64,000 bases of DNA, from NCBI GenBank assembly GCA_903813345.2, contig CAIIXF020000004.1, positions 16,661,513-16,725,512 on the forward strand. The letters run 5' to 3'. The position numbers and the translations under genes were made by a program. A model generated the notes under the pieces. The model did not search any database. It saw only the letters and a program-made list of their open reading frames with translations, and had not been told where the DNA came from. The stretch is from Owenia fusiformis (taxonomy: Eukaryota > Annelida > Polychaeta > Sabellida > Oweniidae). Below are positions 1 to 64,000 of this stretch, piece by piece (position 1 is the first letter of the stretch; every line of letters starts with the position of its first letter).

Positions 1-258
1 GAGAGTTTTAATACGGTCCCCGATGATGAGGCTCTTAGGGGGTGCCATTAAATCTGAAAGGTTACCAATAAACCAAGAAGAGTTCAGGATCTCTGAAAGT
101 CGTATGACACCTGTGATTGTTTCGTTTATTCTATCAATATCTGTTCGATTCAATCTGGCCATATTCAGATTATCAAATGTCAAACTATCCATCATATCCA
201 TGTCAACTGAAGAACTCTCGAAAACATTTATATCCATATTTGTATAGTCGAAATCCAT
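1..258 (-). CDS. Unrecognised N-terminal open frame running off the window edge
   Basis: On the minus strand an ATG at 256-258 opens 86 codons with no stop before the window edge. The product starts MDFDYTNMDINVFESS and later reads LSEILNSSWFIGNLSDL. It is acidic and methionine/aspartate-rich at the start, then mixed. I do not recognise a family. The length without a stop in AT-rich DNA and the position of the ATG favour a real first exon or a single-exon gene, but a chance frame or a TE-derived ORF is possible. No promoter motif is evident in the AT-rich DNA upstream (259-1080). Confidence 0.35.
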   Translation of the reverse strand, partial: MDFDYTNMDINVFESSSVDMDMMDSLTFDNLNMARLNRTDIDRINETITGVIRLSEILNSSWFIGNLSDLMAPPKSLIIGDRIKTL

Positions 259-1082
259 ATTTTTTAATTCTTACTTGTTGATTCTTTAAAAACTTTGTTT
301 CAATAGTTTTCGGAATGTTTCATCCTTACAAATATTCCTCGATTGTTAATGCTTCAAGTACAACTGTATCTGATATGAGTGAATTACTTTTATATATTAT
401 ACGTATAGAGTGACGTTCCTCACGCGTCTAAATGTGTGTATCAACTATAGCTACTGTAGTTATGCATGTTTTATCAAACAATCTATTCATCTAACGTTTA
501 TCATCATACATTTTGTCAGATTGATGACTGGGCAAGTTCACGATGATCTATTAACTAGGTTAACAAGGACTGGTGTGTATTGCAGGTGAATCATATCAAT
601 TATGCTTATCCTTTGTCTTATTATGTTCCTAAGTCCGTTTCCAATTGATTTTTTGTTCCTGGGTACGTTTCAATTAATTGTGACGTTTATTGATCATGTT
701 TAAAATAGGTCACGAGACTTTAAAGTGCTTTTAGTTCATATGTGATCTAGGGCCAACGTATAACATATTATATGTCATGTTGTATATCTTGATACACTAT
801 AAAGCTGTATACAACTTGCGGATATTTCTCACGTCGAGTTTATGCACTTTTAAAACTGTAATGTAATAATACTTCACAATTTATTGTTTCCGTCGTTATT
901 CCGATTTTGTAAGTTTTTCGTATTTTTACTTTGTAAATTATTAAGCAGTTCATACGATCCACTTATCTTGTATATGATAAATCTATTTTAATATAGACCA
1001 ATGTCAACTACTAAACATAAGTTTTTGATATGATGGATAGAGTATGTACAAGATACTAGAATGATAAAGTTATATTATTAAC
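259..1082. other. AT-rich intergenic DNA
   Basis: No convincing coding segment, repeat boundary or RNA gene is seen. The tract lies between the 5' end of the edge ORF and the start of duplicated segment copy 1. Confidence 0.5.
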
Positions 1083-1692
1083 GTGCTTGTGTGTTCAGTG
1101 TTTGTTTGTAATTGTTTGTTTGATTTCGACAGATGATGATGAGCAATACATTGACCTTATGATATGCTCCCTCGAAAAGACACCTTCATACGCTTTTGAT
1201 ATCTTTTGAATTGACCAATGCTATAATCGATCACTAATATAAATTCTGATTGATTGAATAATTACATTACGATACATTTTAATGACATCTTGATATACTA
1301 TTGTACTCGAAATTATTGGAAAGCTGTTAATAAACTAGATTGATATACAGTTGACTTGTTTGTCTCTAATATAAGAACATATGACCTTGTTTGTTTGTAT
1401 GTTTGTCTTCTCACTTGTTTGCTTGCTTGTTTTCAGTAGTCATTCTATCACAAAGTAAAATTTAATTCTTTACACGACGACCATAACATTTTCCCTGGAC
1501 CAAGGGAGACTAGGTTAATGGCATGGGAACTGGCTTTTGGCTAAGGGTATTCTCCTTCGGAACGTAATGGACAAAGGAGGAAATAATTGTTCTGGGATGT
1601 GACTTCTCAATCGACCGACCAACTAACAATATTTATGTCTTAATATTTTTTCTGAGGTTCATAAAAAGGTGTTCAGATAGAGAAATCATATT

Positions 1693-1803
1693 CTAGCTAT
1701 ATGTCCCTGTGATCCCCCACTACACCCCCCTCCATCTTTGTGAGAAGGTATGTAGTCAAATAGCGGGAGGGGAGGGGGTCACAGGAGCTTGTAGCTAGAC
1801 TAC
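1693..1803. repeat. Small inverted-repeat element (hairpin)
   Basis: The left arm around TAGCTATATGTCCCTGTGA pairs imperfectly with the right arm GTCACAGGAGCTTGTAGCTA, with a C-rich and G-rich centre. The same element lies in copy 2 at about 12853-12963, and a related piece is at about 37225-37320 in an ERICH6 intron. It is therefore a dispersed MITE-like family that entered before the duplication. Confidence 0.55.
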
Positions 1804-2077
1804 AGAAGTCACGTATCAGAACGGAGTCAGGATCTAAAAAAGGCGGATTTGTGCTGTATGGCACGTGATGAAAAACATAATATAATCTAAATCATGATAT
1901 AAGGACAATGTTTATCGCTTTTATTTCAATTAGGTCAATATATTTATTTAATATATATTTGGATGTTGATCCTGGCGGGAGCCCAGTGCACATAAATTAT
2001 TCTCAAGTGGTTGAAAATCATAAATCATAGAAAATAAATAAATTGTGGCTGGTAGTTAATACAGGGAGTGGGAGTTA

Positions 2078-4994
2078 TAGGCGATCAGCCTGGGGGGTTG
2101 GTCGGTACCAAATCAGGGGAATAATGACCATGGTGATTTTTGGGAAGGTCTAGACCCCTAGAGTAAGAAAATATGTGATAGCATTGCAGAAGTGGTAGCT
2201 TAATAGGTGTTATCACCCATTTTTCAAAATGGCCGCCGGTGCGCTTGCTACCAAATAAAAGAAGTTATATTTAAGCATACTGAGAGGCAAAATCAGTGAT
2301 TTTTGGGTCTAATTCTGGGTTTTAGGGGTCAATGATTTGAGTTATGCCTAAATCCAAGTCATCAAAACATTAATTTATATGAAAATCCAAGATGGCCGCC
2401 AAATTTGGTTCAAAAACAAATATGTTCTAATGATACAAGCTCAAAAACGTTTCAACATGATTTTGAAGAGTTTTAGAAGAGGTTTTAGAGTCTAAAGATT
2501 TTATTCATGTCTAAAGCAATGTCATCAAAGGATTACTTTATATTGAAATCCAAGATGGCCGCAAAATAGGTGCCAAAACGAATATGTCATTACAGTATTG
2601 ATATACATGTAAGCTCAAGGAACAGATAAAAAGCAATTTTGTAGACAATGAAAGGGTTTAGGGGTCAAGGATTTCATTTATGCCTCATTTAAGTCAAGTC
2701 AGCAAAGAGTTGCTTTATATGGAAATCCAAGATGGCCACAAAAATGAAAATGTAACTACATGTATCGATATTTAGCTCAAAGAACAGATAAAACTTAATT
2801 TTGTAGACCATGAAAGTGTTTGGGGATCAATGATTTTATTGTCTTAGTCATCAAAGAATAACTTGATGTGGAAATCGAAGATGGCTGCCAAAATGAATAT
2901 GTTACTATTAATACATGTTCAAAGTGATTTTGGAGACCATGTCTAGGTTTCAATGGTCGAGAACTTTAATTATGTCTGCAACTTAGTCATCAAATAATTC
3001 TTTTATTTGGATATTCAGGGTGGCAACCAAAATGGCTGCCAAAAGAATAAGTAATTTTGGAATACATTTATTTGAATATCCAAGATGGCCCTGATGGGAT
3101 GTACCATCTCAATTGTACCCTCTTCATCGCAGCAATGAACTGGATTGTGAACAAAGAAGAGTCCAAGTAAAGAGGTCTCAAAGTGAATGATGACACAAAA
3201 CATCCTTCTTGCCAAGCCTTTATGGACATCATCACTGTTATGACCTAGTCATTCTCTGGAGCACAACGGATTCTAAGCTGCCTCGAGATGATGGCCAATT
3301 GGGCATGTATCTAGTGCAATCCAAGGAATCTTTTCAGCTGAATGGTATACAAAGGAAGCTAATGTGCAATTTTTCATACTATCGATGATGAGAGAATTGA
3401 ATCTTGGGAAATATTTCGATGAGTTTCTTAAAGATATCAATAGCATCTGTGAGAACTAGAAAAATGAATGAAAGCTATTGACCTTAGCCATGTAGGGAGT
3501 TGGTTCAAAGTCTCATGCGTTCAGTTTTTTGTTATTCTCCTATGGCTTTTCCAACTATGTAACTTCCATTACAACAACAGAGGCTGAGGAGAAAGAGCAA
3601 CATCAACAGGGTAAGAAGGGGTGACTTGCAAAGGTTACGTGGGAGTAGATAGGCAACTTTGGTTCCAATAGTCTCAAACAAACACACACCCAAAAAAGGT
3701 TAATAAGTATTTTAGCACTCTGGGAATCAGCTCTTGACAATGGACCAAGTTAAATTTTGGTGTATCTTGAAAGCTCTAATTCCAAGAAAAAAGAAAAAGA
3801 GAAAAACAAAGAAAATGAAAAAAACAAAAACAAAGACAAAAACGAAAACAACACTGAACACTGAAAAATATAGAGGTTATAACAGATAAAGAGAGAAATA
3901 AGCTAGAAAATAGGAAAAACGTAACCAACAGCCAATTTGGCCGCGATTTTGGCAGCCATCTTTGATTTTCATCAAGACAACAATTTAACAATTAGAGTAA
4001 AGAGAAAAAATGTCAATGGTAACTGAAATCTTCAATCTCTAGATCCTAGTTAACTAGTCAAAGATACTACAATCACTTGCCAACATCCTCTGTTAATGCT
4101 TATAGATATACATGTATGTACTTGTAAATATTCATTTTGGCAGCCATTTTGGTGACCATTTTGGATTTTAATATGAGGAAAGGTTAAGATGACTTTGGTT
4201 AAGGCTAAATTGAAACCATTTTCCCCTGAAACCTAGTTTCAGATATCTATTACGTACATTACTTTTCTAACTTTTCTATGTGCATATAAATTCATTTTAG
4301 CAGCCATATGTTTGGCCATTTTGGCAGCCATTTCAAATTTCTATATAAAAGTATTCTTTGATCACTTAGATTTATCCATGGATGGAATCTGTATTAACCT
4401 CTAAAGCCCTATCATGGTCTGCAAAAGCACTTTTTAACTGTTCTTTGAGTTTATATAAATACTTTACATATTCATTTTGGCACCCATTTTGGTGGCCATC
4501 TTGGAATTTCATATAGAGGATTTCTATTATTATTTTTTTTAGCCACAAATAAAATCCCCAGCCTCTTAAACCTATTCATGGTCTCCAAAGTCACTTTTTA
4601 ACCGTTCTTTGAGCTTTTTCTAGCTTATATCAATAGTAACATATTTGTTTTGAGACCCATTTTGGTGGCCATCTTGGATTTCCATATAAAGCAACTTTTT
4701 GATGACTTAGATTTTGACATAAATGAAATCCTTGACCCCTAAAACCCAGAAATAGACCTCAAAATCACTGTTTTTGCCTCTCATTATACTAAGATAGGAT
4801 TTCTTTTATTTGATAAAAAGCGCAATAGCAGCCATTTTGAAAAATGGGAGATAACACCCATAAGCTACCACTCCTGCAATGCTATCACATATTTTCTTAC
4901 TCTGGGGGTATTTACCTTGCCAAAAATCACTATGAGCATTATTCCCCTAACTTGGTACCGATAACCTAAATTTTGGGGTGAAGCTGATGGCCTA
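2078..4994. mobile_element. 2.9-kb foldback element with internal repeats
   Basis: The termini are inverted: TAGGCGATCAGCCT at the left and AGCTGATGGCCTA at the right. The complementarity extends inward for roughly 170 bp or more, including the ends of the 'atgtgatagcattgca' and 'ttcaaaatggc' words. A TTA flanks both sides (2075-2077, 4995-4997) and occurs once in copy 2, so the target duplication is 3 bp. The left half carries several direct units with 'ccaagatggccgccaaa'. The right half carries the same words inverted ('ggcggccat...ttgg'), so the whole element could fold on itself. The centre (about 3100-3620) looks like decayed coding DNA. No intact transposase is seen, so the superfamily is unassigned. 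Confidence 0.8.
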
Positions 4995-5203
4995 TTAGGG
5001 ATGGGTATCTCAAATCTAGCTAATACCCTTTTTGTCCAACTTTCTTTCTTCCGTCGTCTTACATTTTAACGCATATCGTTTAGCAAATCGAACGCTCGTT
5101 GCTGGTGTTGCTCACCGTTTAGTATAACCCCGGAATTATACTCAAGGGTTCACAGGTTTGAGGTCGTTGTGTAAACACCTCTGCCCTGTTTATGTAAAGC
5201 CTG

Positions 5204-5331
5204 GGTCACATTTGCTCCGATTCATCGGCCGTCGCCCTGCCGATTGAGTGTTCTGTTCAAAATTGTATTCAGTTTGAAACAAAATGCTCAATCGCCCGGG
5301 CGCCGGCCGATGAATCGCAGCAAATGTGACC
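5204..5331. mobile_element. 128-bp palindromic MITE (family A, copy 1)
   Basis: Ends are GGTCACATTTGCTCCGATTC and the near-complement GAATCGCAGCAAATGTGACC, with GC-rich arms (CGGCCG, CCGGGCGCCGGCCG) around an AT-rich loop. The same insertion is present in the other duplicate (13455-13582), so it predates the duplication. A diverged relative is at 5874-5995 and a half copy at about 19512-19570. Confidence 0.8.
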
Positions 5332-5355
5332 ACGGTATAACAATAGTATAGTATA

Positions 5356-5850
5356 CAATTATTGACCTCTCCAGAGGTTTACAGTCGAAGGATATAATTT
5401 TGACAGTAAACCGAATGGAGAGGTCTATAATTGTTTTGTTAGTCCGAAGAATATCTTAGATTTTTCTGACCCTTGAAGTTGACTTGAAGTTGGATCCAGA
5501 CCCTCGAGACGTTCATGTTGTATTTCAAACACAATATTCCTTACATCACTTAATGGAGTCAAATTACTCTCCTGGGCGAAGTCCACTAAAAGCTTTGTAC
5601 AAAGTTTTAGATTTTTCTTCGTATTTTGACTGTCTGTACTCTCTAAGAGACTAATAATATCCTCATCTTCAACATTTTTGAAACGGCTAGTGCTAGCGGC
5701 GGCCATTTTATCGTCTGATAATGACGTCATTTTAGTGGAATGCTGGGAATATTATTCACCGGCAATGCATTGCGCGGTGTACAGTTAAAATTATTCACCG
5801 CTCGTTGACCAATCAAAATCGAGTATTTCAACTGAGGTACTAACAATATA
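5356..5850 (-). mobile_element. 495-bp insertion with Crypton/DUF3504-like N-terminal ORF
   Basis: This block is absent from copy 2, where a single TATA stands. In copy 1 TATA flanks both ends (5352-5355 and 5847-5850). No terminal inverted repeat is seen, though an internal inversion of the left end lies at 5356-5372/5418-5434. On the minus strand 5425-5730 encodes 101 aa, with a stretch reading RFKNVEDEDIISLLES followed by DSQNTKKNLK. This resembles the N-terminal part of Crypton-type tyrosine recombinases and the DUF3504/ZMYM-like proteins. That is family memory, not a search result. The catalytic part is missing, so this would be a non-autonomous derivative. Confidence 0.5.
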
Positions 5851-5861
5851 GATTGTCACAC

Positions 5862-6345
5862 ATTTAATGCCTTGGTCACATTTGCTTCGATTTCCACTAC
5901 GGCGCCCGTGAGTAATTTGTTCAAAATAGAATACAATATTGAACAAAACACTCAATCGGCCGGGCGCCGGCCGATGGATCGGGGCATATGTGACCAAGAC
6001 CATTTTGACAAATCAATTTCACATTTATGGGTGAAGTTTCAGGATCTTCTATTTGTGTACGTAATAAGGAAAACTTCTAGAGTTCCCCATCACGCATATA
6101 GCGCACAGCATGGCTTAGGAAATATCCTACAAATGAAACAAAGCAGTTCTAATACAAGGATTTACATTGGCTGTTGTACATGCATCCTTTGGACGGCGCG
6201 GTTCACTGTTTACAGAATCATTGTAAACGCATTACTTCATCTCCAAGACGATTTCAATAAAATGGAATTTTCAAAACTCCTCCTATTTCTTAAAAATGGA
6301 CTGATCCAGTTGACTCGCCTGGAGCCATCACATTGTTTTTTTATA
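5862..6345. mobile_element. 484-bp block absent from copy 2, carrying a MITE
   Basis: Copy 2 joins GTCACAC directly to GGGAAGCTTATC, while copy 1 has 484 bp between. The block includes family A MITE 5874-5995. The rest (5996-6345) has no recognisable content. A 181-codon plus frame across it (5872-6417) shows no protein-like pattern and overlaps the MITE. No clear target duplication is seen, so a deletion from copy 2 is possible instead. Confidence 0.55.
5874..5995. mobile_element. 122-bp palindromic MITE (family A, diverged copy)
   Basis: Begins GGTCACATTTGCTTCGATT and ends GGCATATGTGACC, with the internal GCCGGGCGCCGGCCG arm shared with 5204-5331. The internal loop differs from the first copy, which shows independent insertion. 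Confidence 0.75.
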
Positions 6346-6736
6346 CGGGAAGCTTATCGTAACCATTTAAACTTTAAAGCCATAATTAAGTCATATTCAA
6401 AATATAACATTGTTTAGATTTCATGCATTTTATTTGATTGTCTTCAGAGTTTTTGCGATGATCTACAATACACACTATGACCAACGATTGATGTGTATCG
6501 CCAACATATACCCTCTCTCATATCCTGAAACAATATTTTTGACTGCGTATTAAATTCACCATTGTGGAAAACGATTGGTGCAGTCTACGTTGTTTCCATG
6601 GCACCCCGGTTAAACCAACGCCGTTATGGTTAGAGGGCATTCTGTAAAGTAGTGTAAAAGATTGTTAAGAAGTGGAATCGAAGCAAATAAATTGCGAATA
6701 ATTTGTGGATACGGAAAAACGGAAAACCTCGATGGA

Positions 6737-7751
6737 ATGGAAACAAATGAGCTGGTTTGCAGAAGGTCATGTCTAACTGACCGCAGTGCCATAGCTGAAA
6801 TGGTCGACAGCGTATATGATCACAGGCTGGTATCGAAAGATTTGTCCGCTGTGATGGAGCATGCTATTTTTCATAAAAACACTAAGAATGCTTCACGATT
6901 TATTTTTTAACTCATATGTTTCGTTATATCAAATATAATTACTTACTCCATGCAATAGATATATCATTTGCGTATAACCTTCACTACTGTTTGAAGTCCA
7001 ATAACGCTAGGAGTAAAATTTATTGAAAACGGCGCCAGAGTATCAAACTCTAAAATGAACCATTTCTTTTTTAACTTTTTAATGGCATGATATAGTGACA
7101 CGATAATATTAACATATATTTTCAGCATATCTCTGAATGTATTAATGAGATATTAATGCATTGGGTCTTTTTAATTTTTTTTATAAAAAATAATATTAAT
7201 ATTTTTTGTCCGCTGTGACGGAGCATTTTCACAGTTCACATTTGCAACTGCTCCGTCACAGCGGACAAAAAAATTAAACATTATTTTTTATAAAAGAATT
7301 AAAAAGACCAAATACATCAACATCTCATTTATACCTTCATAGTTATGCTGAAACCATGTGTAAATATTATCGTGTCACTATATCGAGCCATTAGAAAGTT
7401 AAACAAGAAATGGTACATTTTGAAGTATGATACTCCGGTGCCATTTTCAATAGCTTTTCTTCCCAGCGTAATTGAACTTCAAACAGAAGTGAAAGTTACC
7501 CGCAAATGATATATCCATTGCATGGAGTAAGTAATTTTGTATGGTATAACGAAAGATATGAGTTAAAAAATAAATCGTGAAGTATTCTTAGTGTTTTTAT
7601 GAAAAATAGCATGCTCCGTCACAGGGGACAAATATTTCGATACCAGCCTGTGATGATGGCTTAGATTATCTAAACGCATTTTACTCACTTTATATGAAAC
7701 AAAACTTCAGATATTGTTTTGTTGCCGAAAAGAATGGGAAAGTGGTGAGTT
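6737..7751 (+). pseudogene. Disrupted first exon of acetyltransferase-like gene (duplicate copy)
   Basis: Codons from METNELVCRRSCLTDRSAI to VYD (about 6737-6820) match exon 1 of the gene at 14013. The remainder (from about 7653 to the donor near 7746, ending AEKNGKV and GTGAGT) is also present. An 832-bp foldback splits the exon after the Asp codon, and translation through it ends at 6908-6910. The upstream start context also differs from copy 2. The exon remnant could not encode the GNAT N-terminus unless the foldback were removed. Confidence 0.75.
6821..7652. mobile_element. 832-bp foldback element inside duplicated exon
   Basis: Two arms of roughly 400 bp are inverted copies of each other. 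The left end is CACAGGCTGGTATCGAAA and the right end is TTTCGATACCAGCCTGTG. ATGAT flanks both ends (6816-6820, 7653-7657) and occurs once at the copy 2 site, a 5-bp target duplication. The centre (about 7205-7267) is a second hairpin that repeats the subterminal TTTGTCCGCTGTGA word. No coding capacity is seen. The superfamily is not assigned. The 5'-CAC end with a 5-bp duplication would be compatible with Transib-like ends but is not proof. Confidence 0.85.
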
Positions 7752-7798
7752 CCAGGTTTTGTTTAACATCCTCACATTTTGAGAATTTGGAGGGAATG

Positions 7799-8168
7799 TA
7801 GTCTATATCCAATAGACTGAATTTCCTGAGAATTCAGTCTATTGATCATTATGTCCCTCCTGTGGGAAAAAACAGGAAATTTCAGGCACAAAATTATCAA
7901 TTTTAGGAAACTTTCCTTCCCAAAAATAAGCATTATAACTCAATTAAGTAGTAAGGTACAATTAAATGCTATGAAAAGTAACACAGCATATTGTCAAATG
8001 GAAATAAAGCTAGGGGAAGTAACATATATGCAAATTAATTTGCCCAGTCGGCCATTTTGAATGGCACTTCCTATGTAAACAAATATTTTTCAATCCCAAA
8101 TTTTAACATAGTCTGAATATTTTCATTCCAAATTTCAAAAAAAAATTCAGACTAAAGGATATAGTCTA
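7799..8168. mobile_element. 370-bp MITE with 10-bp target duplication
   Basis: Terminal inverted repeats are TAGTCTATATCC (7799) and GGATATAGTCTA (to 8168). GGAGGGAATG is duplicated at 7789-7798 and 8169-8178 and is single in copy 2. A second hairpin lies near the left end (AATAGACTGAATT/AATTCAGTCTATT). The long target duplication points to a Mutator-like type, by inference. It sits just past the donor of the broken exon. Confidence 0.8.
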
Positions 8169-8762
8169 GGAGGGAATGGTACGGTATACGTAAAAATTGC
8201 TTCAAATTGACACATTTCTTAAGAATCACCTAGAATTTGCCGGGAGAGTCATATCTTCAATCGGACGATTTGAGATCTGACCCTTAAAGGTCATGTGTCA
8301 GTTTAAAAATATAGTTTAATCATTCAAATATTACTTTCACGACCTGAAAAAACATTTGAGCCATTTTTGAAAAATGGGACTTTTGAAAAGGGTTGTTTAG
8401 CCTATGAGTTTCAAATATTTGAATTTACCGCCATCTTAAAAATAGTGTAGATTTTATGATCTTCCGATACAAGAATTACAAAACACATCATTTTTCTACT
8501 AGATCTATTGAATAGCTCAGGCCATATAGTGCCCAAAAGTCATACCAAATGCCCAAATATGAAACCAATGCCATGCCAAATGTCCCAAGGTCCCAAAAAG
8601 AAGGCGATCTTTGAGGAAAACGAACCAAAACAACCTCATATTAGGATATGTGTACCTACTAGACGAATTCCATACCATAATTGTGAGATAACATATTTTC
8701 CATGAACATTCTCATACCAGAAAGTTGAAAAATCTGACCATTTCCATCTCTCAAAAGTCATA

Positions 8763-10688
8763 ATGAGGGGCATTATCAAAAAGCTTGAAAAGCGTAAAAA
8801 AGCAGCCTGGAAAGACTGGGTTGATCAGGGCAAGCCTAGGTCACTTGGCAATATATATTGGGATAAATACAAAGGGGAAAAAAAGTCTTTTAGGCGTGAA
8901 TTCAGGAAGGCGCAACAGGAATTTGAAAATAAATGCCAACTTGAAATTGATAAAATGGAAGAGATATCTCTTGATCAGTTCTGGTGCTTTGTTAAGAATA
9001 AAAAAACTAGAACAAGCAACCCCCCTGTTATAAAATCAGATGATGGGAATGTACTAATGGATGAGCTTGAAGTCACAAATGAATGGAGGTCCTATTTTGA
9101 ATGCCTTATGTCAGATCATGGAACCGACAGTGATATGTATGATAAAACATTTTTTGAATATGTTAATGTATCCATTAAACGTATGGAAATTGAAAGCTAC
9201 AAACGAAATGATTTATCTTTTGATGAACCAATTGAATTTAGTGAAATGCATAACATGTGTAAAAAATTATCAAAAGGTAAAGCCCCTGGATGGGATTCAA
9301 TAAACTCTGAACATTTAAACATGGGTGGTCCCTCAGTGATCCAAGTTTTAACGAAATTATACAATCATATTGTTTACAGCGAACATATACCTACATCTTT
9401 CAAGTTAGGAATACTTTCCCCAATCTTTAAAGGGGGCAATAAAGATTCGCTCAATAAAGATCATCACAGAGGGATCACACTGATGACAACCTTTATGAAA
9501 CTGATGGAACGTTTAATGTTAAATAGGTCAAAATTATGTCCACGAAATGAACCTAAATCTGAAATGCAGGGTGTTGGTTTAGAGAAAGTATCTAGCTTGA
9601 ATATATCTTTACTGACACGTGAAGCTATCTCATATGGAATAGAAAATGGAAATGACGTCATAGTGACGTCATTAGACATTAAAAAGGCGTTTGACAGTGT
9701 ATGGCATAATGGCCTCTTCTATAAATTATATAACATCGGTATAAATGGAAAATTGTGGCGCCTTATTAAAGATTCCTATAATGGATATTCATGTTCAGTA
9801 AAGATATCAACCCCCCCCCCCCTGTCTGACCCCTTCCCTGTGAAAAGGGGAGTCCATCAGGGCGGAATTAACTCGATGGAACTCTATGCTCTATTCATGA
9901 ATGAGCTACTCAATAATATCCAGAGATGTAAGTCAGGTTGTAAAATAAATGGCTTGACCATAACATGCCCTTCATATGCTGATGACACAATAATCTTATC
10001 TTACCATGAAAAATCAATGCAACATTTGCTAAATATCATATATGAATATAGCCTGAAATGGAGATATCAGTACCATCCAGAAAAATGTCAAGCTATTGTC
10101 TTCTCTAAAAGTATGAAAGTAAAAAATCCAACATTAGTCCTGGGAGATAAAAAAATTCCAATAAATAGTGACTCGATTCAACATTTGGGATTACCAATTT
10201 GTAATAAATCAAATTTAGAACATATAGAAAATGCTTTGTCAAAAGGAAGGAGAACAATTAATGCATACATTGGTGTGTCATCTACTGTAAATAACCCGTC
10301 AAATCCATTAACTGCATCAAGGCTATATTGGACAATATGTGTCCCTACAATAACATATGGAATGGAACTATTACCCTTAAGAGAGTCTGATTTAAAGTGT
10401 ATTGAAAATGGTCATAGAGGTATTGCTAGGAAAATTCAAGGGATTCCAAAACATGCAAGTAACGCAGCATCAACATCTATGTTGGGCTGGCACTCCCTTA
10501 CCTCCAAAATAGTCATCAATAAACTAATGCTCTTATGGCAACTAATATCTCTGCCATTTTCAAGCATCTTTAAAAGGGTAGCTGTATTACGTATTATCAA
10601 TGCATCCTATGAGAGCCTAAATAGCTTCTCACCAATAGGAAACTGCATCCAGATAGCAGAGGCATATAACCTTGAAAGCTATATATAG
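8763..10688 (+). pseudogene. LINE reverse-transcriptase ORF (first part, 641 codons)
   Basis: This is the long frame through the RT fingers, palm and thumb of a non-LTR element. Catalytic aspartates are visible in LDIKKAFD and YADD. It ends at 10688 with NLESYI and stop, while the matching C-terminal part continues in another frame from about 10675. That indicates a frameshift in a formerly single ORF. It lacks the upstream APE-type endonuclease expected for Jockey/CR1/I-like elements. Assignment below the non-LTR level is not attempted. Confidence 0.85.
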
Positions 10689-11383
10689 AATGATGTCTCA
10701 TGAATTTGAATTATCTAAAGTAAAATGGAAAAATATTGTTAAAAACAAAGTGCACCAAATTGAAATACGAAAATGGCAAATGGAATGCATACTTTCAAAA
10801 AAGCTTTATATGTTTAGAATTGTATCCCCAATTTTTAAACCCATTATATGGTGGCATATTGCAAAATCAGACCCAAGAGTCTTAAAGTGTTGCAGAACTG
10901 TAATTAAATTGGTTATTGGTGAGGGAAGTATTATGGTAAATGTTAACAAATGGACAAATGGTAGGACTTCGAATGTATGTAAAGTATGTAAGCTAGAACC
11001 TGAAACTCTGAGTCATATGATCCTTAGATGCCCTGGCCATTATGAGGAAAGGGATGCAATCCTAAGGATTCTTAAATCTGTTGTTAATACAACACAGGAT
11101 ATCCCTAATGATACCATTTTGGGCTGGATATTTGGAGCCTGTGATGTATTTAATATACAGCAGTATAAAGAAATATCTGTATATATTCATAAAATTTACA
11201 TAAATAGACCAGACCCTTGGCCTGGCATCACATAATACCATATTGTATATATGTTTACCAATGTACATGTATCACTGTATATATGTTAATTTATCTATTA
11301 TAAATTTTATATAAAAAATTAATGTATAACACATCAGAAATGGTGGATAAAATAAACAAATAAATAAAAAAATAAAAATAAAA
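8779..11383 (+). mobile_element. 5'-truncated non-LTR retrotransposon (LINE), ORF2 remnant
   Basis: The element starts within the RT-upstream region and ends in an A-rich tail with AATAAAAATAAAAA. ATCA flanks both sides (8775-8778, 11384-11387) against a single ATCA in the empty site at 14842-14845. The first five residues of the long frame from 8763 (MRGII) come from flanking host DNA, so that ATG is not the element's own. RT blocks are readable: SKGKAPGWDSI, LDIKKAFDSVW, then SYADDTIILS with the catalytic YADD. The usual RQG/DP block is altered to VHQGGINS. No endonuclease domain is present. It is truncated and frameshifted, so inactive. Confidence 0.9.
10672..11235 (+). pseudogene. LINE ORF2 C-terminal part after frameshift, CCHC-like motif
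   Basis: This continues the RT protein in frame +1 relative to the preceding frame. Near the end a knuckle-like Cys/His motif is seen: CKVCKLEPETLSHMILRC. Such a motif is common at the C-terminus of several non-LTR ORF2 proteins. The equivalent region in the second LINE fragment (25501-26418) is CEVCNLIENEKHIMRSC. Confidence 0.8.
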
Positions 11384-11589
11384 ATCATACCACATCCTAA
11401 AATTTGGGTCCATTGCCATACCAAATGTCAAAAAAGGTATATATACAGTGAACCCCCATTGGTTCGAGCGCCCAAACAAATTTCTGTTTTCAGTCAGGTG
11501 GGGGGGGGGGTGCGATTGTGGCATTAAAAAAGCCAAAAATTAAGATCCATCTTGAATTTTACAAATCTTGATTCAACTTCCTTCAAAAT

Positions 11590-11800
11590 AGGGCTAGAAG
11601 CTAAGACCCCCCACGTTATAAAACTAAGAGCCTGTTATAAAACTAAGGCCCCCCACGTAATAAAACTAAGACCCTGTTATAAAACTAAGACCCCCACGTT
11701 ATAAAACTAAGACCCTGTTATAAAACTAAGACCCCCCACGTTATAAAACTAAGACCCTGTTATAAAACTAAGACCCCCCACGTAAAAAAAACTAAGACCC
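11590..11800. repeat. Minisatellite, about 42-bp unit
   Basis: About five alternating units of the words ACCCCCCACGTTATAAAACT and AAGACCCTGTTATAAAACT. It lies in the spacer between the two duplicated segments. Confidence 0.85.
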
Positions 11801-12190
11801 TAAATATAGTACGCAAATGCTATATTTCACATGAACATAGTGTGTTTTCATAAAATGAGTTTCTCTTACATTTAAAACGGACCAAGCTAATTCTTTGGAA
11901 ATCACTATATTGTGCAACTGATTGAATTGAAAATGTCAGTTCCCAGCAATTAATCTACGTTACAATATAGGCATGTTCAATGCTTGGTTTTTTTACAAAT
12001 ATATAACCATGACAGTATCCAATATTAGTGTTTAACAATGCAGAGATATACTCCTTTGCTCTGCTAAAAAGTATCAAACCGAGGCAATGGTCACAAAAAA
12101 TTTACACTTAATGATTGAATGACTGACAAACATTATGGAAATTACAATTTTAAGGACAAACACATAAGATATTTGTAATTGAGCAAAAAA
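11801..12190. other. Spacer between duplicates, no gene seen
   Basis: AT-rich DNA without coding pattern or clear repeat boundary. Confidence 0.4.
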
Positions 12191-12487
12191 GTGCTTGTGT
12201 GATCAGTGTTTGTTTGTAATTGTTTGTTTGATTTCGACAGATGATGATGAGCAATACATTGACCTTATGATATGCTCCCTCGAAAAGACACCTTCATGCG
12301 CTTTTGATAGCTTTTGAATTGACCAATGTTATAATCGATAACGACTATAAATTCTGATTGATTGAATGATTACATTACGATACATTTTAATGACATCTTG
12401 ATATACTATTGTACTCGTAATTATTGAAAAGCTGTTAAACTAGGTTGATATATACAGTTGACTTGTTTGTCTCTAATATTAGAACAT

Positions 12488-12540
12488 AGGACCTTATTTG
12501 TTTGTTTGTTTGTTTGTTTGTTTGTTTGTTTGTTTGTTTG
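12488..12540. repeat. TTTG microsatellite
   Basis: About a dozen TTTG units. The equivalent place in copy 1 (near 1390) has only two or three, so the tract changed length after the duplication. Confidence 0.9.
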
Positions 12541-13454
12541 TCTTCTTATTTGTTCGCTTGCTTGTTTTCAGTAGTCATTCTATCACAAAGTAAAATTAAA
12601 TTCTTTACACGACGGCCATAACGTTTACCCTGGACCAGGGGAGACTAAGTTTAACCTAGGTGTATTAAAATGGCACGGGAGCTGGCTTTTGGCTAAGGGT
12701 ATTCTCCTTCGGAATGTAATGGACAAAGGAGGAAATAATTGTTCTGGCATGTGACTTCTTCTCAATCGATCGACCGACCGACCGACTACATGTATGTCTT
12801 AATATTTTTCTGAGGTTCATAAAAAGGAGTTCAGATGGAGAAATCATATTCTAGCTATAAGTCCTTGTGATCCTCCACTATACCCCCCCCCCCATCTGCG
12901 TGAGAAGGTATGCAGTCAAATAGTGGGAGGGAAGGGGGTCACAGGAGCTTGTATCTAGACTACAGAAGTCACGTATAAGAACGGAGTCAGGATCTAAAAG
13001 GCGGATTCGTGCTGCATGGCACGTGGTGAAAAACATAATCTAATCTAAATCATGATATAAGGACAATGTTTATCGCTTTTATTTCAATTAGGTCAATGTA
13101 TTTATTTAATATATATTTGGATGTTGATCCTGGCGGGAGCCCAGTGCACATAAATTATTCTCAAGTGGTTGAAAATCATAAATCACAGAAAATAAATAAA
13201 TTGTGGCTGGTAGTTAATACTGGGACTGGGAGTTAGGGGTGGGTGGGTATCTCAAATCTAGCATACCCCTTTTTGTCCAATCTTTCTTTCTTCCGTCGTC
13301 TTACATTTTAACGCATATCGTTTAGCAAATCGAACGCTCGTTTCTGGTGTTGCTCACCGTTTAGTATAAAAGGCCCGATCCCGGAATAATACTCAAGGGT
13401 TCACAGGTTTGAGGTCGTTGTGTAAACACCTCTGCCCAGTTTATGTAAAGCCTG

Positions 13455-13582
13455 GGTCACATTTGCTCCGATTCATCTGACGGCGCCCGGCCGATTGAGT
13501 GTTCTGTTCAAAATTGTATTCAGTTTGAAACAAAATGCTCAATCGCCCGGGCGCCGGCCGATGAATCGCAGCAAATGTGACC
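13455..13582. mobile_element. 128-bp palindromic MITE (family A, copy in duplicate 2)
   Basis: Same element and same site as 5204-5331, with GGTCACATTTGC ends and GC-rich arms. It was therefore inserted before the segment was duplicated. Confidence 0.8.
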
Positions 13583-14012
13583 ACGGTATGACAATAGTAT
13601 AGTATAGATTGTCACACGGGAAGCTTATCGTAACCATTTAAACTTTAAAGCCATAATTAAGTCATATTCAAAATATAACATTGTTTTGCTTTCGTGCATT
13701 TTAATTGATTGTCTTCAGAGTTTTTGCGGTGATCTACAATACACACTATGACCAATGATTGATGTGTATCGCCAACATATACCCTCTCTCATATCCTGAA
13801 ACAATATTTTTGACTGCGTATTAAATTCACCATTGTGGACAACGGTTGGTGCAGTCTACGTTGTTTTCATGGCACCCCGGTTAAATCTACGCCGTAATGG
13901 TTAGAGTGCATTCAATATGCGAACATTAAAAGTTTGGCTTGTCAAGTAGTGTAGAGGATTGTAAAAAAGTTGAATCGAAGCAAATAAATTGCGAATAATT
14001 TGTGGATAATTT

Positions 14013-17000
14013 ATGGAAAAACTTGATAGAATGGAAACAAATGAGCTGGTTTGCAGAAGGTCATGTCTAACTGACCGCAGTGCCATAGCTGAAATGGTCG
14101 ACAGCGTATATGATGGCTTAGATTATCTAGACGCATTTTACTCACTTTATATGAAACAAAACTTCAGATATTGTTTTGTTGCCGAAAAGAATGGGAAAGT
14201 GGTGAGTTCCAGGTTTTGTTTAACATCCTCACATTTTGAGAATTTGGAGGGAATGGAACGGTATCCGTAAAATTGCTTCAAATTGACACATTTCTTTAAT
14301 TAAAAATCATCTAGAATTTGCCGGAGAGTCATATCTTCAATCGGACGATTTGAGGTTTGATACTTAAAGGTCATGTGTCAGTTTGAAAATATAGTTTAAT
14401 CATTCAAATATTACTTTCACGACCTGAAAAAACATTTGAGCCATTTTTGAAAAATGGGACTTTTGAAAAGGGTTGTTGAGCCTATGAGTTTCAAATATTT
14501 GAATTTACCGCCATCTTCAAGATAGTTAAGATTTTAAGATCTTCCGATACAAGAATTACAAAACACATCATTTTTTCTACTCTATTGAATAGCTCAGGTC
14601 ATATAGTGGCCAAAAGCCATACCAAATGCCCAAATATGAAACCAATGTCCCAAGGTCCCAAGAAGAAGGCGATCTTTGAGGAAAACGAACCAAAAACAAG
14701 CTCATATTAGGATATGTGTAACTACTAGACGAATTCCATACCATAATTGTGAGATCACATATTTTCCATGAACATTCTCATACCAGAAAGTTGAAAAATC
14801 TGACCATTTCCATCCCTCAAAAGTCATAATGAGGGGGCATTATCATACCACATCCTAAAATTTGGGTCCATTGCCATACCAAATGTCAAAAAAGGCATCC
14901 CATGTGTGCCGAGGATCCCCTTCAAGGTTTATATACAGTAAACCCCTTTAAATAAGTATTACATTCTTACAAAACATTTGCTATTGAATATACTAGCATT
15001 CAGTACAAGTTCATGAGGTCATTATGAACTCCTCTATAACAAAATGAAAAAGCAAATAAAAATCCTTTGATTTGGAATCAGCTAAAAGTGTGGGAATTGC
15101 ATGTTTCAGAATTTGACATATCTCAAATGAACTCTAAAGAATGAATTGTATGTTTGACAAATACAAAAAAATGCTTTCATGTGAGGTACACAAATGAAGG
15201 GGGAGATTTGTGGATAACATAAAAAATCGAACCCCTGGTCACCAATTGCTGGCTTAACGCCACTGTTCAATATGGCTTCGCGAAACGCAATTCGTTGCTT
15301 TGCTTTGGCTACGTCAGACTTAAATAAGTCAGCAATATCATTCTTATATCTTTCAAATGATAACGTACAATCAAGTAGAGATACCATTAACAGATTTTAA
15401 ATGCAAAAGTCTCTCTTTAAATTTTAAATCTTTAAATGGACTTTTCTGATGCATGATTGAATGCCGTTAAATGTCATTTGGAATGAACATGTATGGTTGT
15501 CCTGCAGTTTGTGGTGCATGCAGAAAAGACTTCACTACGTCACCCTGCAGCTGGTCTTCACCCATAGTAAAAGTTTCTCAAGTTGTAAAAACAAATCAAA
15601 GTGTCTTACGTCATTCACGATAAGAGATTAAGACTGAGGGAACTAGGGTGATTGGGTGCTTGACGACATGGCATCTGCACCATCGATGTAAAATGTAAAA
15701 GTGCTTGTTTCTTGCATCAGTGAAAGATTTTGGTGAAGTTGATTTAAAAAAGATAAATAATGTGGTGTGCACATAGTTATTGAAAATAGAAAAGATGTGT
15801 TCAGTATAAACTATGATTGCATATGAGTCCACATATGTCACATGACGTAACTGCTTTTTCCTTGGAGATGGTGAAACACGACACGATTTATTCAGCTATT
15901 AATGCTTTAAGTCGAGTTTTGATGGAAAATTAACCATAAAGGTGATAATATAAGACACAAATACAAACTTGTTTCTCAATTCAGGCAGCTAATCAAAAAT
16001 GCCCATTCGTGAATTAAGACTTCTCTTTAGGGAACATAACTCATTGTCATTTCTATTCAATTTTCTTGTGAAAATCGACACGCGGAAAAATGGTGAACCA
16101 GCCTAATGATCATTTTTGCATCTTTCACAATGGTAAATGAAATTTCCCGAAGCCCGAAGGGCTCGTGAAGTACATGTATCATCCTGTGAAAGTGTCACTG
16201 GTATTTGTTTTATTATTCACTATTATATGACAGTGGTATAATGATATCCAATACTGAATTTTGAACACAATGCATAAGTACATGAACTACGATTTGAATA
16301 ACTTCAATCGAGTATGTCGTGATACAAAATTCGAATTCAAACAGCCGCGCGCCATTTTGTTCACTTTCTTGAATTGAAAGCCCATGTTTTAAACAACGAA
16401 TATACCGGTACTTATTTTCATCATATTTGAATGAAAATGTATCAAAACTCTAGTAACATCTCAACCTTTTTAAAGGCAGAATCTATGGGGGTAACAAAAT
16501 TACAAGTAACATGTATATTAACAATCTCAAACACAATATCTCCCAAAAGATTCACGATTTGTTATAAATTAAGTTACAATGGATTCAAAGTGCAAAAATG
16601 GGTGAACAACGTTTAAATTCTCCCAAATAATAAGAATCGTAACCAAAATAATACATTATTGTAAAAATCTTTTGTTTTCCTTAAATAAAGTGTGCACTTT
16701 GGGGATTTTTAGTAAATAGACATGAAAAGGAATGTGATAAGCCAGAAATATTTTAAAATTGAATTTTTTTTGTTAGGCTGCTTGCTAGATCTGATTCTCT
16801 CATTAAGGCAGTGATGGTCAACGAAAGGCCGGATCAGAAATCTGAGGTCAGATATAAATCTTTGTCAATTGTCCAACGACTCATTTTCTAACATGTCTAC
16901 CGCTGTCTCGGAAACCGGCCATGTAAATGGAGAAATGGTTATATTTCTTGTAATACATGCCAAACAATATTATGTCACTATATTATTTAAAGTTTACTGG

Positions 17001-20000
17001 AACTATAAAGGCGGGGTATTTAACTCGATCTGTTATTCAGATATGAACATATCATGGCTCAAGAACCTCGGCGTGAATAATCATGAGATTAGTGTATTGT
17101 TTCGAAAATCCCCTTGTAAAATCACGATTGATATTTTAGGTATCCTATATTCACACGGTGTTATAGCATGACAGATACGCCACCTCTGAAAACGAGGTTA
17201 GTCGAATACGATCACTGATTTATCCAATAAAATGGCCACGATGAAACAGAAAGCTAAGGTAGGTGCATTATGTTCTACTACTGCGTATCAATAAAAGCAT
17301 GAACGATTTATGTTAGCGTCGCATTCGGTGATGCATTCAGTAATGTTTATTTTGAACGTAGTCTTTGCAAATCGACGCCCATGGATAACATGAAATAAGC
17401 GAAAAACTGTCGAGTTTGAAATTCAAAACTTCATAAAATTTAGTAATTTGTTTCTTTTCCTCGTTAGGGCATGCTCTACATTGCGCAACAACCTTGGTGT
17501 ATATAAATGTAACCTACATACGATCATACAAAGCCAATTAAGCATTGTAAACCACTTAATATGTTCTACTCAAGCCATGATAATGTATTTTGAATTTGCG
17601 GATACGCCAAAAATTGATAGACAGTTACGCGAACCTCGTTCATATATGTAAAACCGAATCATTTCATATCGCTTGTGATCCAAAATTGAAATGTTTTTCA
17701 ACCGGATTTGAGTTTTGTAAGCTATAATAGATGAAATCGTATTATTACCACCTTGCAGGGCCTGTTCTAGGGGTTTTAGTACTAGTTGAGAAGGCATTTA
17801 AATTGCTATATTGACGTGAGCAATATTGTGTCGGGCGTTAATGACTTTAGTCGGGCAATAATGATATTATCCACCCGGCTATGTTTCCCGGGAAAAGTGA
17901 TATCGTTCAGTGCGTAAGATTTTCTATTTCAAATTTGCTATTTCAGCCCTGGGCATTAACGGTGGTAATAATGGTAATAACGTCATTTCTGCGGGCAAAA
18001 TAGTGAAATATTGGACCTTGGGCCTGCGGCCCTTGGTCCAATATTTCACTATATTGCCCGCAGAAATGACGTTATTGTACTATTATGAAGATGGTGACAT
18101 AAACAGCTGAATATGATTTGTAATAATGGTAATATATGTCTAATGGTTCTCATGACATCATTTCTTCCGTCGCCTGTTCGTTGTTACTAATTTCTTCCTT
18201 TGCCTCTTCATTACAATCATTTTCACTTTCATTGGCTTTCGCTATTTTTTCCTTGCCCTATAGAGGCTCAAGCAAGAGCGTCTCTTGCGAGTCCTGAAAA
18301 CAAATATAGGCAGTTCACACATAGAGAGCTATCCATCTAGGGACCTTGACTTGACAGGAACTTGCATGTAACCGTCCGCTAACATCTAATGTAAAACTAA
18401 TACAATGCGTTGCTGTCCATAAAAAAGCATGCAATACATACGTATCTGTCTAACGACCTTGCGATTGAAACCTTATTATCTACAATATTTACCACATTTC
18501 TGTTCAACATTTGTCATTTTATGACTTGTTTATACACAGTTTACGTACAGTTAGTATTTTGAGTGGCTCTGAGGCACATATACTGAGAAAACACGAAAAA
18601 TGACTAAAAATTATGAACTTCGAAATCTCAGCTGGGTAGGTTTACAGCTTATATTCTGCTTCTTGTAGACCACACGACAGATTTAACTCAATCTTTATAA
18701 CCATTCACATATGCATCACCGAATGGAACTAGTTGAAAAGGAAAGCTTATCTGTGAATCTTGCCTACAGGCGAAAAAGAGGACATGCTGTCTTTCCCGTC
18801 CGCCATTTTTTGTTATCGTTACCGCAAAATTTGGCCAATTGCCTTGTCGTATCTGTCATGCTATAACACCGTGATTCAGTTCACTGTGCTCGATGGAGGT
18901 AGAACGGGAGTAAGACAAGCAGCCAGAACAGCCGCGCAACATAGAGGGAAGGGATTCTACAAGATACTGGAGAACTATTCAACCATGCAGATTAATTTTC
19001 TGTGCCCAAATCTAGAGCAATGGGCTTACACAGCATACTGGAATACCTTTGAAAAGAAAAGGATATCAAATCCTGAGCTGGGCTATCAGCTCATTGATAA
19101 GAGGGTGAGTTCAACTCCCAGCGTTCAACTTCCGATCTTCCGAACGCAGAGGTCCAACCATGATGCCTGAACCCCTGCGTTCGGAGGATGTCAACGGTTG
19201 AACCCCCATCTTGTCTTTACCCTATGATAATTGTAATGTACTGAACGACAACATACGCGCTCCTTGGAGTTTCGTAAATTACTTTCAAACTTGCGGTGCA
19301 AAACTGAGACTCGGGTGCAAAATGCCTGAAACATGTTTTTTTTCGCCCGGTTTTTTTCGTACAATATCACATACATGTAGGCTACTGGTCAGCTATGTAG
19401 AGGGAAAGTGCATTCTAAAATACAAGTTACTATAAAGACAGAGTAACACCTGTGACCAAAATGAAAAGGTGGGTAATAATTGTAAAACGCCTGTTTCAAT
19501 AGTAATGCCTGGGTCACATTTGCTCCGATTGAGTGTTTTGCAATTGTTCAATATTGAATTCAATTGGTGAAAAACTGCATGATTTTGAAAGATTGTTTGG
19601 CCGGGGGGGGGGTCGCTCGAACCCATCAAACCCCCCTGGCTATGGGCCAGGATGTGCACTGTTGGTAAATCACTTAATCAATCAACAAAATATTTTAATC
19701 CATTAATCTTTCTGACATAGATGCTGGAGATCTGACATGCTCACATGTTTTAGCTTATTCAGGCGCACTATACCTTTTGATACCGATATGCCAACGTTGT
19801 CAGTTCATTCGTTCTGGTCAATACCACAGGGGTGCCATTGACACAAACTTTGGTGTCTTTATGCGCTTGAATTTGTTGTTCTTGTTAAAAACATGCGACC
19901 ATGCACTGAGAATCAGTTAATTGAGTATTAAGAATTTTAATCGATTAAACTTGTGTCGATCAATTAATCGATGATCGATTAAATAGTTGATAAATTCGTT

Positions 20001-21128
20001 TTAAACACATTTGGCTTTGCTCATCTTTTTCTATATATTTTTATGACCATTAAGTCAATGACCGTGTTCCTAAGGCCAGTCCTTTCAAGTTTTAAACGTT
20101 GGAAATCGCTTATTTTAGGAACAAAATGTCAAGATTACTTTAGTACACTGTATCTAAGACTAACGCTACAATACGTTTTAATTGTAACCAACGGGTCAGA
20201 TTTAAACACCAATTTATTACCCGTGCAAAAAAAGAAAAATGGGATAACATAAAAATACTTCAGGCTGGCGTTTGTTATTAGCAAATCTTTTGGTAAATTA
20301 AAGGCCAAAATAAGACCAAATAACGTTACAAAACTCACAGACTTATACTTTCATTTGCTTCTTTCATAATTTCATAATCGTTTCTTCAGCATTTTAAGTT
20401 TGCATTTTGTAATTGTACATGTGTAGTGTTGACACATAGATTCCGTGTTAAATTATTTGAATTATTGGAGAGTATGGTAGAAAAAAGATTCTCTGGACAT
20501 TATGTCCCAAAAAGGTTACTTTATAAAGGTATCCATATTTCTTAAATGAGACACTCATTCTTTTCAGTATTGGAAGGTGTATATCATAAAGGAGACTGAC
20601 GTTTATCTCAACACTGTTCACCCTGGGAACAATGGCCTACCTACACAAACAGAACCAATGCATGAAATCAACATTGACGAAGCCGAGGGAATCCTCAAAG
20701 ATCCAGATAACAAGGAACGCCTGGTCCCTTCTGGGTCACTCTGCAGTTCATGGGAACCGTTTAGCGTCGACGATGGCCTTAGAACCAACCTAACTGCCAT
20801 CTATACGAGATCTAGTGTCTGGGGGACTAAGATTGACGGTGACTGTCGTGCCCTTAGTACCGGTACCATCTACGAATGCCCAAAAGGACTTATGTATGAT
20901 TTGGACTATTACGGACAAGAATTCAAGCAGTTAAAAGCTCATATTTTATCTCATGTGAAACACGCTCTTAAAGAGAGTAACATGAACAGGCAGTTGTATT
21001 TATGTGTGTTTTGCCCTTTTGAGATGTCTTTGGCTGATTTGGACGAGTTTATGTTAAAAGATATGGGATGGAAGCCCGAGCCTACCGATGAGACACCAGT
21101 CTATGTGACTATCACAAAACGACTTTGA
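14013..21128 (+). CDS. GNAT acetyltransferase, histidine N-acetyltransferase/NAT16-like, 3 exons
   Basis: Exons are 14013-14201, 18880-19104 and 20568-21128, all joined in phase 0, giving 324 aa. Exon 1 ends AEKNGKV before GTGAGT. Exon 2 starts after TGATTCAG and reads FTVLDGGRTGVRQAAR then HRGKGFYKIL, the GNAT acetyl-CoA loop region (R/Q-x-x-G-x-G/A, here HRGKGF). Exon 3 follows CTTTTCAG with YWKVYIIKETDVYL and ends at TGA 21126-21128. The pattern VYDGLDYLDAFY...FVAEKNGKVV is typical of vertebrate HISAT/NAT16 proteins, which acetylate the alpha-amino group of histidine. The substrate here is inferred only. Length fits the family. The first exon lies in duplicate copy 2. An AATAAA at about 21593 could serve polyadenylation. 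Confidence 0.8.
15106..15387 (-). CDS. Unassigned 93-codon frame within an intron
   Basis: The frame begins MVSLLDCTLSFERYKNDIAD and contains the charged, helix-like AKAKQRIAFREAIL. The first half looks protein-like, while the second half is Cys/Phe-rich and less so. It might be an exon or a TE remnant on the opposite strand. I do not recognise it, and a chance frame is equally likely. Confidence 0.2.
   Translation of the reverse strand: MVSLLDCTLSFERYKNDIADLFKSDVAKAKQRIAFREAILNSGVKPAIGDQGFDFLCYPQISPFICVPHMKAFFCICQTYNSFFRVHLRYVKF
17976..18076. mobile_element. 101-bp near-perfect palindrome
   Basis: Left arm AATAACGTCATTTCTGCGGG and right arm CCCGCAGAAATGACGTTATT, continuing inward (AATATTGGACC/GGTCCAATATT) to a short GGGCCTGCGGCCC centre. 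Arms are nearly 50 bp. It is a MITE or hairpin element, or a cruciform-prone site. The imperfect flanks GGTAATAATGGTAATAACG precede it. Confidence 0.85.
19105..20567 (+). other. Intron 2 of the acetyltransferase gene
   Basis: Holds a half copy of MITE family A (about 19512-19570) followed by a G-run dispersed repeat (about 19545-19650). A run of ATCGATTAA-type palindromic words lies near 19930-19985. Nothing coding is seen. Confidence 0.6.
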
Positions 21129-21653
21129 TAGAAAGTATTAATGAGGGGACATAAATGGTGATATTTGAAATACTGCACAATTAAAAAACACGAGAACATT
21201 AAACTGAATAAGTCAAACATCTTACATGTAGGATCTTCAAAAGGTTCGAGTTATGTGATTGGCATTTTGAAAATATAATACCAAAGTCCAAATTATTCCC
21301 AGACGATTATATTATATCCAACATATACTTATAAATTGACCATTGTTATTTTGGCATTTTCAAACATTTCCTTCAATTCTTAAACTGGCAGAACCCGGGG
21401 GGGGTACAGAAGGACTGAATTTATTAAACCGACAGAAGGACTGAATTTATTAAACCGATAAAGGAGTGTATTTCATTAACAGTTTTTTGACTAACTTTAC
21501 TGCTATCTTTGGATATTACAGAAATTCAACGAAAAATGTTGAAACTACAAATATCAGCAAACATCGGTGAACAATATCACATCGATTCTTGAATAAAATA
21601 GAAAGTTTCCGGGATGGCGAATCCAAAATGGCCTACTTAACATTTACCCTAGC

Positions 21654-21738
21654 CTTGCCCAAGTCGGTCTCGTTTACTATCTTGATTTCTATAATAATTC
21701 AAGATCAGATAAGTAAAAAAATACCGACTTGGGCAAGT
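21654..21738. repeat. Short hairpin element
   Basis: Arms CTTGCCCAAGTCGGT and ACCGACTTGGGCAAG enclose about 55 bp with a second smaller inversion (ATCTTGA...TCAAGAT). MITE-like. Confidence 0.65.
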
Positions 21739-22484
21739 CATTTACCCCAATTCTAAAGTTCTTACCCTTTCTTAAAACATAGCAGTTCTCTTTTGTATTT
21801 CAAAATATATATATATTCTCTCATGCAATCCCTAATTGTAGTATAGAGTGCACATGTACTTTTAGTTAATTTGCTACTACTGAATGAAGTAATTCTACAA
21901 TTTTTAGAATATATTGCATATTGGAAAAGCTAATTTCATCAAAGAAAATTCAGTCAGAATTGATATCTTTATCAATGAGTTTGCTTAGTTTAATTGACCA
22001 AACTAAAGCAGCACCAAATTAAGTAGAAGTACAGTACAGTATCAGTAGAAGTGTATCAAAACACCCAAGAAAAATAAATACATAATTTGTTGACTGTTAT
22101 TGCGAGTATCCTTGCAGCATGCAAAATATAACCAATATATACAACACTTTAGAAGCTTATATAGGTTATACCTCGGAAGGGATTGTATATTGGATTTATT
22201 CAGAGCCATGAGGAATGATATATGTTTCTGAGGGAACCCCTATTTTTTTCTCTTAACATCAAAAATAAAAATGTCATCTCCGGTCTGATGGTTGGATCGT
22301 TCATTGGTTTATCCTTTGGGATGATATGATATCTTACCTCTGGATAAACCAAATATACAATATCTTCACAAGTATAACATATTTACCTCCATATAATACA
22401 TGATTGAATCCTAAGCAATAAATAGGTATGTGACATCATATGATTATTTTTTAAACAAATTGTAATTGTTATCTACATAACAAG

Positions 22485-22612
22485 GTATTAACATGCAACC
22501 ACCTGCCATTAGTTACAGACACTGAACACCTAACAACTGCCAAACACTGTCCACAAAAAGTTGGACACTATGACAATATGCCACCCCTTCTGGTGGTGAC
22601 ATAAAACTCAAT
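22485..22612. repeat. Dispersed repeat B
   Basis: Contains CACCTGCCATTAGTTACAGA and ends with TTCTGGTGGTGACATAAAA. Relatives are at about 25022-25170, 28878-28982 (two short ends) and 32822-32955. Four or more copies lie within 11 kb around one gene, so this is a local short interspersed family. No tRNA-like promoter is seen. Confidence 0.65.
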
Positions 22613-23297
22613 CTTTGATAATTAATCATGAAAATTACAATAATTTCTCACCATGGATATCTACTTAGGTACAATCCCTTATAGTGATTTAACATGAAAT
22701 TTCACTGTGTGATAATTTGGAATAACTTCTATCACAGACATATTACACAAAGTTGTAAATCGTCACAAATGTTTTTCCAGTAACAAAATAATTGAGTAAA
22801 ATCCTTTGAGAATTGCGATCATGTACAAGTATATATACAATGCAATAATACTTACAATCATGTAATGTATACAATACATTATAATAACCATTTAATATAT
22901 ACAATAATCATTGAAGATAATGCAATAAAAGACACAATTATAAAATATCTGTATAATTTAAAACTGTCTTATAAATACTCAATATATAATTTCTAAAGGC
23001 TTATCTTTTAATCTCATGATTTAAAATGTGCTGATTCAGCAAATCTCAATGGCATAAAAAACTGTATGTCCAACATAATAAACAGGGTATTCATCAGTGT
23101 ACTTGACATCTTAATACATTTGTTAAATCTGTTCCATAGCAACTCCCTATAGTAACCAGTGTCACATGATACTTATTTGTTTTGTGTTTTTTCCATGTAG
23201 AATCTCATCAAACATTGAGTGTCTCATGATGTGTACTTGTTTTCATATTTTTCCTCGCAGATTGAATTCACCAATCTGCAGAAGGTGTATCATAATG

Positions 23298-23303
23298 TTT
23301 ATT
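23298..23303 (-). promoter_or_regulatory. Probable poly(A) signal of the ERICH6-like gene
   Basis: AATAAA on the minus strand lies about 20 bases after the TAA stop at 23323-23325. Confidence 0.45.
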
Positions 23304-23322
23304 TGTTGATAGTTTTTTCCTA

Positions 23323-26300
23323 TTAGTTTACTTTAACTGTTGGCAAAGTTGGGTCTTGGACGGGATCAGGTGTCTCAGAAATAATATGATGACGTTTTTT
23401 CCGAGTTTTTTCATTCTTTTGTATTTTACTAGCTAAACTAAGAGGAGGTTGAAGTTTCTCAACTTTTGTAGAGTTCGGGTATTTTAATAGATTTGAAACT
23501 TTGTCCAGAAGTGTTCTGAAATGAGAAAATATCAACATTTTAGTTTCATACTTTTGTGAGTCTATATATGAACTATGAATATATTCTTACTGTGGAGGGT
23601 TAAAATACTTGTATTTATACATACATCATGGTAAATTGAAACTTTTCCATGAAGGAAGGAACAATTCTTTGATGAATTCAAAAGTAGCAAGTCCCATTGA
23701 CTAAGATGTTAATGAACCTCTTTACAGGGAACACCTGTATACAACAAAAACAAACAGAACTGAGACTGTTCCATTTACACAGATTTGACTGTATTTAATT
23801 TTTATTTTATTTAATACCTTAGAACATTAAGTTACTTACTCAACACTAGTCTTAGTATCCCTTAGGTAAATGGTTTCCACATCTTCCTCATTTGGAGGTA
23901 GATTCTCCCATAAGACCTGTAATAAAAGAGTTATTTTTTAATTAAAGGCACTTGTTAGCAAAACTCGGTATACATGTATATACAACCAGTATACAACCTA
24001 AACCCCAATAATTAAACATTTCTTTCAAAATTATTAAAGTATTTCATACGGTAAAACTCAATGCATGACCTCCTTACCTTTATTCTAGCACCGACATTAA
24101 ACCTCACACTGCGCTGCTTCTCAGCCATTGTAAGACCAATCTTCTCTTGTGACATCACACGCAGCCCAATCCCAGAGGCGACACCTATACAGATAGGTTG
24201 GAATGGAGGGGCATGAACGTGATCATGTTGGTCCTTCCAAAGCCATCTACGTTTTTTACTACCTTTGTTGTCCAACTCAAGGCCACCTAGTTGATCCAGC
24301 ACTAACCTATTTAAGTAATTCAAAAATTAATCCATGCTAGGAGCTCACCATTAAGCAGGTGTCCAGAATCAGTACCTCTTTCTTCTTCCCTGCTATAACC
24401 AATTTGGAAGCACCCGATTTAACTGAATCACATGATCTAATTATGCGCAATGACATATTTCTGTCGCAGTGTTGCAACAGCCAATCAGATTGCGAGTACT
24501 TAAATGGGGAAATGCTAACTGCTTATCGCAGGGGGGAAAAAGAAAGAATATATTCTGGATTTTGAAGCCCTGTGATCGGAGGATGAGAGCTCATACGTCT
24601 CGAATTCCCGACCTCATGGTAATGGCAACAGGGACTACCTGAGCATGTTCAGTGCTCTAGAACACTCAGTATTGTAATCTGTCCCACGTACAAATGATTC
24701 TAATTGGTTATAAATTCTAATGTTTTTATATAGCCACAGAGCAAAATGGATTAGCTCTCTTATAATAATATTTTGCAGTGTTTTCATGAATAACTAAACG
24801 TAAAGATGGCGCTATACATACAGATAGTAGAAGGGGTCTTACCTTATACTGCCATCAGGATAGTAAACACTGGCATTGCCATTTGGTTCAAATGTTGCTA
24901 GTATAGGGGGTCTATCCTCACGGTCGCCATGGACGATATATGTGAACTGTCCTCGTTCAATGGATGAGATAGTGATAGCATTACGCCCAGAGGAGTAACT
25001 GATATAGTGTTAAGGATAAACAAGGTATTAACATGCAAAATGACACCACCTACCATTTGTTACAAACACTGAACATCAGCCATCGAATGATGAACACAAA
25101 CCGCTAAATACTGACCACCAAACAACATCAGGAGACTGTCACAATATGTCACCACTTCTGAAGGTGATATAGCAACAACACAAATATGTAAACTGGTTGC
25201 AGTTACAAATTGTATCCACTTGTTACAGATACCGAAGTCAGTCACAAATATAAAAAATATAAAAGATGTTGACTATAACAACATAAAATTATTCTTGGTA
25301 CGTTGATGATACAGCATATAAGGCCTGTGTAGGCCCTGAAGGATGGGACCATATTTAGTAAGATATCATTGTAAAGGATACAATACATTCCCAGTGCCAT
25401 CAGGGAAGAGAGTGAGGAATGGCTGCCCATTGGAGTAGTTGCGTCTGATGAACATCTCTCGGTGCTGAAAGAGAAATGTTAAAAAATATAACAGTAAATC
25501 ATGTCATATGCCTTATATGTCTTATATGGATCTGAAATATGGGGCATGTCGAATTACTTTTCTACAAAAGATTTGAATGAATGGTTTACAAATGGCAGAC
25601 GATTTCCATCTGAGAAACTTCTGTTATCTTTTTGTAAATATATTCTTAAAGTAAATAAAAAATCAACAAATTTAGCAATTTATGGAGAGCTTGGGAAATA
25701 CCCACTATATATAAATATATTCAAACAAGCTACTAATTTCTATAATCACATGTTAAATACGTCATACATCTTATTATCAGAAGCACTTACTACATCAAAT
25801 GACTTATCAAAGATCAACAAGTCATCGTGGATGCTGAATTTTAAAAGTGTAATGGATAAATTAGAGGTAGTATCATTTTCAGGAAATACTCCCAGCAATA
25901 TCAATAATACTTTAGATGTAAAAGAATATACTATTGACGCATCCGAAGTTGTTTGTAAATCAAAAATTAGTTTTGAAGATTATTGGCGAAATCAATTGAA
26001 TTCCGACCAATGTCGCAAACTGAATACATACAAAATATTTAAAAGCAATTTCAGGTTCGAACCATATTTAGATTCAATTTCAAATGGGCATTTACGACGA
26101 AGTCTAACAAAGTTTCGTATCAGTAACCACAAATTAAAAATAGAAACGGGTAGATACGAACGCCCAAAATTAAAGATCGATGAAAGAATTTGCGAGGTTT
26201 GCAATTTAATAGAAAACGAAAAACACATAATGCGTTCATGTAAAAAATACAGTATATATAGAAAGAAAATGCTCGATAAACTTGTATCACACGGCAACCC

Positions 26301-29300
26301 AATTAAACACCTTTTCAACATGGAGGACGATTCACTTTTTTTCCAATATTGTATGTCTTGTGAAAATAAAGAAATTGAAATTGTAGCAGAATTTATTCAT
26401 AAATGTAATATAACATAGAAGGGTGTGATATATGACATAAACAATGGACGCGTATCACAATCACCATTCATGTGCTTATCCATGATGCATATTTATTTGT
26501 TCATTTATTTAATTATTTATTTATTATGAAGTGTTAATTTTGTGTGTTGTTATATATACTGTTTTCTGTTGTATTGATATATTGTAAAATTAGTGTTTAC
26601 TTTGTGTACACTTAACCTTTTATGGGTATGAATGTGTAATAAAGTTCATAAATCTAAATCTAAATCTATGCACGTTTTCAGCATGAAGAGTTTTAAAATT
26701 TATTACTTTCTTATTTTCTTAATTTACTTAAACAAATATTGTACTGAATCAATGTCTGCCATCCTCAAAAAATTAGTACCATGGGTACTGGGCTCACATG
26801 GTGTTGCTCAAAAATGAAAATAAAAAAGACGGGTATAATTTTTTGCAGATTTTTTGTGACAAAATTATTTCATACAACTACTCTTTACAAAGACATGGCT
26901 TTTTACAATGCAGGACACCTGAACTTATTTGTAAAGCTAGGAAATGGGCCAAAAGTGAATTTCCCGAGACAAAAATGGTGGCCATTTTTAAATTAGGCGA
27001 GATTTTGAAGCAGGAGTCACAGGTTTTTTTTCTTTATTGATGTTGAACAAAATTATTTTAAATCAGAAACCTATCTACAGAGGATTTAAAAAGGGTTAAC
27101 AGAGGTTTAAAACTTGCCACTTTTTTGGACTTACTGAGAGACAGATGGACGAATCAATGTTAACTAAAATGGCTGAAAATAAAAAAACTGATATAATATT
27201 TTGCCGACTTTTTGTAAAAAATTATTTCATACAACTACTCTTTACAGTGACATGGCTTTTTACAATGCAGGACAGCTGAAATTATTTGTAAAGCTAGGAA
27301 ATTGGCCAAAAGTGAATTTCGCGAGACAAGAATGGTGACCATTTTGAAAATAGGCGAGTTTTTGAACCAAGAGTCATAGGAGAGTTTTTTGTATTGATGT
27401 TGAACAAAATTAACTTAAAACAGGAATCCTATCGACAGAGGGTTTAAGTCAAATGGTCCAAAAGTGGATTTTGCGAGGAGACAGATGGACAAATCAATGT
27501 TAACTAAAATGGCTGAAAATAAAAAAAATGGATATTATTTTTTGCTGATTTTTCGTAACAAAATTATTTCATACATCTACTCTTTACATTGACATGGATT
27601 TTTACAATGTAGGACACTTGAAATTATTTGTAAAGCTAGGAAATAGGTCAAAAGTGAATTTCGCGAGACAAAAATGGCGGCCATTTTGAAAATAGGCGAG
27701 CTTTTGAGCCAGGAGTCATAGGGGAGTTTTCTGTATTGATGTTGAACAGAAATAACTTAAAACAGGAATCCTATCGACAGAGGTTTTAAAACGTGCCACT
27801 GTTGTTGACGGAAAATGGATTTCACAAGTCAGATGGACAAATCAATGTTAACTAAAATGGCTGAAAATAAAAAAATAGATATAACATTTTGCTGATTTTT
27901 TGTAACAAAATTATTTCATATATCTACTCTTTACATTGATGCAGATTTTTCAATGTAGGACACCTGAAATTATTTGTAAAGCTAGGAAATGGGTCAAAAG
28001 TGAATTTCGCGAGACAAAAATGGCGGCCATTTTGAAAATAGGCGAGCTTTTGAACCAGGAGTCATAGGGGAGTTTTCTGTATTGATGTTGAACACAAATA
28101 ACTTAAAACAGGAATCCTATCAACAGAGGTTTTAAAACGTGCCAGTCAAAAGTGAATTTCGCGAGACAAAAATGGCGGCCATTTTGAAAATAGGCGAGCT
28201 TTTGAGCCAGGAGTCATAGGGGAGTTTTCTGTATTGATGTTGAACAGAAATAACTTAAAACAGGAATCCTATCGACAGAGGTTTTAAAACGTGCCACTGT
28301 TGTTAACGGAAAAGTGGATTTCACAAGTCAGATAGACAAATCAATGTTAACTAAAATGGCTGAAAATAAAAAAAAAGATATAATTTTTCGCTAATTTTTT
28401 GTAACAAAATTATTTCATATATCTACTCTTTACATTGACACAGATTTTTAAAATGTAGGACTCCTGAAATTATTTGTAAAGCTAGGAAATGGGTCAAAAG
28501 TGAATTTCGCGAGACAAAAATGGCGGCCATTCTGAAAATAGGTGAGCTTTTGAACCAGGAGTCATAGGGGAGTTTTCTGTATTGATGTTGAACAGAAATA
28601 ACTTAAAACAGGAATCCTATCGACAGAGGTTTTAAAACGTGCCAGTCAAAAGTGAATTTCGCGAGACAAAAATGGCGGCCATTTTGAAAATAGGCGAGCT
28701 TTTGAACCAGGAGTCATAGGGGAGTTTTCTGTATTGATGTTGAACAGAAATAACTTAAAACAGGAATCCTATCGACAGAGGTTTTAAAACGTGCCACTAT
28801 TGTTGACGGACGGACGGACGGACGGACGGACGGACAGACAGACGGACAAGTGAGTGATTGCAAAAGCTCACCATGTGAGCTAATAAAAAGGTGGAGGCCA
28901 TAACAATATGTCATAACTTGTGGTGATGACATAAAAATGGTGGCTATAACAATATGTCACCTCTTCTTGATGGTGACATAAAAAGCCAGATTCATTATAC
29001 TCACAGTTTGTTTCAAGGTCTCCCAAGCAGGGGACTCCTCAGTCTCAAAATACTCAGGATCATCTGGTATCTCCTCCAGGGGGCTAGGGGCCCTCAGGGT
29101 CCACCCTTCCTCCAGACATTTGGCACTAGACAACTGGTAGTTAATCGTCTTCATTTGTCTCGCAACTGTAATAAAGAAATTTGATAATTTAATAGTTTAA
29201 AGAATATATTTATAATTTTTACCTGTGAGTTAGTTAGTGCATGTTAGTTAAGTTGGATGTGTGTTAAAGGGTGCAGGGGTTGTATGGGGTGGGGGGGGGG

Positions 29301-32300
29301 TTACTTCTTTTTCTATCCACACTGTTCAAAGTGTAAATGTTCCATGTGTGGGGGCTGCAGGGATACTGGGGCCACATGGTGTTAACTTCTTAAGGTAGAC
29401 CTCATACCAGTGATCTAATAAGATGAATAGGCTAGTAAGCATGTTTCAATTTGCAAACTTGGACCACCTTAAAATGTGTTATTGATAATACTTTTTAGCT
29501 GTCATTTTCATAGTTATACATAAACATTAGTTATTTACGAGGCCCGATCAGAAAGTAAGTAACCAACTGCTCTCATTTCTTCATACTTTATTCAATCACA
29601 TTGAAGTTTTCACAGATGATGTAGAAAATATTAACCTATTAAAGAAGACCAAGGACAATGGGTTAGCGTCAATTCCATTGTTATTACTGTTGCTATGGTG
29701 ACAGTTGTTTGGGTTAGGCGGGGCACCCTGTTTTAAGTGACGTTTGAAGATAATTTGTAGAGTTTTTCTACATGTTGTAATACTTCCAATTATATCAAAT
29801 TCAAATGTAAGACTACATTTTATCTCATAGTCCTTCAAAATAATCGCCACCAAAGTCAATGCAGTTGAGGCAATGTTTCACTCCATCCTTAAAGAAGTGC
29901 AACATGGCAGCATTCAATGACTGCAAACTGCCATTGAAAGTTTTAATGATGGCCTTATTGCTGTCCAAATGGACTCTCCATAACAACATCTTTGCATTTG
30001 GAAAGAATTTGGTCACATGGGACCAGGTCTAGGGAATAGTGAGCCTGGGGTAGTTGTGTGACCATGGAAAAGGCTTAATCTACTGTATCTTCGGTTATGT
30101 TGGCTCAGTCGAGGTGGACCATTGTCATCATGCCAGTAAAATCCCCCTTCAACAACATTTGACTGGATTGAAACTGTGACTGAATCTTGACCATCATTAT
30201 ATGCACTATATGCACTTGATATCTTTGTGTCGATGACTTATAAATGAGACAATGGATCATAGTTACCATTGTGATAATACATAACACAAATTATCCAGTC
30301 TTGCATTAAAAAATGTTAGGTCATTTGGAGGAATACAGCACGTAAAAAACTCTACAAACAATCTTCAAAAGCCGTTTACAAAAGGGTGCCCTGCCTACCC
30401 AAAACAATCATCACCATAGCAACAGCCATAACAATGGCATTGACGCTAACCCATTGTCCTTGGTCTTCTTTAATAGGTTAATATTTTCTACATCATCTGT
30501 GAAAAGTTCAATGTGATTAAATGAAGTATGAAAAAATGAAAGCAGTTGGTTACTTACTTTCTGATCGGGCCTCGTAGACTCAAACAATGTTGCCTAAATT
30601 TAATGAATGATTACAAAATCTGTAATATAACAAATATAACAGTTTTACAATTCAGAAAGTTGTTTAAAATTATAAAATATAATAATATTCAAATTCCAAA
30701 CCATTTCTACTATCTATAAAACAACTAAAAATAACAAAATAGTATAGAGTCAAACAATTCAGAAATTGAACAATCTCCACGTAAAACCATGACCAGATGT
30801 TTCTTGGAAAAACAAAAGTCAAAATTGACATAAAAATATCTAAATATTATGTACCTACATGTATTTGAAATTGTTTACTTTAAAAGACAACGGTTTACAT
30901 GGAAATGAGACTAATTTTTATTTATGACATACAAAACAACTAAACAAACAATCAGACAAACAAACAAAAACATTTAATGAACTACATGTACATAAGCAAT
31001 GGAAAGTAAACAAATTACAACACTCAACGTTTACTTTTTAACTTAAACAATAAAGATACTCTGACCCCAAGTTGGCTTCAAATAGAATGCTCATTATTGT
31101 TTCCACATCATCATTCTTCACTTGACACTATAACATGCAATTTCAAACAATTACGAATAACAGTAAAACTATTGTGTAGTATAGTCTAACCTGGCGCTCT
31201 GTCTGTAGGAGGTTGTGTGGAAGCTTATAGAGGAAATGTGCATGCTTATTATAAATAATACAACCATTCTAATTAAACATTCATTCTACTTGTATGTTAA
31301 CATTCATTCGTTCCAATCATTAAATATATAACAGATATATAATGAAAGTCAAAATTTTGTAGAAAAGATAAGTGCAAAAACTGTTTAAAATTTAGTTATA
31401 ACAGAGGCGAGGCTAAGTTCCAAAAGGTGAGGCAAATATAGAGAGGTGAGGTAAAACCTAAGCCAAATAGAATATTTTGCATTTATGGGACTCAGTTTTA
31501 GTTGAAACTTATCTAAAATTATTTTTCTATAAAATTCTAATGAGGCAATTGCCTCTCCTGCCTCATAGCTATAGCTACATTCATGAAATTCATGAATAAG
31601 GACTTTAACCTAATGTGTCTGAATGATATCTTTTAAGGCTTAAGCTTTCTAGAGCCATTCTGGAAAATTCATAGACTGACGATGTGAGTCCTTGCAATTT
31701 AAAATCCTATAATTTTGTAAAATCAGAATAACATTTCATTAAAGTGTAAGACTTGTTGTCTTCCATGCATATGGTGTATTTTTAATGGTAAATAATAATC
31801 CATGCAGTGTTGTATAAGATACAATACATTATTTACATTAATACTGGGTGTGTTGTTACAATGATCATTTCACATTCTACCCACTTTGTCACCAGCTGAC
31901 CTCCTTAAGGCATCTGTCAATCAAACTAAGCAATTTAATCTTGATTTCTAATTCTATCAAAAATTATTCATAAGTTACAGTATTTTACAAGTTCCCATTG
32001 ATGGATAACCAAATATGGCACTTTGTACTTTAAATGGCCAAATATTGCATTAATCCATCCATCATTAAAAACATGACAAAAATATGGATAGCAGTATTAG
32101 AAAATACAATTATGAATGGGTAAATATAAAGTTATAAACATTATTCCAATACTGCATTTTTAATAGTATTCAATGACACCAAATATGGCACTTACAATTA
32201 GCGTAGAAGTTCTGCCCGCCCTGACCAGCAGCGCCACCTGGTCCCCCAGATGTGAGGTGCCCTGCTGCAGCCTGTTGCATTTTGAGCTCACGCTCCCTCA

Positions 32301-35300
32301 ACCTGAAAACATATCATTGAATTAAAGCCTTAGCATTTATGATGTAAGAAAGGGTTACCAGCTGAGATTCAAAAGTAGGTGAGGCTGATTCAAATAGTGA
32401 AGCTGATTCAAACTGGTGAGGCATTGAGCCAAGGTGAGAATTTTTTAAAACTTCTTCAATACAATTTTTACCATTTTAGTTGAAAAATGTTTAAACAACA
32501 ATCAACTATCTGTTAAATGTTAGCAAGGCTTCCTCCAGGCTAGCAATACACCATTATTTTGACATGATTTTGACCAGTAAATGTGGATTCTATATTATAC
32601 AGTAAGTATATCTAAATGCAGAGATGGTAAAGAACACATCATTTGGGGAGTCACTTTTTCACTTCTTAATTGATTGAGGGATTCATTAAAAAGTTAGTAC
32701 ATCATAACTGATACTTTATACAAACATTGAAAAGGTAAAAGCAAGTTGTAATACAGATACTTGATAGAATATACATGTACATAATTGAATTATAATTTGA
32801 AATCTCTATAACACAAAACAAAACAAGGCATTAACATGCAAAATGTCACCACCTACCATTTTTTACAGACACCAACCACTGAACAACAACTGCTGAATGT
32901 CGAACAAAAAAGCTAGAGACAATAACAATGTCACCATTTCTGGTGGTGTCATAATCACTGCACAACATTTACAGGCAATTTCTCGCATGATGGTAGATAA
33001 TTCCAGGAATCATGCAACTTCATAATTTTTCATGAGATTTAAAAAATATACTTGAAATCATAATGTACCATAACACATACAACTATCATTGCAATTTTAT
33101 TTCTGGAAATACACAAACCTCAGCACAAAATGAGAACACTGTAGTAATCTCCAGATACACGTAGCTCTATTAACACCTATGAACGTTAATGCACTTTACA
33201 TGTAGCTGGTGCTAGCAGTGTTCTAATTGAAAGGCAGTGATTTTACTGTAACTGTTTGTGCATTTTCAGTATAGAATCCATTGGTTTACATGACATGCAT
33301 CTTATAAATTCAATTCAAACAAATTCAATTGCTGAATGTATTCTTAAGATGACAATGTATGACGCAATACTTCTTAGAAACAACATAAACGCCAAACAAT
33401 GATTTTGGACACAAAAATCAACATGTATGTTCTAAATATTCAATGTAAACACAAATATTTCAGCATTAACACTGAATATCAGTGTACACACAATTCAGTG
33501 TACATTAGTTTCTATGTATACCTGAATCAGTGTAAACATGATTCAGTATATAATTGAGTTAGTGTTCACTTGATTTTATGTATACTTGAATCAGTGTACA
33601 CTTCATTTGATGTATACTGTACTTGAATCAGTGTACACTTCATTTGATGTATACTGTACTTGAATCAGTGTACACTTCATTTGATGTATACTGTACTTGA
33701 ATCAGTGTACACTTCATTTGATGTATACTGTACTTGAATCAGTGTACACTTCATTTGATGTATACTTGAATCAGTGTACACTTCATTTGATGTATACTTG
33801 AATCAGTGTACACTTCATTTGATGTATACTTGAATCAGTGTACACTTCATTTGATGTATACTTGAATCAGTGTACACTTCATTTGATGTATACTTGAATC
33901 AGTGTACACTTCATTTGATGTATACTTGAATCAGTGTACACTTCATTTAATGTGGGTATACTACATTCAATGCACTACACTTAATGGCAGTAGAATACCT
34001 CTGTGCTTCTCGCTCTTGTTGCCTACACATTGGAGAATAAAACAGGATTAGTTCTTACAGATTGCGTATTTGCGTAACAAATTTTTCCTATACCAGTATT
34101 GTTCATACATTTGGGGCCAACTTGTAAATTTTGATTTCCACTGCACTAATGTTGGCATTATTCATTTTCACTTTAAGTTTATTGTAACCCCCATTTAATT
34201 AAGGTCAAATAAATCAAAATTATTTTTTCATGTACCTGACTTGTGCTCGTTCTTTTGCTTCTCTTCTTTGAGCCTTGCTGCCATAATGCGGATGAGGCTT
34301 TACATCGATCTTTTCATCCTCGTAGTATTTCTTATGTAATGGGTGAGTCAACGTGAAATGTACGAACTCCCGATAATCATCACAACAATATAACTCCTCC
34401 GGGGGTAATCGGTCCTGCTGTTCCATTGTCGGAAATGGTTTGATTGGCTGCTCACAAAATTCACACATTCCATCAAACATCGATCCAGCCGATGTAAGAT
34501 TACGTAAGAATGCTTCATCATCTTCTTCTATATCTTGTATGTTTTCGTCTGTTCCGATTGCATCACGTATGTTAGTTCGATTTTCAGGGTCTTCCCCATC
34601 TTGATACTGAGCTTCCGATTCGCGAATATACTACAAACATAACAATGTTAAATATGTATAAATGGTGTGTGAGAATGACGGTATAGAAAATCAATTATAC
34701 AGCTACCACATATATTGGGAGCGCTATTTAAAAGTTGATTTAAAAAATGCACAAATTACTAAGAATACAAACTTTCAATTTTCTTCTTATTTACGAGAAT
34801 CACCTTCTTTAAAAACTTCTCTTCAAAAAAGCATCGCAAGAGATGTATATGGCACACACTGATATAAAATCTCTTATCCTTCTCTACAGGTGCCTTGATC
34901 TCCCGTTCTTTCTTCTCACGTTCCAGTTTCTCTTGTGCAAGTTTTGCCGTAACATATGGGCATTGAAAAAAGGTACTATCTGGTGCCTTGGGTTTCTAGA
35001 GGAGATGAATAATAGAAATAGAGAAAACAAAGAATAGGAGAGAAATATAAAGACACAAAGCTCTTATTAGGTCGGCCCCACATATCAATAGCGGTCAATT
35101 GACACATTTAATTTCATCTTCAGTTTATGTGATTCCTGTGACCTTTGTTTGAAACAAAAGTCATTGAGATTTTTTTGAAATTGAAATTTCACTTTTTAGT
35201 CAAAAGGAGATGGTGGGGTAAAATTACAATAAAAGAATTATGAAATAAAATGGTGTCATTTGACAGCATTAATATTTGGCTATCTTAACTATAGGTATCT

Positions 35301-38300
35301 AACAGAGCCAGATAAAGGACACGTACAATCTTTGTGCTCCTGCTTCTCAAGTTCTAAGGAAGGACTGGTCAGACAATTTTAGACAGCGATGTCAGTTCAT
35401 AACGATTTAATCCTCCATATTCAGTCAATAATGACATATTCATATGTCAAAAACTTATTGTCCTATTGTTCTTCCTTAAAGTTGGGCCACATCAAAATCA
35501 AAAGTTAACTAGTGTTAAAAGATTGTTCACAATAGCAAGCAAGAAGGAAAGCCCAGACAGAGGTATACAGTGTTAGGTGCAGGCTGCAATAAGAAAAGAG
35601 AAGGTACAATATGAGAGGTAAACATGGCACAGATGGTATTGCTATTGTTAATTTGGTGCTCTTTAATTTTGTGAAATGACGGCATAAACGAAATCAATTT
35701 AAATTATTTGTATCATTAGCATCATGTAAAAGTTGAAAATTATAATCTAGGACAACATGACAAACAACCTAAAGTGTTCAAAATCGCCAAATTTAAGATA
35801 GCTCTAACATTGTAACAGTAAATGACAGACTGGTAGAAGTTAAAGTGGGAGGAAAGACAGCACATCAGTTGTAAGCATTGACAGGCAGAGACAAGCAAAA
35901 GATGTCCAAATCATCAGATCATGTCTTTATTACTCAAAGAGCAGAATATTCCTAGAATCAATGAGAATCATATTACTTCTCATTATTTTAATAAAATGCC
36001 CTCCTAATGGATGCAACAAAGCCCTCTAAAGTACAAAACAATGACCAAAAATCTTTTCAAAAAAAAAAAAAAAGCACTAAATGGTAATAAGCTGTTTGAT
36101 TGAACATCATTTGCCTATACTAAAATGCCCTCAACATGGATGCTACAAAGCCCTAAACATTTAGGCTACAATGCCCTCAATATGTAGACTACAAAGCCCT
36201 CAGCATGTATGCTTAAATGTCCTTAAACTATACCTGAAGTATTTGAGGTGGACCTATACTTGGCATAGGTTCATCTGTTTCATCTTCATCATCATCAGAT
36301 GTCTGCAATAAATCATTAATTATGATTGTGATTATCTAATTACAATTAATTAATTACTTATATTGATAAACTAACCGATTCTTACCTTTCATTAAGGGTT
36401 TTAAAGCACTAAGCAGTCTTATATAATATTTCAACATTTCTAATGAAAACACTTTACGTTTAATTATTTCTCCATTAAAGGAACTTATCATCATATATAC
36501 AGTGGGAATTCATAACAAGTTTTTAGAATTTATCAATTAAAATTGAATAACAAGTCATTAAATTAATCACTGAGGTGGTTGTTTCTTAGTATGTACAAAT
36601 CTTAATGAACTTGATTGAATGTGACTATGAAACATAAATCAATAAAATACAAAAATAAATCTTCATTAATGTTTTGCTAATAAGCCAACTTTTCAGCAAA
36701 TGCATAGAATTGGGTTATCTAATTTATTGAATATAAATTGTATAAATCAAAAGATAATTGAATTAGATTTGATGAATATTGCAGAGGACTTACATCAGAA
36801 TCACTACTGAGTTCCAGCAGTGGAATCCCATATTCATTGTCATTTGGGTTAAAAGGTGGCGCCACTTCATCTGGCTTGTCAGCCTCTTCCTTTAGAGATT
36901 TATCACCAGGGGTAACCCCACGAGATCTAGGTGTTTTACCACCATCTCTTGGATCAAAAGAAGCTGAAATAAAAGAATTACATGTAGGCACTACACTTTT
37001 GCTGAGTAAATGAATAAACACAGGGAGCACACGCGTTTCAAGCTCGCAACCTCGTGGTTACGGCGCCCAATCGCCTAGCTCGAACGTGCCGGCGCCCAAG
37101 CCCTATCGGCCAACTAGACAACCCCAGAAAAGGTTGTTTTGTCAGTCGATCTGACTAGCTAGAGGCAGCTGATGTTAACGCTCGAACACACCAGAGGAAG
37201 CACAAGGTTGTCTCCAAGTTTCTGTTTTTGTAGTCTAGCTACTGTACAAGCCCTTGTGACCCCCCCCAAATCACACATCTACCCACAAGTGTTGTGTTGG
37301 TGAATTAAGGGGGAGGGGGGGTGTCAACAGTCTTGAAGCAAGACTACTAATCAGGTATAATTGATATAAATTGTAAATTACATTGAAAAAAGAAATACTA
37401 TGGAGTTTGTGGATTATTGAAATGATGGGCCCAGAACTAAGCTTTAAAAATATTTCAGCGTCGTTTGTATTATTGAACACAATTTTTGCTGACTTGTTCA
37501 GCTCACTACATTTACTTGCTGTCAAAATTAGTAAGGGGTTTTGGAATTGAGTATTGTATTTTGTGTTTTTAAAATTCTTTCATTCAATTAATTGCATAAC
37601 ATTGATTTCATCACAGTATTTAATATTGCAAAAATTTTTATTCAAATAGTCACCATGGCACTATATCTCAAAATACATGTCAAGAATTAGTAACCATTAC
37701 ATTTAGAAACATTCAAATAGATCCTCACACACTTCATCACTACTCTGGAAAAGTTGTGAATATCATGTTCAGTTTTGTTTTTACCGTACCTTCACTCTCA
37801 TCTTCACTGTCTGGAATCCCATCATCAGCTAACTTGGTTAGTTCTTTCTCTGCATTTGAGCCACTCTCTGTTAGCCAAACAGTGTGAAACAGTTATTCAA
37901 ACAAACAGACAAAAGTAATTTGATTCAGTGATTTGAGCACAATTTTTGGGGATGAGATGGAGTGTCACCATAACCTTATGGGACAGCACCATTGTACGTC
38001 TTTCGAAGTCTCATAATGAAATTAATTTTGTTTAACCAATCAGAACTTTCCCATTCACAATTTCCCAGACTTTGCAGATGATGTGGATTTTCCGACTTCA
38101 TAAACCGCACATCTGAGACAGGAGTACCATTTATTTAAATGAGACTTTGAGAAAGGTACAGTGCAGGTCATGTGATCATATTTCATAGATTTGATTAATT
38201 GAAACCATATATATTTGTGAGAATAATCAACAATCAATCGGCTAAAATTGTTCAAAACTTTAGTGCATATTAGATCACAGTAATAAGTTCTCAAACAATA

Positions 38301-40218
38301 GCACAAATTCAAGGGATTTTAATGTTTGTGAATAGAGTACATGCAGTTTTCTTCCACCCTTTTATTGGTTGTTTTACTGTGTAAAACAGAGTTTGTGTAA
38401 AATTATGAAGCAAGGAAGAATATAGACACGCATGCAACACACAAATGTGTATAGAAATAAACAATATATACAATAAATGATGTGCATTCAATTTTAATCT
38501 TATGGGGAAAATTGCAAATTGTGTGAGACCACTGACCATATATGGAATTCACATTCCATTATGTGATTGCAACTAGGGGTCCCAAACTACCATCAAAATA
38601 TTGATTTCTTCACTCATTTAATGGCAAGGTTTTTATGTTGATCGCATACTCATATAATCATCAAGAATTTTTTCAAAAGAAATGACCTTGTACCATGGTA
38701 TTTTACATGACTTATAGTTGCTGTATCGTACATGTATATTGAATTACATTTTGAAAGTGTCTTGTATGATATAACAACTCATTAGCATTATACTGATATA
38801 CAGTAAAACTTGTTTAAGTTAACACCTTTGATACCTCTAAAAAGTGTTCCACTTAGGAGGTGTTCCTAACAGAGGCTACTTAATCATCAAATCAGTTGGT
38901 CTTGTACACTGAAAAGATTTTCACTGTACAAATCTCTGATGTATTGTGGGACCCCTATTTACAACCAAGTACATTATAAGGGCATACATTAACACTACAC
39001 AACCTACCTATTGAACTATGACGCCTGTCTATTTTAGATGGTGTTTCACTGCGTTCTTGCAGTTGTTCTAACCTCTTCATGTCTGTTAACCATGACCATT
39101 CAGTTTGTGTCTCCATGGTAAATGTTGCTGTTTTCTTGGGTTTGCTAGCACTGAAAGAGTTAAGATGTAAAACTATCAAAAACCTTTACCTCCAAATTTT
39201 GAGTAACACTATATAATATGTATTATGTAGGTATTATTTTACTAATTTATAAATCAACAATAAAATGTAAACTGTCTGGCATTTTTGATGGAGTGAAAGG
39301 GATGATGTTACAGTAGTAGAAAGAGTAATTTAAACTGTAGTTTACCTTCCCTCACGGGAAAATGACACTGATTTTCTTCGTTGGTCTGGAGGAGGGACAT
39401 CATCTTCGACTGACATTTCCCTACGATATGACACAATCCGAGGGCGAGCTTTTGAGGCAGAGTTTGTTTTAGAATTTTTGGCTGAATCTAGAAAACATAC
39501 AATAAATTGTTACATTTTTTTGTCATTTGACAAAAAAGTAAATGGGCTCGGTTTTTTTTGTCAAGATTTCTTTTAAACCAATAAAAATTTACTTACCATT
39601 GCTCCCATCACTATTTGCAGGGCTCACTCGTCCTGATACTCGATCCTTGTTGCCGATGGGAGGAAGGGGAGGTTTAGGGGAGCTGACTTTAATAGGTTTA
39701 TCATCAACATCGCCAAGAATTTGGCTGCTTGGTCTGCTCCCTTTTGGAGTTTCTCTCCCTGTTCTCACAGGTCCTAGAACCCTGGGGGTAGCGTCATTGG
39801 TTCCAGGTTCCTCAGGGACATGTTTTTCAGGTTCGTGTATCCTTGGGTTGTCCTCATCTGAGGTCTCACTTTCAATATTTAAATCCTGCAAAGGAGACAT
39901 GCATACATATACATGTGCTGTATGACCTCATCTTGTTGAGGTCATTGTCTAGGATGCCACCATGGGCTTTCACAGATTTATTTTACAACATGTAGATCTA
40001 CATGTATGATGTAGACTAAAGTAAAATGTATGTAGCAGCAGTACTAAGTTGGCTAAAATGTGATTTGTTATAGATTCATCAACAAAACCCAGAAAATTCA
40101 ACTTGAAACATGAAAAAAATAACAAAGTCTAATGCTCTTTCACTGTAGGATAAATATCAGTAGTTACAGTAAATCACTAGACCTCTAATATTCATGAAGC
40201 TATATACTAACTTACCAT
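23323..40218 (-). CDS. ERICH6: Glutamate-rich protein 6-like (FAM194 domain), 17 exons
   Basis: Coding exons, 5' to 3' on the minus strand: 40218-40216, 39885-39597, 39487-39346, 39150-39008, 37867-37790, 36963-36794, 36302-36234, 34995-34888, 34630-34236, 34022-33999, 32302-32196, 29165-29005, 25464-25382, 24998-24843, 24306-24078, 23916-23840, 23515-23323. All junction phases agree and the sum is 2427 nt, 808 aa. The N-terminal half is acidic, Ser/Pro-rich and disordered. Exon 9 has a Cys pair, MCEFCEQPIKPFP, then YCC, a possible metal site. A coiled-coil-like Arg/Glu stretch (QQEREAQRLRERELK) spans the microexon. Exons 12-17 hold the FAM194 domain, with repeated FPDGTGNVFYSSG and FEPNGNASVYYPDGS strands. 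Human ERICH6 is shorter. No biochemical role is established that I know of. Weakest points are the start and the donors of exons 8 and 13. Confidence 0.85.
24560..24665 (-). repeat. Possible tRNA-derived SINE fragment
   Basis: On the minus strand a B-box-like stretch GGTCGGGAATTCGAGAC is seen, upstream-related to CATTACCATGAG. It lies in an ERICH6 intron. The A box is poor. Confidence 0.3.
25501..26668 (+). mobile_element. LINE 3' fragment in ERICH6 intron
   Basis: The 305-codon frame 25501-26418 reads LYGSEIWG, SFCKYILKVNKKSTN, LAIYGELGKYPL, then KFRISNHKLKIETGRY and a CEVCNLIENEKHIMRSC knuckle. This is the typical post-RT C-terminal region of a common invertebrate non-LTR family. The RT itself is missing, so the insertion is 5'-truncated. 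The 3' end is a short TAAATC tail (about 26649-26668). It is antisense to the host gene and sits close to the acceptor of exon 13 (25465). It differs in sequence from the LINE at 8779, so two families are present. Confidence 0.85.
26785..28885. mobile_element. 2.1-kb element of about 350-bp tandem units with GACG tail
   Basis: The word AATTTCGCGAGACAAAAATG recurs near 26958, 27314, 27656, 28003, 28154, 28503 and 28653. Units are therefore about 342-356 bp, with two short ones of about 150 bp. The left end GGCTCACATGGTG (about 26791) is inverted at the right as CACCATGTGAGC (about 28869-28880). Before the right end is a GGAC/GACG microsatellite (28805-28850). Similar GACGGAC-plus-GTGAGCTA ends are common in molluscan genomes, from memory. 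No ORF is convincing. It lies in an ERICH6 intron. Confidence 0.75.
29538..30574 (-). mobile_element. Tc1/mariner-type element with long terminal inverted repeats
   Basis: Ends CGAGGCCCGATCAGAAAGTA and TACTTTCTGATCGGGCCTCG are inverted, and the complementarity runs about 230 bp inward. TA flanks both sides (29536-29537, 30575-30576), as expected for Tc1/mariner/IS630. A minus-strand remnant at 29825-30016 ends GVKHCLNCIDFGGDYFEG, like the end of mariner transposases. The rest of the transposase is lost, so it is a decayed or non-autonomous copy. It lies in intron 11 of the ERICH6-like gene. Confidence 0.8.
31390..31580. repeat. Dispersed repeat C (GAGGCAATTGCCTC word)
   Basis: Ends with ATGAGGCAATTGCCTCTCCT. 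A relative at about 43918-43975 has GAGGCGATTGCCTCGCCT with the same downstream words. Weaker matches are near 32345-32430 and 52580-52650. Family unknown. Confidence 0.45.
32822..32955. repeat. Dispersed repeat B, intronic copy
   Basis: CATTAACATGCAAAATGTCACCACCT... to TTCTGGTGGTGTCATAA. Same family as 22485-22612. Confidence 0.65.
33585..33953. repeat. Minisatellite, four 37-bp then seven 32-bp units
   Basis: Unit core CTTGAATCAGTGTACACTTC. The first four units (33585, 33622, 33659, 33696) end in TATACTGTA. The next seven (from 33733) lack the last five bases. Degenerate units precede it (33480-33580). It ends about 45 bases from the 24-nt microexon of ERICH6. Confidence 0.95.
33999..34022 (-). 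other. ERICH6: 24-nt microexon of ERICH6-like gene
   Basis: Minus strand: AATGTGTAG, then 24 exon bases, then GTATTC. It adds QQEREAQ between the 34236 donor (GTCAG) and the 32302 acceptor, and both junction codons become Arg. It fits the phase of both neighbours exactly. Confidence 0.75.
37030..37260 (-). repeat. tRNA-derived SINE-like repeat
   Basis: On the minus strand GCGCCGTAACCACGAGGTTGC is followed by GAGCTTGAAAC, B-box-like, with a GC content well above the surroundings. It continues into a piece related to the hairpin at 1693-1803. Confidence 0.4.
40216..40218 (-). other. ERICH6: Proposed start codon of ERICH6-like gene, last three bases of exon 1
   Basis: The exon-like sequence ends ...CAATATG before GTAAGTTAG, and the next exon starts GATTTAAATATTG after TCTCCTTTGCAG. 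The join reads ATG GAT TTA AAT, giving MDLNIESETS in the required frame. An alternative is an in-frame ATG at 39897-39899 (MSPLQDL), which would require the strong acceptor at 39886 to be unused. Confidence 0.5.
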
Positions 40219-40493
40219 ATTGCTGCATCATCGTACAATACTGTAATTTATACATTAAACCATAGCTATTTAGCTGAATTTTAAAACTCCATTTGTTTGA
40301 TGTGGTGATGGTGATTATCACGTGATCAAATTAGGATCAAATGATTGGTTGATCTTCTAGCGTAAAGCAATCTAATTTTAAATTACGACTTAATCACGAC
40401 ATCAGGAAAGAACTTACTTACGACACATGTTATTTTTCAAAACGTTAAAAAGTCAGTTTTTTGTTCTTTTACAGCATCAAACTACCAGTCAAC
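40219..40493. promoter_or_regulatory. Divergent promoter region, ERICH6-like / RBMX2
   Basis: Only 275 bp separate the proposed ERICH6 start (minus) from the RBMX2 ATG (plus). The spacer must carry both promoters and 5' UTRs. No TATA box is obvious in either direction. It includes TGATGGTGATTATCACGTGATC, an E-box-like CACGTG word near 40319-40324. Confidence 0.55.
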
Positions 40494-43400
40494 ATGAATC
40501 CCATGAGGTAAGAATCATGAGGCTATTACAGTGCATCTTTTGTGTGAATTGTGTGCGATTTGAAAGAGTTTTACATCCTTATTCAACCCAATCTTGGAAA
40601 AATTGATGTGATTTTTTGTAAATTTTTTTTTAAAAAATGAAAAATTATAGATTTCCTCCCCAATTTGTAACCTGCGTGGTATAAACAATGTACATGTATT
40701 TGTAAGGTACTGTAGAATAAATTCCTCGTATCAATCTGATAGAAACTAGTATCTAGCCAGCATCATCTTTTTTAGTGATATTGAGCAGCAGTGACTCTAC
40801 AGTGGGGGACAAAAATAAAACTCAACGTTCACAAGTTGTCACAATGAGCTAATTTCCAAGTTTCGTGTCTCAAACTCTCCCAAGTGGTAGAAAAATAATT
40901 CCCGTTCACTAAAGTAGCACAATAAATGAATCCAAAGCTTCATACCTGCAAATAATGGATAAATCCCAGAGCTGTCAAGTGTCCCGCGAATGGCGGGATT
41001 ATCCCGCGAATTTGACCAAAATTTGGCTTATTCGCGTGTCCCGCAATGTCCCGCGAATTCCCGCAAATGACGGCTTTGACCTCCGCGAATTTTCAAAATT
41101 GTAACAATCCCCGAGGCTAAATAATTGTGATTATATTGTGATATAAGAAGCTAAGCTTTTTGCACTTTTGAGGAGTCAAGTTTACCTAATTTGAAAAGTG
41201 CTGCCGAACTCCCAGTGCATCAGATCATCGAAGACTGCTTTTGGAAGGAGCATATAGTACACTTATAAAACTATGATTTTGATCCAAATAACACCATAGT
41301 TGGCTTCTAGCATGCCGTTTGGTATCAAAATAAAGAGGAAGAGTGCAAATTTCATTTTAATTACGGAAAAGGGATGTATGTCACGATTAGTTCCAACGTT
41401 GGCCTTTTTACTACGCGTGTCACGGCCTTCATCTCAGAACTGAACGAATGTTAGCAAACGCGAGTTCCAATAAATGGACACTGATATCTCGAAAAGAAAC
41501 CTGACTCCCCATAATTTGATGTAGAATAATCGAACCCCTATACGAATAGGTACATTTTGATATATAACACTATGGGGGTAAATGTTTCATAGTTGGTCAC
41601 GAACGCCATAAGTGCAAAGTATTCACAAGAATTTTTGAATTTCGTGTCGGATTACGGTACTCACACCTAAAGCGTGGTTTTTGATAGTTTAATAATAGTT
41701 CTATGCGTATTGTGTGTAATTGTGTGGAATTGTGTTGACGTTTACTTAAGTTAAGTGCATTATATTTGATAAATCAGTATCTGAAAGTTTGATTCAAGAG
41801 TACTTTTACATTAAAAATCCCTTGAATGTCCTGCGACATCCCGCAAAAGGTGGATGTCCCGCAAAATCCCGCGAATTTAGGGCACTTTGTCTGGAAAAAT
41901 TATCCCTCTCTGAAGTCTTTGGTGGTTACCCTGTTAATTGTCCCGCAAGTAGCGTGTTTATCCCTCGAATGGTCCCGCGAAATCCCGCGAATTTGATCAA
42001 AATTTGACCTTTTAGCGCAATCACGCAAATCCCTTAAATGTCCCGCGAAATCCCGCGAATTTAGGTGGACGTCCCGCAAAATCCCGCTAATTTTTGGAAC
42101 TGGGTCTAAAAAATCTGTCCCGCGAGAAAATCTTTGGGGGTTGACAGTACTGAAATCCCTACCAAATCGAATGAATGTTTTCATGAATCGCCATGTTTGT
42201 TATCCAAGGACGGTTGACTCCCAGCATGCAACATCAGTTAACCGTATTTACTCATGACAGGTTTCAAAATGGCGGAACAGCATTTTGAAAGCTGGCACGT
42301 GTCATGTTGCATTCTGGGAGCCAATCCTCCGTTCCGGCGCAATCGGGCGACAAAATCACCTCAATATTTGAAGAGTCGGCATAACATGTGAATATCCACT
42401 TCAACTTTTGAAGTTCTTATTTGTCATTAGGGACACAAATTCCACTATATTTGGACTTACTATGACGGAGAAAATAGAGCACTGAATACACTGAGGTAAG
42501 AATTTATTACATGTGCGACAGCATGTAATTTTCATAGCTTTTGCAATTCTTTATGATCCCCACTGTAGCTTTCACCTCCCTGTGTACCATTTATAATCAG
42601 ATCTTTGTGCCAGAACCTGTTTTAGGTTTAAATCCAAAATGTTGGAAGTTAGACATATTGAGGACATGGGGGCAACATCAACCATGTAGGTAATTGTCGG
42701 ACAAATGACTGCATACAGTATACTGAGTGTCTGACAATTACCTACATGGGCAACATTTTCTCCCTGTACTCTACAGTGTACAATATCTGAGAATGTTTAA
42801 AATTTGGATATTTGTTTCCAAACTAAAAGCCTTGCAACATACCCATTGGAAAACTCTCAATTTTTATCTGTGATAAATTACATGTAATTCGTAAGAAACA
42901 AATATCCAAAATTTAAAAATCAACAAATGCTAAAGCCTTCTACAAGGCTAGGGCAGGAGCTTGAGGAATTTGCAGGAAACGGAGAAAAAATTACCCTACC
43001 ACACATGCTATACAGATATGGTTGTACTGGCGAAATAAGTTACTTGTTTTTGTTAGAAGATGCAGCAAGTTGTCTCAGCAATTCAAAAAAATTATTCCTC
43101 AAGAATGTTTGGTGTTATTTTTCAGCAATATCAAAGGGACGCAAAAGATCAATGAGCGAGAGTTAGAGCTTGGATTGACAGGCAGCAAGACATCCTGGCA
43201 TGGTAAATACAAAGACAGCGCCTGGGTGTTCATGGGGGGCATGCCTTATGATCTCACTGAGGGTGATGTGATATGCATCTTTTCACAGTAAGTAAATTAT
43301 CATATTAATTGTGACATTTAACTGTTTGATGTTAGTACCATTATGTAGTGTGGTGCTGGCCACGTTTTTATGCAATTTTTATCACAAATTTTATGCTTGA

Positions 43401-46281
43401 TTTTGATCAGATTCAATGCCAGTGTTTGTTTTTTTATATTGCAGGCATACTTATTTTATACAGTTTTCACTTGTTTGTATTTCAGTCAATCAGATGCAAA
43501 ATGCATGGAATATAAATTTTCCATGGTTGATAAGTTAACGCATTTATATTCCACTTAGACACTAGTATCAGTAAGATAGCTCTCTTTGAGTTGGATATCT
43601 GAGCTTGACTTAGGGATTTCATTTGCATTTCTTTCAACAGTCAAAATGAGAAAAAAAATTGGCAAAATCGATAAAAAATATTGGCTGGACCATGGGCTAG
43701 AATTGAAAGCCCATGGCTGGACATTCATGTAAATATCCACATACATTCTTATTTTTCATTATCATTTAAAACATGGTGAGCAAAAATGGGATAGCCAGGG
43801 TCCAAAAATAGGCAAGGACAATATCAAAATATGCTAGACAAAAGACACTGAGAAATGTTGTTAATATCAGACATCAATATCAAAATCTTCGGTAAGAATC
43901 AATCTAATAAATATATCTGTAAATTTTGTTGAGGCGATTGCCTCGCCTGCCTCATGCCTGGCTACGTCCATATGTATGATGTCTCCCATTGAAATGATAT
44001 ACTTCAGTGATCTCTCAAGCATTAAGGCAAGTGGGCACAGTACCCACCTGAGATTTTTAAAACAGGCTTGCACCCACCTGAAAATTCATTTGCACTCACT
44101 TGAAAATGAGAAAAATCATGAAAAATTGGCATATTTTGACCAGTTTTGGTCTGAATTGTGAAAATGAGAATTTTGCATCCACTTGAGAAAAAATCCTGCG
44201 GAGAACACTGTACCTACATGTAGTGCTTTTATTTCAGGTATGGCGAGGTAGTGAATATTAACTTAGTGAGAGATAAAGGGACAGGAAAGTTCAAAGGATT
44301 TGGTTTCCTGTGCTACCAAGATCAAAGGAGTACAGTACTTGCTGTGGATAACTTCAATGGCACCAAGGTAGGTCTCTAATACATGTTTAAATTGCTATGT
44401 ATTTGCACATTGTTTATGGTTTTTTCAAAAGCAGATGTCTTTGAAGCATGTATGCCTATTCAACAAGAAATCCTCCTCCTTCAGAAGGAGGCATTTTGCA
44501 CATTAATACCTTGAACTTTATCTAGATTTCTTTAAAACAATGAAAAAGTGCAAGTAATAAGGTCCGGACTGAGAGTGAATGAGTCAATTTGATCTACAAT
44601 TTGACATGATTTGCGATAACATTGAAATATGGACCTCAATGCTTCACAGGTACCTTTTGTACACGTATATCCAAGTACACCCCCAAAATGCAATCTGCTT
44701 TTGGTCGCCGTTTTGGTGCCGGAACAGTGCCGGAACAGCGCCAAATTTTTGCGATGCTGAATCAGCGCCGAATTATATTGGCTGTGTAGCTCTGACATCC
44801 ATATCATTGATACAATATATTTACAGATCCTAGGCCGCACTATCAGAGTTGACCATGTTGAGAACTACAAGGTCCCAAAGGAACATGAGAATGACGATGA
44901 TGTCACTGCTCAGCTAAGGGATGAAGGATGTGCCCCACAATTACCATCATCAGAGAGTGAAGAAATAGAGGAAGATTATACTGCTTTCAAACCTAAGAAA
45001 GGTGCAAACAAATATTTCTTTTCACCATGGTTTCAAATAATGTATAGTGTATAATGTATATAATAAGATTAGCCTGACAAAAGATAATGTTGATTTTGGA
45101 AACATTTTAGGCAGTTATGATCAAAGATAAAGTTAAAAATCGGGAGAATAGATAAACTATTATAAATTGTATGTACATGTAGCTCATTTTTACATGATAT
45201 GTAATATAAAAAATAATTCTTTTCCTCTGGTTTTAATTCTGGAATCAACCAATTCTGAATGAATTAATATGCGAAACTGAATGTGAGAAATTTTTTTTGT
45301 TTTATTGATTTATTAATTCCAGATAAGAAAGTTAAAAAGAAGAAAAAGAAAGAAAAGAAATCCAAGAAAGCCAAAAAGAAGAGAAAAGAAAGCAGTGATT
45401 CAGACTCATCGAATTCATCAATAGAAGAAATCAGATCGTCAAAAAAACTAAAAACGCAACACAAAGTTGATCTCGATAGACTTAAAACTGAAAAAGAGGA
45501 TAAAGCTTATGATAAATATGCAATAAAATATGATCGTAACTATGACAATAATTCAAGAAATCAGCAAATCCCAAGGAGAAAAATTAAGAGCGAAAAAAGA
45601 CGCCATGATGAATCATCATCATCTGAAGAGGAAGTTATGTCTAAAAGGCGAACTCATAATAAAAATGAAACAAAATATAGTGATAGAGAGTTTAAACCCT
45701 CAGGACAATCCAGATATAAAGACAGAGAAACGTATTCTTCAAGGGACCAAAATCGAGACACTGAACTAGAAAGACATAGGGACAGAAATAATTATAATGC
45801 CGATGAACGTAAAAATGGGAGAGAAGTTGATAGGAATGGTAAAAGGGAAGAGGAATCGTTTAGGGAAAGAAAAGGGCATGAATCTACACGGAATAATAGA
45901 GATACATCAAGGGATGATAAAAGTCGAAGACCTAGAGATGTAGAGGGCAGATCAAGGGGTACAGAGGGCAGATATAGGGATACTGAGGTCAGATCAAGGG
46001 ATACTGAGGGCAGATATAAGGATACTGAAGGCAGATCAAGGGATACTGAGGGCAGATCAAGGGATACTGGGGGCAGATCTAGGGATACTGAGGGCAGATC
46101 AAGGGATACTGAGGGCAGATCAAGGGATATTGAGGGCAGATCAAGGGATATTGAGGGCAGATCAAGGGATACTGAGGGCAGATCTAGAGATACGGAGGGC
46201 AGATCTAGGGATAGGGATGATGAAACAAGGGATCATAGAAGGGAAAGGGATGATTCAAGGGAAAGAAAACATAGGAGATGA
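40494..46281 (+). CDS. RBMX2: RNA-binding motif protein, X-linked 2 (RBMX2/Ist3 family), 5 exons
   Basis: Exons 40494-40507, 43126-43287, 44238-44367, 44827-45001 and 45323-46281 join in phase (1440 nt, 479 aa). The protein starts MNPMSNIKGTQKINERELEL, close to the family N-terminus. One RRM spans residues about 36-114, with RNP2 VFMGGM (39-44) and RNP1 KFKGFGFL (77-84), followed by the conserved RVDHVENYKVPK. The rest is Lys-rich, then an Arg/Asp/Glu/Ser tail. The yeast orthologue Ist3/Snu17 is in the RES complex with Bud13 and Pml1, a spliceosomal complex, so a nuclear splicing role is expected. It is longer than human RBMX2 because of an RSRDTEG repeat array. AATAAA words near 46796 and 46838 may be poly(A) signals. 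Confidence 0.95.
40972..42147. mobile_element. Element with clustered CCCGCGAAT words, RBMX2 intron 1
   Basis: CTGTCAA at the left and TTGACAG at the right mark a short inverted repeat. Inside, both ends carry many near-copies of TCCCGCGAAT / TCCCGCAAAATCCCGC (about seven near 40980-41095 and more than ten near 41825-42130), and the middle is unrelated AT-rich DNA. Subterminal repeat clusters like this are typical of transposase binding regions of DNA transposons. No transposase frame is seen. Confidence 0.6.
42204..42332. mobile_element. MITE family D, copy 1
   Basis: Left ACGGTTGACTCCCAGCATGC and right GCATTCTGGGAGCCAATCCTCC are inverted. A larger relative is at 47191-47490. It lies in RBMX2 intron 1. 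Confidence 0.6.
42682..42749. repeat. 68-bp hairpin
   Basis: CCATGTAGGTAATTGTC (42682) pairs with GACAATTACCTACATGG (to 42749). Both sides are followed by similar GGCAACAT words, so a longer imperfect palindrome is possible. Confidence 0.75.
45928..46200 (+). repeat. RBMX2: 21-bp coding minisatellite (RSRDTEG array) in RBMX2
   Basis: Thirteen 7-residue units in frame (RPRDVEG, RSRGTEG, RYRDTEV, then mostly RSRDTEG), followed by RSRDRDD. Several units are nearly identical at the DNA level, so the array is recently expanded and likely variable. RS/RD-rich tails in splicing proteins are disordered and phosphorylatable. Confidence 0.95.
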
Positions 46282-48798
46282 TTCATTGGATGACCTTTGC
46301 ATTAATTGTAAATTCTATTATTTGTCTCTCTTAGTACTAATTAGCGTCATTTGAGCTGGAAAGGTTTATGCAGGAAGTTTTGAAGTGGTGGCATATTGTT
46401 ATAGTCTCTAACTTGTTCGGCAGTTGGTGTTCAGCATTCGATGGTTATTGTTTAAACTTGGGCAAAATCGCCAACTTGACATTTCAGTTTAAATAAGCAA
46501 TGAACATTTTGATTGAAAACATACTGGTCAACATACATGTATCCCAATTTTTCAAGATTTCCCCAATTATTGATATAAATTCCTAATAGTCTGCTGATTG
46601 TTCCCTCAATGACAATGCTTCAATGAATGAATGATTGAGATACTGACATATTCTTTATTTTATACTTCATGGCAGAGGGATTTCCTCAGATCATACTCAT
46701 AAATATGTACTACTAGTGTACTGAAATGTAACAATTGCAACATTACAACTTGATGTAAATTCAAATGAATATATATATTTATTTATATATTGGCAAAATA
46801 AATCAACATGGATTACAGATATTTGCAAATAAACTTCTTTCTGTGTAATAAATGATTCAATTTATTAATATTTGGCAAAAAAGAATTTTTGGCATATAAT
46901 ATTACATGTATTTTCATTATTGTCCAGTCATCAATAAACTGTATCTAATTTCTTATAAAGTACCCCTCTAATACATGTATATTAAAAGTTATTCAATCAT
47001 TCAATGAGAAAACAGAAAAATATTTTTACTGTACTTTTACTGTACATGTACTTTCCATCATAAATCACTGAATACTGCTTTTATTCCATGGTGTCATTGG
47101 GCAGATAAGATGATGTCATTTGGCACATAATGATGATGCCATTGGGCATATAAGATGATGTCATTGGGCTACCCATTAGGCATGTAAGCAAGGAGGATTG
47201 GCTCCCAGAATCGAAGTCGATATTTTCCAACAATGAAAACGCCGAGATGTCGTTATTTTCTGAAATTATAACCGATTATAAATTCAAAATAAACAGTTCA
47301 AAAGATTCGAACCAATATCTCAATCATTTCCTGTGAGTTTTGGAATTTTTCGTTAGGAAATAAGACCAAAATTTACGATTCAAATGTTGAAGTGAACAAA
47401 ATGGCGGCTGTTGGAATTCAAATTTTGTAGCACGACATGCCCATATATGGGACAGAATATCGATGTTGCACTCTGGGAGCCAATCCTCCTTGGCATGTAA
47501 GATGGCAATTTGCAAATAAGATAATGTCATTAGGCATCTAAAACTGGGACACAGAGAGCAAATACAGATTTAATACTGATAAAATGGATTCTCCATGTAC
47601 TCCATGGCATGTAAATACAGTCCAATAAGTATTAAAGGCACACAGGCCAATCAGATGACAAAAATTGCACAATCGTTGATTATAAAATAAAGGCCTATGC
47701 ATGTACTTATTGTATAAGCCTTATTGCAGAGTAGAGCAGATAAATTGTTAATTTGATAAACATATTTAATATAATGTTATTTATATTATGCTATAATGTA
47801 AATGTTTAATTTTATGAACATTCAGGTAATCTTTATTAAAAGTAAAGACAAATTTCTTAATTCTGCCAATATTTTAGTAGCAAATTTTATGCCTGGCATA
47901 AATTTTATCAGAATTAAATTCTGTAAAAGTTGGAACCCTATATTCTCCCTATTTGATACTTTCTCAACACAAAAGTGATCCCATTATACACACAGAATAT
48001 AGATGTGCAACACAATATCTCTGTAACAAAATAGCTAGGAGCAGTTTTCTGTGTTAAGAGTCTTTTTAAGGAGCAGGGCACAAGAATCATCCGAAAAACA
48101 TTTTGTTAATTAGACAACAGCAACCCCAAAGTGTAGCAAATCCCATCGAACACCAATAGCTGGCATTTTTACAAAATACTTCTACAACTTTTTCAGTTAT
48201 AACAAAAATCGTAAACTAACACACATAAAAATGGCCACCTTTTTCAAAATGGTCGCTCACAGCCAAATTGTAACTCCGTTCGATGGGATAATAACTTTAT
48301 TAAGACTAGAGTATTTTTTTAACAACCAAGAACATTTTAGATCCCATTTTCATTAATCAGATGAATTGAAATACTGTACTACTGCTAATAACCATGTAAT
48401 ATTTGTAGAGATCTCTCCGGTTTGTAACTTTTAATACCATCTCTCTTAACATGAATTTTATCTGGCCTCTTGTCTCTGCAGGGCCTCATGTAAACATATT
48501 TATCTTCCTTGGGATATACTAGTATCCAAAATACAAAACTTTCCATAATATTTTGGTTTTTCGGTTAGACATTTGAAGATCTTATACTATTCTAGTAACT
48601 AGAAACTACATAACAAAAAATATCATTGCTTCTTCTCTATATGAGAACTGATAAAATATCCAAGCCAGTAACCAGCTATTGCAAAGGCCCTGACCCAAAA
48701 ACACCTAAAAATTGCACAAAATTGTGAAAACTGCAAGTATTGAAAGAATGTTTGACCAGGGTGGGGGGTGCATGAACCCCCGACTATGGGCCCGATAT
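46282..48798. other. Intergenic between convergent RBMX2 and SLC19
   Basis: Holds MITE family D copy 2 (47191-47490), a short ATGATGTCATTGGGC direct repeat (47100-47165), and a G-run repeat at 48690-48795. No gene is seen. Confidence 0.6.
47191..47490. mobile_element. MITE family D, copy 2 (300 bp)
   Basis: Ends AGGAGGATTGGCTCCCAG and CTGGGAGCCAATCCTCCT are exact inverted repeats. Similar GGCATGTAAG words lie on both sides (about 47180-47189 and 47492-47501), possibly pre-existing repeats rather than a target duplication. Confidence 0.75.
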
Positions 48799-51700
48799 CT
48801 ATAGTCTCTCTTCTTCAAGTTCGTTGTAATCTGTGATAAACCTCTGTCTCCAACTTCTTCTGCAGCCATTTGTAAACAGTGTATATGCTGCCTTTGTTAT
48901 AAATCCTACACCTAGGAGTCCAAAGTAAGAGCCATACACTATGAACTGAAAGGGTAAAAAATATTTTAATGAAAGTTCAATGTTGCGAAGAATTTATTGG
49001 CGACATTATGCTGTTAAACGGTAGCCTTATAAAGGGTGTTGGATCTAAAATCTAATAATAATCTAAACAGTGCTCTTTAAGACTCAATATTTCTAATTGC
49101 TTTTTCTAAATGGATATACATGTAACATGAAAGAGTGACAGAACACAATTTATCGTATGATCTGTAAAATGAAGCCTTCTGATTGGTCAGTTCTTGTGCT
49201 GTACCAATCTGTATTGCTACTGAGATTGTCCTCATTGATCATCTCTGTCGCAATACAGAAACTATTGGTACGGAGGGGGCATTCTCAGTAGCAATACAGA
49301 GGATCACACGATAAAAACGTTATAGAATGATTTGAAGTGCAATACAGGATATATTCTGTCTCAATATTCTGTATTGGCACTCGACTTCGTCCGGTTCCAA
49401 TACAGAATTTCTCCAGCAGAATATATCCTGTATTGCACTTCAAATCATTCAAACCTTACTTATAAATATGAATGGACAATAAATAAATAGATATTAATCT
49501 TGAAATGAAAGATTCCACATGTCTGAAGCAAAAATTTAGTGCCACTTTAACCTAATTCATAGAAAGTCACCCTAATACAAATACCTTATTTTCTCTCATA
49601 AACACACACCTTACTTTTCCATGGAAGACCCTGGCAACTTAAGGGACAAAAATCAAGGAAAGGTAAAAATTTGAAAAAATAATTGGGTAATAATAGGGTT
49701 AATTCACTCACTACTAGCAATTGAGCCATTTCTGTGCACAATGCTAGACATGTCTCTGTAATACATCACAGGATAAAAATCAAAATATGGTAATGTAATT
49801 TTCCAAAATGTAGATCTACCTGTGTCGTGACAGGGGAGTCCAGACCTCCTTTATCAACTAGGATGGCAGTCATTGTTGTCTGTAGCGCCAAGGCAACAAA
49901 TGTGTTGCATCCAAACACCAAGGCATATCTCTCAGTCACAAGCTGGCCAGCTATTTGGAACCTGGAAATGAAATTTGGTATTTGTCAAGTTATTCTCCAC
50001 CAGGATGCAATGTGTTAACTGGAAAAGAGGTTTCTCCTTTGAGAGACAATGTGTTAACTGGAAAAGAGGTTTCTCCTTCAGGAGACAATGTTATAATATG
50101 AAAGGAATATAACATTTATATAATTTTCTTCAAGAAATTACAATAAATATTTCAGCATTAAACATGGGACAGCAGGCCCTTAGCCTTAGGGGGGGGGGGC
50201 AAAAATTCTTTCAAAATCATGTAGTCTTTCACCATTTTGAGCACTTTTCAAGTGATTTTCACCATATTTGGGCCCAAATTTTTAAATGTGAACCCCCCCT
50301 GGAAATTTTTGAAAACTGAACACCCCTTGGCAAATCCTGGCTACGGGTCTGTACAGTATAGTAGTGAATAACTTACGTTGCTATAGTGATGACCATTTGG
50401 TATGATGCTCTAAACATCACATAGAACACATAAGCAATCCATATACTATGAGTCTGTGACATCACAATAAGAAGGACTGCATCAACCAATGAGATCACAC
50501 CCATCAGAAGTTCCCCATAAATCCTCCAGTTGAATTTGACGTAGCCAAGTCCCAGCGCAATGAGGGCCCCTGCAAAACAATGCAAAATTAAGATGAACTG
50601 TCAATGATCTTCCTCATTAATTCTTAAAGTGATTATCTGAAGTGGTATATTATACAGGGGGTCTTTTAACAGAAACTTCTAAATAGTTCCCAATTTAATT
50701 TGATGTAAGCTGGTTTCCTTTAGGAGACAAATTCAATTTGATCACAACTTAATTTACTTATCCATGGACCATGGACTTTCAGAGAAGGCCCATGATTACA
50801 TAACTACAATATATTTCACATACCAGAGAGAGTTGAGAATGCCTCCACAGCCCCATTATACACGCCTGGGTTATCCCGTGATGGACTAATCACATCCCAA
50901 AGGTTCTGGATATAGTTCCCAACTTGGAAATTCCCACACGTCGCAAATGCCCACCATAATGACCACTTCAGCAGATACATATTTGTGTAGCAGTCTCTGA
51001 AATCTCTCCATAGTAAAGTGAAGTTTTCTGAGCACATTGCTTTTAAAGTCTTGCTGTTTTTAATCCGACCGCTGACACCATTTGTAACATCATTTGGGAC
51101 TTCTGTAGAACCACTCCTTGATGTGCTTTCTTCAGTAATGGGATCATTGTTACCGTAGAAACCAGATGTTACCTTATATGGACTTAGACTTGATATACTA
51201 CCTAATATGGAGCTGGTATCATTTTCCCAGGCTGCATTGCTGCACCTGAGTTCTTGTTGGCAATCTGTTTCATATGTGGGTGGAGTTTGGTTGAAAGAAG
51301 GAGGAGTCTGTTTGTCAGTAGGAGGAGTTATTGCACTGTTTATGGGAGTGGCTTCACTTATTTGATTTCTTATTTGTGCTGAATCTGATAATTCCTTATT
51401 GTTCTGAGAAACAGATGAATTGTCATTGATTTGATTATCATGATGAGGGATGGTAGGCGGGGCTTCATTAGTTTGATTGACTGACTCAGGTTGAGATCGA
51501 TCCCTAAAATATCTTCCAAATTTAACACTTGGGAGGCATAGTGATACGATAAACGCCAGCGAAACACTACCTAGTGAAACACAGTTCAGGGCAAAATAAT
51601 CAGCCACTTTAAGAGATATCAAAAGCTGCCCCAGTGTACCTGCGATGAATTTTCCTGATAATGTAGCTGTACGTGTAAAGCTAGTCACTTTTTGGTAGTG

Positions 51701-52081
51701 ATCTGTACTAACTGCAGGATAAATGTAAGAATAATAAGCAATTTCAGTCGCAGTTGCAAATCCATATGTAAATTGCATTATTTGCATTTGGAAGACCCCT
51801 TGGCCCCATAGTAGTAAAAGCCATGTTGCGATGTATGTCAAAGCTTCAAACACAATAACTGGTTTATATTTCAGAAGATCCGTCAGAAGGAAGACCAAAG
51901 GCAAGGCACCCAGATATGAATATGTCCACACTGGATATACCTGATTGTTCACTTGCTCCTCAGTTAAGTTTTTAAGAGGTCCTTTTAGGTAGGGTGTAAG
52001 GAAAGCTTCTGAAGGACGCATCTCTTTTAGGAACCCATAGCAGCATATGACACCAGTTGCAATCCTCCAATCAACAGGCAT
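48799..52081 (-). CDS. SLC19 family carrier (reduced folate / thiamine transporter), 4 coding exons
   Basis: Exons 52081-50824, 50569-50377, 49961-49820 and 48945-48799 join in phase to 579 aa. A 5' UTR acceptor lies at 52093/52094 (ATTTTCAG). The N-terminus carries the family signature [18 protein letters not shown] in or beside TM1. TM segments follow to about residue 190. A long polar Ser/Thr/Asn/Pro loop (about 200-345) separates the two halves. The second half has [20 protein letters not shown], then [19 protein letters not shown] and [16 protein letters not shown]. These plasma-membrane carriers import thiamine (SLC19A2/3) or reduced folates (SLC19A1), and the sequence alone does not decide which. 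Its length is in range and nothing appears broken. Confidence 0.92.
49200..49310. repeat. Hairpin repeat in SLC19 intron, first of two
   Basis: TCTGTATTGCTACTGAGA and TCTCAGTAGCAATACAGA form the arms. CAATACAG words continue into the next palindrome. Confidence 0.7.
49325..49450. repeat. Perfect 34-bp-arm hairpin in SLC19 intron, second of two
   Basis: Left arm begins GAATGATTTGAAGTGCAATA and the right arm ends TATTGCACTTCAAATCATTC, with the arms continuing through CAGGATATATTCTG. The centre has a smaller CTGTATTGG/CCAATACAG inversion. It follows directly on the 49200-49310 hairpin, and both use CAATACAG. Confidence 0.85.
50167..50355. repeat. G-run dispersed repeat E, SLC19 intron
   Basis: A run of G followed by CAAAAATTCTTTCAAAATCA, TTTCACCATTTTGAGCAC, and ending CTTGGCAAATCCTGGCTACG. 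Relatives are at 52277-52485, about 53205-53365, 48690-48795 and 19545-19650. Confidence 0.7.
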
Positions 52082-52276
52082 ATTGTCAGTTTTCTGAAAA
52101 TATTATCAATAATTTTTTTAAGAAACATCCCAACCCACCCCTAGATGTATCAAATCATACGGATTGACAACCCCCAGACTTCTGCTTTGTCTCCAATACA
52201 TGTACTCTAGCATAGCCAGAATGAGGCAAATGAGGCTTTGAGAAATATTCCTCTGTCAGTCATGAGTTATATATTA

Positions 52277-52485
52277 ACAGGCCAGGCCCCAGGGGGGGGG
52301 GGGGAGTTTGCAGGGTTCGGCCAAAAATTCTTTAAAAATCATGCAGTTTTTCACCATTTTGAGCACCTCTCAAGTGATTTTAGCCATATGTGGGCCAAAA
52401 TTGTCAAATGTGAACCTCCCATGGACATTTTTGAAAACTGAACATTGATTGCCCTTGGCAAATCCTGGCTACAGGCCTGATTAAT
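52277..52485. repeat. G-run dispersed repeat E
   Basis: CAGGCCCCAGG plus a G run at the left and GGCTACAGGCCTG at the right. The body matches 50167-50355 closely. Confidence 0.7.
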
Positions 52486-53204
52486 TGTACTCATAACTTT
52501 TTAATCTTAAATCCTAAATTTTTGATTCAATCGTGCACAATCTCAATACATAAAGGTTATCATCTTGTATTATTATTGCCAGGTACTGTAAGCGAGGCAA
52601 GGTTTGGAAATTTTTTCGCCTCGTTGCTTTTTTTCTTCCAGGCTACGTCACTGCATGATGTATGACTTTTTTCTAGTTCCAAGAGTTACAGTGTTAAGTC
52701 TATTACTCTTTGGAACTAGATACACATGTAAGTATTATAACCACGCGATCTGGAAAAATTCTTAAGACAAGAGAAAGTTCATTCGCGAGACAGTGGTCAA
52801 GAATGGACTAAGTTTACTGGACACTTACTTCCACAGTCAATTGCAGTTTGATTTGGGAAAGCCAAAATTAGATTGTATCACTTTAGCTTGTATTTGTGAA
52901 TGCAAATAAGGGATATACTATTTTATGACCATGCAACTCATTAAATATGAATGGAATAGTGGCAGGTACTATTCATATTTAAATGAGTTTCCAATAAAAT
53001 AGTAGGTTAATCAGGTAGCCAACAGCCTTTCACTGGCGGGCGGATCAAGGAGCTAAAAAGTGGGGGGCAGATTTTAAGTTCTACAAAAAATATCCACGCA
53101 AGTAATACCCAAAATTGGGCCCCTCAAAAAAATTTGAGGCCCATTTTTTGATAATTTGGCTTAAAAAGGCCAAGTTTTGCCCAAAAAGGCCCATAATTGA
53201 GGCC

Positions 53205-53365
53205 AAACAATATTTGGGGGAAAATATTGGGGCCCACCAAAGGGGCTGGGGGGGGGCAGGCCCCATGCCCCACCATGGCCATTTTTTGGACAAAATTGTC
53301 AAAAGTGAACACCCCTGGAATTTTTTGAAAAAGTGACCTCCCTTGACAATTCCTTACTACGGGTC
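53205..53365. repeat. G-run dispersed repeat E, partial
   Basis: G run, GGCCCCATGCCCC, then AAAATTGTCAAAAGTGAACA and TTACTACGGGTCTAG, like the end of the family. Confidence 0.6.
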
Positions 53366-54132
53366 TAGTAGGCTTGTAGTTATTAGCCTACAAAGAAAAA
53401 AGCTGACTACACCCGACTGACTAGGCCTACAGCTACAATTTGTTTATTTATCCTATTTATTGCAAGTGCAATCATGGGCTTTCAAATCTAGTTTTAGTTA
53501 CTTCCTTCTTTCTTGTCCACAAATGGATGTAGTGCTCTAGAATGAAGTGGTTTATTAATTGGGTCAGTAAATACAATATGACACACTTCTTGAGTGTCAT
53601 GACACAAAAATAACCTAGAATATATCTGGGTCGGGTACTTACTTCCTTGTCAACATCCTCACGGAAATAAAGTCTTTTGATACTCGTTATGAAATCCAGG
53701 GTTCACCGGATATTACTCCTGAAATCGCATTTTATACAACAAACAAGTACAATAAATCAACCAACGATCATATTATGTTTTCAAGAGATATATGAAATAA
53801 CTTTATGAGTTTTTATTAATAAAATTCAACTTATGTTTGGGAAAAATAAGGTTGGAAAGTTTGATTGGATTTTTCTAACCAGTCTCAGCTTTTGTAAGGG
53901 TGAAGGGGAAACAAATACATGTATTGCCACTAAAATGGATGAGTTTGCGTTCTGAGGACAATGTACATACATTAATCGGATGCTCAGTACAAGGTATAGT
54001 TGACTTACAAATTGATTGCATTTTATTGATTGCATTGTTTGCTACATAAAGGGCGAATTATGCCAATGAAAAAACGTTTGACATGTTTTCATTTTTTATA
54101 AACATTTTCAATCGAGGTCAACACTCAGAGAC

Positions 54133-54212
54133 CACGGATAGTGGGAAGTCCTCCATATAATATATTACTTATATTATTTACCTCCTAGATGGAGGACTTC
54201 CCACTATCCGTG
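54133..54212. mobile_element. 80-bp hAT-type MITE
   Basis: Arms CACGGATAGTGGGAAGTCCT (54133 on) and AGGACTTCCCACTATCCGTG (to 54212). The 8-bp sequence TCAGAGAC is duplicated exactly at 54125-54132 and 54213-54220. An 8-bp duplication is the hAT hallmark. The element is minimal: 24-bp arms around about 32 AT-rich bases. Confidence 0.85.
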
Positions 54213-54929
54213 TCAGAGACACATCGTACAAATTTTTAAGTTTTATTTTTTGTGCATTATCCGTATATATACTTTTATTTACTCTACCGAGCTGACAGAA
54301 GTCAGCTCTGGGAAGTTGGATGTATGTGAACTTGAAAAGAATAAATCGAGCCCATTTTGACTAAACGCTGTACTGAGTAGCGTTTATAATACGCTATATA
54401 TTTGAATCAATACATAATTTATTTGTTGTTACCTTATTTTGTTCCTTCAATAGTCTGTTGTTGTAGTAAATCAATGTTCTTGTAGACAACAAAACTTTTG
54501 AATTTAGATTCCAGCCATTTTAGGTCACGCGAGATCTCGTGACTTTCGAAAGTAAAAATTTGCTACAAAATAACTCGCGCTAGCTAAATATGATATAGTC
54601 ACGTGATCTCTCAGCGGTAATACCCATGCGCATAAAAGTACAATGCGCATGTGCACGCATGCGTAAAAAGTTAAAAAATGGTGCTCGCCAGATTTGGAAT
54701 TTCTCCATTTTAACTGCAATTACACAAGAAGTAGGACTTATTGTCACCACGCGTGATGAAAAGGGCAAGTTACATTCAATTATCTTCTTAAATACCGTTT
54801 CTTATTCCAGCGCGCCTGCTGGAAGTTGGAGAAAACCGCTTCACAGGACGGTATATTCTAACGGTGCTTCAGCTGGCTTTTGAGCCAGCTGTGTTCAGTA
54901 AACTTTTATGGTTATATTTTTATTTTAGG

Positions 54930-55723
54930 ATGTCTTCTACGACTCCAACTCCACCCAATGAAGTGGGAATGTCAGAAAATAAGTTTACTGATAGTAAACG
55001 TGCATCAGACTTGCTCCTTGGGATGTCTTCTCTGTATGCCAATAAACAAATGAGTGATGTCACACTGGTGGTTGACAACCAAGACTATCCCTGTCATCGA
55101 AACATCTTGGCTATATCCAGTCCATTCTTTATGGCAATGTTCACGAATGACCTCGCTGAAAAGCAACAAGATAAAATCAAACTGAAAGACCTTGATAGTA
55201 AAACGATGGAATTAATCCTGGATTACATCTACACGGGTACTGTAAATTTATGCGAGGAAACAGTGCCTAATTTATTATCAGCAGCGAATCTCTTCCAGTT
55301 GTTATCATTACGTGATGGCTGTGCAACATTCATGACAAAACATGTCACAATCTCAAACTGTATCGGTGTATATTTCTTTGCCAAGGCTCATCAGTGCATA
55401 CCACTTGCAAACAGTGCGAAAGAAATCTTAATGAGTCGATTCACGATTCTGTGCCGGGAACAGGAATTCCTAAGCCTCCCTTATGACAAGCTGATTGAGA
55501 TTATCAAATGTAGTGACTTAAGTGTCGTAAAAGAAGAAAAAATTTATGAGGCGTGCATAACATGGCTGAACTGTAACACTGAGGAGCGACTACCATATTT
55601 ACCCCAAATAATGCAATATATAAGATTTGCTAACATATCTTCATATTATTTTTGCGACAAAATCGACAAGAATCCATCATTCGTGCAAAGTGAAGAACTG
55701 AAGGAGATCTTACAGAAAGTGAG
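54930..55723 (+). CDS. BTB-BACK protein (KLHL-like), 5' coding exon, gene incomplete
   Basis: The exon follows TTTTTATTTTAG and begins GATG. MSSTTPTPPNEVGMSENKF leads to a BTB domain (residues about 36-140: DVTLVVDNQDYPCHRNILA, LILDYIYTGTVNL). A BACK domain follows (about 145-245: REQEFLSLPYDKLIEII, WLNCNTEERLPYL). It ends at AAAGTGAG with donor GTAAGTT (55724), after 264 codons plus 2 nt. Kelch-like proteins of this layout are usually substrate adaptors for cullin-3 ubiquitin ligases. Kelch repeats should follow, but none is recognisable on this strand to 64000. The next exon may lie outside, or the protein may lack them. An upstream in-frame ATG (54864) exists only if the acceptor is not used. 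Confidence 0.88.
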
Positions 55724-55957
55724 GTAAGTTATGATAATTATAATATAAGTATTTGATAATTATTATTATTAAATAATATAAAGGTACATGTATGATTATA
55801 TTTTACACATTTTTACAGACAACTGTGCTTGTTTTCGTCATGGGCTTTCAACTAGACAATATTGCTTCAATTCCAAAACCCAAGAAATGAGTGTCACAAA
55901 TTGCTTGACAAAATAATCAAAATATCATGAGGAAACTCTTGTTAGATAATTTTTATA

Positions 55958-56200
55958 TTGCCTCCGTGGTTTAAAGGTTATCTAGCTGGACTTCTAATGC
56001 CAAGGTCCTGGGTTAAATCCCATCATGTGGCAAAAGGAGCTAGCTAGTGTAAACTACTGTAGTACACCATAGAGGTGTCTACTAGAGTGCTGCTAATGCG
56101 ATAAAAGGCTGGTGCTGGTTAGAACTGCCTATGGTCCTAGCCAGGATAAAGATAACATGTCCTGTTAGATTAATAGGAGGATCTGTCTACCTTCAGATAT
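55958..56200 (+). repeat. tRNA-derived SINE
   Basis: Starts TTGCCTCCGTGGTTTAAAGG (A-box-like TGGTTTAAAGG), with B-box-like GGTCCTGGGTTAAATCCC about 45 bases on, the spacing of a tRNA-type Pol III promoter. A tRNA-unrelated body follows. The 3' end is uncertain. Confidence 0.6.
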
Positions 56201-56775
56201 CAAGTTACATTATCCTACCACATATATATGCCATGTTTCCCTTTGCATTCGTTTGACTTCACTTCTTAAAAGAGAGCTTTGTCTTCACTCTTTCAAACTA
56301 AAATAAACCTGTGAACTCACCGCGCCAATCAGTGTTCGTCGGCCAAATTTGACAGACGTTCTATATATGGTCATTCCTTCTGATGTCATCGTTGAGCACG
56401 GAATTGACCAATGACATGCGCATATTTAATTAGAACGCATTTAGCGTATGTTTCTTCAAGCTCGCTGATTGGTGGAAGAAAGGTCAGCGCGTAGGTCAGA
56501 AGTGATTTATTATCCAAACTGTCACCGGTACCCGTCCTGGGAGCGGGGCTACTAAACTGTAATATGGTCTCTACTAGGCAGAGTGTACTTTAACTAGACT
56601 CTACACGCAGGGTAATGCCATGTGGTGTCGCATGTGCGATTATTGTAACTCAGATAAATTAATACATCAAAGTAGGCCACAAAAATGTGTGTGAGGTATT
56701 TTATTTATTCACTATTATAGTAAGTTGAACATCTGGTGGGAGGTGAACACTATATACTACATTTCTTAACATATC

Positions 56776-56781
56776 TTTATT
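56776..56781 (-). promoter_or_regulatory. Poly(A) signal of the somatomedin-B gene
   Basis: AATAAA on the minus strand (TTTATT on plus) about 36 bases after the TAA stop. Confidence 0.55.
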
Positions 56782-56816
56782 AGACCTCCATTAATGTAAA
56801 CTAAACATAAAATGTT

Positions 56817-58418
56817 TTACAGTGAAAATGTGATAATGATAATCAAAAAGATGTCCCCTGATGTTACTAACAGAGGCATCACAGATGCACATGAGGATGT
56901 ACTGTTTAGAACTGGTTCTGGATCATGTGGATTGACTGCTTCCAATTGCACTATCTTATAAGTCATATTTATCTGGGACAAGCTTTTCTCTTCTGCTAGC
57001 AATACAAAAGTCTCATATCTGTTTTTCATATTTCTATCTACCACATGATTTGGTACATTTTCAGGGAATGATACATTGAACCTCATAATTGTTGTCAAAT
57101 CTATATTATATTGATCACCAGTGGGAGATGCAATGTGATCATAATCTATGTAACCCGTAGGAATAAATGTGTCATGTAGTAGATCTTCAAGAATCTTGAC
57201 ATGTTCTTCCCAATCATAATTTAACAATGTCCTTTCTCTTACAATGGTTTGAACTAATTTCCCTATCATGGCACACCTTCCCCCATTTTTAACATAACCA
57301 TCAGGACAAGCTACTGCCATACAACTTGATTCAGCCGTACATTCAAGTTCAAACCCAACGCTCTGAATTCCTGAAGAAGGACGAACATTAAGGCTTCTTT
57401 TGTTATCTACAGAAACATCAACTAATATTTGAAACGAGAACAATTCAAGTGTAGCTGAACTTCTGTACCCCAAATTAATGTGGCAACTTTGATGATTCAT
57501 AGCTGTGGGGTTTGCACAAAACCAACAAAACTTGTTATGGTACACGATCCCAGGGACAGGATTTGGTTCATCTGTCGGAGCTTGTACAGGATGAAGCCCA
57601 GATGTTGCGCAGAGCTCACTCAATCCTTCATCAGCGCAGCTAGGACATTTATACTCCGTTGGAACACAGCTTCGCACTCTGGCATTATCTGGTGGTATGA
57701 ACTTGGAGGCACATGACTTTGAATTTAGAATCTTTTTAATGAAGTTCATATCAGGGTTTTTCACATCATGGTCTGTTAATATTCTGTCTTCACATATCGT
57801 TTGTATGGCCCACAATTTTGGTTTCTTCACATTGTTACATCTTGCACAGTCAATATTCTTGTACATAATACCTGTTTCTGGATCTACAGCTGGAGTCTGA
57901 GATATTATTTCGTCATTATAATGTTTTGGTGTTTTACACGAAACCTCTAATGATGAGTCATGATGAGCCAAATCACAACTAGATTTAAGATACACATACA
58001 TAGTTCCATTTATCGCCTCACAATCATATTTTCCTCTCTCACTTCTATTAATGTCTAGTATCTTTGTTTCATTTGACAAAGTATGCAAACACGATTCAAT
58101 AAAATCAGGACAGCAATCTCCATAATAAAGACAATCTAGATCGCAAAAACATCGCCTTTTACCACCACAGTTATTTTTGCACGATTGGACAAATAAGGAA
58201 GAATCGCAGTCCCTTGATGTTCCATTGTTGTGCCAGTTGGGATGCCCTTCTTTGCAAGCTCTTTGTGCTTTAGAAATACTAGTACTCTTTTTCAGGATAT
58301 TCTTTTCACTTTGTAAATTTCTACTTGATGATTGTGCAGTTGCTCCATTAGTTGTCGCTAGTATGTTACATATTATGTTAAGCACAATAAAGCGGCCTTT
58401 CTTTGCAGCGTAAAACAT
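56817..58418 (-). CDS. Secreted or GPI-anchored somatomedin-B domain protein, intronless
   Basis: 533 aa in one exon. Residues 9-28 (RFIVLNIICNILATTNGATA) form a signal peptide. A somatomedin-B domain at about 79-110 has all eight cysteines (C80, C84, C90, C92, C96, C102, C103, C110), with CFCDLDCLYYGDCCPDF. Further cysteine-paired ectodomain follows: MYKNIDCARCNNV, YHNKFCWFCANPT, CPDGYVKNGGRC. This layout is seen in the ectodomains of invertebrate adhesion- or methuselah-like GPCRs, but here there is no 7TM. The C-terminus SGDIFLIIIITFSL after a small, Ser-rich stretch looks like a GPI signal. Ligand unknown. The lack of introns beside intron-rich neighbours suggests a retrocopy or a naturally single-exon family. 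It may lie inside an intron of the BTB gene on the other strand. Confidence 0.85.
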   Translation of the reverse strand: MFYAAKKGRFIVLNIICNILATTNGATAQSSSRNLQSEKNILKKSTSISKAQRACKEGHPNWHNNGTSRDCDSSLFVQSCKNNCGGKRRCFCDLDCLYYGDCCPDFIESCLHTLSNETKILDINRSERGKYDCEAINGTMYVYLKSSCDLAHHDSSLEVSCKTPKHYNDEIISQTPAVDPETGIMYKNIDCARCNNVKKPKLWAIQTICEDRILTDHDVKNPDMNFIKKILNSKSCASKFIPPDNARVRSCVPTEYKCPSCADEGLSELCATSGLHPVQAPTDEPNPVPGIVYHNKFCWFCANPTAMNHQSCHINLGYRSSATLELFSFQILVDVSVDNKRSLNVRPSSGIQSVGFELECTAESSCMAVACPDGYVKNGGRCAMIGKLVQTIVRERTLLNYDWEEHVKILEDLLHDTFIPTGYIDYDHIASPTGDQYNIDLTTIMRFNVSFPENVPNHVVDRNMKNRYETFVLLAEEKSLSQINMTYKIVQLEAVNPHDPEPVLNSTSSCASVMPLLVTSGDIFLIIIITFSL

Positions 58419-59112
58419 TTTGTTTACATTTTAGTTCTGCATTGTCCTTCTTACAAATCACAAAATAAATTCTTATTAACATGAACAGCATAATCAGATA
58501 ATTGTTGTGCAAGAATTAATTTTGAATTTTAATCACCAACTACATATGCTCTATATCAATCATTCTGTCTCAGATTTTAGATCTGTGATGCCTTGAAGTA
58601 TTTGTAAGCAGCCCAATTTTGATATATCTTTAGAAGAAGTAAATACACAAGTATATGCACAAGTGCCAGCTGAGAAATACTAAACGTTATTAAAAAACAG
58701 AGCAAGAGAATAAATCATCTATGAGTGACCATTTCAGAAAGCATTAATACCCAAATTATCCCAAACTAATGATCTTATATGTAAATGAACAATTCCTAAA
58801 TCTCCCTCCTCCCTAACTATTCAGTAATCTATATCACATTCCAAGACCATAAGACCATGGGACATTTCATTCATAATCATAAGTCGTTATAATACATGTA
58901 AAAAAATAAAATAATTGTAGATACTATTCTAGTATTCATAATAAGAAAGAGCATTTATTTTCAAATTATGTGGGGCAGATAAAATATCCTGTCTCGAATA
59001 TATGTCTCGAATGTATACCTTTAAAACCCCTGAAGGAATTACTAATTCCTTTAAAGGGGTTAACTGTGTGTCAAAATGCAACATATTGATGGGTAGAAGA
59101 GGTTGAAAGCCA

Positions 59113-59717
59113 GGGGGTCATTAACAGAACTTTTGCAAAGTTACGAATTCGCAAGTCAATTGTTAATTTTATGAATTTGGTAAATGTGCATTAACAGAAC
59201 TTCTGAAAGTTATGAACGATTCGCAAAGTTACGAAAAAATGACGTCACGTATGCTTTCGTTCGTAACTTTAATAGCACCTCAGACCTTTCATAACTATGC
59301 GAAGGGCATATTTCTCATCCAGTTCTTATGTAAGGTATACAGGTTGGCAAAAAGAAATTGTTCTTCATATGCATGTTAAGTTTCAAGCTGAAATATCCAC
59401 CTATCCTTACATGATAAGCAAATATGTTCCTGAGCTGAGAATCTTTGAAATCGCGGAGACAGGTTTAATCACAGCGCGAAATGATATGAAATGACATCAT
59501 ATTTCTATTTGTGCTAAATAATGATATAAAATGACGTCACAATTTGAAATTCATTTAGGAACGATAAAACTTATGAATGACTTACGAAAGTGTTCTGTTA
59601 ATGGCCAATTCGTAACTTTACGAATTCGTAAGTCATTCGTAACTTTTTAAATATTTACGAATTTCAAGTTACAAATTACGAATTCGTAACTCTGCAAAAA
59701 TTCTGTTAATGACCCCC
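59113..59717. mobile_element. 605-bp inverted-repeat element (GGGGGTCATTAACAGAA ends)
   Basis: Left GGGGGTCATTAACAGAACTT and right TTCTGTTAATGACCCCC are inverted. The arms continue with many TTACGAATTCGTAA words in both orientations. CAG adjoins the left end and AG the right, so the target duplication is unresolved. A 65-codon frame inside (59297-59494) has no recognisable domain. Confidence 0.75.
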
Positions 59718-61629
59718 AGGACAACATTTCAGATAAAACACGTGGTAGGGTTGTTTGTATCATTCTTGTCTCAAAGTCCAAATTATTTTATCTCTATGAG
59801 TACATTTCCTTGAGGTCATGCATTCGGCCTAACATATGCACCTGTTTAAATCCTCCGAAAATAGCAAAAATCCAACATGATTGTCCGAAACCTGTTGCAA
59901 TACTTTCCTTTCTCCTTTTCGGGATTTTTTGAAGACTGGTTTAAGAGAAATGTGTGTTGACAATTCAGTTAGCCATCGATACCAATCCTTTTGAGGAGTT
60001 TTTTTTCAGAAGTCTTTTTTAGAATCCTCAAGCATTTTCTGTAATTTGGATTTGCATTTTCAGAGGCATATAGCTAAGCAATTTTATCAGTGAACGCCAT
60101 TTTGAAATGCTACCTCATGTTTGTTGCATAGAAATGGATGCAGGTACATGTAGTGTATATGTGAGAAGTTGTACCATATAGATTTTCTTACACATGTTAA
60201 TGTTTCTGAAGCTGGCTCTATCACGTTTTAAGACAAAATATTACTTTCTTGTGCAAATATATGCTTTTATCGAGAATTCTGAATGTGGGATACCATATAA
60301 ATTGTAGCGCACCTTGCAACAATGTCTTTATGGCGGTTATTTCTAATAATAGAAGTTTATCATCCACCGAAATTGAATAGATGCAAAAAGTGAATACTTT
60401 GTATTTGTCCTAATAGATCCTTTTAAGGCGCACTATACTTAATTTAGAAGAAAAAATAAAAATAATCATTGAAACAAACACTTGCTCAAATATGACACAA
60501 AGTTTGTTTTGCTTTAATATTGGACCGAGAAAAAAATAACTCATATAGAAAAAAGCATTTGAAGTTTAGAGATCATTAGACATGCATGCACATGTTAAAC
60601 AAAGTGCATGTTTTAAATTACTATTGATTTAAAAGATGGCGACACTGATATAAAAATAAGTGTATCATGTAATACAAACAAGTTCGCCATCTTTCAATGA
60701 TGTTGATAAAAACTTGATATATAAAGCTTGACAGATCAAAAATATTTTTTGACAATTTATTGTCAGCTTTGACGTGGTCCATTTGAGCTGTTGTTGGTGT
60801 CAAATGAAAGATAAAGTTTGTATCAATACATTGGACATACTATGAAATTTAAATGTAAGTCTTTATTTTGCCTAAAAATGTTGAAAATTCCCAAAGTGGC
60901 CCTTAGGATTGTTATTGACCATTGTGAATTATTGTGTTTTATGGATTTATATGGTGATGGCTTTATGAATGGTTGTTGATCCTTTGAATTGCCTTATGGA
61001 CTCTATCCCACATCATTTGACTGAATGCTCTATCTTTACTCTATCTAGTATCTAACTATTTTTGATGACTCTCAGTTGGAGAGGGAAAGGGGTGTGTTAG
61101 ACATTATCTTTTTTCACGTTAGATCATGCTTTTGGGATATGTATCGGGACTATTTCTTTTATGACAGGTTTACACTTAAAGTTTGCTTTGCTGTAGTTTC
61201 TTTACAGTTTTTGGTCCTCCCCTTTGGCATTAATTTTGTAAATTAGATATAGAATGCTTTGGAAGTAAAAAAGTGAGAAAGTCTGTCATGAGCGTTTTTC
61301 TCGAAAAGGTGGCCATTTTGGATTTTCCATCCCCAAACTGTGTCGGTAAAGTCTTGTCTACTCATTTTCATGATAACCATTTGACAGGATCCCCCATTGG
61401 TGGGGACATTTTGTACACATTTGTTTTCTTGTCTCTTATGTAATGTAAGGCTTATTTTCTAAAAAGAGGATCTTGTTTTTCTCAATGTAAATGTATCAAA
61501 AGTTTTTTCTACACTATATTAATAACTTCTGAAAAGGGGATGGGTTTTGAAATGCGATAAAGTTAAAAACCACATTTCCCATGTTATTTTCCCATAGCGA
61601 AAACTCCTCAAGCGAAAAAAACAGCTTGC

Positions 61630-62340
61630 CATACTACTCTAATACACCACTAATAGACTTCAAATACTCAATTGTAGAACATGTTCTATTAGTGGTTTGT
61701 TAGTTGTGATTTTCGTTAACAGACCACTTTTTGCCATTGACTTAACAGGTGGTTTATTCGTTGAAAAAATTACCATGCAAATGAGATAAAGGTTATTGAC
61801 CAATCAGAGAAATGTAATACCCTACTAATATATCACTAATAAACCACTTATACACCACTCCTGAAGTCTCATATATTACTATATAGACCACTGATACACC
61901 ACTAATAGACCACTACTAGTCTAATAGACTACTAACAGGTGTAAATATTTTCGAAACAAATGCGTGATATACACATATTTTGTATCAAATGTGTGACATA
62001 AACGGCAATTGCGTGCAAAGTCCGAACGGAATGCGTTCGCTTTTTTTCGCTGTCCGTTTTTTACCGTGTCGGCATTTCACAAAAAAATGATTTTTAAAAA
62101 TATCAACAAAATGCGTGATTTGCGTGATATTTGATCATACACGCTAAATTGATGCGTGATTTCTATTTTTCCAGCAAATGCGTGACAATCACGCCTAATG
62201 CATGAGGGTTGACAGGGCAGTAGTGGTGTATTAGTTGAGTATTACCAGCTTTAATACATTACTTACAAACCACTTGACTAAATCACTTTTCAAGGTGTAT
62301 TGGTGATATATTGGTGATGTATTAGTGGTATATTAGATTT
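61630..62340. mobile_element. Element with CACTAATAGACCACT subterminal repeats
   Basis: The left part (61640-61930) has repeated ACACCACTAATAGAC words. The right part (62215-62340) has the complement, such as GTGGTGTATTAG and GTGATGTATTAGTGG. The centre has a cluster of TGCGTGAT words in both directions (about 61950-62200) and CACGCATTT-like inversions. It may be two nested elements. No transposase is seen. Confidence 0.55.
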
Positions 62341-62959
62341 CTTTTCTACTTTGGAGATCACGCTATCCATTGCTTTCAGTATGATTTTGGTCATCAAAGA
62401 TTGATATCTTCAAAACTAGATTTTCAATACCATTCTAATTTTGAAGATGTTTTAGACCCCTTGTTGAATAATGTTTTTATGCAATAAAAATCAGAAAAAG
62501 AAGATCCTCTTTTGAGCAAATAAGTACAACATTTTGAAAAAAAATTTGACGTGGGGTCCCTATTTATAATTTTTTGAATTATTCAATTGATATTTTTATC
62601 ATCATGGGGACTTCACTTGAAAGAAAACATATTGTTTTAATAAGAACCACTGTATTTATGCCCAGAAAGTACTCTTGGTGAAAGATATGACCGTCTAAAA
62701 TCACTTGCCATACTGCACATGGACCTTTATATACAAATTGTCAGAGTAGTCAAAGTAGACATTTTTTCAGGATTTCTACTATAGTATCTATCTTTTGGTG
62801 ACACATTTGTTAAACCATTTATAAGTATTGCAATCAAAACAATTTAGCTTGTTATATAATGAACCCCCTGGGGTGTCTTCGGATCATCACTGGTGTGAAG
62901 CTAGAAGCTTATTCTGGCCTTGAAATTGTAACTGATAATAATATTAAAAATATTCTTAC

Positions 62960-62996
62960 CAGTTGTTGAAATCATCATCTCTTCATACTTCATATT
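62960..62996 (-). other. Exon-like 37-nt fragment
   Basis: Minus strand: TTTATCTCCAG, 37 bases starting AATATGAAGTATGAAG, then GTAAGAAT. The splice consensus is good on both sides. A possible partner is the open stretch 63940-64000 (donor GTGTGTT after CAAGAAG). Joining them leaves an open frame in only one phase, so a minus-strand gene entering from the right is possible but weakly supported. Confidence 0.2.
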
Positions 62997-64000
62997 CTGG
63001 AGATAAAAATGTAAACTTTGGTCCAGATTTTTTTTGGCGGCATTTATTCCATCCGTTGTCATTAGTTATGTGATGCATCTTCGAGGAAATAGTGAATATG
63101 AGGCTCAGATACATTTCTTAAATACTAATTCTACAAGGTGACAAAAAAGTATCGTGAACAATGATGAAAAAACAAAAACGTGTTGTATGTTAAATGATAA
63201 AAAACATGTGTTGTATGTTAAATATTTTTAGACAAACATATCATTTGCAGTTGACACTTTCTGGTCATCTTGTTTAATCCTTATTAAAATAATGTGAGGA
63301 TGGAACGTGAAAATTATAAAAAGTGAACAATTAAAGACAAGGCAGGATTGATGAAACAACAAATAGGTGAATGACATGATGAAAAGTGAATTGGAAGCAA
63401 GGGATTAAGTGGGCAGTATAAAGGACATAAGGTTAATGTAAGGTGGTAGCAATACAATATAATATGGTTGATCTGGCTATTTTCTAATGTGGCCTCACTG
63501 CATCCTGGTGCTACCTATTACTTTTTTCAATTACCGATTCAAAGGATTTATTTCTTAGTTGAGGAAATAATGAATTAAACATTGAAATTGGAGTTATTCT
63601 TATACATTTTATGTAATTTTACTTCGGGTTTCATAAGGATGGACGTAATGATGATTCTTGTACCAAAATATGACAGATCTGAACATCCTGTTAATCTTTA
63701 TTTAAGTTCAATGAGTTGAAACAAAGTCTAGCTTGCCTTATTTATCAGGCTATCATCTGACATTTCTTAGGTGGCCAGACTAGGTTTAACTTCCTACCAG
63801 ATTTCTCCACTAGCGGTCAAAATTTAAATTGGGCATGTATATTTTTTGCTTCTGTAATTAATTCCGAGTTTGGATAAATTGCTCGTTAAATAAAGAAATC
63901 CAAGTAAACATGCATACCTTATGAATATAAACAACACACCTTCTTGAATATCCTGAATATCCTCTTGTGTCTTTGGTCATGTATAATAACCCAAATCGAG

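Follow-up and report, generated by a model that had tools for sequence, protein, structure and literature searches.

When a first exon is found twice in series and one of the two copies is crowded with extra DNA, it can be asked whether that copy was free to gather insertions from the moment of duplication or was lost only later. Such a pair is present in the window, the whole stretch of 64,000 nucleotides from Owenia fusiformis that was analyzed. Self-comparison of the window revealed two copies on the same strand (Table 1). The duplicated unit measures about 2.7-2.8 kb and extends from upstream DNA through the first coding exon into the beginning of intron 1. The first-pass annotation had described copy 1 as copy 2 plus six blocks, and both the coordinates and the blocks were reproduced by alignment. 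With the blocks removed, 2629 bp of copy 1 (to 11437) are aligned to 2705 bp of copy 2 (to 14895), the positions at which all substitution and indel counts end. The block-free copies differ at 116 of 2600 ungapped columns (4.5%) and by 23 small indels, of which 14 leave copy 1 the shorter and 9 copy 2. Immediately after these end positions, 32 bp flanked by AAGG repeats (14896-14927) are absent from copy 1, and the similarity of the copies stops about 20 bp beyond this gap. The palindromic element P1 must be older than the duplication, because it is present in both copies. A partial third copy of the GGTCACATTTGC palindromic element was observed at 19503-19565, in intron 2 of the gene model described below.

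Table 1. Coordinates of the duplicate pair, its blocks and the predicted exons of the host gene.
Feature	Positions	Strand	Remarks
Copy 1, with six extra blocks	1083-11458	+	Defined by alignment
Copy 2, sites without the blocks	12191-14950	+	Defined by alignment
Spacer between copies, with 42-bp tandem array (11601-11801)	11459-12190		Matches to flanks sought
Palindromic element P1, copy 1	5204-5331		Also found in copy 2
Palindromic element P1, copy 2	13455-13582		
Block b1, 2917-bp foldback with imperfect arms, ends TAGGCGATCAGC / TAGGCCATCAGC	2078-4994		Target duplication TTA, 2075-2077 and 4995-4997
Block b2a, 491 bp	5356-5846		TATA repeat, 5352-5355 and 5847-5850
Block b2b	5862-6344		AC repeat only, 2 bp, 5860-5861 and 6345-6346
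Block b3, 832-bp foldback inside coding exon 1 of copy 1	6821-7652		Target duplication ATGAT, 6816-6820 and 7653-7657
Block b4, 370-bp TIR element, ends TAGTCTATATCC / TAGACTATATCC	7799-8168		Target duplication GGAGGGAATG, 7789-7798 and 8169-8178
Block b5, 5'-truncated LINE with A-rich tail	8779-11383	+	Repeat ATCA, 8775-8778 and 11384-11387
Copy 1 exon 1 (predicted), first part, 28 codons	6737-6820	+	Cut by foldback b3
Copy 1 exon 1 (predicted), second part, 87 nt	7658-7744	+	Followed by donor GTGAGT
Copy 2 exon 1 (predicted), 57 codons, phase 0	14031-14201	+	Donor GTGAGT; NAT16/HisAT-like gene model
Exon 2 of the NAT16/HisAT-like model (predicted)	18880-19104	+	
Exon 3 (predicted)	20568-21128	+	Hisat_C domain and stop

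Element ends and direct repeats at the blocks

Blocks b1, b3, b4 and b5 are insertions into copy 1, since element ends sit exactly at the block edges. The terminal 12 nt at the two ends of a block are alike at 11/12 positions for b1, 12/12 for b3 and 11/12 for b4. The five direct repeats named earlier (TTA, TATA, ATGAT, GGAGGGAATG and ATCA) were checked for position, and each is found as a single copy at the corresponding copy 2 junction. The chance of such end repeats was estimated from 200,000 random block placements, which gave repeats of at least 2, 3, 4, 5 and 10 bp with frequencies of 0.19, 0.067, 0.024, 0.008 and 0.00006. Short repeats by themselves are not decisive, and those of 5 and 10 bp are beyond chance. 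What makes the insertion call decisive is the agreement of the block edges with the TIRs (b1, b3 and b4) or with the A-rich LINE tail (b5).

The claim that the insertions are of different classes was borne out, as two foldbacks, a short TIR element and a 5'-truncated LINE are represented. Long inverted repeats together with a flanking target duplication, as expected for foldback elements, were found in b1 and b3. The arms of b1 lie in several pieces (for example 224 nt at 83%), and those of b3 extend over 391 nt, are about 86-87% complementary and have ends identical over the first 18 nt. Dating of the foldbacks by arm identity was considered but dropped, since arms can diverge before insertion.

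The TTA duplication of b1 agrees with the 3-bp rule given for PIF/Harbinger elements in the excerpted text of PMC2213677. No transposase was found in b1, either in the stop-to-stop pieces of at least 38 aa (33/33) or in one shorter piece; the highest-ranking hits, Mito_morph_reg (E 0.18) and PAP_RNA-bind (E 0.22), did not reach the cut-off. With no DDE/DDD transposase found, b1 was not filed as PIF/Harbinger; a non-autonomous element would lack this enzyme. Block b4 has a Mutator-like target duplication of 10 bp in addition to its TIRs, and 8-10 bp is the range of target duplications given for Tm1 (PMC3169594, in the part available to us).

Block b5 encodes a reverse transcriptase (RVT_1, E 8.6e-29), for which the best PDB match is LINE-1 ORF2 (E 1.3e-23); a zf-RVT match was below the cut-off. 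The block begins inside the coding region, indicating 5' truncation, and ends in the tail AAATAAAAATAAAA before the ATCA repeat. A target duplication of 4 bp is short for a LINE.

The two adjacent blocks b2a and b2b are less clear. Block b2a is likely an insertion. It carries hairpin arms of 19 nt at its left edge (5355-5434), and its ends lack matching TIRs (5/12 alike) and are bordered by the TATA repeat. Its right-hand 8 nt (5839-5846) recur in inverted form at 5436-5443, immediately inside the left hairpin, a layout that looks as if a hairpin stood beside a second small element. The block contains a 108-aa minus-strand ORF, which we take to resemble Crypton N-termini. This ORF had no Pfam or PDB match beyond chance; Osteopontin (16 bits against a cut-off of 25) and acyl carrier protein (E 0.94) were taken as chance. 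The label "Crypton-like" for this block is not upheld, in that a tyrosine recombinase domain was not found in the ORF, an absence that weighs little because the block is short. According to the excerpt of PMC3212892, short direct repeats occur in fungal Cryptons, none were seen in animal Cryptons, and TIRs are lacking.

The left part of b2b (about 5871-5998) is a further copy of the palindromic element that both copies carry. This block may have been gained by copy 1 or lost from copy 2.

Repeated DNA was also observed elsewhere in the window. A satellite-like array occupies 26815-28810; its periods of 152, 342 and 500 bp overlap, and its units are up to 98% alike. A 32-bp tandem array of about 14 units is located at 33495-33953. 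At 45943-46213 a 21-bp minisatellite lies in an open frame and gives rise to RSRDTEG-like repeats in a 337-aa ORF. The 306-aa ORF at 25498-26415, which presumably resembles the C-terminal part of another LINE, had no Pfam match. Rfam searched at the gathering threshold gave no match within the window.

The host gene and its two first exons

Exon 1 of copy 2 joins exons 2 and 3 in phase 0, yielding a predicted protein of 318 aa. The putative splice sites, read from the sequence, have GT donors and AG acceptors at both joins. A second in-frame ATG lies 18 nt upstream of copy 2 exon 1. A Hisat_C domain was detected on exon 3 (E 3.4e-9, 37.1 bits against a cut-off of 27), and the joined model matches the NAT16 structures 9emo and 9emd (E about 1e-8). 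This match starts at residue 22, within exon 1, and is weak overall (38 bits). NAT16 is the human histidine acetyltransferase (PMC12219266, in the part available to us), and the gene is predicted to encode a HisAT/NAT16-like acetyltransferase. The designation of copy 2 as the live first exon is consistent with this model, in which the reading frame of the copy 2 exon continues through exons 2 and 3 of a predicted open gene. In copy 1, codon 28 is followed by foldback b3, which contributes 29 codons and then a stop. Translation of this exon across its boundary with the foldback gave a match to TRASH_ZMYM4 (E 0.22), which was below the cut-off and taken as chance.

With the b3 insert excluded, the two exons differ at 1 of 171 sites, as against 115 of 2429 (about 4.7%) elsewhere in the alignment (Poisson P 0.003, Fisher P 0.006). 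The longest stretch in which the copies differ no more than once is 228 columns (14029-14256). It takes in the exon together with 55 bp of adjoining intron, and a run of this length was reached in 115 of 5000 shuffles (38 of 2000 in another run). The exon signal is moderate, because 27 of 2088 off-exon windows of 171 columns also have one difference or none. At silent sites (34 in the exon and 54 at the intron start) 0 changes were found where 4.3 were expected (P 0.014). Selection on the protein alone does not explain these unchanged silent sites. One explanation is constraint on both copies, with luck accounting for part of the silent result; the other is a short gene conversion tract that has made the exons alike. 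The data lend moderate support to the view that, over much of its history after duplication, copy 1 was probably under constraint or subject to gene conversion.

The LINE provides a further time point. In b5, a single frame break (between 10655 and 10685) and no in-frame stop were found over two overlapping coding pieces totalling 2467 bases (15 counted twice). Insertion of the element at the time of duplication would predict 9.0 frameshifts and 2.7 stops (P 0.0001), where the indel rate is taken from the shared, mostly non-coding DNA and 3 of the 19 frameshifting indels in the estimate are longer than 10 bp. On this model the relative age of b5 is 0.09 of that of the duplication, with a Poisson upper limit of 0.40. 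LINE b5 thus looks younger than the duplication, given far fewer frame breaks and stops than expected.

Competing readings and the order of events

The pair could have arisen through an assembly artefact, in which two haplotypes of one locus were placed in series and the blocks are allelic insertion polymorphisms. Divergence with many indels and with elements present or absent is possible between alleles, and very heterozygous animals can show this. In older vertebrate assemblies 4 to 16% of the sequence was falsely duplicated, mainly by divergent haplotypes, and half read depth, gaps and discordant pairs are the marks of such errors given in the excerpted text of PMC9516828. Merging predicts that the spacer resembles the right flank at its beginning and the left flank at its end. 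Neither 14951-18000 (best E 0.27) nor 1-1082 (best E 1.2; the window starts at 1) was significantly matched by the spacer, and no N occurs within the window. Merged haplotypes are the less likely reading because the spacer is unlike both of these stretches. The possibility had been raised by the first-pass annotation against its own account, and for the flanks compared the result goes against merging; we regard an artefact as improbable. A narrower objection is that b2b, and perhaps b2a, are deletions in copy 2 rather than insertions in copy 1. Here the balance is even. The ends of b2b share only AC, as end joining can leave, and b2a shows only TATA, in a GTATAGTATA context, without matching inverted ends. 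Against deletion, b1, b3, b4 and b5 stop exactly at element termini; the left edge of b2b lies about 10 bp or less from where a palindromic element ends, so that this block may still be an element, and the inverted 8 nt at the right of b2a leave the same reading for that block. The expectation of precise empty sites in copy 2 holds for b1, b3, b4 and b5, where element ends equal block edges, and is in doubt for b2b, which may be a deletion in copy 2.

A further proposal is that copy 1 was released from selection at duplication and gathered insertions freely, while copy 2 remained under selection. All five repeat-flanked blocks do lie in copy 1, as had been noted, and one of them cuts the exon. 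The asymmetry of 5/5 has a two-sided P of 0.0625. Without the exon insertion b3 it falls to 4/4 (P 0.125), as selection would remove an exon insertion from a live copy, and with b2b also counted as an insertion it becomes 6/6 (P 0.031). The remaining observations speak against release. The copy 1 exon has kept its likeness to copy 2 (1/171 against 4.7% elsewhere), the small indels are spread 14 and 9, and LINE b5 looks late. When the opposite arm of P1 is used as reference, 4 of the 5 differences in the aligned stretch can be polarized, 2 for each copy. Steady decay of the copy 1 exon from duplication onward is not what is seen. The earlier suggestion that copy 1 had been free since duplication does not agree with these counts, and we consider release at duplication unlikely. 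A different history is conceivable, which we offer tentatively: for most of its life copy 1 would have offered a functional alternative to the promoter and first exon of copy 2, maintained by selection or through gene conversion with that copy, until a single foldback in the exon ended this role. The locus would then show a duplicated first exon shortly after its inactivation by a transposon.

The account that we favor, and hold to be probable as a whole, is a tandem-like duplicate in the same orientation, followed by insertions in copy 1, with the exon conserved until a foldback ended it and with the LINE late. A segment of about 2.7 kb, whose contents (upstream DNA, exon 1 and the start of intron 1) are seen in both copies, would have been duplicated in the same orientation. 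At least four, and probably five, unrelated mobile elements would subsequently have entered the upstream copy. Each would have generated a target-site duplication, of which copy 2 retains the single form, as is observed for b1, b3, b4 and b5 and is likely for b2a. The copies would have diverged by about 4.7% off the exon, with the exon kept nearly identical either because both copies were under selection or through gene conversion, as is moderately supported. Foldback b3 would then have ended copy 1 as a coding first exon. The intact frames of LINE b5 suggest that it was inserted late, after most of the divergence.

Comparison with known systems

Tandem duplicates of a promoter and first exon are a known class. 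The present pair resembles them in that upstream DNA and an exon with matching donor and phase lie upstream of one gene body, and differs from them in that copy 1, whose past use is hypothetical, is now cut by a foldback. Among publications judged by their titles and abstract openings, none describing a duplicated first exon ended by a transposon was found. The gene itself is like HisAT/NAT16 in its Hisat_C domain and its match to NAT16 structures, whereas the overall match is weak here (38 bits) and the activity is a prediction.

The use of paralogous empty sites as evidence is established. In the Tm1 Mutator/Foldback family, paralogous ("related to") empty sites were used to validate transposons (PMC3169594, in the part available to us). 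As in the Tm1 study, insertion is supported by a paralogous locus that lacks both the element and the target duplication; unlike in that study, four or five structurally different elements are validated here by one comparison in one 10 kb duplicate. The locus is a good but ordinary record of transposon insertion. Rather than a new mechanism, it represents a useful calibration locus. A single paralogous pair defines the exact ends and target duplications of at least four structurally distinct elements, and the succession of events can partly be read from it: an older palindrome, the duplication, divergence with a conserved exon, and insertions that include a late LINE and the element that broke the exon.
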